From assembly GCF_947500255.1 (NCBI RefSeq), contig NZ_CANMRL010000003.1:310001-374000 (forward strand): 64,000 nucleotides of DNA. The letters are read 5' to 3'. A program made the translations under genes and the position numbers. Positions 1 through 64,000 of this stretch are shown here, piece by piece. Position 1 is the first letter of the stretch. Each line of letters starts with the position of its first letter. Source of the DNA: an uncultured Psychroserpens sp. Its GTDB lineage: Bacteria > Bacteroidota > Bacteroidia > Flavobacteriales > Flavobacteriaceae. Under the pieces are notes generated by a model. That model did no database searches. It had not been told where the DNA came from and saw only the letters and a program-made list of their open reading frames with translations.

Positions 1-1
1 A

Positions 2-1087
2 CGCATCTCTAAGCATGGTCGTGACGAGTTCTATAAAGGTGAAACTGCAAAGCAACTTGTGACATTTCTTAATGAGAAAGGCGGCATTATTACCTCCGAA
101 GACCTTGCTCTATACGAAGCTCAATGGCGCGATCCTATTCGATTTGCCTATGACGATCTTACTATCATTTCGATGTCACCACCTTCGAGTGGAGGACTTT
201 GTCTTGCACAAATTATGAAAATGACAGAGCCTTTTGATGTAAGCCAATATGATCAAAATAGCTTAGAAGCCATTCAAGTTATGGTTGAAGCCGAAAAACA
301 AGCCTATGCTGATCGCAGCTATTATTTAGGCGATCCAGATTTTGTAAACATACCAATAGATAAGCTTCTTGACCACTCCTATCTCAATAATCGAATGCAG
401 CATTTTTCGTTTGACAAGCCAACACCTTCAGACTCGATTTCCTATGGAACACTGCCTAACTATACCATGGAAATAAGAGACAACATCTCGTATCAAGAAC
501 ACGACGAAACGACGCATTATTCTATTGTTGACCAGTTTGGAAATGCAGTGGCAGTTACCACAACACTCAATGGTGCCTATGGCTCAAAACTCTATGCTGA
601 AAATCTAGGCTTTTTCCTAAATAACGAAATGGATGATTTTAGTAGTAAACCTGGTGTTCCAAATGTTTACGGACTCCTAGGTGGAAAAGCCAATGCCATT
701 GCGCCACAAAAACGAATGCTAAGTGCGATGACACCAACTATTGTAGAAAAGAACGACCAACTCTATATGGTTGTAGGAACACCTGGTGGCTCAACAATCA
801 TTACCTCTGTATTTCAAACCATACTCAACGTACATGAATTTGGAATGACTATGCATGACGCTGTAAATTCACCACGTTTTCATCACCAATGGCTACCCGA
901 AGAAATACGAATGGAACCTAATCGCTTTGATGATTCACTTTTAGAACAACTAGAGAACTTAGGCTATACCATAAATGAAACACGTACACCTGTAATAGGA
1001 AAAGTAGATGCCATTCTTATCTTAAATGATGGAACTTTAGAAGGTGGTGCAGACTCTAGAGGTGATGATACTGCTGTAGGGTTTTGA
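2..1087 (+). CDS. gamma-glutamyltransferase (C-terminal part; gene begins upstream of window)
   Basis: Open frame continues upstream of the listed start to base 2 (RISKHGRDEFYKGETAKQLV). Motifs DETTHYSIVDQFGNAVAVTTTLN and GTPGGSTIITSVFQTILNV are typical of the family. Confidence 0.92.
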   Translation, partial: RISKHGRDEFYKGETAKQLVTFLNEKGGIITSEDLALYEAQWRDPIRFAYDDLTIISMSPPSSGGLCLAQIMKMTEPFDVSQYDQNSLEAIQVMVEAEKQAYADRSYYLGDPDFVNIPIDKLLDHSYLNNRMQHFSFDKPTPSDSISYGTLPNYTMEIRDNISYQEHDETTHYSIVDQFGNAVAVTTTLNGAYGSKLYAENLGFFLNNEMDDFSSKPGVPNVYGLLGGKANAIAPQKRMLSAMTPTIVEKNDQLYMVVGTPGGSTIITSVFQTILNVHEFGMTMHDAVNSPRFHHQWLPEEIRMEPNRFDDSLLEQLENLGYTINETRTPVIGKVDAILILNDGTLEGGADSRGDDTAVGF

Positions 1088-1139
1088 TTTATAGGTTATA
1101 TAACTAGTTATCGTAAGTAGACAATAAAACTCAAAACAA

Positions 1140-1442
1140 ATGATTGCAAGAATCTGGAAAGGAAAAACGAAAATTGAGCATTTGGAAGAATATACTGATT
1201 TTATGAAAGTCAGAGCAATACCTGATTATTCTAAGGTTGATGGATTTATTAAATTAATTTTTTTAAAACGAACAGATCATAATTTTGCATATTTTGACTT
1301 AATCACTTTTTGGAAAAATATGGATGTAATTAAGGGGTTTGCTGGTAATGATTTTGAAAAAGCCAAATACTACCCTGAAGATAAAAATTATTTAATCGAT
1401 TTTCCCGAAAACGTTATTCATTATGAAGTATTCGCTGAATAA
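1140..1442 (+). CDS. antibiotic biosynthesis monooxygenase (ABM)-like small protein
   Basis: 100 aa ORF, MIARIWKGKTKIEHLEEYTDFM.. typical ABM-type ferredoxin-like fold sequence. Confidence 0.6.
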   Translation: MIARIWKGKTKIEHLEEYTDFMKVRAIPDYSKVDGFIKLIFLKRTDHNFAYFDLITFWKNMDVIKGFAGNDFEKAKYYPEDKNYLIDFPENVIHYEVFAE

Positions 1443-1520
1443 ACAATAATAAACTTCAGAATGAAATTAATCAAAAGTGTATTTAAAATTACTTGTGGCT
1501 GGGATAATCTTGATCACCAA

Positions 1521-1600
1521 ATATAGTGTTTAATATAACTCGTTGAATTCTACTAAATTTCAATGCTCCTCGTTCTTTTTTACTAACTTGCCTTCAAACA
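1521..1600. repeat. degenerate copy of the attC-like intergenic repeat (type C interior)
   Basis: tagtgtttaat..gaattct..aaattt..ctcctcgttcttttttactaactt..cttcaaa aligns by eye to the repeat at 50651-50778. Confidence 0.6.
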
Positions 1601-1613
1601 ATATTAGCCATAT

Positions 1614-2333
1614 ATGTACAGACTTATATTTTTAATACTTATACTTTCTGTTTCGGCTGATGCACAGACGTTTAAAGAAAAATTTGTTACCGATTTTTGT
1701 CAATGCTTTGATAACAACATAAAAAAAGTATCTGAAGACACCAATCTATCCCTTCTTAAAAAATGTATTACCAATACGCTAGAGGCAAACAAAAAAGAAT
1801 TTACCGACTATATCATCAAAGATATAGATACCACTATTATAGAGAGTGAATTATATGAAGATGGCTATGCTTATGGTTACGCCTATGGTCAAAAGTTTTA
1901 TGGCGACATACAAGAACAATTGGTTAATGATTGTGATTCTTATTATCAATATACTTCGGAATTAAGCTCGTTCATGAAAAAAAATATGGAGAAAGGCGTT
2001 ACTCAAAAGAACGTAGATTCCTTAACGCGTTTAATCAATAAAGATTCATTAAATATTGCCTTAATATGGGAAAGAGGAGCAAATAAAATTGGTTTAAAGA
2101 AGTACAAATCGGCCCAGTCTGATTTTAAATACTGCTTATCAAAGGATGTAAATTATATTCCAGCAATGTTTTTTCTCGCGTGGTCTTATCACTTACAAGG
2201 GGATTTTAAAAATGCAATACTCACCTATCAAAATGTTCTAAATCAAAAATCAGAATTAGGATCAATTGGAGATATTACAAAAATATATTTAGCAACTTTG
2301 AAAAGAAAATTAAGAGATAAAAAAAACAACTAA
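1614..2333 (+). CDS. secreted hypothetical protein with C-terminal TPR-like segment
   Basis: Signal peptide MYRLIFLILILSVSADAQ; TPR-like repeat near the C-terminus. Confidence 0.7.
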   Translation: MYRLIFLILILSVSADAQTFKEKFVTDFCQCFDNNIKKVSEDTNLSLLKKCITNTLEANKKEFTDYIIKDIDTTIIESELYEDGYAYGYAYGQKFYGDIQEQLVNDCDSYYQYTSELSSFMKKNMEKGVTQKNVDSLTRLINKDSLNIALIWERGANKIGLKKYKSAQSDFKYCLSKDVNYIPAMFFLAWSYHLQGDFKNAILTYQNVLNQKSELGSIGDITKIYLATLKRKLRDKKNN

Positions 2334-2355
2334 CAACGTCGAAGTTAATTTAAGA

Positions 2356-2805
2356 ATGAACAAACTTCAAATCAAAGTTCTGGTAACTAAAAAAGATGGC
2401 TTAAATAAATCAGTAGCGAAAATTATAATCGATGGAACTGATTTGATCGAGTTATTAGTCGAATTCGAAAAGCCCTTAGCAAAAAAAGAAGGCAGCCCAG
2501 ATATAGCTGGACAATATGAAGGGCTTAGCCCATCAACTCTTTATAAAAATTTACTCAATGCTCCTGATAACTCTAACTCTCAAGACAATAAATCTGACAT
2601 TCTTGATTGTGAATGTGGTGTTTGGGGATGCTGGTCTTTCATGACCAGAATTGAAACTATTAATAACAAAATTATTTGGACTGACTTTGAGCAATTACAT
2701 AGAGGCAAGAAAAGTTATAATCACTGGGATTATTCCAAATTTGGACCATTCGAATTTAACCTATCTGAATATAATTATCAACTTGATAAATTAAAAACGC
2801 AATGA
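2356..2805 (+). CDS. hypothetical protein
   Basis: 149 aa ORF overlapping the next CDS by 4 nt; CECGVWGCW motif. Confidence 0.65.
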   Translation: MNKLQIKVLVTKKDGLNKSVAKIIIDGTDLIELLVEFEKPLAKKEGSPDIAGQYEGLSPSTLYKNLLNAPDNSNSQDNKSDILDCECGVWGCWSFMTRIETINNKIIWTDFEQLHRGKKSYNHWDYSKFGPFEFNLSEYNYQLDKLKTQ

Positions 2806-3359
2806 AACTAAATACAATGAAACACCTATTGACCTTAACTTCAATAATTTTATATTCTTCATTTATATCACCACTGTTTGCCCAACAAAATGAGTTTATC
2901 ACAGACTATTTAGAACGATTGGAAAACTCCCGAAAATATTTAATTCTTGTCGCAGAGACTATGCCCGAAGACAAATATAATTTTAAAGCAACACCAGAAT
3001 CAATGAGTTTTGCTGAAAATTTAATGCATATAGGCTGGGCTATGGATTGGCATTGCCAATCGCTGTTGGGTGGACGCGAGGCAAGAGATTGGAATACTGA
3101 CACCGAACTTAAGGTAGCCAAAAAATCTAAAAAAGAGATGATTGCCACAATTGACAAAACATTTAATAAAACTATTGAGTTTATTACAAAATTTGACATC
3201 ACTAAACTTAAAGACAGGTTAGACTATTTAGGCTTAAATAGAACAAAAAGGCAAATTTTACTATTACTAACTGATCATATAACGCATCACAGAGGTCAAA
3301 TGCTAGTTTATATGCGGCTTAATGGATTAAAACCACCCAGATATATCCTCTACCAGTAG
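2802..3359 (+). CDS. DinB family protein
   Basis: Signal peptide then DinB-like four-helix pattern, LLLLTDHITHHRGQMLVYMRLNGLKPP. Confidence 0.85.
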   Translation: MKLNTMKHLLTLTSIILYSSFISPLFAQQNEFITDYLERLENSRKYLILVAETMPEDKYNFKATPESMSFAENLMHIGWAMDWHCQSLLGGREARDWNTDTELKVAKKSKKEMIATIDKTFNKTIEFITKFDITKLKDRLDYLGLNRTKRQILLLLTDHITHHRGQMLVYMRLNGLKPPRYILYQ

Positions 3360-3473
3360 TGTTATGATGAGATAGAAATAAAATTATACTCATATATACA
3401 TTGTAATTTACAGTTAGTAAAAATTAACAACACTCCTAGTCACTACATACATTTCTTAATAAAAAAATTGCGC

Positions 3474-3513
3474 AAGTAAATACTTTCGTATATATTTGCA
3501 AGTAATCACTTGC
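3474..3513. promoter_or_regulatory. candidate ArsR-type operator: two related dyads around a TAnnTTTG promoter
   Basis: AAGTAAATACTT (3474-3485) and GCAAGTAATCACTTGC (3498-3513) flank TATATTTG (3491-3498) upstream of the ArsR-family ORF. Confidence 0.55.
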
Positions 3514-3529
3514 TTATTAAATAAAAATT

Positions 3530-3859
3530 ATGAAAAGAGATGTCTTCAATGCTATAGCAGATCCTACAAGAAGAAGCATACTTATGTCGCTTACAAATGA
3601 ATCACAAAATGTCAACGCACTGGCAAATAAGTTTGATATGACCAGACAAGCAGTATCATTACATATTAAATATCTTCAAGAATGTGGTGTCATCACTATA
3701 AAAAAAGAAGGTCGGGAACGTCACTGTAACCTCGACGTTCAAAAACTAACAGAAATCGCCGATTGGCTTGAACCTTTTAGAAAAATGTGGACAGCGAAGT
3801 TTAATCAACTTAACATCGTATTGGACGAATTACAATCTAAACCTAATGACAAATTATAA
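3530..3859 (+). CDS. ArsR-family winged-helix transcriptional regulator
   Basis: AIADPTRRSILMSL..MTRQAVSLHIKYLQECGVI. Confidence 0.9.
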   Translation: MKRDVFNAIADPTRRSILMSLTNESQNVNALANKFDMTRQAVSLHIKYLQECGVITIKKEGRERHCNLDVQKLTEIADWLEPFRKMWTAKFNQLNIVLDELQSKPNDKL

Positions 3860-3870
3860 ACACAACAATC

Positions 3871-4311
3871 ATGGATAATAAACCATTAATAATTGAACAA
3901 GAATTCAATGCGCCATTAGAACTTGTTTGGCGTGCCATCACCGAAAAGGAATTAATGAAAAAATGGTATTTTGATATCTCCGATTTCAAACCAGAAGTGG
4001 GCTGTAAGTTTCATTTTGAAGGTGGCGAAGAAGACAAGCGATATATGCATTTATGTGAAGTATTGGAAGTCATTCCAAATAAAAAGCTCAAGTTCTCATG
4101 GGCATATGAAGGCTATACCGGAATATCTTTTGTGACCTTCAAATTATCATCTGATGGCAAAAAAACCAAAGTAAAGCTCATACACGAAGGGATTGAAACA
4201 TTCACAAACCCTGACTTTAAAAGAGACAATTTTGTTGGAGGATGGAAATACCTTATTCACGAATCCCTAAAAGAATATTTAGAAAATGGTAAAGCACTTA
4301 GATATTGGTAA
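3871..4311 (+). CDS. SRPBCC / AHSA1 domain protein
   Basis: IEQEFNAPLELVWRAITEKELMKKWYF; adjacent to an ArsR regulator, as is common for this family. Confidence 0.88.
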   Translation: MDNKPLIIEQEFNAPLELVWRAITEKELMKKWYFDISDFKPEVGCKFHFEGGEEDKRYMHLCEVLEVIPNKKLKFSWAYEGYTGISFVTFKLSSDGKKTKVKLIHEGIETFTNPDFKRDNFVGGWKYLIHESLKEYLENGKALRYW

Positions 4312-4596
4312 CCTAAAAGTAGAACACATAAAGTTTAATATTAAAGTTTGCTAAATTAGTTCCTTAGCAATACTAACAATTACGTGCTATATATAATAAG
4401 CGGAGCATCACGGTCTTTCCCGATCGTGATGGTGAAAAAATATTAGTAAAAAAGAAATACCATATCTATCTCTTGTCATAACAAAAAAATGTAGCAGAGT
4501 TGATCATGAGGATTGTGTACTCTTAAAATTCTGTGAATTTAACGTATTGCCGTTTTCTTTTTTCTAAATTAGTACGTCAGCTTTTATTAAACGACC

Positions 4597-5793
4597 ATGC
4601 ACTCTAAATTTTTCTTTTTCATTTTAATATCTATGTTGGTACAAACAACATATAGTCAAATCATAAAAACAAATACTAACGTTGGTGAAACTATAACTCT
4701 CAAATCAGAAATACTCAAAGAAAACCGAGAAATTCAAATTTTTCTACCAGACTCCTATCAAGAAACCGATAACACCTATCCTGTTCTTTATGTATTAGAT
4801 GGACAACGCTATTTTTTACATGCTGTAAGTTTGCATAAAACCTTTGTCGGATTTAGGCAAACTCCCGAATTTATTATTGTCGGAATTACTAAAAAGCAAT
4901 CTGAAAGAAATAGAAATTTCAGTTCCAATGCTAAAACCTTTTTAAATGCTATAGAACAAGACATCATTCAATACGTAGATACTAACTATCGAACGTCTGA
5001 GGATCGTCTTCTTTTTGGATGGGCTTATGCAGGTGGCTTTACCATAGAAGCCTTGATCAATAAACCAAACTTGTTTAATGCATACATTGCAGCTAGTCCG
5101 TTTCCTGCAAGCGAAAAAATAAATGCAGTCGATAGTTTGATTTCTCACAACACAAATTTTGATAAGCTATTGTACTTCACATCCGATATAAATGAAGGTG
5201 TTGTTAGAGATGGAACTATTGCATTAAATGAGCTCTTAATAAACAAGGCTCCAGAATCTATGAGATGGAATTTTAGAGAATTCATAGGTGAAGAACATAT
5301 ATCAACTCCCTTTTCTACACTCTATCATGGTATGATTACATATTTTGAGTATTACCCCGAATTACAATTCAATACACTTAAAGAGTTTTTGAATGCTGGC
5401 GGACTGGAGAGCGTATACAGTTATTATCAAAAACGCGCTTCGAGATATGGGTTTCCAGCCGAACTATCAGATTGGACGATGTTTAGCATTACAAGAAATG
5501 CAATGAGAGCTGATGATTTTGAACAATTTGATAAATTAGTCAATACATTTCAACCTACAGATTTTATGTCCAGATTGAGAGTAAGTAGGGCTTGCTCAAT
5601 TGCTGAATTTTATTTAAAACACAAACAGTATGATAGAGCCATTGACCTCTTCAACCTCTTGGCAGAAAAGCATCCTAACGCTGTACAACCTCTCTATGGT
5701 TTAGGTGACACCTACAAAGCTTTAAAAAAGGAAAGAAAATCCTCTTTATATTATAAAAAAGCTGAAAAATTATCTAAAACGAATTCTAATTAA
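4597..5793 (+). CDS. putative esterase (alpha/beta hydrolase) with C-terminal TPR
   Basis: Signal peptide; VLYVLDGQRYF, LFGWAYAGG; TPR-like C-terminus. Confidence 0.85.
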   Translation: MHSKFFFFILISMLVQTTYSQIIKTNTNVGETITLKSEILKENREIQIFLPDSYQETDNTYPVLYVLDGQRYFLHAVSLHKTFVGFRQTPEFIIVGITKKQSERNRNFSSNAKTFLNAIEQDIIQYVDTNYRTSEDRLLFGWAYAGGFTIEALINKPNLFNAYIAASPFPASEKINAVDSLISHNTNFDKLLYFTSDINEGVVRDGTIALNELLINKAPESMRWNFREFIGEEHISTPFSTLYHGMITYFEYYPELQFNTLKEFLNAGGLESVYSYYQKRASRYGFPAELSDWTMFSITRNAMRADDFEQFDKLVNTFQPTDFMSRLRVSRACSIAEFYLKHKQYDRAIDLFNLLAEKHPNAVQPLYGLGDTYKALKKERKSSLYYKKAEKLSKTNSN

Positions 5794-5822
5794 TAACTAG
5801 AAAATAAAAATATCGACCATAA

Positions 5823-6404
5823 ATGGATATGAACCCACTAGAAAAATTTAAGCAATGGCATACGGCATATACAAAAATGTCTACTAACAAACTCCCCTCA
5901 GCTTGCTGCTTAACCTCAATGAGTAGTGATGGCTATCCCAACTCGAGATTTGTTTCCCTTAAAGAAATCATTGAGAATATGTTTGTGATAACTGGATCAC
6001 TCGCCTCTAGAAAAGGAATAGAATTATTAGCTAACCCAAAGGCATCCCTTACATTTTGGTGGCCAGAGACTCAACAGCAAATAAGAATTCAAGGTGATGC
6101 TTCTCAAATTGATCACACACTTGCCGATACTTATTTTAAAGGAAGACATAAAGAAGCCCAAATAGTGAGTCACATCTGTCAGCAAGGTATTGAAATTGAT
6201 AATATAACTGACTTGACCTCTTTATTTGAAAAGAAAAAAAAAGAATACAAAAATGCCGACGTCCCCAAACCAAATGATTGGTCTGGGTTTTATATAGACC
6301 CAAAGCGTATTGAATTTATGGAATTCAAAAGCAATCGATTTCATTACAGAGAATTATATACAAAAGAACAGAACGGCTGGAGCAAAATGATTTTACAGCC
6401 TTAA
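5823..6404 (+). CDS. pdxH: pyridoxamine 5'-phosphate oxidase family protein
   Basis: ACCLTSMSSDGYPNSRFVSLKE..FYIDPKRIEFMEFKSNRFHYRELYT. Confidence 0.8.
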   Translation: MDMNPLEKFKQWHTAYTKMSTNKLPSACCLTSMSSDGYPNSRFVSLKEIIENMFVITGSLASRKGIELLANPKASLTFWWPETQQQIRIQGDASQIDHTLADTYFKGRHKEAQIVSHICQQGIEIDNITDLTSLFEKKKKEYKNADVPKPNDWSGFYIDPKRIEFMEFKSNRFHYRELYTKEQNGWSKMILQP

Positions 6405-6493
6405 TTTGCTTTTTAACAATTCCCAGCTAAAACCCTCTTTTCATTTTCGTATCTTTAGGTTTATAATTAACATCCGTTAAAACCAACCACAAC

Positions 6494-9400
6494 ATGAAAC
6501 GATTACTCATCGCCTTTTTAGGCATGTGCACTATTGTAGCTTCTGCACAAACCAAACTATTACGCCAACCCACATTACATGGAAACGATGTGGTCTTTAT
6601 TTATGCTAATGACCTATGGAAAGCATCAACTTCTGGAGGAACAGCCATAAGACTCACAAGTGATGATGGTTATGAATTGAGTCCGCACTTCTCCAACGAT
6701 GGAAAATGGATTGCGTTCTCTGCACAGTACGACGGAAATTTCGATGTCTTTATTATTCCGAGCCAAGGTGGAGAACCTAAACGACTTACTTATCACTCTG
6801 CTGGTGATTTTGTTGAAGGCTGGACACCAGATGGCGATATTCTATTTCGTTCTAATCGTGAAGGTCGCCCTACACAAACCAATAAATTTTTCACAGTATC
6901 TACCAAAGGTGGATTGCCAAAAGCCATGGATATTCCTCGAGCAGCTTTTGGTGAAATTTCAGCAGATGGAAAACATATAGCATATACACCAATCACGTCT
7001 TGGGATGCAGAATGGCGTAATTATCGCGGTGGTCAAGCCATGCCAATCTGGATTGTCAACCTAAAGACCAAAGATCTCATTACAACACCTCAGTTAGATA
7101 AAGAACGTCACTTGTATCCTGTTTGGTTAAATGGTATCGTTTACTACTTGTCTGAACGCGATTATACCAGTAATATTTGGTCATTTGATCCAAAAACAAA
7201 AACCGAAAAACAACTAACGTTTCATAAAAAATTCGATGTTAAAAGCTTAGATGCTAGTTCCAGTATGATCGTTTATGAACAAGGTGGAATGCTGCATATA
7301 CTCAACCCTTCAAATGGGACAACACAAACATTAAACATTGATGTTAAAGCCGATTTAAACTTCTCACGTACGCGATGGGAAAATGTATCTGGCAGACAAT
7401 TGACAAATCCTAATGTTTCTCCTAAAGGAAAGCGTGCTGTCTTTGAGCATCGTGGTGATATTTTTACAGTACCAAAAGAAAATGGTACATGGCGCAACTT
7501 AACGAACTCTTCAGGAGTTGCCGATCGTGCTCCAATATGGTCACCTAAAGGGGATAAAATCGCTTGGTTTTCTGATAAAAGTGGAGAATATCAAATGATT
7601 ATTGCTGATCAAGATGGTCAAAACCAATCGAGCATCAAACTCCCAAATAATACGTTTTACTTTCAACCAGATTGGTCTCCAGATGGTAAATACATTGCTT
7701 ATACAGATACCGATTTCAATATTTGGGTCATGAATTTAGACTCTAAGAAAGCTGTTAAGGCCGATACTGAAGGTTATGCTCACCCAAACCGTTCAATGAA
7801 CCCTGTTTGGTCTCCAGATAGTAAATGGATTGCTTATGCCAAACAAAATAACAGCAATTTTAAATCTATATATGCCTATAACGTCGACACAAAAACGGTA
7901 ATTCCTATTACCGATCCTATTGCAGACGCCATTAGTCCTGTTTGGGATGCTTCTGGAAAGTATTTGTATACATTGGCAAGTACTAATTACGGTTTGGCAA
8001 CAGGTTGGTTAGACATGAGTTCGTACGACCCAGAAACAACACGTAGTTTATATGCTGTAGTATTAAGTGCTTCTGATAAAGCACCTAATCATATCAAAAC
8101 AGATGAAGAAGAAGTAAAAAAAGAAACGAAAAAGGATGATAAAGCTTCCGAAGATAAAAAAGAAGATAAAGCCACTGGTGTAACTGTGACTATTGATACT
8201 AATGGTTTATTTGATAGAGCTGTTGCACTAAGTCTGCCTAATGGCAATTATGTTGCTTTGGCTAAAGCACCAAAAGGTCATGTCTTTGTTGCCGAAGCTG
8301 TTGATGGTGGAAACGGTGTGAAAATTCATAATTATGATACTGAAAAAGATAAAGCTGAAGATTTTGCAGATGGTATTCAGCAAATGATTGTTTCTGAAGA
8401 TCGAAATTCTATACTCATAAATAAAGGCGGACAATGGGCTATTTCTGGGACAAAAGGAAAACCAAATGTTTCAAAAGATAAGATCGCTACCAACCTTAAA
8501 ATTAAGGTTAATCCTAAAGAGGAATACAAACAAATCTTTAAAGAAGGATGGCGTTATATGCGTGACTTTCTCTATGTAGATAATGTACATGGTGCACCTT
8601 GGGACGATGTGTATAAATGGTATTCGCCATGGATTGATCATGTTCGTCATAGAACCGATTTGAATTATGTTGTCGATATCATGAGTGGTGAAGTTGCTAT
8701 CGGACATTCGTATGTGTCTGGTGGTGATATGCCAAATGTAGGTTTTGTTCCTGTTGGTTTAATTGGTGCAGATATAAAAGCAGCCAATGGTTATTATCAA
8801 ATCACAAAAATTTATTCTGGCGAACGTTGGAATCCTGGTACCGATGCGCCTCTCGCTCAACCTGGAATGAATATCAATGAAGGTGATTATATTTTAGCAA
8901 TCAATGGTACTAATGTATCTGCAAATGTCAATCCGTATCAACTACTTGAACAAACTGCTGGTCGCGAAATCAATATCACAATAAATAATAAACCTTCTAT
9001 GGATGGCGCAAAAACCCATCTCATTAAACCGGTAAGAAGTGAGCGTAACCTTCGTTACGTCGATTGGGTTGAAGGCAATCGTCGTAAGGTTGATGAACTT
9101 TCTAACGGCAAATTAGCCTATATCTATGTGCCTAATACAGGTGGTGGTGGTTTCACATCATTTAATCGCTATTACTTCTCACAACAAGATAAAAAGGGAG
9201 CTATTATTGATGAACGTAACAATGGCGGTGGTTCTGCTGCCGACTATATGATTGATATTATGAATCGTAAACTCTTCGGATATTTTAATAGTAAGACCGA
9301 AAGTAACAGACCATGGACGACTCCTATGGCAGGAATTTGGGGACCAAAAGTAATGATCATCAATGAGCGTGCTGGTTCTGGAGGTGATTTATTGCCTTAC

Positions 9401-9745
9401 ATGTTCAAAATGGCAGATATAGGACCCTTAGTTGGCACAAGAACTTGGGGAGGACTTGTTGGAACTTGGGATACACCTCGTTTTATTGATGGTGGACGTA
9501 TGGTGGCTCCTCGTGGCGGATTTTATGATGTCGACGGAAATTGGGCTGTTGAAGGTGAAGGGATTGCTCCAGATATTGAAGTGATTCAGCATCCAAAATT
9601 AGTACTTCAAGGTAAAGACCCACAATTAGAACGTGCCGTCGAAGAAGCCATGAAAGCATTGAAAAATAATGAGTTTGAATTAAAGCCTGAACCTGCACCA
9701 CCTATAAGATCTATGCGTCCTAAAGGTTATAAAAACGACAACTAA
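6494..9745 (+). CDS. tricorn protease homolog / S41 family peptidase with WD40-like beta-propeller, PDZ
   Basis: Propeller repeats (WSPDGKYIAYTDTD), PDZ and S41 motif NERAGSGGDLLPYMFK. Confidence 0.93.
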   Translation: MKRLLIAFLGMCTIVASAQTKLLRQPTLHGNDVVFIYANDLWKASTSGGTAIRLTSDDGYELSPHFSNDGKWIAFSAQYDGNFDVFIIPSQGGEPKRLTYHSAGDFVEGWTPDGDILFRSNREGRPTQTNKFFTVSTKGGLPKAMDIPRAAFGEISADGKHIAYTPITSWDAEWRNYRGGQAMPIWIVNLKTKDLITTPQLDKERHLYPVWLNGIVYYLSERDYTSNIWSFDPKTKTEKQLTFHKKFDVKSLDASSSMIVYEQGGMLHILNPSNGTTQTLNIDVKADLNFSRTRWENVSGRQLTNPNVSPKGKRAVFEHRGDIFTVPKENGTWRNLTNSSGVADRAPIWSPKGDKIAWFSDKSGEYQMIIADQDGQNQSSIKLPNNTFYFQPDWSPDGKYIAYTDTDFNIWVMNLDSKKAVKADTEGYAHPNRSMNPVWSPDSKWIAYAKQNNSNFKSIYAYNVDTKTVIPITDPIADAISPVWDASGKYLYTLASTNYGLATGWLDMSSYDPETTRSLYAVVLSASDKAPNHIKTDEEEVKKETKKDDKASEDKKEDKATGVTVTIDTNGLFDRAVALSLPNGNYVALAKAPKGHVFVAEAVDGGNGVKIHNYDTEKDKAEDFADGIQQMIVSEDRNSILINKGGQWAISGTKGKPNVSKDKIATNLKIKVNPKEEYKQIFKEGWRYMRDFLYVDNVHGAPWDDVYKWYSPWIDHVRHRTDLNYVVDIMSGEVAIGHSYVSGGDMPNVGFVPVGLIGADIKAANGYYQITKIYSGERWNPGTDAPLAQPGMNINEGDYILAINGTNVSANVNPYQLLEQTAGREINITINNKPSMDGAKTHLIKPVRSERNLRYVDWVEGNRRKVDELSNGKLAYIYVPNTGGGGFTSFNRYYFSQQDKKGAIIDERNNGGGSAADYMIDIMNRKLFGYFNSKTESNRPWTTPMAGIWGPKVMIINERAGSGGDLLPYMFKMADIGPLVGTRTWGGLVGTWDTPRFIDGGRMVAPRGGFYDVDGNWAVEGEGIAPDIEVIQHPKLVLQGKDPQLERAVEEAMKALKNNEFELKPEPAPPIRSMRPKGYKNDN

Positions 9746-9746
9746 T

Positions 9747-10649
9747 TTGAAGACAATTTTTGATGTGGTTATACTCACTGATAGCCGCTACCTCAACGAT
9801 TCAAAAACTGATGACTATAAACACAATGTTTATTATGAAGATCGTTTGGTTTATCACGCTTTGGAGCAAGTAGGATTGAAAACTTTGCGCCTCGCTTGGG
9901 ATGATATGTTTTTTGATTGGTCCACAACCAAATCGGTATTGTTTCGTACGACATGGGATTATTTTGATCGTTTTGATGAGTTTTCAAAATGGCTGGAAAT
10001 TGTCTCCAAACAAACAACATTATTAAATTCTGAAGCAATCATTCGCTGGAACATTGATAAGCATTACCTCTTAGATTTACAAAGTAATGGTGTTCATATT
10101 GCCGAAAGCCATTTCATAGAAAGAGGTGCTCAAGTAACACTAATGCAGCTTCATGATATTCTTAATTGGAAAGAAACAGTACTCAAACCCTGTGTTTCTG
10201 GTGCTGCCAGACACACTTATAAATTAAATCCTGATAATTTACATGAGTACGAAACTGTTTTTCAAGAATTGATTGCTAATGAAGCAATGATGTTGCAACC
10301 TTTTCAATATAATATTGTAAGTAAAGGAGAGATTTCTATGATGGTTTTCAATGGTACGTTTACTCATGCCATTCTGAAAAAGGCAAAAGCTGGTGATTTT
10401 AGAGTTCAGGATGATTTTGGCGGAAGTATTGAAGATTATAAACCTACTGATGAAGAAATTGCTTTTGCTGAGGCATCAGTAAAAGCCTGTGCCGAATTAC
10501 CTATCTATGCCAGAGTTGATATTTTTGAGGACAATGAAGGCAAGATTGCACTTTCAGAATTGGAACTTATTGAACCAGAATTGTGGTTTAGACATCATAA
10601 ACCTGCAGCGCTTATGTTGGCAAAAGGCATTAAAGAGAAATTAAGCTAA
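9747..10649 (+). CDS. RimK-like ATP-grasp protein
   Basis: TTG start; VLKPCVSGAARHTYKL.., ARVDIFEDNEGKIALSELELIEPELWF. Confidence 0.75.
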   Translation: MKTIFDVVILTDSRYLNDSKTDDYKHNVYYEDRLVYHALEQVGLKTLRLAWDDMFFDWSTTKSVLFRTTWDYFDRFDEFSKWLEIVSKQTTLLNSEAIIRWNIDKHYLLDLQSNGVHIAESHFIERGAQVTLMQLHDILNWKETVLKPCVSGAARHTYKLNPDNLHEYETVFQELIANEAMMLQPFQYNIVSKGEISMMVFNGTFTHAILKKAKAGDFRVQDDFGGSIEDYKPTDEEIAFAEASVKACAELPIYARVDIFEDNEGKIALSELELIEPELWFRHHKPAALMLAKGIKEKLS

Positions 10650-10676
10650 TTACCTACATTTGTAAAAAAATATAAA

Positions 10677-11774
10677 GTGCCAAAACCAAAAAAAATCCTT
10701 AAGATTATAGGAGGTGTGATCATTTTTTTCACACTGCCTTCCCTCCTATTCTTTGCCTTTATGTATTTTAAATACAATGAAGACCTACCCACTGGTGAGA
10801 AAGGCCTAGCAGCAGATAAATTAGCCATACGAATGCTCGATGCGCTTAATCATGATGCGTATAAAGCAACCGATTATATTGAATTTACGTTTAAAAAGCG
10901 TCATCATTTTAAATGGAATAAAGCTGAAAACACTTGTGAGGTCTACTGGAAAAATATTAGAGTTGACCTCAATCTTAGTAACCATGATAATTCTGAGGTT
11001 TATGTTTCTGAAGAACTCTATACAGGTGAGAAAGTTCATGATTATATTCATAAGGCTGAAGGTCTTTTTAATAATGACACGTTTTGGTTGGTAGCGCCAT
11101 ATAAAGTGTTTGATGAAGGTGTCGAACGCCGACTGGTAAAAACCGAAGATGATAAAGATGCCCTTTTAGTGACCTATACGAATGGTGGTTCCACTCCGGG
11201 AGATTCTTATTTATGGCATTTTGATGATAATGGAAAACCAACAAGCTATCAAATGTGGGTAGACATTTTACCTATTGACGGACTCGAAGCCTCATGGAGC
11301 GATTGGACCACAACTGAAACTGGTGTGCAGTTACCTACATTTCATAAACTATTGGTTTTAGGACTGGATATTGAAGGAATTAAAACCGAACAATTAGAAC
11401 TAAAGGATGGAGACATCACCAACATGGATGTTGTATTTATGAGTGCTGGAGTATCTATCCATAGGTCTATTCAAGATATGGAATTAAGATATATGTATGC
11501 CAAACATGATGGACATGTGTTTCAAAAGACAATTAAAAATAGATTCTTTTTAAATACCTTCAAAAAGAAGTTTTCAGAGTTAAAATCAACTAAAGAAGAT
11601 GGACGTTTCATGGACGCAAGGTTTTCAATTTTGATAAACTATAAATCAAAACCAACAGATACGCTTGCTCTTGGTGAACATGGCACTATAGCTTTAAATG
11701 ATGTTAAGCATGAATTTTCTGAAGAATTGGTAAACATGTTAAAAGACGAGTTAATGTACTATGTAAAGTATTAA
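10677..11774 (+). CDS. hypothetical protein, N-terminal TM
   Basis: Long ORF with GTG start; N-terminal hydrophobic segment. Confidence 0.8.
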   Translation: MPKPKKILKIIGGVIIFFTLPSLLFFAFMYFKYNEDLPTGEKGLAADKLAIRMLDALNHDAYKATDYIEFTFKKRHHFKWNKAENTCEVYWKNIRVDLNLSNHDNSEVYVSEELYTGEKVHDYIHKAEGLFNNDTFWLVAPYKVFDEGVERRLVKTEDDKDALLVTYTNGGSTPGDSYLWHFDDNGKPTSYQMWVDILPIDGLEASWSDWTTTETGVQLPTFHKLLVLGLDIEGIKTEQLELKDGDITNMDVVFMSAGVSIHRSIQDMELRYMYAKHDGHVFQKTIKNRFFLNTFKKKFSELKSTKEDGRFMDARFSILINYKSKPTDTLALGEHGTIALNDVKHEFSEELVNMLKDELMYYVKY

Positions 11775-11822
11775 AATCATTGCCTTTTCAAACTAAAATG
11801 ATAATCAAAAAATTAAGAGTTT

Positions 11823-12194
11823 ATGAAAGAGATATTTGATCTTACATATAAACTCCTTATGTTTCTATCAAGAATTACAGGCTTTAGCTATAAAGAGATA
11901 AATATCATCATCTGGTTTATTGTTATTCCATTGTCATGGGCTTTTCTTATTGATAAAATTAGAGGCAAACATTTTTTTAAGATAGGCTTCATAGCAATTA
12001 TAATACTAGCATTATTATTCATAAAAGATTTTTCAGAATTCTCTAATATGGCATTCGATGCTTCTGCTGAGTTCTTGAGAGGCTTTGATAGTATTGGAAG
12101 TAATTATACAACCACTTCTGTAGTAATCTGTGTATTAGCTCCTTTAATTATATATATCATTTTAATTAGAAAGGCTTATTTTAGAAAAATGTAA
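11823..12194 (+). CDS. hypothetical membrane protein
   Basis: 123 aa ORF with several hydrophobic segments. Confidence 0.65.
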   Translation: MKEIFDLTYKLLMFLSRITGFSYKEINIIIWFIVIPLSWAFLIDKIRGKHFFKIGFIAIIILALLFIKDFSEFSNMAFDASAEFLRGFDSIGSNYTTTSVVICVLAPLIIYIILIRKAYFRKM

Positions 12195-12286
12195 ATAGAA
12201 ATTGTTTTCTGAAGCTCATTCTCAAACATCGATTTTTTAACATTTGATTTGGTCAAACATGCTTTATGAATTATTAAATTCAACAC

Positions 12287-13111
12287 ATGGAAATTTGCCA
12301 CATTAAGCCTTCAAAATACTTAAGCAACTATATTGCTGGCTACGCTACTGTTACAATAAATAATAGAACTGATTTTCCTTTTAATGGTTCTGCTCTACCA
12401 GATGGTTTTGTTGAAATTTATTTTTCTAAGTACGGTTCATTATCTTTAAAATCATCTGGACAATATGAATCAAATAATTTACATACAGGTTTTTTAATTG
12501 GTCAAAGCAATAAAAAAATTCAAATGTTGCCAAATGAGGCCTTAGAATTTTTTCAAGTAAAAGTTTTTCCGTGGGCAACAAAGTATTTCATATATGATAG
12601 CGCAAATATATATAGCAATAAAGTTACTTTGATTTCAGATTTGAATAATAAAAATCTATCAAATTTAGAACAGCGTATGCTAAATTGCAATTCAACAAAA
12701 GAGCGTATTAATATCATTGAATCGTACTTAGTTGAAAGTATTAAACAGAAAAAAGATTACTCTAAACGTTTATATCTTGCTTGTGATTTTATTTTCCGAA
12801 CTAAGGGAACTATGCAAATCAAAACATTGGCTGATAAGCTTAGCATTAGTACGCAATATTTAGAAAGAATTTTTAAAGAACATGTTGGGTTAAGTCCTAA
12901 ACAATTTTCATCAGTAATTAGAATGCGAAGTTTAGTGCATGTTCAGAAAAAACAACCGCATATATCTTTAACTCAATTAGCGCTTCAATTCAATTATTTT
13001 GATCAATCTCATTTCATACATGACTTTAATAGTTTTATGGAGGAAACCCCAGCATCATTTTTTAAAAAAGATGATAATTTCATACTAGAATATTTTCCGT
13101 TTACTACTTAG
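12287..13111 (+). CDS. AraC-family transcriptional regulator
   Basis: LSISTQYLERIFKEHVGLSPKQFSSVIR..FNYFDQSHFIHDF. Confidence 0.9.
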   Translation: MEICHIKPSKYLSNYIAGYATVTINNRTDFPFNGSALPDGFVEIYFSKYGSLSLKSSGQYESNNLHTGFLIGQSNKKIQMLPNEALEFFQVKVFPWATKYFIYDSANIYSNKVTLISDLNNKNLSNLEQRMLNCNSTKERINIIESYLVESIKQKKDYSKRLYLACDFIFRTKGTMQIKTLADKLSISTQYLERIFKEHVGLSPKQFSSVIRMRSLVHVQKKQPHISLTQLALQFNYFDQSHFIHDFNSFMEETPASFFKKDDNFILEYFPFTT

Positions 13112-13204
13112 TTCTACAAATGCCAATCTGTTGTTTGCTTTTTTACAATTATTGTATAAATCTTCCTATTACATTTGATGTTTTAATTCACTATCAATCA
13201 AATT

Positions 13205-14602
13205 ATGAAGAACCTAGTACCATTTTTATTATCTTTTTTTTTAACCTGCAACTATAGTCAAAGTCAACAATTTGAAAAAGCTATTTCAGCAAATTCAAGA
13301 CTAATTCAACAGCTAGTAAAACAAAGCAATATTCCTGGTCTTTCAATAGCTGTCTCACATAAAAATGAAATCATTTGGAATCAGTCATTTGGTAAAATCA
13401 GTCTAGAACATCAAATTCCAACAAATGATTCAAGCAAATTTAGAATTGCAAGTGTTTCAAAGCTCTTTACAGGCACTGCAATTTTTAAACTCCATAAAGA
13501 AGGTAAAATACACTTAGATGATTACATCTCTAAATACTTAGATTCAGTTCCTAACCATTGGAAAACTATAACTATTAGACAAATAGCCCAACATACTAGC
13601 GGAATTGGTCATTACATTGATGTACAAGATGCTCTTGATACTCATCACTATAATTCAACAAAGGAAGCATTAAAAAAATTTGAGAATCGTTCATTAAAAC
13701 ATAAACCAGACGATAATGTCACCTATTCAAGTTATGCCTACACAGTCCTTGCCGCTGTGATTGAAAAGGCAACAAATAAAGAATTTCCTTTAGCTATGAA
13801 CGATATCATATTTAAGCCATTGAAAATGACACATACCGAAGTTGACAATCATAAAAAGATTATTGAAGGTAGAACCGCTTTTTATCAATATAATACTAAC
13901 AGAAAACCAGAACACGCCCCTCATATTAATTTAAGCGGAAGATGGGCTGGGAGTGGTTATTTATCAACAGCAAAAGATCTTGTTAAGTTTGGTATGGCAC
14001 ATACATATTCTTCTAAGCTCTTTTCTAAAAAAGATTTAACCGAACTCACAAGTCCACGAAAAATCAACGACTCATTATACACCAAAGAAGGCATAGGTTG
14101 GGGTTTACGTAATGATTGGGAGGACAGAATAGTCTTTTGGGGAGACGGAAAGACACCTGGAAGTACTTGTGGTCTAATGGTTTTTCCTAAAGAAGAACTA
14201 TCTATTGCTATTGTTTCTAATATGAGGAATGCGCCTATTGAGCGTGGAGAATTTCAGACAATAGCGAGGCGTTTTCTTGCAGAAATAGATGGAAAATCAA
14301 TTAAAGAATTTAAGCCAAAAACTACATATAATTACAATTTAGACATTAAAATTGGAAAAAATGACCTCAAAGCTAAGTTAATATTAAATAATGAGACTAA
14401 TCTTTCAGGAACTTTTGACCTTATTGGCATTCAGAAATTTAATATTTATGATTCCTTCTGGATTGAAGATGATTTATGGATTTTTGCATCAGCTGGAGGT
14501 CAACCACCTATCAGTCTTGGCTTTCTACCGATAAAGCTAAATATAGAGTCAAAAAAAATATCTGGTCAAATATTCAGGATTAATGCAGAAATCAAAAATT
14601 GA
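13205..14602 (+). CDS. serine hydrolase, beta-lactamase (class C-like) family
   Basis: SxxK motif in FRIASVSKLFTG; YxY-like YSSYAYTVLAAVIE. Confidence 0.9.
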   Translation: MKNLVPFLLSFFLTCNYSQSQQFEKAISANSRLIQQLVKQSNIPGLSIAVSHKNEIIWNQSFGKISLEHQIPTNDSSKFRIASVSKLFTGTAIFKLHKEGKIHLDDYISKYLDSVPNHWKTITIRQIAQHTSGIGHYIDVQDALDTHHYNSTKEALKKFENRSLKHKPDDNVTYSSYAYTVLAAVIEKATNKEFPLAMNDIIFKPLKMTHTEVDNHKKIIEGRTAFYQYNTNRKPEHAPHINLSGRWAGSGYLSTAKDLVKFGMAHTYSSKLFSKKDLTELTSPRKINDSLYTKEGIGWGLRNDWEDRIVFWGDGKTPGSTCGLMVFPKEELSIAIVSNMRNAPIERGEFQTIARRFLAEIDGKSIKEFKPKTTYNYNLDIKIGKNDLKAKLILNNETNLSGTFDLIGIQKFNIYDSFWIEDDLWIFASAGGQPPISLGFLPIKLNIESKKISGQIFRINAEIKN

Positions 14603-14604
14603 AA

Positions 14605-15132
14605 CTATTTAGATTTCTGCCCTACAAATTGTTGAGATTTCAGTTTAAACAATACATTAAACGTCGTTAGACTTCCATAACTACGTGTGATATATTGCTG
14701 TAAATCTATCTTTTCTTGTTCATCTAAATTCTTACTAGAATTGATCTTTTGTTCCATCACACGCAAACGGTCTCTAACCATTGTAATCTTATGAAAGAAT
14801 TGATTGATTGGTAGCTCCTTTCCTTGTAAACTTGTATCACCTGGTTCCATGACCAATTTTCCACCTTTCCATTTATCTGCAATTGGTATCACTTCGGAAA
14901 CATCACTCCAACGCTTTAAAATATGAACAAGGCTACTTTCTACTTCAGCAAAACTTACTGTATCCACATCATCTTCACAAGCTTCAATCACTTCAAAATC
15001 GCTATCAATATCTATGGTCTCTAATCCTTTATCAATAAAAGTTACCCAATAATGCTTTGAAGTCACGTTAGTCACAACGCCTTTTCCAAATTCGCTGTGG
15101 TTAATTCTGGAACCTATTCCTAATAATTGCAT
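14605..15132 (-). CDS. conserved hypothetical protein
   Basis: GIGSRINHSEFGKGVVTNVTSKHYWVTFID; good ORF, convergent with neighbour. Confidence 0.8.
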   Translation of the reverse strand: MQLLGIGSRINHSEFGKGVVTNVTSKHYWVTFIDKGLETIDIDSDFEVIEACEDDVDTVSFAEVESSLVHILKRWSDVSEVIPIADKWKGGKLVMEPGDTSLQGKELPINQFFHKITMVRDRLRVMEQKINSSKNLDEQEKIDLQQYITRSYGSLTTFNVLFKLKSQQFVGQKSK

Positions 15133-15251
15133 ATGTTGTCTATTGTTTTGATGTTAATTTTTGCATAACAATGATACTAATAAAGCTTAAGATTTACTAA
15201 TTTTATAACATCACCAACTCAAAAACTAAAGGTTTTTTAATCCTAACAACT

Positions 15252-16673
15252 ATGCAACTCAAACATTTATTTTTTACACTATTTGGCTTTATCGCACTTA
15301 ACTGTCAGTCTCAAGAAAAACAACATGTATGTCCTTTTGAAAAACAAATCACTATAACGCATGATCGTTGTGGTTATGTTGATGTTCCAAATAATTGGGA
15401 CGCTAAAAAGGTTGGCACAACAAAAATCGCCTACATCGTCATTGCATCAAAATCTGAAAACCGCAAAGATGATCCCCTCGTTTTTATTCAAGGTGGTCCA
15501 GGAGGTAGTGTATTGCCTTATGCCAATGTGTTTAGTGGATTGGCGCTTGATCCAGATCGTGATTTTATAATGTATGATCAAAGAGGTATAGGATTTTCAA
15601 ATGAGATCTGCCCTAATTTAAGTGCTTCATTTCTAGAAGTAATGACTGCAGACCTGTCTTTAGATAACGAAGATGAAACGCTTTTAAGTATTAGTTCTGA
15701 GTGTATGAAATCCTTAAACGATCCAAACTTCAAAACAGCATTTGGCACAGCACAAAGCGCTAAAGATCTTGAAGCTTTACGACAGCATTTGGGCTATAAG
15801 CAACTTAATTTATTTGGTGGTTCTTATGGTACGCGTTTGGGTTTAAAATACATGGAATTATATCCTAATAGTATCAGAGCATCAATTCTCTCTGGCCTAT
15901 TTCCTTTGGAAATAAGACTCTATGAAAATATTTACACCAATTTGAATCGTTCATTAGAAAAACTATTTGATACTTGTGAAAATGATGAAAATTGCTCAAA
16001 TAAATACCCAAACTTAAAAAAGGATTTTGAAGCCATTTGCAAGCAATTAGATAGTAAAGGGCAATCGTTTATGATTGATGGAGACGAGCTTGTGATAAAC
16101 AAGCAAGACTTTCTATTATTGATTCAACAACTATTATACGATAGACAAACTATAGCTCAAGTACCATCATTTATAATGGCTTTTAAAACAAACGACTCAC
16201 AGTCTGTAATTCAGTCTATTCAAGCTTTTGCATCGCGCTTAGGTGTGATAAATGTTGCAACATATTGGTCTGTAAACGTTAAAGACGAAGGCACGTTTAA
16301 AAATAAACGATTCATAGCTAAGGATGAAAAAAAACATCCAAGCTTGGCTAAAGGTATAAGTTTATTTGCTTCAGATCCAGAGGTTATAAAGCTATGGCCT
16401 TCTGAAAACAATTCAAATACTAAAATGAGTGTTGTAGTTTCCGATATTCCAACATTATTAGTAAGTGGTGCATGGGATCCTATCACACCACCTTCAAATG
16501 CAGAAAAAGCAGCAAAGTCATTAAAAAATTCAAGTCACGTGATTTTTCCAACAGATGGTCATTGTCCGATGAATTCTTGTTTCTTTCAAATGGCCGTCAG
16601 CTTTTTAAACAATCCAATGGCACAAGTCGATGATTCTTGTACAAAATCATCAAGTCCAATCGTGTTTAATTAA
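15252..16673 (+). CDS. alpha/beta hydrolase (proline iminopeptidase/TAP-like)
   Basis: Signal peptide, FIQGGPGGS, DQRGIGFS, LFGGSYGTRLGLKYMELYP, C-terminal SGAWDPITPPSNAEK. Confidence 0.9.
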   Translation: MQLKHLFFTLFGFIALNCQSQEKQHVCPFEKQITITHDRCGYVDVPNNWDAKKVGTTKIAYIVIASKSENRKDDPLVFIQGGPGGSVLPYANVFSGLALDPDRDFIMYDQRGIGFSNEICPNLSASFLEVMTADLSLDNEDETLLSISSECMKSLNDPNFKTAFGTAQSAKDLEALRQHLGYKQLNLFGGSYGTRLGLKYMELYPNSIRASILSGLFPLEIRLYENIYTNLNRSLEKLFDTCENDENCSNKYPNLKKDFEAICKQLDSKGQSFMIDGDELVINKQDFLLLIQQLLYDRQTIAQVPSFIMAFKTNDSQSVIQSIQAFASRLGVINVATYWSVNVKDEGTFKNKRFIAKDEKKHPSLAKGISLFASDPEVIKLWPSENNSNTKMSVVVSDIPTLLVSGAWDPITPPSNAEKAAKSLKNSSHVIFPTDGHCPMNSCFFQMAVSFLNNPMAQVDDSCTKSSSPIVFN

Positions 16674-16676
16674 CTA

Positions 16677-18032
16677 TCAATTAGCAATACAGCCTTGCAT
16701 TTGGAACATTCCTGTAACTTTTAAACCTTTAGTTAAGGTTTCAAATCGCATGTTCTCTGGTGTCACGTAGATATCTATTGTAAAGAAATCTTTTACCTCT
16801 TCATTGGTAATTAATCTTACACTCATGATAAAGCCTTTTAAACTATCATCATCTAATACACTGGTTTCTCTGAAATCTTCCACTTCTCCTATAAAATCAA
16901 AGCAACCAAAATTAGGCACATCCTTACTAGGGAAATAGGCTGTAAACTCATCACTATAAGGCACCTCACTAGACTCATCTTTGGTGTGGATATCTAAAAC
17001 AAATGCAATACCACTAATATGCATATTCAAGTTTTTCTCGGTGAGATAACGCTGTCTGTTTTTTGCATAATCTGTGGCATAATACCAAATACCAAACGTA
17101 TCTCTTGCTTTACCCGAAACAATGGCTTCTAGATTGTCAACATTTTCCCATTCTTGAATGTCACGATGTTCAACATCAATCACATAGTCGGTTTTAACAA
17201 TAGGTAATAAGGTCATTGGTTCTCCACGCTGCAAAACACCTTTGAAATCAATATCTTTAAATTCTATACTAGATGTAACAATACCTTTATCTAGATCACC
17301 TTCTGCTTTTGTCATAGCCAATGCAAAATATTCTTTAAGAATTTGACTTCCATCTTTGTTATTAAATCTGTTAAACCCAAAAATTCCACTCCATGTATTA
17401 TTTAAACCATGAATGTTCGATTTGGTTATAGTGAGTCCAATATCATTTGTAGTTGTTGGAATTTCCATAGTTGCTCTATCTTGGAAATAATCCTTTTGCT
17501 CTAATTGCGTTTTAAAAACTGCATTATTCTCCTCATTGGTGTAGCCAGCTAATCCGTGATAATTAACTCCTTCTTCATCAAAAGCATATGCCATAGCAAT
17601 ATGTCCTTTCTCTAAATTAGTAAAATTATAAGCAATTGAAATGGCTTTAAATTCATCATCCTGAAGCGCTACTTTATGGCTATTATTAGTATCATCAAAT
17701 TCTGAATGATATAATATCGCATAAGATTTGATCTCATTAGCTGCAAGCTCTTTTTCAAAACGTGCTTCCATAAGTTCCACAACAGCATCAGAATTTAATG
17801 AATAAGCACCACTTTCATCAAAAACATATAAGAAGCCAATAATATCGCCATTTGGTTTTTCATAAGCAGAGATAGGCGCATAATTACCTTGTTGTTGCAT
17901 TCCTGTATAGCACATTAGATAAGCATAGTAAGGTTGTAGTTTTTTGAAAAGTTCATTTTCTGAAGTTTCCAACGGCTGTTCTTTTGATGTGTTCTTATTA
18001 GTTTTCTTATTAAAAAAATCGAATAATCCCAT
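16677..18032 (-). CDS. conserved hypothetical protein
   Basis: ORF track starts at 18098; MGLFDFFNKK at 18032 is the more likely start. Confidence 0.8.
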   Translation of the reverse strand: MGLFDFFNKKTNKNTSKEQPLETSENELFKKLQPYYAYLMCYTGMQQQGNYAPISAYEKPNGDIIGFLYVFDESGAYSLNSDAVVELMEARFEKELAANEIKSYAILYHSEFDDTNNSHKVALQDDEFKAISIAYNFTNLEKGHIAMAYAFDEEGVNYHGLAGYTNEENNAVFKTQLEQKDYFQDRATMEIPTTTNDIGLTITKSNIHGLNNTWSGIFGFNRFNNKDGSQILKEYFALAMTKAEGDLDKGIVTSSIEFKDIDFKGVLQRGEPMTLLPIVKTDYVIDVEHRDIQEWENVDNLEAIVSGKARDTFGIWYYATDYAKNRQRYLTEKNLNMHISGIAFVLDIHTKDESSEVPYSDEFTAYFPSKDVPNFGCFDFIGEVEDFRETSVLDDDSLKGFIMSVRLITNEEVKDFFTIDIYVTPENMRFETLTKGLKVTGMFQMQGCIAN

Positions 18033-18214
18033 AGTTGTTTTTAATGAAAATTTTGGGAAACAAGGTAAGGAAAACGAATAAGCTTTAACGACAAACACGA
18101 TGGAAATTAGAACAAACTTTTAACATACCCCTAAATGAATCAAGCTTACATTTTAAGCTTAAAATCAGTACCTTTGCAACTTTGCTATTTAACCACACAA
18201 TTTCAATACCATAT

Positions 18215-21046
18215 ATGAGCACATTTGACGACGCTATTGAGGTAAAAGGTGCCAGAGTGCATAACCTGAAAAACATTGATGTTACTATACCACGTGAACA
18301 ATTGGTAGTGATTACTGGTTTGTCTGGAAGCGGTAAATCATCATTAGCGTTTGATACCATTTATGCAGAAGGACAACGTCGTTATATCGAGACGTTTTCT
18401 GCCTATGCACGTCAGTTTCTTGGTGGATTAGAACGTCCAGATGTAGACAAAATTGATGGACTCTCTCCTGTGATTGCCATCGAACAAAAAACAACGAGTA
18501 AATCACCTCGATCTACTGTTGGTACTATTACAGAAATTTACGATTTCTTGCGTTTACTTTATGCACGTGCTAGTGATGCTTATAGTTACAATTCTGGTGA
18601 AAAAATGGTGAGTTATAGTGATGATCAAATTAAAGAACTCATTAAAGAAAGTTATAAAGGAAAGCGCATCAATGTACTATCACCTGTTGTACGTTCTCGT
18701 AAAGGTCATTATCGCGAGTTATTTGAACAAATTGCGAAGCAAGGATTTGTAAAAGTAAGAACAGATGGAGAGGTTCGTGACCTTGAAAAAGGCATGAAGC
18801 TAGACCGTTATAAAACACATGATATAGAAATTGTTATTGATCGTTTAAAAATTGATGACTCAGATGATAACGATAAACGTCTCACAGAAACCATTAATAC
18901 AGCCATGTATCATGGTGATGACGTGCTTATGGTACTTGATCATGACACAGAAGAAACACGTTATTTTAGTAGAAATTTGATGTGTCCATCTTCTGGGATT
19001 TCATATCCAAACCCTGAACCAAATAATTTCTCATTTAACTCACCAAAAGGTGCTTGTCCTACTTGTAATGGTATTGGTACGCTATATCAAGTGAACGAAA
19101 ATAAAATAGTTCCTGATGATACAATTTCTATAAAAACAGGAGCGTTAGCGCCTCATGGACCACAAAAGAATAGTTGGATCTTCAAACAGTTTGAAACCAT
19201 TGCACAGCGTTTTGATTTTAGTTTAACAGACCCCTTCAAAGATATCCCAGAAGAAGCTAAGCAAATGATCATGTATGGTGGTAATGATAAATTTTCGGTG
19301 GAAAGCAAAACACTTGGTGTTACTCGCGAATACAAAATAGATTTTGAAGGTGTTGCTAACTTTATTGAAAATCAGTACAAAAATGCCGAAACCACATCCT
19401 TAAAACGATGGGCAAAAGATTATATGGACAAAGTGAAATGTCCAACGTGTGAAGGGTCTCGCTTAAGAAAAGAATCGTTATACTTTAAGGTTAATGGTTT
19501 AAATATTGCTGAGCTTGCACATAAAGATATTGTTGATCTTGCGGAATGGTTTGATGCTATCAATGAAAATCTTAGTGAGAAGCAATTTAAAATTGCCGAA
19601 GAAATTATAAAAGAAATCAAAGCCCGATTACAATTTTTATTAGATGTTGGACTCAACTACTTATCACTCAATCGTAGTTCAAAATCATTGTCTGGTGGCG
19701 AGGCACAACGTATTAGACTGGCTACTCAAATTGGATCACAATTGGTTGGTGTGCTCTATATTTTAGACGAACCAAGTATTGGATTACACCAACGTGACAA
19801 TGAAAAACTAATCAACTCTTTGATTTCACTTAGAGATATTGGAAACTCGGTTATTGTTGTAGAGCACGATAAAGATATGATTGAGCGTGCCGATTATGTA
19901 ATCGATATTGGACCTAAAGCGGGTAAATATGGTGGTGAAATCATAAGCATTGGAAATCCGGCTGAACTTCTAACACATGACACATTAACAGCAGATTATC
20001 TTAATGGCAAGAAAGAGATTCCTGTTCCGAAGAAACGTCGAAAAGGAAATGGTAAAAAAATAGAGCTTAAAGGTTGTACAGGTAATAACTTAAAGAACGT
20101 TTCGGTTGAATTCCCATTAGGAAAAATGATAGGGGTTACTGGTGTTTCAGGAAGTGGAAAATCAACACTTATCAATGAAACGCTGTATCCAATTATGAAT
20201 GCTTATTACTTTAATGGTGTGAAGAAACCAATGCCATATAAGAGCATTAAAGGCTTAGAGCATTGTGACAAAGTAATTGACATCAATCAATCTCCTATTG
20301 GTAGGACACCGCGAAGCAATCCCGCGACTTATACTGGAACATTTAGCGAAATAAGAAGTTTGTTTGCGAAAATCCCTGAAGCCATGATACGTGGTTACAA
20401 ACCAGGACGTTTTAGTTTTAATGTCAAAGGAGGTCGCTGTGAAACTTGTCAAGGAGGAGGTTTAAGAGTGATAGAAATGAATTTTCTTCCAGATGTTTAT
20501 GTCGAATGTGAAACCTGTCAAGGCAAGCGTTTTAACAGAGAGACCTTAGAAATTCGTTACAAAGGTAAATCGATAAGCGATGTTTTGGATATGACCATTT
20601 CCGAAGCTGTAGACTTTTTTGAACATATTCCTAAAATTTATAAAAAACTTAAAACTATAAAAGATGTTGGTTTAGGTTATATTACTCTTGGGCAACAAAG
20701 CACAACACTTTCTGGTGGTGAAGCGCAACGCATTAAACTTGCAACCGAATTGAGCAAACGCGATACTGGAAATACGTTTTATATTCTTGACGAACCCACT
20801 ACAGGTTTACATTTTGAGGATATTAGAGTCTTAATGTTAGTATTAAATAAACTCGTAGATAAAGGTAATACTGTTCTAATTATTGAACATAACCTTGATG
20901 TTATTAAAATGGCAGATTATATTATTGACATTGGATATGAAGGTGGTCAAGGTGGTGGAAACGTAGTGGCTAAAGGCTCTCCCGAAGATATTATAAAAGA
21001 TAAAAAGAGTTACACTGCGAAGTTTCTTAAAAAAGAACTAAATTAG
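18215..21046 (+). CDS. uvrA: excinuclease ABC subunit A
   Basis: VITGLSGSGKSSLAFDTIYAEGQRRYIE, CPTCNGIG, LSGGEAQRIRLA; start moved to ATG 18215 (MSTFDDAIEVKG). Confidence 0.98.
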   Translation: MSTFDDAIEVKGARVHNLKNIDVTIPREQLVVITGLSGSGKSSLAFDTIYAEGQRRYIETFSAYARQFLGGLERPDVDKIDGLSPVIAIEQKTTSKSPRSTVGTITEIYDFLRLLYARASDAYSYNSGEKMVSYSDDQIKELIKESYKGKRINVLSPVVRSRKGHYRELFEQIAKQGFVKVRTDGEVRDLEKGMKLDRYKTHDIEIVIDRLKIDDSDDNDKRLTETINTAMYHGDDVLMVLDHDTEETRYFSRNLMCPSSGISYPNPEPNNFSFNSPKGACPTCNGIGTLYQVNENKIVPDDTISIKTGALAPHGPQKNSWIFKQFETIAQRFDFSLTDPFKDIPEEAKQMIMYGGNDKFSVESKTLGVTREYKIDFEGVANFIENQYKNAETTSLKRWAKDYMDKVKCPTCEGSRLRKESLYFKVNGLNIAELAHKDIVDLAEWFDAINENLSEKQFKIAEEIIKEIKARLQFLLDVGLNYLSLNRSSKSLSGGEAQRIRLATQIGSQLVGVLYILDEPSIGLHQRDNEKLINSLISLRDIGNSVIVVEHDKDMIERADYVIDIGPKAGKYGGEIISIGNPAELLTHDTLTADYLNGKKEIPVPKKRRKGNGKKIELKGCTGNNLKNVSVEFPLGKMIGVTGVSGSGKSTLINETLYPIMNAYYFNGVKKPMPYKSIKGLEHCDKVIDINQSPIGRTPRSNPATYTGTFSEIRSLFAKIPEAMIRGYKPGRFSFNVKGGRCETCQGGGLRVIEMNFLPDVYVECETCQGKRFNRETLEIRYKGKSISDVLDMTISEAVDFFEHIPKIYKKLKTIKDVGLGYITLGQQSTTLSGGEAQRIKLATELSKRDTGNTFYILDEPTTGLHFEDIRVLMLVLNKLVDKGNTVLIIEHNLDVIKMADYIIDIGYEGGQGGGNVVAKGSPEDIIKDKKSYTAKFLKKELN

Positions 21047-21083
21047 CAGGTTGATATAAATTTAAAATAAAGACAAAACATAT

Positions 21084-21773
21084 ATGAGAAAAGAACAACA
21101 TCACAAAGGTTGGAATGAGATAAAAACAAACGACTCTTGGGCAATTTTTAAAATCATGGGCGAATTCGTAAATGGATACGAAAAGCTAAGTAAAATTGGG
21201 CCATGCGTCTCTATTTTTGGTTCGGCAAGAACAAAGCCTGATCATAAGTATTATAAACTAGCTGAAGAAGTTGCTACTAAAATAGTAGAGCATGGATATG
21301 GTGTGATTACTGGTGGTGGACCAGGTATCATGGAAGCTGGTAACAAAGGAGCTCATATTGCTGGAGGAACATCGGTTGGACTTAATATCGAATTACCGTT
21401 TGAGCAACATGACAACCCTTATATTGATAATGATAAAAGTTTAGATTTTGATTATTTCTTCGTAAGAAAGGTCATGTTTGTGAAATACTCGCAAGGTTTT
21501 GTTGTGATGCCAGGAGGTTTTGGAACACTTGATGAGCTTTTTGAAGCGATTACACTAATTCAAACCAATAAAATAGAAAAATTTCCAATTATCCTTGTTG
21601 GAACAGAATTCTGGGACGGTTTAATGGATTGGGTTAAACAAACTCTACTTGACGCTCACAGTAATATTAGTGCTAAAGATTTAGATTTAATTCACGTTGT
21701 AGATACTGGTGAAGAAGTGATTAATATACTTGATAAATTCTATAAAGAATATGGACTAAGTCCGAATTTCTAA
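21084..21773 (+). CDS. LOG family Rossmann-fold protein (TIGR00730-like)
   Basis: GVITGGGPGIMEAGNKGA..PGGFGTLDELFEAITLIQT. Confidence 0.93.
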   Translation: MRKEQHHKGWNEIKTNDSWAIFKIMGEFVNGYEKLSKIGPCVSIFGSARTKPDHKYYKLAEEVATKIVEHGYGVITGGGPGIMEAGNKGAHIAGGTSVGLNIELPFEQHDNPYIDNDKSLDFDYFFVRKVMFVKYSQGFVVMPGGFGTLDELFEAITLIQTNKIEKFPIILVGTEFWDGLMDWVKQTLLDAHSNISAKDLDLIHVVDTGEEVINILDKFYKEYGLSPNF

Positions 21774-21807
21774 ACAAAAAATAATAACAAATTTCAAGAT
21801 TACCGCT

Positions 21808-23076
21808 ATGATTAAGAAATTATGTCTTACAGTTTTTGCGTGCGCATTAACGTTTCAATCCCTTTCTGCGCAAGAAAACTTTAAACTTATGTTTTATAAC
21901 TTACTTAATTTTCCATTAGAAGATGCAGTTCCTAATCGTCTACAATACCTTGAATTGGTATTGGATGATTATAGACCAGATTTATTTATGGTGTGCGAAT
22001 TAAATAATGTTAATGGAGCTAATACCATTTTGAGTTCACTCCAATTCATAAATCCAGACTATCAAGGAGCTACATTTGAACTTAACACCTCTGACGATAG
22101 TGGAAGTAATCAAAATGATCTACAGCAACTCTTATATTATGATAGTTCTAAATTTATTCTAGAAAGTCAAAACATTGTTACAACCATTTTTAGAGATTTT
22201 AATCACTATAGGCTAAGACTTAACTCTGTAAATCAAAATACTAACCCAGTTATATTAGATGTGATTGTTTGCCATTTAAAAGCCTCACAAGGTAGCACCA
22301 ACCAAAATTTACGTCTGCAAATGGTTAATGATTTAACAACTTATCTTGATACATTTCCTGTGAATAGTAATATTGTCTTAGCTGGAGATTTTAATGTCTA
22401 TACGAGTTCTGAGCCTGCATTTCAAGAGCTTATAGATACAGCTAACAACAATGTTATCAAATTTGAGGATCCAGCAGATCGTATTGGAAGTTGGCATACC
22501 AATTCAAATTTTATCGATGTGATGACCCAGTCTACACGTACTCAAACTGGACTTGGTGGTAGTACTGGAGGTTTTGATGATCGTTTTGATTTTATAATGA
22601 CATCAGCATTTATGAATTCAAATCCCGAATTGACATTTGTTCCAGATAGCTATGATGTGTACGGAAATAATGAAAATTTTCAGTGTTATAATCAAGAAAT
22701 CAATTCATCAGACTGTGCTGGAGCCGACTTTTCCTTTGCCATCAGAGACGCATTATACAATTTTAGCGACCATCTTCCCGTTACATTAGAACTCCAAACC
22801 AATCAATCATTAAGTGTTAATGAAATCTTGGTTGAAGATGCAATCACTATTATTGGCACAAACGTTGTTGATGAAACTCTAAAACTTAAAGTGAAACCTA
22901 GTTTAGAAAACAATATATCGCTTTCGATATATAATAGTTTAGGACAACTTGTAAAAACTGTTAACGCTAAAAATTCGTTAATAACAGTAGATGCTGCCTC
23001 ATTTGCAAATGGTATCTATTATATTACTAACTCTAAATTTCAGTTTGAACCCTTAAAATTTGTAGTTGCGCATTGA
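21808..23076 (+). CDS. endonuclease/exonuclease/phosphatase family protein with T9SS C-terminal sorting domain
   Basis: LAGDFNVYTSSEP.., DHLPVTLEL; C-term LSIYNSLGQLVKTVNAK..FANGIYYI. Confidence 0.88.
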   Translation: MIKKLCLTVFACALTFQSLSAQENFKLMFYNLLNFPLEDAVPNRLQYLELVLDDYRPDLFMVCELNNVNGANTILSSLQFINPDYQGATFELNTSDDSGSNQNDLQQLLYYDSSKFILESQNIVTTIFRDFNHYRLRLNSVNQNTNPVILDVIVCHLKASQGSTNQNLRLQMVNDLTTYLDTFPVNSNIVLAGDFNVYTSSEPAFQELIDTANNNVIKFEDPADRIGSWHTNSNFIDVMTQSTRTQTGLGGSTGGFDDRFDFIMTSAFMNSNPELTFVPDSYDVYGNNENFQCYNQEINSSDCAGADFSFAIRDALYNFSDHLPVTLELQTNQSLSVNEILVEDAITIIGTNVVDETLKLKVKPSLENNISLSIYNSLGQLVKTVNAKNSLITVDAASFANGIYYITNSKFQFEPLKFVVAH

Positions 23077-25910
23077 AACTAAATTATGTCTTACTTATTA
23101 ATCTCTTTTTATGGAGTACATTAGTTTTTGGTCAAAATAGTATTGACCTAAGTGCTTCTGTAGATGTGTATACTAAGACCATAAAAATTAATCAACGTAT
23201 CGTTTATCAAAATGAAAGTAATGATACCTTAACTACAATTTATCTAAGCAACTGGAATAACGCCTACTCTACCAAAAAAACACCTTTAGCCAAACGCTTT
23301 ACTGAAGAGTTTAACGATAAATTCCATTTTGCTAAAAGCGAACAGCGTGGTTTTACTTTGATTACCAAGATGCATGATGATGCGAACAATGAACTTGAGC
23401 ATTCTGCTTTAAAAGAGCATCCAGATATCATAAAAGTAAATCTTAAAAAACCATTGCTCCCTAACGAATCTTATGATATTACGCTAAGCTATAACCTTGT
23501 GCTGCCAGACGATAGTTTTACGGGTTACGGCATCACTCCCGAAAAAGATTTCGACCTCAAATATTGGTATATTACGCCTTCTGTTTATAACGGAAAATGG
23601 CAATACTATAGCAATAAGAACTTAGATGATTTGTACATACCAGAAGCCGATTTAACTTTTCAAATTGAATTTCCTCTCAATTACCAATTGATATCAGAGC
23701 TTAATACTATTGATATCAAACAAACAAAGGAGAATCAAACATTCTATTTACACGGAAAAAATCGTGTGAATACCCATTTGATATTGACTAAGTTTTCAAA
23801 TTTCAAATTTGTACAAACTGATAATTTTACCATTTTTTCCGATCTTTCAAATGAAGGTGTAACCGCTGAAGAAAAAGCTATAATTACTGATAAGATTACG
23901 CGTTTTATTACTGAACACTTAGGAGAATACCCTCACGAACGCTTGTTAATTACTAAGAATGATTACAAGAAAGATCCATTATACGGTTTAAATCAGTTAC
24001 CAAATTTCATAAGACCTTTTCCTGATAATTTTCAATATGAGTTAAAACTTTTAAAGACGGCTTTAAACAATTATTTAGAAAACATCTTATTGATTAATCC
24101 AAGAAAAGACTATTGGTTGAGAGATGGTATTCAAATCTATTTCTTAATGAAATATGTTGAGATCTATTATCCAGACACAAAACTACTGGGTACATTAGCT
24201 AATGTTTGGGGTGTGCGTTCATTTCATGCAGCAGATTTAGGCTATAACGATCAGTTTACTCTATTTTTCATGCAAATGGCGAGGACAAATCGTGATCAGC
24301 CATTAACTATGTCTAAAGATTCTCTATTGAAATTTAATGCCAATATCGCAGGAAAATACAAGGCTGGTATTGGTTTACGATATCTTGACGATTTCATAAA
24401 TGAAGATATTATGGAAAATAGTATCTCTGAATATCTTAAAACGAATCAGTTAAAGATCACTAGCTCTAATCGTTTTGAAAATCTTATAAAATCAAAAACA
24501 TCGAAAGACATTAACTGGTTTTTTAAAGATTATGTTGATTCGAGAACTAAAATTGATTTTAAGATAAAAGATATCGAACAAACCGAAGATTCGGTTACCA
24601 TTACGATTAAGAATAAGCGAAAAAACAACATGCCTATTTCGCTATTTTCTTTAAGTAATGACTCAATCACATCAAAATCGTGGATTGAAAATGTAAGTGG
24701 CTTAAAGACTTTTACTATTCCTAAAGACAGCACAGATAAATTTGTACTTAACTACGATAATACAATACCAGAATTTAACTTAAGAGATAATTATAGATCG
24801 CTAAATGGTTTCTTTTTGAATAACAAACCATTTCAATTTAGGCTCATTAAAGATGTAGAAGACCCAAACTACAATCAAGTGTTTATAATGCCTCAGGTGG
24901 AGTTTAGAAATATTTACGATGGCTTGACCTTAGGTGCTAAGTTTTACAATAAAACTGTTTTAAGAAAAAAGCTGAATTATAAAATATCACCAGTATATGC
25001 TACAAAGTCAAGATCCATAACAGGAAGTAGTAATATTTTTTACACGCATTTTATTGAAAATACAGACCTCTTTAACATCACTTATGGTCTCTTTGCCAAA
25101 TACAATTCATTTGCCGAAGATTCCTTTGTAACTATTCTAACGCCAAGTTTATCATTGTTCTTTAGAGATAAGGACGATTATAGATCTGATAAGTCTAAGT
25201 TTTTAAACCTTCGTTTTCTCAGTATCTCAAGGGAAGTTGGTGAAAATGCAATTATTGATGATTTACTAGAGCCAGATTACAGTGTGTTTAACATTAGGTA
25301 CATTAGCTCAAATCCAGGGTTGGTTAACTTCAACAAATGGTATTATGATGTTCAATTTGCAAAGAAATTTGGAAAAATTTCTTTGAACTACGAATATCGT
25401 AAACTTTCAGAATCTAATAGGCAGTTCAACTTGCGTTTGTTCGCTGGAACCTTTTTATATAATAGAACCGAAGCAGACTCAGACTATTTCAGTTTTGCAC
25501 TAGATAGACCAACAGATTATCTTTTCGATTACAATTATTTAGGACGTTCAGAATCCTCAGGAATTTTTAGTCAGCAAATTATCATTGCTGAAGGTGGTTT
25601 TAAATCGAAATTAGAAACACCATTTGCAAACCAATGGATGACCACAGCTAATGTAAGTACCACCATTTGGAAATATATCGAAGCTTATGGTGATATTGGT
25701 TTAGTCAAAAATAAAGGTCTCAATCCTGCATTTGTTTATGACTCTGGACTTAAATTAGATCTGGTTACCGATTATTTTGAGTTGTATTTTCCAATATATT
25801 CCAATTTAGGTTGGGAAATCGGACAGCCTAATTACGATCAAAAAATAAGGATAAAATTCACCGTAGACCCTCAAGCTTTACTGGGTCTTTTTAGAAGAAA
25901 ATGGTATTAG
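23073..25910 (+). CDS. M1-like metallopeptidase-related protein (aminopeptidase N-like region plus C-terminal beta-rich domain)
   Basis: Signal peptide and M1-like N-domain pattern; classical HExxH not evident, possibly inactive. Confidence 0.65.
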   Translation: MKLNYVLLINLFLWSTLVFGQNSIDLSASVDVYTKTIKINQRIVYQNESNDTLTTIYLSNWNNAYSTKKTPLAKRFTEEFNDKFHFAKSEQRGFTLITKMHDDANNELEHSALKEHPDIIKVNLKKPLLPNESYDITLSYNLVLPDDSFTGYGITPEKDFDLKYWYITPSVYNGKWQYYSNKNLDDLYIPEADLTFQIEFPLNYQLISELNTIDIKQTKENQTFYLHGKNRVNTHLILTKFSNFKFVQTDNFTIFSDLSNEGVTAEEKAIITDKITRFITEHLGEYPHERLLITKNDYKKDPLYGLNQLPNFIRPFPDNFQYELKLLKTALNNYLENILLINPRKDYWLRDGIQIYFLMKYVEIYYPDTKLLGTLANVWGVRSFHAADLGYNDQFTLFFMQMARTNRDQPLTMSKDSLLKFNANIAGKYKAGIGLRYLDDFINEDIMENSISEYLKTNQLKITSSNRFENLIKSKTSKDINWFFKDYVDSRTKIDFKIKDIEQTEDSVTITIKNKRKNNMPISLFSLSNDSITSKSWIENVSGLKTFTIPKDSTDKFVLNYDNTIPEFNLRDNYRSLNGFFLNNKPFQFRLIKDVEDPNYNQVFIMPQVEFRNIYDGLTLGAKFYNKTVLRKKLNYKISPVYATKSRSITGSSNIFYTHFIENTDLFNITYGLFAKYNSFAEDSFVTILTPSLSLFFRDKDDYRSDKSKFLNLRFLSISREVGENAIIDDLLEPDYSVFNIRYISSNPGLVNFNKWYYDVQFAKKFGKISLNYEYRKLSESNRQFNLRLFAGTFLYNRTEADSDYFSFALDRPTDYLFDYNYLGRSESSGIFSQQIIIAEGGFKSKLETPFANQWMTTANVSTTIWKYIEAYGDIGLVKNKGLNPAFVYDSGLKLDLVTDYFELYFPIYSNLGWEIGQPNYDQKIRIKFTVDPQALLGLFRRKWY

Positions 25911-26062
25911 CATATTCTTAATCAAAATGTCTTTTTTTTGACTTTTTTGATAATTTCTCTAAAAAAACCTTCTTTTTTTGATGAATTCTTAATAATATAA
26001 CGATATTCAACGTTGTAACATAACTAAAAAATGGTTAAATTTGCAGCATATAATTCACAGCT

Positions 26063-28474
26063 ATGTCCACAAAAACCAAAGCCACTACCGATATGACCTT
26101 TGAAGACTTTAAAAACGAAGTCTTAAATGATTATAAAATTGCAACTACAAGTAGAGAGTGCAGTTTATTAGGTCGTCGTGAGGTGCTTACAGGTAAGGCA
26201 AAGTTTGGAATTTTTGGTGATGGTAAAGAGGTTCCTCAATTAGCATGGGCTAAAGTATTCAAAAATGGTGACTTCCGTTCTGGATACTATCGTGACCAAA
26301 CTTTGATGATGGCCATAGATAAGCTAAACATTCAACAGTTTTTTGCTGGTTTGTATGCACACACCTCTATTGAAGCCGATCCAATGAGTGCTGGTCGACA
26401 AATGGGTGGTCATTTTGGAACACATAGTCTTGATGACAATGGTGAATGGAAAAACCTTACAGAGCAAAAAAATTCTAGCGCAGACATCTCTCCTACTGCT
26501 GGTCAAATGCCTAGACTTTTAGGTTTAGCACAAGCTTCAAAGATTTATAGACATGTCAACGGCATAGATACCACAAAATTTTCGGTTAAAGGCAATGAAA
26601 TTGCATGGGGAACTATTGGTAATGCTAGTACAAGTGAAGGTTTATTCTTTGAAACGATTAATGCTGCAGGTGTTTTACAGGTACCAATGGTAATTAGTAT
26701 TTGGGATGATGAATATGGCATTTCTGTGCACGCAAAACACCAAACAACCAAAGAAAATATCTCTGAAATCTTAAAAGGATTACAAAGAGACGATGATAAT
26801 AAAGGTTATGAAATTCTTAAGGTTAATGGTTGGGATTATTCTGCATTAATAGACACTTATCAAAAAGCCGAAAAAATAGCACGTGAAGAACATGTACCTG
26901 TAATGATTCATGTGGTAGAATTAACACAACCACAAGGACATTCTACTTCAGGTTCTCATGAACGCTATAAAAGCAAAGAACGTTTGGAGTGGGAAGCTCA
27001 ATACGATTGTATAGTGCAAATGCGTCAATGGATGGTTAATAACAATATTGCTACCGAAGACGAATTAGATACCATAGACAAAGACATAAAGAAAAGTGTA
27101 AGAGATGGTAAAAAGGCGGCATGGAACGCGTATTTACAGCCTATTTTAGAAGAGCAAACTCAAGCAATAAATTTGATAGAAGCTGTTGCTGAGTCTAGTG
27201 CCAATAAAGTATTCATCTCAAAAATCTGCAACGGTCTTAAAGAGGTTAAAGAACCTGGCAGAAAAGACGTTCTGTCTGCCGCTCGTAAAACATTACGCTA
27301 TCTCGTTGGCGAAGATTCAAACGAAAAAGAAGCACTTCAAAATTGGATCAATAATTATATTAATGAGGTACAACCTAAATACAGTTCGCATTTACACAGT
27401 GAATCTGATTCATCTGTTTTAAATGCTTCAGAAGTAGAACCAGCCTATGATAGCGATGCCGAAATGGTGGACGCGCGATTAATTTTGAGAAATAACTTTG
27501 ATGCCATTTTTAATACCTATCCTGAAGCCTTGATATTTGGTGAGGATTCGGGTAATATTGGAGATGTAAATCAAGGACTTGAGGGTTTGCAGGAGAAATA
27601 TGGTGAGTTAAGAGTTGCAGATGCTGGCATTAGAGAAGCAACTATTCTCGGACAAGGGATTGGTATGGCGATGAGAGGCTTGAGACCTATTGCCGAAATT
27701 CAGTATTTAGATTACATCCTATACGCACTTCAGATCATGAGTGATGATCTTGCGACCTTACAATACAGAACAAAAGGAAAGCAAAAGGCACCTTTAATTG
27801 TTAGAACTCGTGGTCATAGATTAGAAGGTATTTGGCATTCTGGCTCACAACTAGGTGGTATTATAAACCTAGTAAGAGGTATTCATGTTCTTGTACCAAG
27901 AAATATGACCAAAGCTGCTGGTTTTTATAATACACTTTTAGAATGTGATGAACCAGCATTGATTATAGAATGTCTAAACGGTTATCGCTTAAAAGAAAAA
28001 ATGCCAAATAATATTGGTGAGTTCAAAACACCAATTGGTGTTGTAGAGACTGTAAAGGAAGGTACAGATATCACTTTAGTATCTTATGGGTCAACGCTTA
28101 GAATTGTTGAACAAACTGCCAAAGAATTACTGGAAGTTGGTATTGATGCAGAAGTAATTGATGTGCAGTCATTACTACCATTTGACATCAACCACGACAT
28201 TGTAAAAAGTGTTGCGAAAACAAATCGTTTAATGGTAATTGATGAAGATGTTCCTGGTGGTGCTTCAGCTTATATATTAAATGAAATTGTAAACACCCAA
28301 AATGCATTTCAGTATTTAGATAGTCAGCCAAAAACCTTAGCAGCGCAACCACATCGTCCTGCTTATGGAACCGATGGTGATTACTTCTCAAAACCTTCTG
28401 CAGAAGATATCTTTGAGGCCGTTTATGAGGTGATGCACGAAGTGAACCCTTCCGATTTTCCAAAATTACGATAG
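26063..28474 (+). CDS. 2-oxoacid dehydrogenase E1 component, alpha-beta fusion
   Basis: GRQMGGHFGTHS..GNASTSEGLFFET and C-terminal beta-subunit-like LVSYGSTLRIVEQTAKELLEVGIDAEVIDVQSLLPFD. Confidence 0.92.
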   Translation: MSTKTKATTDMTFEDFKNEVLNDYKIATTSRECSLLGRREVLTGKAKFGIFGDGKEVPQLAWAKVFKNGDFRSGYYRDQTLMMAIDKLNIQQFFAGLYAHTSIEADPMSAGRQMGGHFGTHSLDDNGEWKNLTEQKNSSADISPTAGQMPRLLGLAQASKIYRHVNGIDTTKFSVKGNEIAWGTIGNASTSEGLFFETINAAGVLQVPMVISIWDDEYGISVHAKHQTTKENISEILKGLQRDDDNKGYEILKVNGWDYSALIDTYQKAEKIAREEHVPVMIHVVELTQPQGHSTSGSHERYKSKERLEWEAQYDCIVQMRQWMVNNNIATEDELDTIDKDIKKSVRDGKKAAWNAYLQPILEEQTQAINLIEAVAESSANKVFISKICNGLKEVKEPGRKDVLSAARKTLRYLVGEDSNEKEALQNWINNYINEVQPKYSSHLHSESDSSVLNASEVEPAYDSDAEMVDARLILRNNFDAIFNTYPEALIFGEDSGNIGDVNQGLEGLQEKYGELRVADAGIREATILGQGIGMAMRGLRPIAEIQYLDYILYALQIMSDDLATLQYRTKGKQKAPLIVRTRGHRLEGIWHSGSQLGGIINLVRGIHVLVPRNMTKAAGFYNTLLECDEPALIIECLNGYRLKEKMPNNIGEFKTPIGVVETVKEGTDITLVSYGSTLRIVEQTAKELLEVGIDAEVIDVQSLLPFDINHDIVKSVAKTNRLMVIDEDVPGGASAYILNEIVNTQNAFQYLDSQPKTLAAQPHRPAYGTDGDYFSKPSAEDIFEAVYEVMHEVNPSDFPKLR

Positions 28475-28546
28475 AATACTTCCATAAACTATGGTGCTCA
28501 TTAAACCTTTTGATGATATAAAGGTCTAAGAAAAAAGCCTATATCT

Positions 28547-29722
28547 ATGAGAATCTTATTTCTAGCACTTATGTGCTTAACTATATTGTCATGCGATAGT
28601 AATGATGATTTAGTGCCAATTACAAATGATGACGTATTAAACTTTTCTGATATTTTGTCTGTAGACTTTGGCAACCTACCACAATATAGTAATCAAGCTA
28701 TTCCTCCTTATATTACTCGAGATAATACAACACCTGGTAGTAGCATTACTGATGAAGGCGCTATTTTGGGTCGTGTCTTATTTTATGACAAACAGTTATC
28801 TTCCAATAATACTATTGCATGTGCAAGCTGTCATAAACAAAACTTAGCATTTGGGGATGATATTCAGGTGAGTAATGGCGTAAATGGTGTCACAGGAAGA
28901 CATTCTATGCGTTTGGTCAATTCGAGGTTTTCAGATGAAAGTCGTTTTTTTTGGGATGAGCGCGCTGAAACTTTAGAAACACAAACAACAATGCCAATCA
29001 AAGACCATGTAGAAATGGGGTTTAGTGGTGAAAATGGCGATTTAAATTTCAATGATCTCATTGATAGATTAGAAGACACAGCCTATTATCCTGCTCTATT
29101 TAATCTAGCTTTTGGTGACTCAACGATTACTGAAGATAAAATTCAAATAGCCTTAGCACAATTTATAAGAAGTATTCAATCATTTGATAGTAAATTTGAC
29201 GAAGGTCGAGCAATGGCTAATACTGATGGAGAACCATTTAATAATTTTACTCAGCAAGAAAATTTAGGTAAGCAGTTGTTTTTACAACCTGCAGTTTTTA
29301 ATAACCAAGGCATGAGAATTGATGGAGGTCTTGGATGTGCAGGCTGTCATCAAGCTCCAGAATTTAGCATTGTCCCAAATTCTCTTAATAACGGAAATAT
29401 AGGAACTATTGACAACTCCGGTTCTGATCTAACTGTGACAAGATCTCCAAGTCTTAGAGATGTCGTTAAAGCTGATGGAACTGCTAACGGACAGTTTATG
29501 CATATTGGAGTGAGTAGTAATTTAATAACGGTTCTAAACCATTACAATACTATTAATTTGGCCGGAAATAATAATCTTGATCCTAGATTAAGACCAAATG
29601 GTTTTGGGCAACAATTAAATTTAACTCAAGAAGAACGTGATGCTGTTATAGCCTTTATTCAAACTTTAGCAGGTGACGACGTTTATACTAACGAAAAATG
29701 GAGTAATCCATTTATTGAATAG
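28547..29722 (+). CDS. di-heme cytochrome-c peroxidase family protein
   Basis: Two CxxCH motifs (CASCHKQNLAFGD and CAGCHQAPEF). Confidence 0.93.
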   Translation: MRILFLALMCLTILSCDSNDDLVPITNDDVLNFSDILSVDFGNLPQYSNQAIPPYITRDNTTPGSSITDEGAILGRVLFYDKQLSSNNTIACASCHKQNLAFGDDIQVSNGVNGVTGRHSMRLVNSRFSDESRFFWDERAETLETQTTMPIKDHVEMGFSGENGDLNFNDLIDRLEDTAYYPALFNLAFGDSTITEDKIQIALAQFIRSIQSFDSKFDEGRAMANTDGEPFNNFTQQENLGKQLFLQPAVFNNQGMRIDGGLGCAGCHQAPEFSIVPNSLNNGNIGTIDNSGSDLTVTRSPSLRDVVKADGTANGQFMHIGVSSNLITVLNHYNTINLAGNNNLDPRLRPNGFGQQLNLTQEERDAVIAFIQTLAGDDVYTNEKWSNPFIE

Positions 29723-29801
29723 GTCATTGACGAAATGAGCCTAATTGATTTTCCAAAACTGCAATAATAATACTATTTTAGTTTTCTAAATTAGTATATC
29801 A

Positions 29802-30971
29802 GTGTTTCCAGATTTTAATCGTTGGAGTTTGCCTTTATTAATTCTTGTCTTGCAAGGATTGCTATTTGCTATTCTATTACTTTCAAAATATAAGCGTAAA
29901 GGAAATATTTCAGATCTATTTCTTGGCCTTATCTTATTATTAACCTGTTACAGTCAAACCTGTTATACTGTTGGTTTTATGGGATGGTATAATGAGTTTA
30001 GAACTACTAAGATCAATTACTTTTTATTAGAGACTACGTTTGCACTTGGTCCTTTAATTTTCTTTTATGTCAAATCGATAACGACGTCAAAATTTAAATT
30101 CAGTAAAAAAGATTGGTGGCACTTCGCTCCTGCTTTTGCATTCATTATATATCGATTATCAATCTATACCTACGATGCTTTACAACCTGGTTTTGACACC
30201 GTACAAAATGGTATTCTTAAATTGAGCCTAGACGAACCTATTGTACTCACGGCTATTGGGTATATTAGTCCGCCTTACATGCTACTCTACCTAGCATTCA
30301 CATTTCAGTTGTTTTATAATTATCGAAAAAAGATCATGCAGTTCTTCTCAAACACGTATAAACTAGAGCTGAATTGGATCTTAAGTTTCCTCGTACTATT
30401 TTCATTGGCTTTCTTATACAGTACGATTCAATCGGTTGTTGGTAGATATATCGATTTGGGATATGATGATCGCTGGTGGCTCAATCTATTTGTAGCAATC
30501 ATCACGTTGTACGTTGGAATAAAAGGCTATTTCACAGACACCACTAAACTTAAAAAATTAAGCTTTAGCTTTTCACCTAATCGTGATGCCATTCCGCAAA
30601 ACACAGAAGCAAATGAGCAAAAAACGATTTCTCAAGCAGATGTAGATACTGTAAAAGCCTTAATGGAAATTGATAAAGCCTATCTCAATCCAGAATTAAA
30701 TCTTTCTGATCTGGCCGAACAAGCACATATGTCACGTGCACAATTATCTGAAATCGTAAATTCTGGATTTCATAAAAACTTTAATGATTTTGTAAATGGC
30801 TATCGTGTAGAAGCATTTAAATCGATGCTTAAAGAAAATAAACACGAACAGTTATCATTACTTGGAATAGCACAAGAATGTGGTTTTAATAGTAAGGCGA
30901 CCTTTAATCGTGTATTTAAAAAACTAACCAACTACTCTCCTACCGAATATTTAAAATCCTCACTCAATTAA
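29802..30971 (+). CDS. membrane-bound AraC-type HTH regulator
   Basis: Multiple TM segments then LSDLAEQAHMSRAQLSEIVN..ECGFNSKATFNRVFKKLT. Confidence 0.88.
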   Translation: MFPDFNRWSLPLLILVLQGLLFAILLLSKYKRKGNISDLFLGLILLLTCYSQTCYTVGFMGWYNEFRTTKINYFLLETTFALGPLIFFYVKSITTSKFKFSKKDWWHFAPAFAFIIYRLSIYTYDALQPGFDTVQNGILKLSLDEPIVLTAIGYISPPYMLLYLAFTFQLFYNYRKKIMQFFSNTYKLELNWILSFLVLFSLAFLYSTIQSVVGRYIDLGYDDRWWLNLFVAIITLYVGIKGYFTDTTKLKKLSFSFSPNRDAIPQNTEANEQKTISQADVDTVKALMEIDKAYLNPELNLSDLAEQAHMSRAQLSEIVNSGFHKNFNDFVNGYRVEAFKSMLKENKHEQLSLLGIAQECGFNSKATFNRVFKKLTNYSPTEYLKSSLN

Positions 30972-31070
30972 GACGTCTCAAATCGTATTTAAGACCTGAG
31001 AATACCATATAAGTCGCCCAACGACGCATAATGCTGCACATTTGTATCAACAAACAAAACAAGTTGCATT

Positions 31071-31562
31071 ATGAAAATCATTACTCTATTAACAACACCT
31101 TTTACGCAAAAGCATTGGTTCGCAGATCTACTATTTGCTATCATTCGTTTTATCTGCGGAATCCTTTTAGCGCTCGACTTTGGAGCTTCAAAATTTGGAA
31201 TGCCTTGGACAGACGAATCACAACACTTAGACCTCTTTGAAGTCGCTGCATGGTTCCCTGAAGATGTTGCGAGCTACGGTGGGATTTTTGCTGTAGCACC
31301 AATATTTTTTGCTTGGATGGGTGCTTTTAGTGAAGCTGTTGGAGGCTTACTTTTAGCCTTTGGCTTGCAAACCAGATTGGCCTCATTCCTTATCATGTGT
31401 ACTATGCTCGTAGCCATCTTTATGCAAAAATGGGGACAAAGCACATGGGCAATGCTTCCAGCCATGGGATTCCTTTGGGTTAGTATCTACCACTTGTATT
31501 TGGGCTCAGGACGTTTTGGGCTGGACTATCTCATCAGTAAAACATTAAAACACAAAAATTAA
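31071..31562 (+). CDS. DoxX-like membrane protein
   Basis: TM pattern, SEAVGGLLLAFGLQTRLAS. Confidence 0.8.
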   Translation: MKIITLLTTPFTQKHWFADLLFAIIRFICGILLALDFGASKFGMPWTDESQHLDLFEVAAWFPEDVASYGGIFAVAPIFFAWMGAFSEAVGGLLLAFGLQTRLASFLIMCTMLVAIFMQKWGQSTWAMLPAMGFLWVSIYHLYLGSGRFGLDYLISKTLKHKN

Positions 31563-31581
31563 TATTAAAAAACAACACATC

Positions 31582-32085
31582 ATGACACATTTACACAAAC
31601 ACATCATCACCATTGCCATTACAGTAATCACATTAACAGTTGGCGCACAATCTAAGACTTCAATAACTATGGATGAGTTAAGCGTATTAGATAACACACA
31701 ATGGACAGGCGAGCTCATGTATGTCAACTATAGTGACAGTCGCGAGGTAACCTTAAAGACGACAATGCAGATTCAGATCAAAGGTCATAAGATTTTGATG
31801 AGTACCCAATACGACAATGAGCCTTCAGCTAATTCAAAAAGTACCATCAAACTAAAAAAGAATGGCACTTACTTTGGAAATGAAAAGATTATAAAGAAGC
31901 ATATTTCCGAAGATGGAAAAACAACACTCACAACCTTTTATGAAGGACGTGATGCTAACAAACCTGCTAAAATCTACAAAACTTATGTATATGACAGCAA
32001 TAATTTCTCTGTAACTAAAGAGGTACAATTTAACGACGATTCAGAAAAATTTGTACGTAATCGCTATACATATACTAAACTCTAA
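31582..32085 (+). CDS. hypothetical secreted protein
   Basis: Signal peptide and 167 aa ORF. Confidence 0.65.
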   Translation: MTHLHKHIITIAITVITLTVGAQSKTSITMDELSVLDNTQWTGELMYVNYSDSREVTLKTTMQIQIKGHKILMSTQYDNEPSANSKSTIKLKKNGTYFGNEKIIKKHISEDGKTTLTTFYEGRDANKPAKIYKTYVYDSNNFSVTKEVQFNDDSEKFVRNRYTYTKL

Positions 32086-32089
32086 GATT

Positions 32090-32470
32090 ATGAAATATAT
32101 AACGCTTTTAATTATTGGACTTCTACTGTTTGGTTGTGTTCAAGACACACATCTAAAAACAGTACATTTCAAAGTAGATATGACAGCCATTGATGAGGTC
32201 TATAAAGTGGGCATTAGAGGGCCTTTTACCAAGAACCCTTGGCAAGACACCATTTATTTTACAGATACCGACAACGATGGTATTTATGAAGGAACAATTA
32301 CAAAACAAACAGCCCAAAGTAGTGTGAGTTTCAAATTCGTTAATCGGGATTCTATTTTCGAATTAGAACATCAGAACAACCGACAAATAAACTTTAAATA
32401 TCAACCAGAAACCATACAATACGAGGCCGTTTTTGATAAACCATTAGGAAAACAGTCTCAAATGAATTAG
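32090..32470 (+). CDS. putative lipoprotein
   Basis: MKYITLLIIGLLLFGC lipobox; ORF track start 32051 overlaps the upstream gene. Confidence 0.65.
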   Translation: MKYITLLIIGLLLFGCVQDTHLKTVHFKVDMTAIDEVYKVGIRGPFTKNPWQDTIYFTDTDNDGIYEGTITKQTAQSSVSFKFVNRDSIFELEHQNNRQINFKYQPETIQYEAVFDKPLGKQSQMN

Positions 32471-32507
32471 AAACCAGAACAATTCGTCTTAAAAATCCGT
32501 CACACTA

Positions 32508-34151
32508 GTGATGGATTTTTTATATTTATACGAAACAGATCAGCCCATGCTTTCAAAACAAGATAAAGAACAATTAAGAGGTACAATCTTTAGGCATCTT
32601 GATGGTATTGCAACTGCAACTTCGGCTTTTGCCTTACACAAAAAAGGAGTGCTTGATTATATATTAGAGCACAAGAAGGTAGAACTAGCAACATTAACCT
32701 CAAATTTTAATGCGAATGAAGGCTATTTAAATGTAGCTTTACGAGTTTTAGCATCTCAAGGCTGGTTAACACAACACATCGACAATAAAAGTGATGTGAT
32801 CTTTTATGAAACAAATGCATTGAGTACAGAAGCATTTCAATTGGTTTCACATTATGAAGAGGCTGTCAATTTGTTACGGTATTCTGTGCGATTTCCGGAG
32901 GAACGTATAGGCGCTGATGCCTTTAGTGCCTTAGAAAAAGTGTTTCAATCCTATGAGCGCAAATTCGATATAGATATTTCCGATGACACTTCCGTAGCTT
33001 ACCAAATAGTAAAGCATATTGAAGGCTGTATCGTTGGACCAATTATTGTGCTATTAGGTGTAAATGGCCTATTTCACAAATATTTTATGGAGGCTTCGTT
33101 TACTGCTGAAGAATATCATAAAGATCCCGAGAGTTTTAAAAAAATACTCGATTTCTTTGCGCATTTAGGCTGGTTTAATAAAAAGAAAAACACCTATCAA
33201 TTCACAGATGAGGGCTTATTTTATGCCAAACGTGCTAGCGCTTATGGTGTGACTGTGTCTTATTTACCAACACTTATACATTTGGATGAGTTGATCTTCG
33301 GAAATGCAAACATCCTGAAAACCGAGTCGCCAGATGATACCGAAAAGCATGTGCATCGTGAGATGAATGTTTGGGGAAGTGGTGGCGCGCATTCGACCTA
33401 TTTTAAAGTCATAGATGACGTCATTATCAAACTCTTTAACAAACCGATAGACGAACAGCCTAAAGGAATTTTGGATATGGGTTGTGGTAATGGTGCGTTT
33501 ATTCAGCATATTTTTGATGTTATAGAATATCAGACGATAAGAGGCAAAATGCTTGATGAACATCCTCTGCTTTTGGTTGGAGCCGATTTTAACCAAGCTG
33601 CCTTAAAGGTGACTCGTGCCAATTTGATAAAAGCAGATATTTGGGCAAAAGTAATTTGGGGAGATATTGGTCGACCAGATGTATTGGCTCGCGATTTAAA
33701 AGAAGATTACAATATTGATCTAAAAGATTTACTCAATGTGCGTACATTTTTAGATCACAATCGTATATGGGAAACACCAAAGTCTGCAACAGAACACATA
33801 AGTAAGTCTACTGGAGCTTATGCGACTTTAGGGCAACGCATTAATAACAACCAAGTGGAATATTCACTTTTAGAACATCTTACCAAATGGAAACCGTATG
33901 TGGAGCGCTTTGGTTTATTAATGATTGAACTACATACAGTCAAACCAAGTTTGGTCGCTAAGCATATTGGTAAAACAGCAGCAACAGCGTATGACGCTAC
34001 ACATGGTTATAGTGATCAATACATCTTAGAAGTTGATGTATTTAATGCGATTGCAGAAGAAGCCGGATTACATCCAGATCCGAATTATTTTTCTAAATTT
34101 CCAAATAATGAATTGGCAACAGTAAGTGTCAATCTTTTAAAAGGTAACTAA
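32508..34151 (+). CDS. SAM-dependent methyltransferase with N-terminal winged-helix-like region
   Basis: ILDMGCGNGAFIQHIFDVI motif I; LLVGADFNQAALKVTRAN. Confidence 0.8.
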   Translation: MMDFLYLYETDQPMLSKQDKEQLRGTIFRHLDGIATATSAFALHKKGVLDYILEHKKVELATLTSNFNANEGYLNVALRVLASQGWLTQHIDNKSDVIFYETNALSTEAFQLVSHYEEAVNLLRYSVRFPEERIGADAFSALEKVFQSYERKFDIDISDDTSVAYQIVKHIEGCIVGPIIVLLGVNGLFHKYFMEASFTAEEYHKDPESFKKILDFFAHLGWFNKKKNTYQFTDEGLFYAKRASAYGVTVSYLPTLIHLDELIFGNANILKTESPDDTEKHVHREMNVWGSGGAHSTYFKVIDDVIIKLFNKPIDEQPKGILDMGCGNGAFIQHIFDVIEYQTIRGKMLDEHPLLLVGADFNQAALKVTRANLIKADIWAKVIWGDIGRPDVLARDLKEDYNIDLKDLLNVRTFLDHNRIWETPKSATEHISKSTGAYATLGQRINNNQVEYSLLEHLTKWKPYVERFGLLMIELHTVKPSLVAKHIGKTAATAYDATHGYSDQYILEVDVFNAIAEEAGLHPDPNYFSKFPNNELATVSVNLLKGN

Positions 34152-34167
34152 CTTAACTCTATCTGAC

Positions 34168-34545
34168 ATGAAAAAAAACTTTACAGATTTAGCATTATTG
34201 GTATTACGATTGGGGTTTGGCGGATTTATGCTCACCCATGGTATTCCGAAATTTAATTATTTGTCAAATCCTGCAGAATTTCCAGATCCCATTCACCTTG
34301 GACCAACACTATCACTACTGTTATGTTTAATTGGTGAGGTTATAGCACCTATACTATTGATTGTTGGTTTTAAAACCAAATGGGCAGCCATTCCAGCAGC
34401 ACTCACTATGATGATTGCGGCTTTTGTGGTACACGCCAAAGATGATCTGGCAACAAAAGAGCATGCATTACTATACTTGTTTGCGTTTATCGCGCTATTT
34501 TTGGCTGGAGCAGGTAAATACTCATTAGACGGATTAAAAAAATAA
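34168..34545 (+). CDS. DoxX family membrane protein
   Basis: RLGFGGFMLTHGIPKF..GEVIAPILLIVGFKTKWAA. Confidence 0.88.
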   Translation: MKKNFTDLALLVLRLGFGGFMLTHGIPKFNYLSNPAEFPDPIHLGPTLSLLLCLIGEVIAPILLIVGFKTKWAAIPAALTMMIAAFVVHAKDDLATKEHALLYLFAFIALFLAGAGKYSLDGLKK

Positions 34546-34808
34546 TGGAAAAAGAAAACACGCTTGTGACGAGAGATTGGTTGGCCATAGAGCGAACCAA
34601 ACTTGCCAACGAACGCACCTTTTTGGCGTATTTTAGAACATTCCTAGTCTTTTTAGGAACAGGAGTTACAATTTTGAAACTTGAGTTTTTTGCAGATTTA
34701 AAATCTTACGGCATCATACTTATTATAGTGTCTGCCGTTTTATTATTTATAGGTATCTATAGGCTGTTTAGAGTGAGAAAAGCGATACGACAACATTATA
34801 ATTTGTAA
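34545..34808 (+). CDS. DUF202 family membrane protein
   Basis: DWLAIERTKLANERTFLAYFRTFL. Confidence 0.92.
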   Translation: MEKENTLVTRDWLAIERTKLANERTFLAYFRTFLVFLGTGVTILKLEFFADLKSYGIILIIVSAVLLFIGIYRLFRVRKAIRQHYNL

Positions 34809-34912
34809 TTAATAGTCTATAAATCTTAGTGTGGCGTAATTATTGTATTTTCGTCTGCTGTGTTTTCTAAACTATTGAAAACAACTGTACTAAATTCAAT
34901 GTATCTTAAATT

Positions 34913-36346
34913 ATGAAAAAAATTATTCTATTAGCTTTGATGGTCATTCCAATGCTAAGCTTTGCTCAAAAGATCAAAGTAAAAAAAGGCACTGTAACTT
35001 TTGATGGTAAAGCTGTTGCTAAAGTAAATACAGAACTTCGCGACAACTACTTATTCTCAACATTGTCTGGAGAAAAAGCCTTTGATGTTGTGTTTAAAGG
35101 TTTATCAGCTTCAAATACTGAAGGCTTTCAATGGCTGGAATTAACTTCTGCTAGCGGACAAAAAACTGAAATTCCTTATGAGGTATTGATGACGAGTTTT
35201 AGTCCGACAAAACTCATCATCAAACTCTTAAGTGCTAAATATGGTTTAATCACTTCCGATGGTATTGATATGGCACAGGTAGATGAGTTTTTTGCTCAAG
35301 AACGTGAAGTGCTTAGTGACAAATACATGAAGAATGTCGTATCTGCCAAAGCAGATCAAGAAGAACGAAAAGCCAAAATTGGTCGTTACAATGCGTTTGT
35401 AAAAGATGATGGGACTATCGTTTTTGGAGGTTCTACCGGAACGAGAATTATGGGTCGTGTGGCCTACGGAAATAATGCCTATAGTGTGATTGATCTTGAT
35501 GGTATAACCGTTGGAACAGCAACAGGATGTTCGACCTGCACAACCGTTAAAGCAAAAACCTTTACCGACGAAGAATTTGAATTTGACTATGGCTCAAGAA
35601 CCATGATGACTGGACGCTTTTCGAGATCGTTCGGACAAATATTTGTGGAGGAACTTTTAGGACGCGACTATAAATTAGGTCGTGAAGCCAAAGCGTATAA
35701 AGCACGATTACACAAAGAAAAGGTGAAAGTCGCTAAAGAAAATAGTGTCAACCTTTATGGTGTTCCAGGTTCTGTAACCGATAAAGACGGAAAGACCTAT
35801 TCTGGGATCGTTTATGTGATCTTCGAAAAACTACAACTTGATCCTGCTCAGCAGGAAAGTGATCTCTACGATATGAACTCTATTGATAAGTTTGGAAAGT
35901 TTGTAAGTGTGAAGTACAAAAATGATAAAGGACGACCGCGTACTAAGAAATTTGCGGCTAGAAATAATATCAAATTTTGTGCTACAGACGAAGGTGAAGA
36001 GAAATGTTTTTATGGTATGAAAACCAAAGGGAATGCGCTTAAAAAATTATCAAATGCTGGAAGTTTAGGCTTTGATAACTCGTATTTCTATGAAGTGGTT
36101 TATGAGTATAAAGGGAATATGGTCTTATCAAAACCAGGCGAACCTGATACTTACGTTTTAAAGTTTGCCGATAAAAAAGTAGGTTTTATGATTGATGAGC
36201 GTAAAAATGAAAAGATCTCTGCAGCATTAGCGAAGTTTATAGACAACTGTGCAGTACTAGGTGACGATTTAAAGAACAATGAGTTTGATTTGAGTAATCT
36301 AAGCAACTTAAAAACCATTGTTGACGAATATGGAGATTGCAAATAG
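34913..36346 (+). CDS. hypothetical secreted protein
   Basis: Signal peptide, 477 aa ORF. Confidence 0.8.
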   Translation: MKKIILLALMVIPMLSFAQKIKVKKGTVTFDGKAVAKVNTELRDNYLFSTLSGEKAFDVVFKGLSASNTEGFQWLELTSASGQKTEIPYEVLMTSFSPTKLIIKLLSAKYGLITSDGIDMAQVDEFFAQEREVLSDKYMKNVVSAKADQEERKAKIGRYNAFVKDDGTIVFGGSTGTRIMGRVAYGNNAYSVIDLDGITVGTATGCSTCTTVKAKTFTDEEFEFDYGSRTMMTGRFSRSFGQIFVEELLGRDYKLGREAKAYKARLHKEKVKVAKENSVNLYGVPGSVTDKDGKTYSGIVYVIFEKLQLDPAQQESDLYDMNSIDKFGKFVSVKYKNDKGRPRTKKFAARNNIKFCATDEGEEKCFYGMKTKGNALKKLSNAGSLGFDNSYFYEVVYEYKGNMVLSKPGEPDTYVLKFADKKVGFMIDERKNEKISAALAKFIDNCAVLGDDLKNNEFDLSNLSNLKTIVDEYGDCK

Positions 36347-36366
36347 ATGCATCTCACAGATAAAGT

Positions 36367-36397
36367 AAAAAAGGCTACCAGTTTGGTAGCCTTTTTT
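36367..36397. terminator. perfect-stem bidirectional intrinsic terminator
   Basis: AAAAAAGGCTACCA-GTT-TGGTAGCCTTTTTT: 14-bp perfect stem with A/T tails between 36346 and 36439. Confidence 0.9.
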
Positions 36398-36438
36398 AGT
36401 ATCTTGACCAAAGAAACCAACAACCCAAAACTCACATC

Positions 36439-36918
36439 ATGAAAGCTGTTTCTGTAGTAACAATACGAAAAGAACTCAAGCACAAATCCAATGAAGAATT
36501 AGCCGAGCTGTGTTTGCGTTTGTCACGCTTTAAAAAAGAGAATAAGGAGCTCCTCACCTATTTGTTATTTGAAGCCGATAGTGAAGCTGGTTATATTGAC
36601 ACCGTTAAAGCTGAAATAGATGAGCAATTTGAACTCATCAATACTGACAGTTATTTCTACATTAAAAAAAGTGTTCGTAAGATCTTACGTAATACCAAAA
36701 AGTACATTAGGTATTCGCTTAATAAGGAAACCGAAGTAGAGCTCCTCCTCTATTTTTGTAAGACACTAAAAACCATGCGACCTTCGATAAAACGCAATAC
36801 AACCTTAACCAATATTTATGAGCGTAATATAGAAGCGATAAAGAAAAAGATTGTCAATCTACATGAAGACCTACAATACGACTATAGGATTGTATTAGAG
36901 GAGATAGAAGATTTGTAA
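36439..36918 (+). CDS. conserved hypothetical protein
   Basis: 159 aa ORF MKAVSVVTIRKELKHKSNEELAELCLRLSRFKKENKELL. Confidence 0.8.
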   Translation: MKAVSVVTIRKELKHKSNEELAELCLRLSRFKKENKELLTYLLFEADSEAGYIDTVKAEIDEQFELINTDSYFYIKKSVRKILRNTKKYIRYSLNKETEVELLLYFCKTLKTMRPSIKRNTTLTNIYERNIEAIKKKIVNLHEDLQYDYRIVLEEIEDL

Positions 36919-36953
36919 TGAGGAACAAAAGGTCACGTTTACGGGAGTATAGA

Positions 36954-37003
36954 CCCCAAAAACGCGTATATTTATCTCCATATAACTAGTTAGCTGCAAT
37001 ATG
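36954..37003 (+). repeat. attC-like repeat, short form (site 0, start of array)
   Basis: AACGCGTATATTTATCTCCATATAACTAGTTAGCTGCAATATG; its right end is the inverse of the sequence at 38333-38347. Confidence 0.6.
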
Positions 37004-37008
37004 ACAAA

Positions 37009-37584
37009 ATGAACAATAGAGAGTCGTTATTAAACTTCATTTTAAGTGTCGTCAAAATTTCAAAAGATGATGCTCACCAAATTGCAAACACATTTCATTC
37101 TATTGAAATAAAGGAAAAAGACTATTTACTTAGAGAAAAGGAAGTAAGTGATGATTACTTCTACTTGGAAAGTGGATTAATGCGGACTTTTCTCTACAAC
37201 TTGGAAGGTGAAGAAATTACGATTGATTTCTTTACAGAAGACAACATTGTATTTGAGATTACTTCATTCTTTAATCGAATTCATTCAGAAGCATATATTC
37301 AGGCTATCACAAAATGTAAAGGATTTAGAATTTCATACGAAGAATTAAATACTCTATTTCATAATAAACCTGCATTCAGAGATTTTGGAAGAGCCATTTT
37401 GGTAAAAAAATTTATTGCTTCTCAAAACAGAAATTATGGGATGATAAATCGAACAGCAAAAGAGAGATATCAGAACCTTTTGAGCACAAAACCCCAAATA
37501 CTACAATATGCACCATTAAAGTACGTTGCTTCTTATTTAGGTGTTACTGATAGCACTTTGAGTAGGTTGCGAAAAAAAATGTAA
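37009..37584 (+). CDS. Crp/Fnr-family transcriptional regulator
   Basis: cNMP-binding-like KEKDYLLREKEVSDDYFYLESGLMRTF; C-terminal HTH YVASYLGVTDSTLSRLRKK. Confidence 0.9.
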   Translation: MNNRESLLNFILSVVKISKDDAHQIANTFHSIEIKEKDYLLREKEVSDDYFYLESGLMRTFLYNLEGEEITIDFFTEDNIVFEITSFFNRIHSEAYIQAITKCKGFRISYEELNTLFHNKPAFRDFGRAILVKKFIASQNRNYGMINRTAKERYQNLLSTKPQILQYAPLKYVASYLGVTDSTLSRLRKKM

Positions 37585-37657
37585 ATTTTTATTTCTTGCC
37601 TTTTGTCAAGTAGATATAAATTTCACTTACTGAACTTTGCATTAAAGTTTAATAAAT

Positions 37658-38368
37658 ATGGGCGAAATTTCTACTTCAATTGTAATATTTTTCATTTTCA
37701 CAACCATACTTACTTTGTTTTGTTTTTATCAAACCAATAAAAGTAAGAAGCAACTTTTAAGTATCTCCATTTGGATGGTTGTAGTCGGAATCTTGGGATA
37801 TTTAGGGTTTTACCAAATTCAAAATACTATACCACCAAGATTTGTTTTTCTCTTGGTTCCTAGCATCCTTTTCGTTATTATCCATTTTTTCCTTACAAGA
37901 AACAATACTATTAGCAATGAACAGAATTTAAAATGGTTGACTTTATTACATACGATAAGAGTTCCTGTTGAAATAGTATTGTACTATGTTTTCATAGCAG
38001 GATTAATACCTGATTTAATGACTTTTGAGGGCTATAACTATGATATTCTATGTGGTATTTCAGCACCAATAATTTACTATACTGTGTTTGTCAAAAAATG
38101 GATTGGAAAAAAGGGACTTCTAATATGGAATTTCATTTGTTTAGGATTGTTAGTTAATATTTTGACTATAGCTATTTTGAGTGCTCAAACCCCAATTCAG
38201 CAATTAGCATTTGACCAACCCAATATTGGTGTAACTTACTTTCCTTTTGTTTGGCTACCAGCAGTAATTGTACCTATTGTTCTTTATTCGCATTTAGTGA
38301 GTATAAAAATATTGCTGGAATTTAGAAATAATAATACTGCAGCTAACAACGTGTATAATCAATGCTAA
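37658..38368 (+). CDS. hypothetical multi-pass membrane protein
   Basis: Several TM segments; last residues (AANNVYNQC) read into the repeat arm. Confidence 0.75.
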   Translation: MGEISTSIVIFFIFTTILTLFCFYQTNKSKKQLLSISIWMVVVGILGYLGFYQIQNTIPPRFVFLLVPSILFVIIHFFLTRNNTISNEQNLKWLTLLHTIRVPVEIVLYYVFIAGLIPDLMTFEGYNYDILCGISAPIIYYTVFVKKWIGKKGLLIWNFICLGLLVNILTIAILSAQTPIQQLAFDQPNIGVTYFPFVWLPAVIVPIVLYSHLVSIKILLEFRNNNTAANNVYNQC

Positions 38369-38472
38369 CCTTTTTATTCATAGAAAAAATACTATCTTTA
38401 ACTAACTGATTTGCTACGACTGATTATCCTGCGGATTCTCTGCCGCACAAATCATACACGAACACGTTGTGA
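38345..38472 (+). repeat. attC-like repeat (site 1)
   Basis: taacaacgtgtataatcaatgct ... aaatcatacacgaacacgttgtg. Confidence 0.8.
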
Positions 38473-38496
38473 ACCATTTGTCTGCCTTCGGAAAGA

Positions 38497-39105
38497 TCAC
38501 TCTAAATGGGATCTGTATTGTTTCATTCCTTCAGCTGACAAATATGGAAAAATTAAATTGTTTACATAAACTACATATTTGGTTTTTAAACCTTTATAAA
38601 AAAAATCATTAGGATTAAGGTTAATAAAGAAAAACGTTCGCATTGCACCACTTAAATCCATTAAATAATCTAAATCGTTATCGGTTAACTCGTCCCTCAA
38701 TACCCCTTGAATTTTTAATTGTTTTAAAATTTGTAAATATCTTTTTTTTCTAGAACTATTATCTTGTTCTATCATTAATGACAAATCAGAATAACTTCTC
38801 TTAATTTCAATAAAATCAACATAAAAAAATAAATATTTTATTGAGATTTCAAAAGTGATTTTTGGCGCATCTAATATGCCTATTAATAAATTATTATAAT
38901 CAAACGTATTTATAATTTCCCCAGTTTCTTTCAGCATATCTTCATATAAACAAAGAATTAATTGATTCTTTGTTTTAAAGTGATATGTAACATTACCATA
39001 ACTAATTGAAAGTTCTTTAGCAACCTCTCTTAAAGTAACATTTTTAAAGCCTTTACTATTAAAAAGCTCTCTTGATGTATTTTTAATCTTGTCTTTAGTT
39101 TTCAT
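38497..39105 (-). CDS. TetR-family transcriptional regulator
   Basis: KDKIKNTSRELFNSKGFKNVTLREVAKELSISYGNVTYHFKTKNQLI. Confidence 0.9.
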   Translation of the reverse strand: MKTKDKIKNTSRELFNSKGFKNVTLREVAKELSISYGNVTYHFKTKNQLILCLYEDMLKETGEIINTFDYNNLLIGILDAPKITFEISIKYLFFYVDFIEIKRSYSDLSLMIEQDNSSRKKRYLQILKQLKIQGVLRDELTDNDLDYLMDLSGAMRTFFFINLNPNDFFYKGLKTKYVVYVNNLIFPYLSAEGMKQYRSHLE

Positions 39106-39176
39106 TATTTTACAAAATAGGCTATTTGGACTAATTTTAATATATTTTAAATACCTTTGTATTAAATTATATTAAT

Positions 39177-40040
39177 ATGGCATCAATATACAAGAATAGT
39201 AAAGCAAAAACAGATTTAATGGATCTGTACGATGAAAAATTAAAAGCTTTACAAATAGATTATACAAACATAGATGTTAACACAAAATTTGGAAAAACTA
39301 GAATTGTCAAAACAGGAAAGACTAATGGTAAAAAAATTGTAATATTTCACGGTTACAATGCTGGTGCACCAATTACATTAGAAGCTATTAAAGATATATT
39401 AGATAAGTATTGTTTTTATGTTATTGAAACAATAGGACAAGCTACTAAAAGTGAAGAAACAATAATCAATATTAAAGATGACTCTTTTGCGCTTTGGGCG
39501 AATGAGGTATTGGAAAAATTAGAAATACAAAAAGTAAATGTAATTGGTATATCTTATGGAGCATTTATAGTTGAAAAACTTATGGTCTACAATCCAGAAC
39601 GTATTGATAAATGTGTTTTGGTAGTACCAAGCGGTATTGTAAATGGAAATATTTGGGAATCTACAAAAAAACTGACTTTTCCATTAATCAGATGGAATAT
39701 CACTAAAAAGGAAAAACATTTAAAATCCTTTTTAAGTGCATTTGCTCATATTGAAGATGAGTTTTTATATAAAATGTTGAGTTTAATAATGAAAGGTGTA
39801 AAATTAGATACAAGAATACCTAAATTATTAAAATCTAAAGAAGTTGAAAATTTTACAGCTCCTGTATATGTGATTGCTGCTAAAGATGATGTCTATTTTC
39901 CTGGAGAAAAAATTGCTGCAAGAAGTAAAGAATTGTTTTTAAATTTAAAAGAAGTTCATCTTTTAGAAAACTCAAAACATATGCCCTCTAAAAATACATA
40001 CCCAATTATTCAACAAAAGTTAATGGAATGGATTAACTAA
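39177..40040 (+). CDS. alpha/beta hydrolase, divergent from TetR
   Basis: IVIFHGYNAG, VIGISYGAFIVEKLM nucleophile elbow, VIAAKDDVYFPGE. Confidence 0.88.
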   Translation: MASIYKNSKAKTDLMDLYDEKLKALQIDYTNIDVNTKFGKTRIVKTGKTNGKKIVIFHGYNAGAPITLEAIKDILDKYCFYVIETIGQATKSEETIINIKDDSFALWANEVLEKLEIQKVNVIGISYGAFIVEKLMVYNPERIDKCVLVVPSGIVNGNIWESTKKLTFPLIRWNITKKEKHLKSFLSAFAHIEDEFLYKMLSLIMKGVKLDTRIPKLLKSKEVENFTAPVYVIAAKDDVYFPGEKIAARSKELFLNLKEVHLLENSKHMPSKNTYPIIQQKLMEWIN

Positions 40041-40071
40041 ACATATTGAATTGGACACATAAAATCGATTT

Positions 40072-40284
40072 GCAACAACGTGTATAATTCATTGCTAGTC
40101 CTCACCTACTTAGAAATTCCTGCGGATTTTCCTACTGGTTAGTTTTCTTTTATTAACTTAGTTCCAACCAACGCTACAACTATTAAAGCTAGTAGATTTT
40201 TGTTTGGCATTTAAGTAAAATGACATTAACAAAAACGAACTAGGGAAAGTAATTACTAAAGATAAACCATACACGAACACGTTA
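40072..40284 (+). repeat. attC-like repeat (site 2, long composite of type A and type B interiors)
   Basis: gcaacaacgtgtataattcattgct..cggattttcctactggttagttttcttttattaacttagt..aacgaactagggaaagtaattac..aaaccatacacgaacacgtt. Confidence 0.85.
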
Positions 40285-40297
40285 AGTGCAATAAAAC

Positions 40298-41317
40298 ATG
40301 AAACAAATCATTATTTTCATATTGACTTTAGCATCCCTAAATTGTTTCTCTCAAAATTCGCTAAGTGATACAATAAGTATTGTTAATGATTTTAATAATG
40401 ATAATATTTCTGATTCATTAACGATTTATACTTTTAGAAAAACAACAAAATCAATAAAAGTTTATAATAGTTTAACGAAACAATCCTTCACTATTGGTGG
40501 TAGAGGCAGCTATAATTGGTCTAAAGCAAACTTTCTTGAAATCATACCACTGCCAGAAGAACTTGTAATTCCGGCAAATGAAATTTTACTAGATACTATT
40601 ATTCAATACCTATTGCCTAATTTCTCAGAACCCGACCCTTCATTAGATTGGTTAATTGCTGGATACCAAAATAAAGTTATTGATACAACAGATAATCTTT
40701 TTTCTATGACTTTAACCTGTCCCATTTCTAAACACGATACTTTTAGTTATCCTGAAGCATCATTCAAGATAATTTCTAAAGATACCTTACCTGTTTTTTG
40801 GGATAGAGTTTGTAGTGAAAACTACATTAAGTATAAACACGGAATTCTTGTCTATTATGGGCAAAATCATCGCTCAAGAGACTTTGAGTTTCAAACTGAT
40901 ACAATATCAAATAATTATGAAATATTTTCTACTTCTCACGGAATACTTGCTAAGAAAGAGCAAAAATATTCTTGGCTATTTATTACCGACGGTACCTTGA
41001 CAGGAGGTCCAGAAAAATTGAGATGGAAATCAATAATTAAAATCAAGTATTTTAATAATCACATCATACTACATCAGGTTAGTGGCATAGGAAATTATAA
41101 TAAAATTTTTATTATTAACCCTGAAAATGGAAAAATTGGTCTGCTTAGAATTGAAGATGAATACTTTTGCTTTAACTCGCCTAAATGTTTTGACTTTGAG
41201 GTTAAAGAGTCTAAACTTATAATTAATTCAAGGAGAACTCAAGAGTGTTACTATGATAAAGGAGATATTGAAACATTATCATTTGACATGAAACTAATAA
41301 TAGAGAAATTAAAATAA
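40298..41317 (+). CDS. secreted hypothetical protein (cassette ORF)
   Basis: Signal peptide MKQIIIFILTLASLNCFSQ; 339 aa. Confidence 0.75.
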   Translation: MKQIIIFILTLASLNCFSQNSLSDTISIVNDFNNDNISDSLTIYTFRKTTKSIKVYNSLTKQSFTIGGRGSYNWSKANFLEIIPLPEELVIPANEILLDTIIQYLLPNFSEPDPSLDWLIAGYQNKVIDTTDNLFSMTLTCPISKHDTFSYPEASFKIISKDTLPVFWDRVCSENYIKYKHGILVYYGQNHRSRDFEFQTDTISNNYEIFSTSHGILAKKEQKYSWLFITDGTLTGGPEKLRWKSIIKIKYFNNHIILHQVSGIGNYNKIFIINPENGKIGLLRIEDEYFCFNSPKCFDFEVKESKLIINSRRTQECYYDKGDIETLSFDMKLIIEKLK

Positions 41318-41320
41318 CAA

Positions 41321-41453
41321 CACTTAACAACCTATATAATTAATTACTTGTTCTCGTCTACTTACGAAAATCCTACAGATTTTCCTCTGGTTCGTTTTCT
41401 TTTGCTAATTTAGTTGCTAGCCAACGTAACGAAACCATACACGTATACGTTGT
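41321..41453 (+). repeat. attC-like repeat (site 3, type A)
   Basis: cacttaacaacctatataattaattact..aaaatcctacagattttcctctggttcgttttcttttgctaatttagt..accatacacgtatacgttgt. Confidence 0.85.
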
Positions 41454-41556
41454 GTGTCATTTAAGACAGTGTAACTCGACGAAAATTATAGTTCACTCAT
41501 TTTGACTTTTTTGATTACTAATATTAAAAAACATTTGAGAAACTAAAGCGATAAAA

Positions 41557-42183
41557 ATGAAATTACTTGTAGCAATATTACTTCTGACTTTTTCAATTGA
41601 TTGCAAACCTCAAAGCAACACTGAAAAAATTAAAACTGAAAAAAGTGCTGAATTAAAACCACCTTTTAAAAATCAAGGAGAACAAGAAAATTATTGGGCT
41701 CAAGAACTATTCAAAAAAGAGTATAAAAAACTCTCTTATGAGTTGTATCAGAATGAAATCAAAGAAAAAGTAGGTACTGAATTTATTTATGGCAATAAAT
41801 CTTTCAACATTTATGGAGTAAATGAAACTTTAAAACTGATATTTAAAAAAGGGATTTTATATCCTCAACTAATTAGCGGATTTACAACTGAAAAACGCAA
41901 ATCGGAAAAGGAACTTGATTCTCTATCTCCTACCGAAAGATACTTCTACGAAATGAATAGAGGAGATAATCTAACTATAACGAATTTAGAAGAACTTAAT
42001 TTTCTTTCTGACTCACCGAAAATTAAACGATTTCGATTTTGGTTAGGTAGGCCAAAGTCAGCTAATCCACAAGTTTATATATTTGAATTGTCTAATGAAA
42101 CTGCTGATAAAAATACTGAACTGAAAGATTTTATTAAGAATTGTAAATTGACCTTTTTAAAAGAAGGTTGGTTAATAATCTAA
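41557..42183 (+). CDS. hypothetical secreted/lipoprotein (cassette ORF)
   Basis: N-terminal signal with Cys (LLLTFSIDCKPQ); 208 aa. Confidence 0.7.
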   Translation: MKLLVAILLLTFSIDCKPQSNTEKIKTEKSAELKPPFKNQGEQENYWAQELFKKEYKKLSYELYQNEIKEKVGTEFIYGNKSFNIYGVNETLKLIFKKGILYPQLISGFTTEKRKSEKELDSLSPTERYFYEMNRGDNLTITNLEELNFLSDSPKIKRFRFWLGRPKSANPQVYIFELSNETADKNTELKDFIKNCKLTFLKEGWLII

Positions 42184-42247
42184 GTAAAAACGACCTAGGT
42201 AAAATAATCACCGAAGGTAAACCATTCACAAACACGTTGGCAATAAT
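42183..42247 (+). repeat. attC-like repeat, right portion only (site 4, type B)
   Basis: aagtaaaaacgacctaggtaaaataatcaccgaaggtaaaccattcacaaacacgttgg; matches the 3' part of site 2. Confidence 0.75.
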
Positions 42248-42256
42248 TTCACAGAA

Positions 42257-42814
42257 TTGGCGCCAAATCAAGTACAGATGAATATTAAAACCATAAGAGA
42301 GAAAAAACATTTAACTCAAGAAGAACTTGCTGAACAATCTGGGCTTTCTATACGAACCATACAACGTATAGAAGCTGGTCAAAAGCCAAAAGGACATACA
42401 GCAAAAGTACTTGCTAAAACCCTTGGTTTAGATTTGTCTTCTTTAAACAAACCAGAAAAACTAACAGAGACTGTTAATTATTCACTGGTTAAACGCATAA
42501 ATCTCTCTACTGCATTTGTCTGCTTCATTCCATTGTTGAACATCATTTTACCATTAGCTCTAACCTATCATTACAAACAAAACAATAACTTAACAAAAGG
42601 CATTGTTACCCTACAAATTTTATGGAGTATTGTTTCTACTTTAATATTCTTCATCTCAGGATTTCTCAAATTAACCTTTGATTTGCATCATCAAACGACA
42701 CTTTGGGTCGCCATTATTTTGATAGTAATAAACCTTGTAATGATACTTATCAATTCGGCAAATATTGATAAGCATAAAGAGCTGTACTTCAAGTTAAGAT
42801 ACAACCTTATCTAA
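42257..42814 (+). CDS. XRE-type HTH regulator with C-terminal TM region
   Basis: KHLTQEELAEQSGLSIRTIQRIEAGQKPKGHT; TM helices after residue 80. ORF as listed begins MAPNQVQMNIKTIREKK; a later Met is possible. Confidence 0.88.
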   Translation: MAPNQVQMNIKTIREKKHLTQEELAEQSGLSIRTIQRIEAGQKPKGHTAKVLAKTLGLDLSSLNKPEKLTETVNYSLVKRINLSTAFVCFIPLLNIILPLALTYHYKQNNNLTKGIVTLQILWSIVSTLIFFISGFLKLTFDLHHQTTLWVAIILIVINLVMILINSANIDKHKELYFKLRYNLI

Positions 42815-42926
42815 CTGTTTTTTAATGACTTACTACTACTGTCGTGTTATTGTCAGGAGATTGACGGGATAGTTCTCTAGATATAACTTTTGTCTTTTTA
42901 GAATTTTGCCTAAAATAATTTAGACA

Positions 42927-44381
42927 ATGAAACTAACACAAATTTTTACTATCCTCTTCTTCATTTCAATAAGTAGTATTGCAATTACTCAAAATCAGAA
43001 TCAATCATCAACACTTTATTCTAGAATAGACAATTATTTGGAGTCTGCAGTTAAGAACGGGTTTACAGGAGCTATAACCGTTATAAAAAATGAAAGCATT
43101 GTTATTAATAAAGGATATGGGATAGCCAACAAAAATACCCAAACACAAAATAATCCTAATACTATTTTTGATATTGGTTCAAATACAAAACAGTTTACGG
43201 CAACAGCTATTTTAAAGTTGATTGAAATGGGTAAAATAAATGAAAACAACCCATTATCACTGTTTTTCAAAAACCTTCCAGTAGATAAGCAAAATATCAC
43301 TATTCACCAGTTATTAACTCATACATCTGGCTTTGTTGATACCATAGGAAATGATTTTGACGAAATCACTTCAAAACAATTTTTCGACACCCTTTTTGCA
43401 AGTAAATTACTGTTTAGTCCTGGAGAAAAGTATGAATATTCTAATGTAGGCTATAGTGTCTTAGGTAAGATTATCGAATTAGCTTCTGGACTTGAATATG
43501 AAGTCTTTTTATCCCAGAACTTGTTTATTCCAGCAGGAATGAAACAAACGGGCTACTTATTACCAAAATGGAATACTAAAGAAATCTCACGAAGTTACAA
43601 TCGGGGAATTCTAGAAAGTGAATCACCTATTTTAAAGTATAAAAAAAATGGTACTATTAGTTGGCATTTAAAAGCTAATGGAGGCATTAATTCTACACAA
43701 AATGATATGATTCTCTGGTACAATGCCCTAAAATCTAATACAATTATATCAATAGAGTCGTTTGAAAAAATGACTACAGCTTATGCCGATTATCCCAACG
43801 GCACATTAAGCTACGGCTATGGTTGGACAATAAGGTTTCTAGAGGGTGATGTTAAACGAATAGCTCATAATGGGTCTAATGGTGCATATTCACACTCGTT
43901 AATTTGGTTCCCAAAAAAGGATATCTATATTGTCTATGCTACAAATGCAAATAGTGAAAAGGTAGAATATATTGCATATGCAATTGCAAAAATGTTATTG
44001 GATGAGACTTATATTCCAAAACCAGTTGAGAACAATGTTTATGCCTATGCGGTTAACTATATGGTAAAAAACGATATTAGCAAAACAGAAGAACTCATTA
44101 CTTTACTAAAAGAAAAATATCCTGACAATTTTACAAGTTCCAGGCTTTTAAATTCAATTGGAAATATTTTATTAATGATTGATAAACATAAAGATTGGGT
44201 TATAGCATTGTTTAAAAAAAATGTTCAACTTTATCCTAATGACGGAAACCTATGGGATTCTTTGGGTGATGGTTATAAAGCAAATAACCAAAAAGAAGAT
44301 GCTATAAAAAGTTATCAAAAAGCTATTGAATTAGGATACGAAGGTTCTCAAAAAAAAATAAATGAACTAATAAAGAACTAA
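42927..44381 (+). CDS. serine hydrolase (beta-lactamase family) with C-terminal TPR
   Basis: FDIGSNTKQFTATAIL (SxxK), YEYSNVGYSVLGKIIE; TPR-like C-terminus. Confidence 0.9.
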   Translation: MKLTQIFTILFFISISSIAITQNQNQSSTLYSRIDNYLESAVKNGFTGAITVIKNESIVINKGYGIANKNTQTQNNPNTIFDIGSNTKQFTATAILKLIEMGKINENNPLSLFFKNLPVDKQNITIHQLLTHTSGFVDTIGNDFDEITSKQFFDTLFASKLLFSPGEKYEYSNVGYSVLGKIIELASGLEYEVFLSQNLFIPAGMKQTGYLLPKWNTKEISRSYNRGILESESPILKYKKNGTISWHLKANGGINSTQNDMILWYNALKSNTIISIESFEKMTTAYADYPNGTLSYGYGWTIRFLEGDVKRIAHNGSNGAYSHSLIWFPKKDIYIVYATNANSEKVEYIAYAIAKMLLDETYIPKPVENNVYAYAVNYMVKNDISKTEELITLLKEKYPDNFTSSRLLNSIGNILLMIDKHKDWVIALFKKNVQLYPNDGNLWDSLGDGYKANNQKEDAIKSYQKAIELGYEGSQKKINELIKN

Positions 44382-44384
44382 AAC

Positions 44385-44545
44385 TATTACCAACAACTCG
44401 TATAGTTAATGGCTTATTTTGTGTTTACTCGAACACGAGCGTAACGAACTGGCGCTAGCAAAATCCTACGGATACTCCTCTGGTTCGTTTTCTTTTACTA
44501 ATTTAGTGCTAACCAACACAAAAAGCCATACACAAACACGTTAGC
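44385..44545 (+). repeat. attC-like repeat (site 5, type A)
   Basis: tattaccaacaactcgtatagttaatggct..cgaacacgagcgtaacgaactggcgctagcaaaatcctacggat..cctctggttcgttttcttttactaatttagt..catacacaaacacgttagc. Confidence 0.85.
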
Positions 44546-44562
44546 TACAAGCGAAGAAAAAA

Positions 44563-45060
44563 ATGAGCGAAAATCAAAATCCGAAAAAATTTTTACTAAT
44601 CAAGCTGATTCTTTTGGTTGTTCTGATTTGGGGACTGTCTGCAGTCTTGATTATAGTATTTCTATCTGAATGGTCTGATAGAGGAACTTTTGGAGATCTA
44701 TTTGGAGCTGTAAACGCTTTATTTTCCGCTCTTGCATTTGCTGTTTTAATTTATACAATAGTCCTTCAACGAGAAGAAATAAAACAAAATCGTGAAGAAA
44801 TTGTTTTGAATAGGAAAGAACTTGAAAAAAGCGGAAAATTACAACGGAAAGCTCAAGAAGTCTTAATACGTCAGGTAGAACAAACCCAATTGAGTGCTAA
44901 AATGAATGCTATGAGAACTCTTGTTGATTATTATAACAACCAGATATCCAATCCAAAAAGCACGGAAGAAATTGTAGAAAAAGCAAAGCAAAAAAGAAAA
45001 CAAATCATTTTACAAATTGACCAATTGATTGACGGATTAAATGACTCTGATGTGGAATAA
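44563..45060 (+). CDS. membrane/coiled-coil protein with GTFGDLFGAVNALFSALAFAVLIYTI module
   Basis: Two TM helices followed by coiled coil; module resembles the N-terminus of putative phage abortive infection membrane proteins. Confidence 0.7.
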   Translation: MSENQNPKKFLLIKLILLVVLIWGLSAVLIIVFLSEWSDRGTFGDLFGAVNALFSALAFAVLIYTIVLQREEIKQNREEIVLNRKELEKSGKLQRKAQEVLIRQVEQTQLSAKMNAMRTLVDYYNNQISNPKSTEEIVEKAKQKRKQIILQIDQLIDGLNDSDVE

Positions 45061-45065
45061 AACCA

Positions 45066-45198
45066 GCAACTAACTACGTGTATAGTTCATTGCTAGTACT
45101 TGCCTACATAAGAAAATCCTCACGGAGTTTCTTTTCGGTTTGTATTTGCTAAATTAGTTACTTAAAACATGTAACAAACCATATATAAATACGTTGTT
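45066..45198 (+). repeat. attC-like repeat (site 6)
   Basis: gcaactaactacgtgtatagttcattgct..gtttgtatttgctaaattagtt..aaaccatatataaatacgttgt. Confidence 0.8.
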
Positions 45199-45552
45199 AT
45201 GAATATTCTAAAAATCATTACTGCTATATGCAGTCTGCTTTTTTTCATGGTTGGATTCGATAAGTTTATTCCATTTATAGAACCACCTTGCTCTTTGATA
45301 GATAATATCTCTGCAACTCTTTGGAAAGTGCTTGGAACCTTACAAATAGCAGCTGGTATTCTTATTTGGTTTTCTAAGCTAAGAAGATATGTAGCAGGAT
45401 TCTTAGTAATTATTTTATTATTCTTTACAATTTATCATCTCAAAGAGAACACTTACGACATTGGTGGTTCTACTTTTATGGCAGTTTTGTTAGGAATATT
45501 AGTATGGAATCCAGCGTTTTTACAAGGAAAAAAAGGAATAGACTTTGAATGA
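45199..45552 (+). CDS. DoxX-like small membrane protein (cassette ORF)
   Basis: 117 aa, four TM-like segments, WKVLGTLQIAAGILIWFSKLRRYVAGF. Confidence 0.75.
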   Translation: MNILKIITAICSLLFFMVGFDKFIPFIEPPCSLIDNISATLWKVLGTLQIAAGILIWFSKLRRYVAGFLVIILLFFTIYHLKENTYDIGGSTFMAVLLGILVWNPAFLQGKKGIDFE

Positions 45553-45591
45553 TTGCATTTAAATTTCACAATATTAGATTGAATATAGCCA

Positions 45592-45620
45592 GCAACTAAC
45601 AACGTGTATAATTAATTATT
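45592..45620 (+). repeat. attC-like repeat, left arm only (site 7)
   Basis: gcaactaacaacgtgtataattaatta, no right arm; abuts a minus-strand ORF. Confidence 0.75.
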
Positions 45621-45882
45621 CTCTTTCTCTACTTCTTTTAAAAGCTTTAGGCGCTTCCCTAGCCGCATCTTTTGCCAATCTAGTTAAAGGGTCAAAATCT
45701 GGATCTATGTCACAATCTTCATCTCCTTCAGAATTATCCTCTGAAGAACTTGTAACGGCTCCCCATAATCCAAAAGTTAAAGCGTTTAAAGCTTTATCAG
45801 TACCACGTCTAATAGATCTTCCAAGCATATCATCGTTAGTTCTATAAGCATTCTCTTCGTCTTCTTTTGATGCAAAACCCAT
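45616..45882 (-). CDS. small hypothetical protein (reverse-oriented cassette ORF)
   Basis: 88 aa ORF bounded by repeats on both sides; no recognised motif. Confidence 0.5.
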   Translation of the reverse strand: MGFASKEDEENAYRTNDDMLGRSIRRGTDKALNALTFGLWGAVTSSSEDNSEGDEDCDIDPDFDPLTRLAKDAAREAPKAFKRSRERE

Positions 45883-45989
45883 AATAAAATGATTTAAATT
45901 AATACCTCTTAAAAATACAAAATATATTTAACTTATGCAACTGATTATCAGTACTATACATCTGTATTATAATTATTTAAAAACGGCAC

Positions 45990-46153
45990 CCAACAACGCG
46001 TATAGTCAATTGCTTGTTCCGTGTATATTCGAACACTAGCGTAGCGAACTGACATTAGCAAAATCCTTATCCTTCTTTTTTTTCTCTGGTTCATTTTCTA
46101 TTTACTAACTTAGTGATATCGCAACGGCATCATACACAAATACGTTAGCCATA
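45990..46153 (+). repeat. attC-like repeat (site 8, type A)
   Basis: ccaacaacgcgtatagtcaattgcttg..cgaacactagcgtagcgaactgacattagcaaaatcc..ctctggttcattttctatttactaacttagtg..catacacaaatacgttagccata. Confidence 0.85.
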
Positions 46154-46163
46154 ATTATTACGA

Positions 46164-46919
46164 ATGAAAAATTACGATGAATTTTCTAATATTGAATTTG
46201 AAAAATTGTGCGAATCTCAAGACGCTTTTAAATCAGAATATGATTTGGACTCATATTCCAACTGGTTTTATGATCAAGAATCTGAGCTGTTAAGACTATA
46301 CAATAGTGATGAAGATGAAATATTCTTTAAATATGTACCAGTTGGGACTTATTCGCTGAAATCCAATACTTGGATGTGGAGCTGGGAAAATGAGCATTCA
46401 ATTGAAAAAAGTAAAAACGAAACTTTACAGGTAAAGTCATTTGGAGAAATCCATAAGTATCAAAAACTCACAAAAGGATTAATAGAATGTGATAAAGACG
46501 AGTGCTGGGAATTCGTTGCAATTGCTAAAAAATTTATAAATAGCTTGGGAGTATACTGTACTAATTCAAAGGATTTATTGACCTATAAATTGTTGACCCA
46601 TGAATATTCAGAAACAGATTCAACCGCAGTAAAAAAAATGAAACAAAGAACTGTGGATTGTGGAAATCATGGCTTTAAAAGGCCTGCTTTTGTATGTCAA
46701 CATTTAAATTTAAAAAAAGCTAATGGCTTTGAAGAATCTTTTACAACCTATAGAGGAATGGAATTGGATGAAGAAGATGATTTCGCGGCTTGGTGTAATG
46801 AATGTGAAAAAGTAAGAGTTGAAAAAGATGGTTGGAATGAAGAATCTGAAAAATTCGCAAAAATTAAATTAGTGTGTGAAGAGTGCTACTTTGAATTAAA
46901 GGAATTTAATGAAAAATAA
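46164..46919 (+). CDS. hypothetical protein (cassette ORF)
   Basis: 251 aa ORF; central DUF2314/DUF6882-like look but not certain; CxxC pairs (CQHLN, CNECEKV, CEECYF) near the C-terminus. Confidence 0.7.
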   Translation: MKNYDEFSNIEFEKLCESQDAFKSEYDLDSYSNWFYDQESELLRLYNSDEDEIFFKYVPVGTYSLKSNTWMWSWENEHSIEKSKNETLQVKSFGEIHKYQKLTKGLIECDKDECWEFVAIAKKFINSLGVYCTNSKDLLTYKLLTHEYSETDSTAVKKMKQRTVDCGNHGFKRPAFVCQHLNLKKANGFEESFTTYRGMELDEEDDFAAWCNECEKVRVEKDGWNEESEKFAKIKLVCEECYFELKEFNEK

Positions 46920-46921
46920 AA

Positions 46922-46993
46922 CTATGGCTAACAACGTGTATAATTAATTGCTCCTGAATTTCCTCAACTAATCATACACAAATACGTTGGTAT
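46922..46993 (+). repeat. attC-like repeat, short form (site 9)
   Basis: ctatggctaacaacgtgtataattaattgctcctgaatttcctcaactaatcatacacaaatacgttggtat. Confidence 0.88.
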
Positions 46994-47010
46994 TAATTAA
47001 ATTAAAAGTC

Positions 47011-47505
47011 ATGAAAAAATTAGCTTTTACACTTTGTATGTTGTTTTCCATTTGGAGCTGTGATTCAAATAAAACTGAATTAACAATCGATCATAGTTCA
47101 GACTTAAAAAAAATAAATAAAACTATTAAGGATTGGGATATTGCCTGGGAAACCAAGGATTTGAATTTAGCCATTAAACATTATACAGATGAAACAGATT
47201 GGACTAATGCATTTGGAGCAAGGGTTCAATCTAAGGAAAAATTGAAAGATTTACTTAATAGAATTTTCAACATGGATTTTGTTATGTCTGGTGAAAATAA
47301 TTATGGAGAAAACGAAATTACCTTTGTAAATGATAGTATTGCAACAGTAAGGTCTCAAAACATAAGGAAAAATCAAAAGTGGCCTGATGGGTCTATAATG
47401 GAAGACAGAATAATTAATCATTTACGAGTATATCAAAAGTTAAATGATAATTGGTTCATTACTGATCATATGATAAGCCAAGCTTGGCCTAGAGAATCAA
47501 ATTAA
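47011..47505 (+). CDS. SnoaL/NTF2-like lipoprotein
   Basis: MKKLAFTLCMLFSIWSCDS lipobox; KDWDIAWETKDLNLAIKHYTDETDWTNAFG; start moved from 46987, which lies in the repeat. Confidence 0.8.
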   Translation: MKKLAFTLCMLFSIWSCDSNKTELTIDHSSDLKKINKTIKDWDIAWETKDLNLAIKHYTDETDWTNAFGARVQSKEKLKDLLNRIFNMDFVMSGENNYGENEITFVNDSIATVRSQNIRKNQKWPDGSIMEDRIINHLRVYQKLNDNWFITDHMISQAWPRESN

Positions 47506-47509
47506 CGAA

Positions 47510-47599
47510 ACACCAATAACGTGTATATCCAATCGCTGGTTTTGTGTGCATTAGGAATATAATCACCGAAACTAAACCATACTCGAACACGTTGTAACC
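47510..47599 (+). repeat. attC-like repeat (site 10, short type B)
   Basis: acaccaataacgtgtatatccaatcgctggttttgtgtgcattaggaatataatcaccgaaactaaaccatactcgaacacgttgtaacc. Confidence 0.82.
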
Positions 47600-47703
47600 A
47601 ATTTTGAGTAAATCTTTAACTATTAAACAAAATGAACAACTCATCAAGAATATTCAACAATTCAGAAGTTTATAATTTCTATCCTTAATATATAAATGGA
47701 ATT

Positions 47704-48774
47704 TTGCGTGTGGCATTTACAGAAACTCTACTGTACTTAAAAGCAAATAACATTATGAAAAAAAAGATACTTAGAATAGTATTACTTGTAGGAACTTTAA
47801 TTTCCTTATTCTTCGTACCATGGATTTTGGTATGGGCATGGATTTTACCACTGCCAAACACTATTCAAGAACAAGTAGATGAAGCTATTGGTCATGGGTT
47901 TGATGGAATGATTGTCTATGTGGACGAAGCAGGAAAACCGCCAGCATTTTACACAGGTGGTTGGAAAGACCGAGAAAACAAAATACCTGCAGATCCAAAA
48001 TCACTATTCAAAATCGCAAGCATTAGTAAGTTATATACAGCTGTTTCAATTACAAAACTGGCTAAAGACAATCATTTATCTTTAGATAAAACACTAGCCT
48101 ATTACCTTCCAGAACTTGTAGGCAGAATTGAAAATGTAGAAAAAATCACCTTAAAATTAATGGTACAGCATCGTAGTGGTATTCCAAATTTTACAGATAA
48201 TCCTGCGTATTGGGAGAATGAACAGGAAAATGGAAAAAACGCACTTGAATTTGCTCTCGATTTATCAGCAAGTTTTGAGCCTGATAAAAGCTATGAATAT
48301 TCAAACACCAATTATTTGTTGCTTCGCAAAATTATAGATAAGGTTCTAGGCTATAGTCATGAACAGTACATCAAGGAAAACATATTACGTCCTCTCCAAC
48401 TGAACAATACGTTTTTTTCTCTCAAAGAAGTAAACATAGACGATGTTATGAGTGGGTATTATGTTGGAATTGAGCAAGATTTTAAGACCAATGAAAATGG
48501 AATGTTAGCTACAGCAGAAGATGTTGGACTATTCTTGCGCGCACTAAACGATGGCTCTGTATTTAATGAAGGTGAAAAGGAAATATATTCGTCTATTTAC
48601 GAATACGAACACGGTGGTCTGGTTCCTGGATATCAGAGTCTTGCAGAGTACCACGAAGATATTGATGCCGTTGTTGTACAATTTATAAACACAACAGATT
48701 TTAATGGATACGAATGGAATTTATCAGAGATAACTATTAATCGTATTGTAAAGATAATTAAGAGAAAAAAATAA
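47704..48774 (+). CDS. serine hydrolase (beta-lactamase family); start may be ATG 47755
   Basis: FKIASISKLYTAVSI (SxxK), YEYSNTNYLLLRKIID. Confidence 0.9.
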   Translation: MRVAFTETLLYLKANNIMKKKILRIVLLVGTLISLFFVPWILVWAWILPLPNTIQEQVDEAIGHGFDGMIVYVDEAGKPPAFYTGGWKDRENKIPADPKSLFKIASISKLYTAVSITKLAKDNHLSLDKTLAYYLPELVGRIENVEKITLKLMVQHRSGIPNFTDNPAYWENEQENGKNALEFALDLSASFEPDKSYEYSNTNYLLLRKIIDKVLGYSHEQYIKENILRPLQLNNTFFSLKEVNIDDVMSGYYVGIEQDFKTNENGMLATAEDVGLFLRALNDGSVFNEGEKEIYSSIYEYEHGGLVPGYQSLAEYHEDIDAVVVQFINTTDFNGYEWNLSEITINRIVKIIKRKK

Positions 48775-48781
48775 ACATTAT

Positions 48782-48826
48782 ATGAAAGTTTTAGTAGTAG
48801 GTGCAAGTAGTGCAACCGGAAATTAG
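48782..48826 (+). pseudogene. 5' stub of an NAD(P)-binding Rossmann (NmrA/SDR-like) gene
   Basis: ATG AAA GTT TTA GTA GTA GGT GCA AGT AGT GCA ACC GGA AAT TAG = MKVLVVGASSATGN*, matching the typical MKVLVVGASGATG start of such proteins. Confidence 0.55.
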
Positions 48827-48854
48827 ATTAATTCTAATAGTTATCAAAAAAGCA

Positions 48855-48900
48855 GACTACAATAAACGTGTATAGATCATTGCTTAGTTTGTGTGTATTT
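48855..48900 (+). repeat. attC-like repeat, left arm only (site 11)
   Basis: gactacaataaacgtgtatagatcattgcttagtttgtgtgtattt; no right arm before the minus-strand Fur ORF. Confidence 0.72.
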
Positions 48901-48908
48901 AGTCTTAG

Positions 48909-49289
48909 CTAAGAATTAACACAGTCTTTACATATTCCTGTAAGAACACAATTAACCTTTTCTACTTTGTAATCATTTGATATCGAAAAATGGACAGGCT
49001 CGGGTAAACATTCTATAGTTTCACATTTCTCACAACGAAAATGAAAGTGGTGTAAAGGTTTTTGCTTCTTGTCACATTCTACACAAAGAGCGAAATATTG
49101 TCTTCCATCGTCAGCAACAATTCTATGTAAAACACCATCTTCACAATAACGATTTAAAACTCTATAAATAGTAGCTCTATTAATGTCAACACCAATTTCC
49201 TTTTCAATAGCACCTTGACTCATTGCCTTACCTGTTGAATGTAAAACAGACAGTACTGCATCTTTTGTAGCTGTATTTCTTCTTCTCAT
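48909..49289 (-). CDS. Fur-family metalloregulator
   Basis: ATKDAVLSVLHSTGKAMSQGAIEKEIGVDINRATIYRVLNRYCEDGVLHRI, HFHFRCEKCETIECL; start at MRRRNT (49289) rather than 49373. Confidence 0.88.
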   Translation of the reverse strand: MRRRNTATKDAVLSVLHSTGKAMSQGAIEKEIGVDINRATIYRVLNRYCEDGVLHRIVADDGRQYFALCVECDKKQKPLHHFHFRCEKCETIECLPEPVHFSISNDYKVEKVNCVLTGICKDCVNS

Positions 49290-49300
49290 TACAAAAATCA

Positions 49301-49377
49301 TTATTGCGATATTGTTGCAATAATACAAAATATTTATATATTTGCAAAAAATATTAATGCGACCAAGTTGCATTAAT
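49301..49377. promoter_or_regulatory. two similar dyads in the fur-like/flavoprotein divergent promoter (candidate operators)
   Basis: TTATTGC-GATATTGTT-GCAATAA (49301-49323) and ATTAATGC-GACCAAGTT-GCATTAAT (49353-49377). Confidence 0.7.
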
Positions 49378-49385
49378 TTAAAATT

Positions 49386-50387
49386 ATGACAAGAAGAGAA
49401 TTAATAAAAAAAGGAAGCATGACTGCATTAGCAATTACTCTTCCTATTTCAATAACAAGTTTTAATAAATACACTCACATGAATACATCTAAAAATTTTG
49501 AAGTAATTATTATAGGAGGAAGTTATTCGGGTTTATCAGCTGCCATGGCACTTGGACGTTCATTAAGAAAAGTTCTGATCATAGATAGTAGCTTACCTTG
49601 TAACAGACAAACACCACAATCACATAACTTTATCACTCAAGATGGCGCTACACCCATCGAAATTTCACAAAAAGCAAAATCACAAACTTTAAAATATGAT
49701 ACTATAAGTTTTATTGAAGATACGGCTGTTAAAGGAAAAAAAATAAATGATACTTTTCAAATTATCACTGCATCTGGAAAAGAATTTATTACCAAAAAAT
49801 TAATTTTTGCAACCGGAATTAAAGACATAATGCCAGCAATTAAAGGATTCTCAGATTGTTGGGGTATTTCCGTTGTACATTGCCCATATTGTCATGGTTA
49901 CGAAATAAAAAATAAGAAAACAGGAATTATTGCGAACGGAGATACTGCTTTTCACTTAGCCCCTTTGGTAAAAAACCTCACTTCTAATCTTAGCATATTA
50001 ACTAGAGGGAAAGCTGAATTTAATACAGAACAAATTGCAAAACTGAATAAGAACAAGATTAAGATTATTGAAAAAGAAATAACAGAAATAGAACATGAGA
50101 ATGGACATATTAAGAACGTAATTTTTAAAGACAATAGTAAAGAATCTTTTGAAGCTACTTATGCTTCCGTCCCTTTTAAACAGCATTCTGACATTCCCAA
50201 ATTACTAGGCTGTGAGCTTGACGAACAAGGATACATTCAAGTAGACATGACATACAAAACTACTATTGAAGGTGTATATGCTTGTGGAGACAATTGCTCA
50301 AAAATACGTTCAGTATCTAATGCAGTTGCATCTGGAAATATGGCAGGAGCTATAATAAACATGGAACTTACTAAAGAACAATTTTAG
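49386..50387 (+). CDS. NAD(P)/FAD-dependent oxidoreductase (thioredoxin reductase-like) with twin-arginine-like leader
   Basis: MTRRELIKKGSMTALAITLPI; EVIIIGGSYSGLSAAMALGRS; HCPYCHGYE; GVYACGDNCSKIRSV. Confidence 0.92.
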   Translation: MTRRELIKKGSMTALAITLPISITSFNKYTHMNTSKNFEVIIIGGSYSGLSAAMALGRSLRKVLIIDSSLPCNRQTPQSHNFITQDGATPIEISQKAKSQTLKYDTISFIEDTAVKGKKINDTFQIITASGKEFITKKLIFATGIKDIMPAIKGFSDCWGISVVHCPYCHGYEIKNKKTGIIANGDTAFHLAPLVKNLTSNLSILTRGKAEFNTEQIAKLNKNKIKIIEKEITEIEHENGHIKNVIFKDNSKESFEATYASVPFKQHSDIPKLLGCELDEQGYIQVDMTYKTTIEGVYACGDNCSKIRSVSNAVASGNMAGAIINMELTKEQF

Positions 50388-50397
50388 ACAAAAAATT

Positions 50398-50670
50398 ATG
50401 ATTGAAGTATTCATTACAAATGTTAAAACCCAAATTCAAGTAGAAAAAGTGTCAAAAAAGATTGGGGAAAGATTTCCAGATTTGAATATTGATTTTGATA
50501 TGGATGAAACTAATTTGCCTTATCCAATAGGACATACAGTATTGCGAATAGAAGGAGAAAGTTTTGATCCAAACAAAATTATATTGATAGCCATAAAATT
50601 AAAACTCCTATGTGAAATCATGGAAGATAGTATATCGATAAAAACTACACACAACAAGGTGTGTAATTAA
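50398..50670 (+). CDS. small hypothetical protein; stop codon lies inside the repeat arm
   Basis: 90 aa, closely follows the flavoprotein gene (11 nt); C-terminus ..HNKVCN* from repeat DNA. Confidence 0.65.
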   Translation: MIEVFITNVKTQIQVEKVSKKIGERFPDLNIDFDMDETNLPYPIGHTVLRIEGESFDPNKIILIAIKLKLLCEIMEDSISIKTTHNKVCN

Positions 50671-50778
50671 TAGTGTTTAATGAAGATTCGGGGAATTCTG
50701 GCAAATTTCCGCACTCTTCGTTCTTTTTTACTAACTTAATGCTTCAACACTACTAATCATACAAAAACACGTCTTACT
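50651..50778 (+). repeat. attC-like repeat (site 12, type C)
   Basis: acacaacaaggtgtgtaattaatagtgtttaatgaag..gaattctggcaaatttccgcactcttcgttcttttttactaacttaatgcttc..aatcatacaaaaacacgtcttac. Confidence 0.75.
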
Positions 50779-50845
50779 ACATTTTCGAAAACGGTATAAT
50801 TCTTGATAAATTCTACAATATTTTAATTATACAAAACAAAGCCAG

Positions 50846-51409
50846 ATGAAAAGAATTTTACTCACTTTAACTTTTTGCGGACTAACTTTAATCGCAAAAT
50901 CACAAAATGCAAGTGTCGAACAATCAACATATGGGATACAAACTGGATTTTTAGGAATTTGGGCTCATAACGAAACGAAATTATCAAATTCAATTGCATT
51001 ACGTTCTGAAATTGGTTTAGACAGCGGAATTTGGGGAGGTGATTTCTATGACGGAACGGGATTTTTAATGACACCTGTAATTACTCTCGAACCTAGGCTA
51101 TATTATAATTTGAATAAAAGAGTTAACAAATCAAGGAGAATTGATGGAAACAGCGGGAATTTCATTTCATTAAAAACAAGTTATCATCCAGATTGGTTTG
51201 TGATTTCAAATACTGATAATGTTAATGTAATAAGTGATATTTCTATAATTCCCACTTGGGGAATAAGAAGAAATATTGGAAAACATTTCACCTATGAAAC
51301 TGGAATTGGAATTGGGTACAGATATATCTTTGCAAAACAAGCCGGATTTCTTGAAAATGAAAGTGAAACAACTGTGAACCTACATTTGCGAATTGGATAT
51401 CGATTTTAA
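50846..51409 (+). CDS. outer-membrane beta-barrel-like hypothetical protein
   Basis: Signal peptide; alternating pattern; C-terminal aromatic (LRIGYRF). Confidence 0.72.
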   Translation: MKRILLTLTFCGLTLIAKSQNASVEQSTYGIQTGFLGIWAHNETKLSNSIALRSEIGLDSGIWGGDFYDGTGFLMTPVITLEPRLYYNLNKRVNKSRRIDGNSGNFISLKTSYHPDWFVISNTDNVNVISDISIIPTWGIRRNIGKHFTYETGIGIGYRYIFAKQAGFLENESETTVNLHLRIGYRF

Positions 51410-51429
51410 CGAAAATACGTTTACTATAA

Positions 51430-51480
51430 AAATGCAGAATCTAACATTGTATCTAACTCATTGCTTAGTATGCTTTTACT
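51430..51480 (+). repeat. degenerate left arm of attC-like repeat (site 13)
   Basis: aaatgcagaatctaacattgtatctaactcattgcttagtatgctt. Confidence 0.5.
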
Positions 51481-51816
51481 CAGTTACATCGACTGCCATT
51501 GTATAAAAGCAATTAAAATCAGGATATTTCCTACTAAATAGAAAAATAGTATTTTTGTTATTGTATTCAACATATAACATTTTGAGAAACACTCTTAAAT
51601 TTATATTAGCTTAAAATTAACCTTAGAAACCACAGGTTAATAACTTTTTTATTCGAGTAATCTTCTACTCGAATCGGTTTTCCATTTAATTATTCTTTGT
51701 CGTCTTGCTATAAAAAGCAATCACGCATACTTTTTGGTTTTGACAATTCAATTTCGAAAAAGCAATGATTAAATGGTCTATAAAATCAAAAAAAATGTTA
51801 GGCAGATTTATAAATT

Positions 51817-52440
51817 GTGAGAAACGAATATACCTGGGAAATAAAAGCGACAAGCACTCCCCTATTAATAAAAAAATGCAGTCATTGTCATAATGATAGA
51901 TTTTATTGCAGCGAAAAATTTAGATTAAATGCTCAAAAGAAAAATATAGATGTATGGTTGATTTACAGATGTAAAAAATGTGATAATACAATTAATATGA
52001 CAATATTTTCTAGAATCAAAACAAGTTCAATAAATAAAAAGTTACACAAACAACTTTCTGAAAACCAGATCCAAGCAGCTTGGAAATATGCATTTTCTTA
52101 TGACATAAAACAAAAAAATAATATAGAACTAGATTTTAAAAGTGTTGAATATAAAATACTCCACGATAACATAACCTTGGAGAATATATTAAGTTCAGAC
52201 ATCGAAATCATCACTTTTAAGATTAAATATCCTTTTGATTTTAATCTTAAACTATCATCCGTTATTCGGGCTTGTTTAAACATATCATCAAAACAATTGG
52301 AAAGATTAATTGAGTTGGAAGTCATTTCAATTCAAGAAAAATATTTACAGAAAAAACATAAAGTAAAAAATGAAAGTATTATAAAAATAGAAGTAAGAAA
52401 ACTGAAACATAATATGGAATCTAAAAAACTAAATAATTAA
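51817..52440 (+). CDS. DUF1062 domain-containing protein
   Basis: GTG start; WEIKATSTPLLIKKCSHCHNDRFYCSEKFRLNAQKKNIDVWLIYRCKKCDNTINMTIFSR. Confidence 0.85.
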   Translation: MRNEYTWEIKATSTPLLIKKCSHCHNDRFYCSEKFRLNAQKKNIDVWLIYRCKKCDNTINMTIFSRIKTSSINKKLHKQLSENQIQAAWKYAFSYDIKQKNNIELDFKSVEYKILHDNITLENILSSDIEIITFKIKYPFDFNLKLSSVIRACLNISSKQLERLIELEVISIQEKYLQKKHKVKNESIIKIEVRKLKHNMESKKLNN

Positions 52441-52556
52441 TAGTGTTTATTGATGGTACACAGATTTCTATCAAAATCCAATCACTCTTCATTCCATTTT
52501 TGCTAACTTAGTTCTCGAACATCATAAACCATGTACGAACACGTTAGGTACAATCA
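52437..52556 (+). repeat. attC-like repeat (site 14, type C)
   Basis: attaatagtgtttattgatgg..caatcactcttcattccatttttgctaacttagttctcgaac..aaaccatgtacgaacacgttaggtac. Confidence 0.75.
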
Positions 52557-53167
52557 TGAATATCTTCCATAAATACGTAGCACTAATTTCACTGACCTTA
52601 TTAGTTTCGTGTAATGATTTTAATGAGATTCCTTTAAAATCTAATATTGATATTCAGATAGATGGTCTTTTGAAAGAAAAAGATTGGGAGGATTCCAAAA
52701 TTATTACTGTGACGCCTTCAACTACATTATTTTATATTGAAGATGAAGTCAATCTATTTATAGGAATTAGAAACACTGATAGCATTAATAGATATATTGA
52801 CTTGTATATAAATAACGATTCAATTGGAACAATTAATTTACACGCATCAATGCAACTTGGCGAAAGGGTATTAGGTGATCACTGGAATGATACCATTCCA
52901 ACTTGGGATTGGGGCAATAACAAAGATTGGATTTCAAATAATGTTGAAATAGTAAATCACAATGAAAATATGTCTTTCAAAGAAAGCATAGTGCCTTATG
53001 AAGGGTTTGAATTCAAAATTTCAAAACGAAAAATTAAGAGTAAAAAAAATCGAATTCGAATTGAAATTAAAGATTTTTTAGGAGAGGCACAGGATATTGT
53101 GTATCCTTCAGATTCTGAAAGGAATACTAAAGAGAATTGGAACCCTATACTATTAAAAATCAAATGA
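52556..53167 (+). CDS. lipoprotein with CBM9/DOMON-like region
   Basis: LLVSCND lipobox; IDGLLKEKDWEDSKII..LFYIEDEVNLFIGIRN. Confidence 0.7.
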   Translation: MNIFHKYVALISLTLLVSCNDFNEIPLKSNIDIQIDGLLKEKDWEDSKIITVTPSTTLFYIEDEVNLFIGIRNTDSINRYIDLYINNDSIGTINLHASMQLGERVLGDHWNDTIPTWDWGNNKDWISNNVEIVNHNENMSFKESIVPYEGFEFKISKRKIKSKKNRIRIEIKDFLGEAQDIVYPSDSERNTKENWNPILLKIK

Positions 53168-53180
53168 TCAATGAAAAGTA

Positions 53181-53630
53181 ATGAATGATATCAATATTGT
53201 AAATAGAGAATTGACCTCTGAAGAAATTGAACTTGTCAATTCTGGGTTTGATGACCTTTCAATAGAAGAAGGTATAGACATAGAAAGTACTGAAAGAATA
53301 AGCTTTGTGGCATTGAAAGACAACAGACTTATTGGTTGTTCTTCTGGTTTAGCGCATAAAAATGGAGAGACCTATTCTGGTTGGTTCTACCTGACCGATC
53401 TGTTTGTTGAGAAGGAATATCGCGATCAAGGCTTAGGGTCTAACCTTCTAAAAGAATTAGAAAAGAAAATAAGAGCATTAGGAGCTCAAAACATTTGGCT
53501 CTGGACCTCAGGAGCATCTACATTAAGATTCTACGACAGACATGGTTACAAGCCATTCACAGAAATGGAAAATTGGTATTCTGACGGAAGCAGTCGAATT
53601 GGTCTCAGAAAAAAAATAATAGAATTATAA
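53181..53630 (+). CDS. GNAT-family N-acetyltransferase
   Basis: FYLTDLFVEKEYRDQGLGSNLLKELEKKIRALGAQNIWLWTS..FYDRHGYKPF. Confidence 0.93.
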   Translation: MNDINIVNRELTSEEIELVNSGFDDLSIEEGIDIESTERISFVALKDNRLIGCSSGLAHKNGETYSGWFYLTDLFVEKEYRDQGLGSNLLKELEKKIRALGAQNIWLWTSGASTLRFYDRHGYKPFTEMENWYSDGSSRIGLRKKIIEL

Positions 53631-53660
53631 TACAACCATTACTCGAACGCATTGGCACTA
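53631..53660 (+). repeat. attC-like repeat, right arm only (site 15, last site of main array)
   Basis: acaaccattactcgaacgcattggcact, a degenerate form of accatactcgaacacgttggc. Confidence 0.6.
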
Positions 53661-53699
53661 ATTTTGTAACAGACACCACAAATTCAATAACCAACATAA

Positions 53700-55025
53700 A
53701 TGAAATATATACTATCATTTCTAATCGCTTTCTCAAGCATTACAATTCACGCTCAAGAAAGTAGATATTTCAAATCAATTGATGAAGCCTTAGAAAACCC
53801 AGAACAAGTTTATAATTTAACAATCAGTTGGAAAAAATTAACCGAATTCCCTGATGAGATTATTAAGTTCAAAAACCTAACGTTTTTAAATCTTTCAAGA
53901 AATAAGATTGCTACTATTCCTGATTGGATTGGACAATTAGAAAACTTAGAAGTTTTGATTTTAAAGAATAATGAGATCTATGAGATTCCTGAAACTATTG
54001 GCAATTTATCTAAGTTAAAAGACCTAAATATAAGTGACAATGATTTAGATTATTTGCCTCAAAATCTAAAAAAGCTTAGTAATCTTACGTCATTATATGC
54101 TAGTAATAATAATTTAGATAGGTTCCCACAATCCATACTAGAGCTAGTTAATTTAGAATACTTATCCTTAGATGGGAATTCAATAAGTGAGATGCCTTCT
54201 CAAATAGAAAACTTAAATAGATTGCATGAATTAAGGTTAGAAAAAAACGAACTTCTTGCTTTGCCTAAAGAAATTGGCCTCCTAAATAATCTAAAACAAT
54301 TATGGCTAGGATCTAATAAATTGGAACAACTTCCAATGGAAATTGGAACCCTTTCAGAACTTGAAGAATTGTATTTAGGCTCAAACAAGCTAGCAACAAT
54401 TCCTGAGAATTTAGGTGAACTTACTAAGCTTCAAATGCTAGATTTATACGACAATAGTTTAACCACCTTACCGGAGTCTATTGGCAAGCTGGATAATTTA
54501 GTTTTTTTAAATCTTGTTAGAAATTATGAGTTCTCTCATTTTCCAAATAGTATAGGTGATTTGAAATCAATTAAAGATTTAAGACTAACCAACAGTAAAA
54601 AAATCACCTCCATTCCTAATTCATTTTCTAAACTTCAAACCTTAGAAAGTTTAGCTCTTGGATGGTGTGAAAATTTAGGATTTCCAGAAATCATTTTAAG
54701 CTTAGAATCTCTTGAATTTTTGGAATTAAGTAGTAATAACATACTTGAAATTCCTAAAAAAATTGAGAATTTAAAGCGATTAAAGCAGCTGTTATTAAAT
54801 AACAATAACATAGCCTCAATTGATATTGTTTGTGAGCTCAAGACTCTTAAAACACTTGAATTAGAGGGGAATTCATTAAAGTCAATCCCAAATTGTATAG
54901 TTAGTCTTGAACGATTAAGAAGACTAAACTTAGCATGGAATAACATTCGTAAAAAAGATATCAAAACATACAAATCTTTATTGCAGGAATCTATCAATGA
55001 ATTAAGTATTGATTCTCAAAATTAA
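53700..55025 (+). CDS. secreted leucine-rich-repeat protein
   Basis: Signal peptide; about 16 tandem LxxLxxLxLxxNxLxxLPxxIGxL repeats. Confidence 0.93.
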   Translation: MKYILSFLIAFSSITIHAQESRYFKSIDEALENPEQVYNLTISWKKLTEFPDEIIKFKNLTFLNLSRNKIATIPDWIGQLENLEVLILKNNEIYEIPETIGNLSKLKDLNISDNDLDYLPQNLKKLSNLTSLYASNNNLDRFPQSILELVNLEYLSLDGNSISEMPSQIENLNRLHELRLEKNELLALPKEIGLLNNLKQLWLGSNKLEQLPMEIGTLSELEELYLGSNKLATIPENLGELTKLQMLDLYDNSLTTLPESIGKLDNLVFLNLVRNYEFSHFPNSIGDLKSIKDLRLTNSKKITSIPNSFSKLQTLESLALGWCENLGFPEIILSLESLEFLELSSNNILEIPKKIENLKRLKQLLLNNNNIASIDIVCELKTLKTLELEGNSLKSIPNCIVSLERLRRLNLAWNNIRKKDIKTYKSLLQESINELSIDSQN

Positions 55026-55036
55026 ACTAATGTTTA

Positions 55037-55330
55037 GAATGGCTAAAAGCTGTACCAAAAGGACTAGTTGGAACTGAATTATAGTACAATAGAAAGGAAT
55101 TAAATCAATGGGCTTTAGAATTACTAGAGGAAGATGATGCCGAAATATTCCTAACCGAAAAAGATGTTGTTTTTATGATGCATCAAGGTTATATGTTTTG
55201 GTATTTTAAAGCAGATGGAACTAAAAATCCAAATGTGTATTGTTACAGAGAAAGGAGTTTAAAACCAAACCTAGTGACCGATTTAAAAACTTTTCTATCT
55301 GAATATCCAAACGAGAAAAAAGATAATTAA
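55037..55330 (+). pseudogene. remnant of SMI1/KNR4 (SUKH) family gene
   Basis: Frame reads EWLKAVPKGLVGTEL*YNRKELNQWALELLEEDDAEIFLTEKDVVFMMHQGYMFWYFKADGTKNPNVYCYRERSLKPNLVTDLKTFLSEYPNEKKDN*; no upstream start, internal TAG. Confidence 0.6.
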
Positions 55331-55363
55331 ATTTGTAGCTCAAAAAGACAAAATAAATAGAAC

Positions 55364-56635
55364 GTGATAATAAATAGTAATCCTGTCAAGGGAATGAGAG
55401 ATTTATCTCCTAAAGAAGTTGAATTAAGAAGCTATGTGATACATCAAATCCTAAAGGTGTATAAAAAATATGGATTTAATCAAATTGAAACACCTTGTAC
55501 CGAAAACATCGAATTATTAAGTAGTGGTGATGGAGGTGATAACGAAAAAATGCTTTTTAAGATTCTTAAGAGAGGTGAAAAACTAAAAATTTCAAACGAT
55601 CAATCAGAAAATGATTTGGTCGATCTTGGTTTGAGATATGACTTGACAGTTCCGCTTTGTAGGTTTTTTGCAAATAAGAGATCAAAGTTACCTAAAGAAT
55701 TTAAAGTCATACAAACTGGAAGTGTTTGGAGAGCAGAACGCCCTCAAAAAGGAAGATATCGACAGTTCACGCAATGTGATATTGATGTAATTGGTCTTAA
55801 TAGTATACTTGCCGAAATCGAATTAATTTTAGCAACTTCAGAAGCTTTATTGGAAATTGGATTCTCTAATTTTAAAGTTCGTATCAATGATAGACGAATT
55901 TTAGAATCTCTTGCAAAACAATCTGGATTTGAAAGTGCAGACTTTACTAAAGTATTTATCATCTTAGATAAAATAGACAAAATTGGTCTTGAAGGTGTAA
56001 GACTAGAATTAGAAAAATCAAATTTTTCTAATAATTGTATCAATTCTTTTATGGCTATCGTAACCGAAGCTACAAAATCAGGTATAACAGTAGATAGTTT
56101 AAAAACTATGCTACCTAACATATCACAAGAGGTATTAGATGATTTATCTAAGGTCATTGACACTGTAAAATTACAAGCTGATGATAAGTACAAAATAGTT
56201 TTAGACTTGTCACTTGTTCGAGGAATGGGTTATTATACAGGTCAAATTTTCGAGATTGAAGCCGATGGCTTTGGGTCTTCTATCGCTGGTGGTGGTAGAT
56301 ATGATAGGATGATTGGAAAATTTCTTAAAGGAAATGAAGATATACCTGCTTGCGGATTTTCAATTGGTTTTGAAAGAGTAATCGCTATTTTAGAAGACCA
56401 AAACTTTAAAGTACCAAGTACAAAAAATAAGACTGCAATTCTATATAATCGCAACGATGATTATAATCTGCTTTGCTCTTCTGCTCAACAATTAAGAACA
56501 CAAGGTAATCATGTGTCATTAGAACTGAAAAATAAAAATCTGAAAAAACAGCTTGACAATCTTAAAGAACATGGTTTTAATAGCTTTGCGTTTTTTGAGA
56601 ATCAAATTGAATTAGTTGTAAAGGAGTTAAACTAA
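55364..56635 (+). CDS. hisS: histidine--tRNA ligase-like protein
   Basis: GTG start; GMRDLSPKEVELRSYV, GLRYDLTVPLCRFFA, GSVWRAERPQKGRYRQFTQCDIDVIG, LVRGMGYYTGQIFEIEADGFGSSIAGGGRYD. Confidence 0.92.
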   Translation: MIINSNPVKGMRDLSPKEVELRSYVIHQILKVYKKYGFNQIETPCTENIELLSSGDGGDNEKMLFKILKRGEKLKISNDQSENDLVDLGLRYDLTVPLCRFFANKRSKLPKEFKVIQTGSVWRAERPQKGRYRQFTQCDIDVIGLNSILAEIELILATSEALLEIGFSNFKVRINDRRILESLAKQSGFESADFTKVFIILDKIDKIGLEGVRLELEKSNFSNNCINSFMAIVTEATKSGITVDSLKTMLPNISQEVLDDLSKVIDTVKLQADDKYKIVLDLSLVRGMGYYTGQIFEIEADGFGSSIAGGGRYDRMIGKFLKGNEDIPACGFSIGFERVIAILEDQNFKVPSTKNKTAILYNRNDDYNLLCSSAQQLRTQGNHVSLELKNKNLKKQLDNLKEHGFNSFAFFENQIELVVKELN

Positions 56636-56661
56636 ATAAGAGCCATTTACCATTAGAAAAA

Positions 56662-57087
56662 ATGAACACCGTTTCCATTCCAAGAATTTATGTTTACAGA
56701 CAAATTATAGAAGCGAAGTTGTTTATAGATGCTAATTTTCATGAAAAAATTAATCTTGAGCTAATAGCAAATCAGGCCTGTTTTTCTAAATTTCATTTTC
56801 ACAGGTTATTTAAAGAATGTTACAATAAAACACCTCTTGAATACCTAACTTATTTAAGACTTAATAAAGCAAAAACGCTTTTATCTAAAGAAATTTCTAT
56901 ACAAGAAGTTTGCAGTTCTGTTGGTTTTGAAAGTACAAGTTCATTTATTAAATTATTCAAGAAAAATGAACTCATGACACCATTGGAGTTTTCGAAAATA
57001 AGAACAATTAAAAGAAAACAGATAGAACAAAACCCTTTAAACTTCATTCCAACCGATTATGCTCAATATTTGGGATGGAAAATCTGA
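56662..57087 (+). CDS. AraC-family regulator (stand-alone HTH)
   Basis: LELIANQACFSKFHFHRLFKECYNKTPLEYLTYLRLNKAKTLL. Confidence 0.92.
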   Translation: MNTVSIPRIYVYRQIIEAKLFIDANFHEKINLELIANQACFSKFHFHRLFKECYNKTPLEYLTYLRLNKAKTLLSKEISIQEVCSSVGFESTSSFIKLFKKNELMTPLEFSKIRTIKRKQIEQNPLNFIPTDYAQYLGWKI

Positions 57088-57149
57088 AAAGCAAGATTCG
57101 ACAATTCAAAACCAAGTAAAGTCATTTACTTTGATTTAAATAAGTACAT

Positions 57150-57566
57150 ATGATTAGCAAACTTTCCCATAGTAGTATTTTTGTCCTTGATCAAAAAAGA
57201 GCACGTGATTTTTATGTCAACAAATTAGGTTTTAATGTTGTAATGGACGTGTCTGTTGGTGATAAAGGAAGTTGGTTAACGGTTCGACCTCAAAATCAAA
57301 AAGAGCTAGAAATAACCTTAATTCCTATTAATACAGGTTTAATGTTTGTAGGAGAAATTGCCTCCCAACTCACACAATTGGTTGAAAAAGGAGCATTTGG
57401 ATTTGGGATTTTCGAATGCACAGATATTTATGCGACTTACACAGAATTAAAACAGAAAGGAGTTGAGTTTATAAAAGAACCAAAACCTGGAGTATCTGGT
57501 ATAGAAGCAATGTTTAAAGATGACTCAGGAAATTGGTTTTCACTAGTACAAAAAATTAAAGAATGA
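57150..57566 (+). CDS. VOC/glyoxalase family protein
   Basis: LDQKRARDFYVNKLGFNVVMD..GIEAMFKDDSGNWFSLVQ. Confidence 0.9.
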   Translation: MISKLSHSSIFVLDQKRARDFYVNKLGFNVVMDVSVGDKGSWLTVRPQNQKELEITLIPINTGLMFVGEIASQLTQLVEKGAFGFGIFECTDIYATYTELKQKGVEFIKEPKPGVSGIEAMFKDDSGNWFSLVQKIKE

Positions 57567-57898
57567 AAGACGCTCAAAAGCAATATGATTCATTAATTGA
57601 GTCCAATCCAAAAATTGAAAGAAAAGGAAAAACAATGCCTTATACCTCTGTAAATGGGCATATGTTCTCTTTTTTATCCAAAGAGGGTAAAATGGGATTA
57701 AGACTTTCTACAAATGACAGAGAGGATTTTATTCAAACATTTGATACCGAACTAATGGTACAACACGGAAGAGTAATGAAAGAATATGTTGCGGTTCCTA
57801 GCTCCTTGCTTAATGATCTTGAAAACTTATCAAAATACTTAGAGAAAAGCTTCAATTATACGTCTAGTCTAAAACCAAAACCAACAAAAAAGAAATAG
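57563..57898 (+). CDS. conserved hypothetical protein (TfoX/YjbR-like size and look, not certain)
   Basis: 111 aa overlapping the VOC gene by 4 nt; MFSFLSKEGKMGLRLS. Confidence 0.7.
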   Translation: MKDAQKQYDSLIESNPKIERKGKTMPYTSVNGHMFSFLSKEGKMGLRLSTNDREDFIQTFDTELMVQHGRVMKEYVAVPSSLLNDLENLSKYLEKSFNYTSSLKPKPTKKK

Positions 57899-57903
57899 TA
57901 CTT

Positions 57904-58350
57904 ATGAAATATACTTGTCGTATAGAAATAGACTTACCTATTGATAAAGTTGTTGAACTTTGGAGTGATGAGCACTATTTCAAAGAATGGCAAGATGGCT
58001 TTCAGAGCATTAAACATTTAAGTGGAACACCAAATACTAATGGGGCTAAATCTAAAATTACGATTAATGCAAAACAAAAAATAGAACTTATTGAAACCAT
58101 TATTTCATCCAATCTACCAAAGGAAAAAATTGCATTGTATGAGCATATCCATATGACAAATACTCAAACATCTCGTTTTAAGGACATAGGAAATAACAAA
58201 ACAATATACACTTCAGATGTCGAGTACATAAAGTTCAACGGGTTTATGATTAAGCTAATGGCTAAGTTATTTCCAAATAAATTCAAACAACAAAGTCAAA
58301 AGTGGATGAACCAATTCAAAGAATTCGCTGAAGGGACTAAAACTCAATAA
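57904..58350 (+). CDS. SRPBCC family protein
   Basis: IEIDLPIDKVVELWSDEHYFKEWQDGFQSIKHLSG. Confidence 0.85.
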   Translation: MKYTCRIEIDLPIDKVVELWSDEHYFKEWQDGFQSIKHLSGTPNTNGAKSKITINAKQKIELIETIISSNLPKEKIALYEHIHMTNTQTSRFKDIGNNKTIYTSDVEYIKFNGFMIKLMAKLFPNKFKQQSQKWMNQFKEFAEGTKTQ

Positions 58351-58351
58351 A

Positions 58352-58465
58352 GCATATAATAGTACCAATTACCTGTTTTATTTGTATGCAAAATCACAAT
58401 AGGTTTTCCTCTGGGTCGTTTTCTTTTACTACCTTAGACATGGCCAATGCAACTTCGCATCTAGA
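58352..58465 (+). repeat. degenerate attC-like repeat (type A interior)
   Basis: aaaatcacaataggttttcctctgggtcgttttcttttactaccttag matches type A interior of sites 3 and 5. Confidence 0.6.
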
Positions 58466-58497
58466 CCATTATTATGTCTTAAAAAAACCATGATTTT

Positions 58498-58959
58498 ATG
58501 ATAAAAGGACTCTATGAAACACATTTATTTGTTGAGGATCTTGAACGCTCGATTGAGTTTTATTCAAAAACACTCGGATTGAAACAATGCCGTTATGGAG
58601 CAGAACGAAGAACAGCCTTTTTTTGGATTGGAGAAGATAAGCAGTTTATGCTCGGCTTATGGGAAAAACCAAAAGAAGACATTGATATTCGTCATTTTGC
58701 TTTCGAATGTGAGCCAGAATGGATTTTAAATGAATCGGTCGTGTTTTTAAAATCTCGGAATTTAAAATGTTGGAATTTTTTAGACAATGAAAAAGAAAAA
58801 CCAATGGTGTTTTGTTGGATGCCAGCAATATCTATATATTTTAGCGACCCAGACGGCCATGAGCTCGAATTTATTGGAATTTTACCTGGAACACCTAAAT
58901 CTGATGAAGAAAAAAGAGTGGTCACTTATGAGCAATGGCTTAAAATAAAGGATGAATAA
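58498..58959 (+). CDS. VOC family protein
   Basis: GLYETHLFVEDLERSIEFYSKTLGLKQ..IYFSDPDGHELEFIGIL. Confidence 0.93.
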   Translation: MIKGLYETHLFVEDLERSIEFYSKTLGLKQCRYGAERRTAFFWIGEDKQFMLGLWEKPKEDIDIRHFAFECEPEWILNESVVFLKSRNLKCWNFLDNEKEKPMVFCWMPAISIYFSDPDGHELEFIGILPGTPKSDEEKRVVTYEQWLKIKDE

Positions 58960-59083
58960 AAAACACCATTAAATAGGTAAATGCTACGTTGCGCATAGAT
59001 GACGCAATGATGTCATAACCATGACGTCATCAATGTCGGAGTAACCGAATTACTTTTGCTTTATATAATTAAACATTTAGGTA

Positions 59084-59575
59084 TTGATGATAAAGCAAAA
59101 AAAAATCACAACTCAAAAAACATTATTTCAAGAAGTGCTTTACCTGGTGAAAACACCAATTATAATTGCTCTTTTCTTGACACCAATTCGCTATACTCTT
59201 GAACTAATGGGTATTCCTGAAAATTACATTTTCATTATTGGCTTACTATGGCTAACGATTGGAGTTTCCATATATTGGTCTATGAAATTTCATAATAAAA
59301 AGCGATTCTTATTACTACTGTTATTAAGCTTAATTGTGTATTCTCCAATATCAAGATTTCCTGTTGCATTAGCTTGGTGGATTGATACGAAATGGGAATT
59401 AGGAACCCATTACGGACTATATTTCGACAATTTCGGACAAGTAGCATTGAATCAAATAATCTACGGCTCACTCATTCAAATAATACCTGGGTTTTTGGTG
59501 GGTTCTATTACCTTTGCTATAATGAGACAAAAACAGGTTTTAAAACTGAAAAACAATACTATAAAAAATGGATAA
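59084..59575 (+). CDS. hypothetical membrane protein
   Basis: 163 aa, several TM segments; stop overlaps start of next HTH gene. Confidence 0.72.
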   Translation: MMIKQKKITTQKTLFQEVLYLVKTPIIIALFLTPIRYTLELMGIPENYIFIIGLLWLTIGVSIYWSMKFHNKKRFLLLLLLSLIVYSPISRFPVALAWWIDTKWELGTHYGLYFDNFGQVALNQIIYGSLIQIIPGFLVGSITFAIMRQKQVLKLKNNTIKNG

Positions 59576-60143
59576 GAACCAATTAGCCAAAAGAATAAAA
59601 GAATTAAGAAGCCAAAAAGGAATGTCTCAAGAGTTTCTTGCAGAAGAATCAGGCTTAAGCTTAAGAACTGTTCAGAGGATTGAAAATGGCGAATCAAATC
59701 CAACTGGTGAGTCTCTTAAAAGATTATCAGACGCATTAAACGTAAACCTTGATGAGTTGATTGATTGGGCGATAATTGAAGACAATAAATATTTAAACTA
59801 CCTCAATCTCTCTGCCTTAACTTTTCTGTTCTTTCCATTGCTAGGAATTTTAGTTCCTTTTATTCTTTGGACATCGAAAAAAGGTAAGATTAAAAACATC
59901 AACACATTAGGGAAAGATTTAATCAATTTTGAAATTACATGGACAATACTTCTATTTTTCATTCCCTTAGTAGTGTTTATCATATCAAAAATCGGACTTG
60001 TAGAACATATTACTCTAAGCACATTTTTTATTATTATTAGCCTTTTATATGTTATTAATTTGATTTCAATAGTGCTAAACACGATTCGAATTAGTAATGA
60101 AAAGGACGTGATTTATAGGCCTCAAATTAGATTCTTAAAATAA
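59568..60143 (+). CDS. XRE-type HTH regulator with C-terminal TM region
   Basis: KGMSQEFLAEESGLSLRTVQRIENGESNPTGESLKRLSDALNV. Confidence 0.9.
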   Translation: MDKNQLAKRIKELRSQKGMSQEFLAEESGLSLRTVQRIENGESNPTGESLKRLSDALNVNLDELIDWAIIEDNKYLNYLNLSALTFLFFPLLGILVPFILWTSKKGKIKNINTLGKDLINFEITWTILLFFIPLVVFIISKIGLVEHITLSTFFIIISLLYVINLISIVLNTIRISNEKDVIYRPQIRFLK

Positions 60144-60224
60144 ATGCCTGTCTCCACCATATTTAAAATTTATACTTACCTCCTACCAAATTTTAAATTT
60201 ATATCTTTAAACAACTGATTTTCT

Positions 60225-60285
60225 TTGAATGAAAATTCTACGGATTTTAATTCGTACAAACCATACATAAACACGTCGACAATAA
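60225..60285 (+). repeat. degenerate right part of attC-like repeat
   Basis: gaaaattctacggattttaattcgtacaaaccatacataaacacgtcgac. Confidence 0.6.
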
Positions 60286-60301
60286 CTGAAACCGAAAACT
60301 T

Positions 60302-60715
60302 ATGGCTGGACTCGCAACTAAAGAAACTAATAAAGATGTATCCCTTTTTATTAATAATATAGAAAGTGAACCTAAAAAAGAAGATGCAAAAAAGTTATTA
60401 TCCATAATGGAAGACATAACAGGTAGTAAACCAAAAATTTGGGGAGATAACTTTATTATCGGATTTGGTAACTATAAGTATAGAAGAAAGAATGGTAAAG
60501 AAGAATTCGAATGGTTTAATGTAGGCTTTGCACCTAGAAAAACTAAATTCACAGTGTATCTAACTCTTGACATTAACGATCATGAGGATTTGTTAAAAAA
60601 ACTAGGTAAATGTAAATGGGGAAAAGGATGTTTGTATATCAACAAGTTAAAGGATGTAAACCTAGAGGTTTTGAAACAACTAATAACCAGAAGTAAAGAT
60701 GCAAAGTGGCATTAA
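60302..60715 (+). CDS. DUF1801 domain-containing protein
   Basis: KEDAKKLLSIMEDITGSKPKIWGDNFIIGFGNYKYRRKNGKEEFEWFNVGFAPRKTKFTVYL. Confidence 0.92.
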   Translation: MAGLATKETNKDVSLFINNIESEPKKEDAKKLLSIMEDITGSKPKIWGDNFIIGFGNYKYRRKNGKEEFEWFNVGFAPRKTKFTVYLTLDINDHEDLLKKLGKCKWGKGCLYINKLKDVNLEVLKQLITRSKDAKWH

Positions 60716-60784
60716 TTAGTAAAACAAAATAACACCTACCAACTACATGTATGAATACATTTACAACAATTAAAACATAAACTC

Positions 60785-61921
60785 ATGACGCATAAAAGCA
60801 TAATTTATCTGGTTCTATCACTACTATTATTTAACTGTAAAACACATGACGTAGTTAAAAAAGAAATACCATCTAAGGCAAAAAATGTGATTCTGTTAAT
60901 TGGTGATGGCACAGGATTGTCGCAAATATCCTCGGCATTTTATTTTAAGGAAACCAGTCCAAATTATGCACGTTTTAAAACGATCGGACTTATTAAAACC
61001 TCGTCGTCGAGGCAAGATATAACCGACTCTGCTGCAGGTGCTACAGCTTTTGCTTCTGGAGTAAAGACCTACAATGGTGCTATTGGTGTAGCCGATGACT
61101 CTACCGAAGTAGAGACTTTGGTAGAAATTGTATCACCTCAAAATATTAAAACAGGAGTTATTTCTACCTCATCTATACAACATGCAACGCCTGCAAGTTT
61201 CTATGCTCATGCTATAAATAGAGGACTTTATGAAGATATTGCGGCAGACATGGTCGCATCTGATATTGATTTTTTTGCTGGAGGTGGTACGAGGTTTTTT
61301 AATCAACGAAAAGATGGTAAAAATTTATTGGAGGATTTGAAAACAAAAGGGTTTGGTATAAACACAACAGCTTTGGATGACTTTGCAAGAATTAAAGATT
61401 ATTCGAAAATGGCGTATTTATTAGCAACAACTCACATGGATTCTATAGGTGGCAATGGACGTGGTGATTTCTTACCTAAAGCCACCGAATTAGGGATACA
61501 ATTTCTTAGTAAGGATGCAGATCATCCTAACTTTTTTATTATGATAGAAGGGTCTCAAATAGATTGGGGAGGTCATGCTAATGATGCAAACTATCTTATC
61601 GCAGAGCTTATTGATTTCGACAATGCTATTGGTAAGGCTCTCGATTTTGCTGAGAAAGATGGTAATACCTTGGTAATAGTAACAGCCGATCATGAAACTG
61701 GAGGCTTTACCTTATCGGCCTCTACTAAAACAAGAGAAGATGGCAGCACCTATAGTGATTACAGCGAGGTGGCTGGGACGTTTTCTACAAAAGGGCATTC
61801 AGCCGCATTAATTCCGGTATTTGCTTATGGTCCTGGTGCTGAGGAATTCGCTGGTATTTATGAAAACACAGAAATTTTTCATAAGATTTTGGAAGCCACT
61901 AATTGGAGTAATAAGAATTAA
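60785..61921 (+). CDS. alkaline phosphatase
   Basis: NVILLIGDGTGLSQ, DSAAGATAFASGVKTYNGAIG, VTADHETGGFTL. Confidence 0.95.
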   Translation: MTHKSIIYLVLSLLLFNCKTHDVVKKEIPSKAKNVILLIGDGTGLSQISSAFYFKETSPNYARFKTIGLIKTSSSRQDITDSAAGATAFASGVKTYNGAIGVADDSTEVETLVEIVSPQNIKTGVISTSSIQHATPASFYAHAINRGLYEDIAADMVASDIDFFAGGGTRFFNQRKDGKNLLEDLKTKGFGINTTALDDFARIKDYSKMAYLLATTHMDSIGGNGRGDFLPKATELGIQFLSKDADHPNFFIMIEGSQIDWGGHANDANYLIAELIDFDNAIGKALDFAEKDGNTLVIVTADHETGGFTLSASTKTREDGSTYSDYSEVAGTFSTKGHSAALIPVFAYGPGAEEFAGIYENTEIFHKILEATNWSNKN

Positions 61922-61929
61922 TTTTCAGT

Positions 61930-62352
61930 TTGCGATATACTTGTAAAATGACATTTTACCAAACAGAAATAGAGCGAATAAGAAAGATCTGTTATTCTAA
62001 CGATAGCCAGATAGAGACTGTAATCGCAACACGTAATTATATTGACAATAATTATGATAAAGATCTGAAATTGGATTTTTTATCACACATCCGATTTACA
62101 TCAAAATATCATTTACTAAGACTTTTCAAGAGGTACTACGGACAAACACCTAGACAATACTTAACAGACAAACGCATTGAGAAGTCAAAAGAAAATCTAA
62201 TAAACGGAATGACGGTAACCGAAACCTGTTTCGCCGTTGGGTTTGAAAGTTTAGGTTCCTTTAGTAAATTATTCAAAACTAAAACGGGAAAATCACCAAG
62301 CGTATTTCAAAAAGAGCAACTTTCGAGAAGCAAATTAGATTTAGAGTTCTGA
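61930..62352 (+). CDS. AraC-family regulator (stand-alone HTH)
   Basis: FLSHIRFTSKYHLLRLFKRYYGQTPRQYLTDKRIEKSKENL. Confidence 0.9.
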   Translation: MRYTCKMTFYQTEIERIRKICYSNDSQIETVIATRNYIDNNYDKDLKLDFLSHIRFTSKYHLLRLFKRYYGQTPRQYLTDKRIEKSKENLINGMTVTETCFAVGFESLGSFSKLFKTKTGKSPSVFQKEQLSRSKLDLEF

Positions 62353-62385
62353 ACTTTGGTGAATAACTAAAACAAATCAAAAACG

Positions 62386-62781
62386 ATGAAAGTAACACTA
62401 ATTAGCATTCCGGTTAGAGACCAAGAAAAAGCCTTAAAATTTTATACTGAAAAATTAGGTTTCCTGAAAAAGAAGGACGTACCATTAGAAGGTGGCAATC
62501 GATGGCTCACTCTAGTTTCAGCAGAATGGCAGGATGGACCAGAACTTTTACTAGAACCAGCTCCTAACCATTTTGAGCCTTGTAAAGTTTTTCAAGATGC
62601 ATTGATGGAAGCAGGGTTTCCGTATACGCAATTTGATGTTGATAATGTCGATGCCGACTATGACAGATTGATAGAACTTGGGGTTGAGTTTAGCGTAAAG
62701 CCAACTAAAATGGGAACTGTGAAATTTGCTGTTTTCAATGACACTTGTGGAAATAACATTCAAATTGTAGAAACACTTTAA
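62386..62781 (+). CDS. VOC family protein
   Basis: ISIPVRDQEKALKFYTEKLGFLKKKDVPLEGGNRWLTLVSAEWQDGPELLLEP. Confidence 0.93.
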   Translation: MKVTLISIPVRDQEKALKFYTEKLGFLKKKDVPLEGGNRWLTLVSAEWQDGPELLLEPAPNHFEPCKVFQDALMEAGFPYTQFDVDNVDADYDRLIELGVEFSVKPTKMGTVKFAVFNDTCGNNIQIVETL

Positions 62782-62793
62782 AAAACTAATAAA

Positions 62794-63342
62794 ATGAACC
62801 GAATTACAACTTTACTCATCCTTGCACTACTCGTATTTAGTTGTTCTGATTCTAAAGGCAATAAGGATACTAATGAAAAACTAAACGCATTACGTGTTGA
62901 ACTTGATAGCTTAAAAAATTCAAAAGCAGAAGCGTCAAATGCTTCAAACAAACAGATTGCAACATTTTTGACATTTCAAGAGAATAATGCAGAAGAGGCA
63001 ATGAACTTTTATGTAGGACTATTTGAAAATTCAAGAATTATTGATGTTCAGCGCTATGGTAAAGATGGACCAGCCAAAGAAGGAACAATTATGGTTGCTA
63101 CATTTGAGCTAAACGGAAGTAAATTTATGTGCAGTGATAGTTATATAAAACACGAATGGGCATTCACTCCAGGCGTTTCGAATATGGTAGAATGCAAAAC
63201 AAATGATGAAATTGAAATCCTCTTTACAAAACTATCAGAAAACGGTAAAGCTTTGATGCCCTTAGACAACTATGGCTGGAGTACAAAATTTGCTTTTATT
63301 GAAGACCAATTTGGTGTGTCTTGGCAATTGAATTTAAAGTAA
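62794..63342 (+). CDS. PhnB/VOC-like lipoprotein
   Basis: LLVFSCSDS lipobox; ATFLTFQENNAEEAMNFYVGLFENSRII..DQFGVSWQL. Confidence 0.88.
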   Translation: MNRITTLLILALLVFSCSDSKGNKDTNEKLNALRVELDSLKNSKAEASNASNKQIATFLTFQENNAEEAMNFYVGLFENSRIIDVQRYGKDGPAKEGTIMVATFELNGSKFMCSDSYIKHEWAFTPGVSNMVECKTNDEIEILFTKLSENGKALMPLDNYGWSTKFAFIEDQFGVSWQLNLK

Positions 63343-63463
63343 CAACTTATCTTTCAACATAAAACTATTAGAAAAAAACTGTATAAACATTCGCAATAAA
63401 CAAATTAACGCAACCTTTTACACAAATAAGCATCTACATATTAAATGATAGATTTAAAAAGAC

Positions 63464-63862
63464 ATGAAAAAACAACTTTTAGTTTTATTGGTTATTACAC
63501 TTATGCTCTCTTGTAATAATGATGATCAGAATAATTCAAATATAGAATTAATAGGAAATTGGAAATTAATTGAGGTTTTAGCCAATCCTGGTGGCGGCAG
63601 CGGAACGTTCATGCCTGTTGAAAGCGATAAGACTATTGAATTCGAAAATAGCGGAACAATAACAACCAATACTTCTTTATGTGATCCATATTCAGATGAA
63701 ATAATCACTACTGGAAGTTTTAGTTTGACCAACAATACCATAACGACGAATTGTCAAAATCCAAATATTACAACAATTTCTTTCGAATTAAATGATCAAC
63801 ACCTAATTTTAAACTTCATATCAAATGAAGGTTATTCGCAAAAGTTTAAAAAAAATAATTAA
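63464..63862 (+). CDS. lipocalin-like/META-like lipoprotein
   Basis: MLSCNNDDQ lipobox; ELIGNWKLIEVLANPGGGSGTFMPVESDKTIEFENSGTI. Confidence 0.8.
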   Translation: MKKQLLVLLVITLMLSCNNDDQNNSNIELIGNWKLIEVLANPGGGSGTFMPVESDKTIEFENSGTITTNTSLCDPYSDEIITTGSFSLTNNTITTNCQNPNITTISFELNDQHLILNFISNEGYSQKFKKNN

Positions 63863-63921
63863 AACCTATTCGTTATAATTTTACACCATTTTGTGGTAGA
63901 AAAAATTAGAAAGTAATACTA

Positions 63922-64000
63922 ATGCCCAAATTAACAATCCATAGAGTTTCTAGTTACGAAAATCGCGCAAGAAAAATAAAGGTCGAAATCGACGGAAAAG
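63922..64000 (+). CDS. start of a hypothetical protein, truncated by window end
   Basis: ATGCCCAAATTAACAATC.. MPKLTIHRVSSYENRARKIKVEIDGK open to window edge. Confidence 0.5.
   Translation, partial: MPKLTIHRVSSYENRARKIKVEIDGK

What the first reader, a model, noticed from the sequence alone, without database searches (positions are those of the whole stretch)
36989..47599. Repeat ends covary across the gene, not within the repeat: cassette-specific terminal inverted repeats
Seen: the 3' end of one site is the inverse of the 5' end of the NEXT site. GTTAGCTGCAATATG (36989-37003) vs AATACTGCAGCTAAC (38333-38347), 13/15. GTTAAGTG (40281-40288) vs CACTTAAC (41321-41328), 8/8. GTTGGCAATA (42236-42245) vs TATTACCAAC (44385-44394), 9/10. 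GTTAGCTAC (44540-44548) vs GCAACTAAC (45066-45074), 7/9. GTTAGCCATA (46144-46153) vs TATGGCTAAC (46923-46932), 10/10. GTTGGTAT (46986-46993) vs ACACCAAT (47510-47517), 6/8. The GTT/AAC core is shared by nearly all sites, so the informative bases are those beyond it. Within one site the ends do not match beyond the core, e.g. site 9 TATGGCTAAC vs GTTGGTATTA. Known: a cassette carries R'' at its 3' end and the matching R' after the crossover at its 5' end, so the two pair when it is circular. A terminator, REP element or ncRNA would not predict this. It is the strongest evidence that each gene plus repeat is a mobile unit.
Basis: seen in the sequence. Interest (0 to 1): 0.92.

Follow-up and report, generated by a model that had tools for sequence, protein, structure and literature searches.

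The report
Integron-like gene-cassette array in marine Flavobacteriaceae
The repeats mark the joints between interchangeable gene cassettes that a site-specific recombinase inserts, removes and reshuffles, as in integrons, but in a bacterial family where integrons are almost unreported and with a recombinase that lacks the hallmark domain of integron integrases.

Summary
Observation confirmed. All coordinates are right. Neighbouring ends (right end of site i, left end of site i+1) match 35/56 bases beyond GTT/AAC in the window against 19.6 by permutation (3/20000). Across the own genome plus P. luteolus it is 181/280 against 100 (0/20000). In a complete congener (G002) a single-strand, 274-site, 263-kb array gives 85-99% matching at six positions with 90 different hexamers; ends within one site do not match.

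The mobile-cassette reading is supported. P. luteolus shares the left flank at 93% up to window base 36991, the last T of GTT, then carries different cassettes; two shared cassettes are in swapped order. Repeated cassettes in G002 switch identity inside CGTT. Arrays lie downstream of, and on the same strand as, a ~375-aa tyrosine recombinase with an attI-like site after its stop codon. The window array starts with an 80-bp attI copy but has no integrase beside it.

It works like an integron but fails two hallmarks tested: the recombinase lacks the IntI-specific insert (aligning like XerA, with an extra N-terminal domain), and the R boxes do not follow GTTRRRY (8%). Filed as a new variant, not an IntI integron. 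Recombination was not tested in the laboratory.

The parts
36911..36991 (+). attI-like array head without an integrase beside it; crossover inside GTT at 36989-36991
   Evidence: Core TATATTTATCTCCATATAACTAGTT at 36967-36991 matches the sites found 102 nt after the integrase stop in five genomes. About 80 bp is repeated at other array heads. Collinearity with P. luteolus stops exactly at 36991.
36992..38468 (+). Cassette 1: Crp-like regulator 37009-37584 and a membrane-type protein 37658-38368, with attC-like site 38338-38475
   Evidence: Ends GTTAGCTGCAATATG and AATACTGCAGCTAAC, 13/15; 7/7 in the first seven; PF00027.
38469..40283 (+). Cassette 2: TetR regulator (minus strand, 38497-39105) and alpha/beta hydrolase 39177-40040, site 40067-40290; ends match poorly (4/7)
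40284..41451 (+). Cassette 3: 339-aa protein 40298-41317, site 41319-41458
   Evidence: GTTAAGTG and CACTTAAC, 8/8
41452..42238 (+). Cassette 4: 208-aa protein 41557-42183; its site has lost the left half, only right half 42223-42238 remains
42239..44542 (+). Cassette 5: HTH protein 42257-42814 and beta-lactamase-fold protein 42927-44381, site 44385-44549
   Evidence: GTTGGCAATA and TATTACCAAC, 9/10; PF01381, PF00144
44543..45195 (+). Cassette 6: 165-aa protein 44563-45060, site 45065-45201
   Evidence: 7/9
45196..46146 (+). Cassette 7 region: 117-aa protein 45199-45552, an isolated left half-site at 45598, then complete site 45985-46153
   Evidence: ends match poorly (1/7)
46147..46988 (+). 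DUF6882 cassette, gene 46164-46919, site 46923-46995; shared with P. luteolus
   Evidence: GTTAGCCATA and TATGGCTAAC, 10/10; 45989-46952 is 91.6% identical to the P. luteolus array, with different neighbours
46989..47593 (+). Cassette with 172-aa ORF 46987-47505, site 47508-47600
   Evidence: 6/8
47594..50773 (+). Two merged units: beta-lactamase-fold protein 47704-48774 with left half-site 48862, then FUR-like 48909-49373 (minus) and oxidoreductase 49386-50387 with site 50640-50780
50774..52545 (+). Two decaying cassettes (50846-51409; DUF1062 51817-52440) that lie in the opposite order in P. luteolus
   Evidence: 50732-51409 matches G004 14018-14694; 51460-52436 matches G004 12923-13896
52546..53656 (+). 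Last recognisable cassette: 203-aa protein and GNAT acetyltransferase, degraded right half-site 53641-53656; collinear with P. luteolus

Best explanation
The region is an integron-like cassette array. Each unit runs from the TT of one site to the G of the next and carries cassette-specific terminal inverted repeats: GTT, six variable bases, a two-base loop, three bases. Circularisation joins the two ends, so the six bases pair and complete a folded single-strand site made of the variable outer arm, a short asymmetric spacer and the conserved GTGTAT/ATACAC inner arm. The bottom strand is probably the one used. A tyrosine recombinase encoded elsewhere in the genome (375 aa, contig C4) is proposed to recombine this site with an attI (here 36911-36991) or another array site, with exchange inside CGTT. 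Shown by sequence: pairing of a cassette's own ends, exchange point inside CGTT, cassette turnover and reordering at attI, integrase and attI at array heads. Inferred: single-strand folding in the cell, bottom-strand choice, and that this recombinase acts on the window array.
For: Neighbour-pair statistics. Repeated cassettes in G002: identity 1.00 from base -4 on at the start, baseline from -5 outward, and baseline from the first base after GTT at the end. P. luteolus collinear at 93.4% for 2996 bp, ending at window 36991, then different cassettes and two shared ones swapped. Best integrase-type gene of the own genome sits at the head of the C4 array. In the integrase loci inspected the recognisable sites are essentially all on the integrase strand and downstream, except L048, whose sites are divergent. 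Clade B attI is exactly 102 nt after the stop in 5 of 5 genomes; the next cassette matches at 5 to 7 of 7 where the scan recovered the right first site. All six integrase-free attI copies in the own genome are followed by a cassette whose far end matches, 39/42 bases. Bottom strand folds more stably than top in 36 of 40 sites (mean z -3.5 against -2.6); the circular-junction site is more stable than the integrated one in 251 of 271, by 4.2 kcal/mol. Position 8 is A.C on top but a T.G wobble on the bottom strand in 160 of 179 cassettes; at positions 1-6 bottom-strand wobbles exceed top-strand ones 15:4 and 13:4. Cassette ORFs of 70 aa or more: 201 forward, 6 reverse.
Against: No recombination was observed in a cell or tube. 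The window array has no integrase beside it, and the clade B integrase that normally goes with this attI type was not found in this genome, so which enzyme acts here is unknown. Several window sites are degraded and three neighbouring pairs match poorly, so part of this array is probably no longer active.
Confidence: 0.9

Rival explanations
1. A canonical integron (IntI family) whose integrase and attC sites have merely diverged.
For: Same architecture and same GTT/AAC core; the recombinase scores 203 bits against the integron-integrase model and ends in a similar THTLRHSF...SPL stretch.
Against: Score below the model's cut-off of 265, none of 59 relatives above it. Query residues 278-299 face IntI4 178-242, so the IntI insert is absent. 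Only 21 of 274 right ends are GTTRRRY, no more than column composition gives. Extra N-terminal domain.
Confidence: 0.25
2. Tandem non-autonomous transposons (MITE-like) with terminal inverted repeats, inserted one after another by a transposase.
For: Each unit has terminal inverted repeats and units are head to tail.
Against: Inverted repeats differ from unit to unit (90 hexamers), all units share one orientation, identity switches inside the shared CGTT, and the first unit abuts an attI next to a tyrosine recombinase.
Confidence: 0.03
3. Dispersed terminators, REP-like elements or non-coding RNA genes between ordinary genes.
For: The sites are palindromic and lie after genes; they fold better than shuffled sequence.
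Against: No Rfam match. Such elements do not predict pairing across the gene to the next site with no pairing inside the site, nor cassette swaps at GTT.
Confidence: 0.02
4. The window array is a dead relic: mobile once, now fixed because its attI has no integrase beside it.
For: Degraded or half sites near 42223, 45598, 48862, 51443 and 53641; no integrase found beside the array; right part collinear with P. luteolus from 52409.
Against: Left-hand cassettes differ from P. luteolus although flanks are 93% identical, and attI and several sites are intact, so turnover happened after the species split. An integrase is present on contig C4.
Confidence: 0.3

Closest known systems
Chromosomal integron / superintegron (IntI, attI, attC), e.g. 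the Vibrio cholerae superintegron
   Same: Tandem single-orientation cassettes, attI at the head, site-specific tyrosine recombinase, exchange at GTT/AAC, palindromic sites with bottom-strand bias, a cassette's own ends complementary. For most known cassettes pairing extends beyond the 7-nt R boxes to 9-11 nt (PMC2727003).
   Different: Recombinase without the IntI-specific insert and with an extra ~100-aa N-terminal domain; R boxes not GTTRRRY; fixed A.C mismatch at position 8; attI just after the integrase stop with the array on the same strand; additional attI copies far from any integrase found. The G002 array has 274 sites in 263 kb (6.5% of the genome); the V. cholerae one has 179 cassettes in 126 kb (PMC11551772).
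CALIN (cluster of attC sites lacking an integron integrase)
   Same: The window array is a cassette array without an integrase next to it.
   Different: It keeps an attI-like head, which is not part of the CALIN definition (PMC9024848).
Archaeal XerA / Xer recombinases
   Same: Closest solved relatives of the recombinase core (5hxy, 4a8e); NCBIfam NF040815 above its cut-off.
   Different: Xer proteins resolve chromosome dimers at dif (own knowledge); this one heads cassette arrays and has an extra N-terminal domain.
Integrons reported in Bacteroidetes
   Different: Reported only as IntegronFinder-type integrons; no Flavobacteriaceae arrays of this type were found in the papers I could search.

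Membership tests
Integron | Tandem gene cassettes, one orientation, each followed by a recombination site | tested here: met
   G002: 274 sites on one strand; 201 forward and 6 reverse ORFs; own-genome arrays
Integron | IntI-family integrase with the IntI-specific additional domain | tested here: not met
   TIGR02249 203 bits against cut-off 265; 0 of 59 relatives over cut-off; insert absent in alignment to IntI4 2a3v. PMC8138268 calls this insert essential for integron function, although not fully conserved in its integron-like subgroup
Integron | attI next to the integrase, into which cassettes insert | tested here: met
   Conserved site after the integrase stop, clade B exactly 102 nt in 5 of 5; first cassette ends match; turnover begins exactly at the GTT of the window attI
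Integron | R boxes RYYYAAC / GTTRRRY | tested here: not met
   21 of 274 right ends and 19 of 274 left ends fit, chance level; only GTT-purine is general
Integron | Site folds as a single-strand hairpin, bottom strand preferred | tested here: met
   Prediction only: bottom more stable in 36 of 40; wobble bias favours bottom strand
Integron | Conserved extrahelical bases (G and T) in the L'' arm | not tested
   The asymmetric 3/6-nt spacer and the position-8 mismatch were seen, but individual extrahelical bases were not assigned
Integron | Integrase-dependent cassette excision as circles and insertion at attI | not testable with these tools
   Only comparative evidence
CALIN | Cluster of canonical attC sites with no integrase nearby | tested here: not met
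   No integrase found beside the window array, but sites are not canonical attC and an attI is present
MITE / transposon with terminal inverted repeats | Fixed terminal inverted repeats common to all copies | tested here: not met
   90 different hexamers among 272 units

The most novel reading that the evidence does not exclude
A second, IntI-independent kind of integron: a XerA-like recombinase with its own N-terminal domain recognises cassette circles by the shape of a folded strand whose outer arm is different in every cassette, and it serves several attI copies scattered over the genome, most of them not next to any integrase. It built one of the longest cassette arrays I know of (274 sites).
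Probability: 0.55. Interest if true: 0.88.

Novelty: new variant of a known kind. Interest (0 to 1): 0.78.

Why it matters
Surveys report almost no integrons in Bacteroidetes (PMC9024848). If these arrays are active, marine Flavobacteriaceae have a large cassette-exchange system that I found described in no paper I could search. A recombinase without the IntI-specific insert would test whether that domain is really needed to recombine folded single strands, and the scattered attI copies would show that a platform can be separated from its integrase. The cassette-specific ends also give a simple sequence test for cassette boundaries in any genome.

Tried and rejected
Rfam scan of the window: no family; the first Rfam accession I guessed (RF01695) was not an attC family. 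Structure prediction of the integrase gave low confidence (pLDDT 67, pTM 0.36), so its fold search only repeats the sequence result (XerA, then IntI4). The N-terminal domain (pLDDT 76) had no significant fold match; weak hits to XPB and to the SMARCAL1 HARP domain are chance-level leads. A tree with four reference recombinases groups clades A and B together but cannot place them relative to IntI and Xer. Right-hand synteny for a precise empty site: G011, G005, G009, G010, G007, G006 and G012 have the left flanking gene without attI after it, but the right flank lies elsewhere, so only a half junction was obtained. Pacearchaeota relative L028: no array-like repeats. Considered and dropped: terminators, REP elements, MITEs.
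Full report
What was claimed.

Check of the observation. All quoted sequences are at the stated places. The same repeat occurs in clusters in several regions of the own genome. Own genome plus one P. luteolus locus: 181 of 280 against 100.2, SD 9.3, 0 of 20000; ends within one site match only 2.8 of 7. Some true pairs are diluted because the scan misses degraded sites.

A complete congener settles it. G002 carries 274 sites on one strand from 1838279 to 2101434 (263 kb, 6.5% of the genome), starting just after a recombinase gene. Over 272 neighbouring pairs, positions 1 to 6 beyond GTT match 85-99%, with 90 different hexamers; position 7 matches at 53%; position 8 is a fixed mismatch; positions 9 to 11 match 90, 94 and 77%; then essentially nothing. 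Removing identical repeats leaves 188 distinct end combinations, 179 of them matching at 4 or more of 6 positions.

Exchange point. Cassettes present in several copies in G002 (20 families, up to 29 copies) agree from four bases before the cassette start onward and are at the random baseline before that; at the far end agreement stops at the first base after GTT. The crossover therefore lies inside CGTT. The bases cannot be resolved further because CGTT is common to nearly all sites. At the far end the spacer bases at -5 and -6 agree only partly (60 and 81%), which is unexplained.

Turnover in the window array. In P. luteolus (G004, identified by its 300,976-base contig) the same locus has the same flanking genes. 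Alignment runs at 93.4% from 33996 to 36991, the last T of the GTT at the array head, and then stops; the next cassettes differ. Three blocks inside are shared (45989-46952, 50732-51409, 51460-52436), the last two in swapped order, and from 52409 the genomes are largely collinear again. In seven other congeners the left flanking gene is present but is not followed by the attI-like head.

The recombinase. The best match of the own genome to the integron-integrase model is a 375-aa gene on contig C4, directly before an array. Its relatives form clade A (52-93% identity) and clade B (mostly 36-47%); 38 of 59 genomes searched have one or more. The labels A and B are mine; B_G006 and B_G048 are deep branches of uncertain placement. 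Arrays lie downstream on the same strand. The catalytic residues R235, K260, H324, R327, H350 and Y359 (assigned from knowledge of tyrosine recombinases) are in the aligned proteins. The protein is not an IntI by the usual test: 203 bits against a cut-off of 265, over the cut-off of the archaeal XerA model, and 22 residues where IntI4 has 65, so the IntI-specific insert is missing. It has about 100 extra N-terminal residues of unknown fold.

attI. Clade B: GTTATATTT-N5-ATATAACYAGTT or close to it, with the crossover GTT 102 nt after the integrase stop in G002, G005, G012, G003 and G024. Clade A: typically an inverted repeat GGATATAG...CTATATCC followed by AATTGTT, 45 to 70 nt after the stop. 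The window array begins with a clade B type attI (36967-36991 core; about 80 bp conserved). The own genome has six such copies and P. luteolus six, none next to a clade B integrase found by the search. All six own copies are followed by a cassette whose far end matches, 39 of 42 bases. How attI copies spread without the integrase is unexplained.

Strand and fold. The bottom strand folds more stably in 36 of 40 sites; joining a cassette's own ends stabilises the fold by 4.2 kcal/mol on average. At position 8 the top strand has A.C while the bottom strand can form T.G; at positions 1-6 wobbles possible only on the bottom strand outnumber those possible only on the top, 15:4 in G002 (p = 0.02) and 13:4 elsewhere (p = 0.05). 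This favours the bottom strand as in integrons, but it is inference.

Cassette content. In G002, 201 of 207 cassette ORFs of at least 70 aa point forward, and 65 cassettes have no such ORF, including the 29-copy one. Window cassettes encode regulators, beta-lactamase-fold proteins, an acetyltransferase and unknown proteins.

Comparison with known systems. It works like an integron. For membership, arrays, attI and (predicted) folded sites are met; the IntI-specific domain and the GTTRRRY consensus (21 of 274) are not. Cassette-specific end pairing is itself known: for most integron cassettes pairing extends to 9-11 nt (PMC2727003). IntegronFinder 2.0 reported integrase-only elements and one complete integron (Salinibacter ruber M1) in Bacteroidetes (PMC9024848). 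Nine paper searches found no description of these arrays in Flavobacteriaceae, but subscription papers and preprints were not searchable. An exact half-site pattern was found only in Flavobacteriaceae in an order-wide sample (11 of 298 genomes), which is strict and misses diverged versions; a distant relative (G048) has an array with another motif and one 7/7 pair.

Verdict. Interest 0.78.

Noticed in passing
window 36911-36991; L009:8509, L011:5204, L015:5876, L014:7203 and 964 (minus): About 80-bp attI copies head arrays without a clade B integrase beside them; six in this genome and six in P. luteolus. How they multiply is unknown.
   Followed up: partly
G002:C1, e.g. 1850774-1851369 (in L030): A ~595-bp cassette with no ORF of 60 aa or more occurs up to 29 times in one array; its terminal inverted repeat is longer than usual. 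It may be an RNA gene, a promoter cassette or a selfish unit.
   Followed up: partly
L009:13376-13753 (minus): A 125-aa ORF with a zinc-finger-like Cys pattern and no Pfam or NCBIfam match lies directly upstream of the integrase, divergently oriented; a possible partner or regulator.
   Followed up: no
L009:17461-18745: Two successive cassettes encode the same 190-aa protein, with identical left site ends (tandem duplication of a cassette).
   Followed up: no
L048:12353-17437 (G048, another family): Downstream of a distant integrase relative lies an array with a different site motif (AACAACACGCAAAGCC...AAACCGTT); one neighbouring pair matches 7/7, suggesting the architecture extends beyond Flavobacteriaceae.
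   Followed up: partly
L038 and L039 (G006): Two similar clade A integrase loci, each with its own attI and array, about 40 kb apart in one genome.
   Followed up: no
window 55364-56635: A histidyl-tRNA-synthetase-like gene just right of the array, collinear in P. luteolus; whether it is the genome's only HisRS was not checked.
   Followed up: no
L028: A Pacearchaeota MAG encodes a 43% identical recombinase core matched without the N-terminal domain; no array-like repeats seen next to it.
   Followed up: partly
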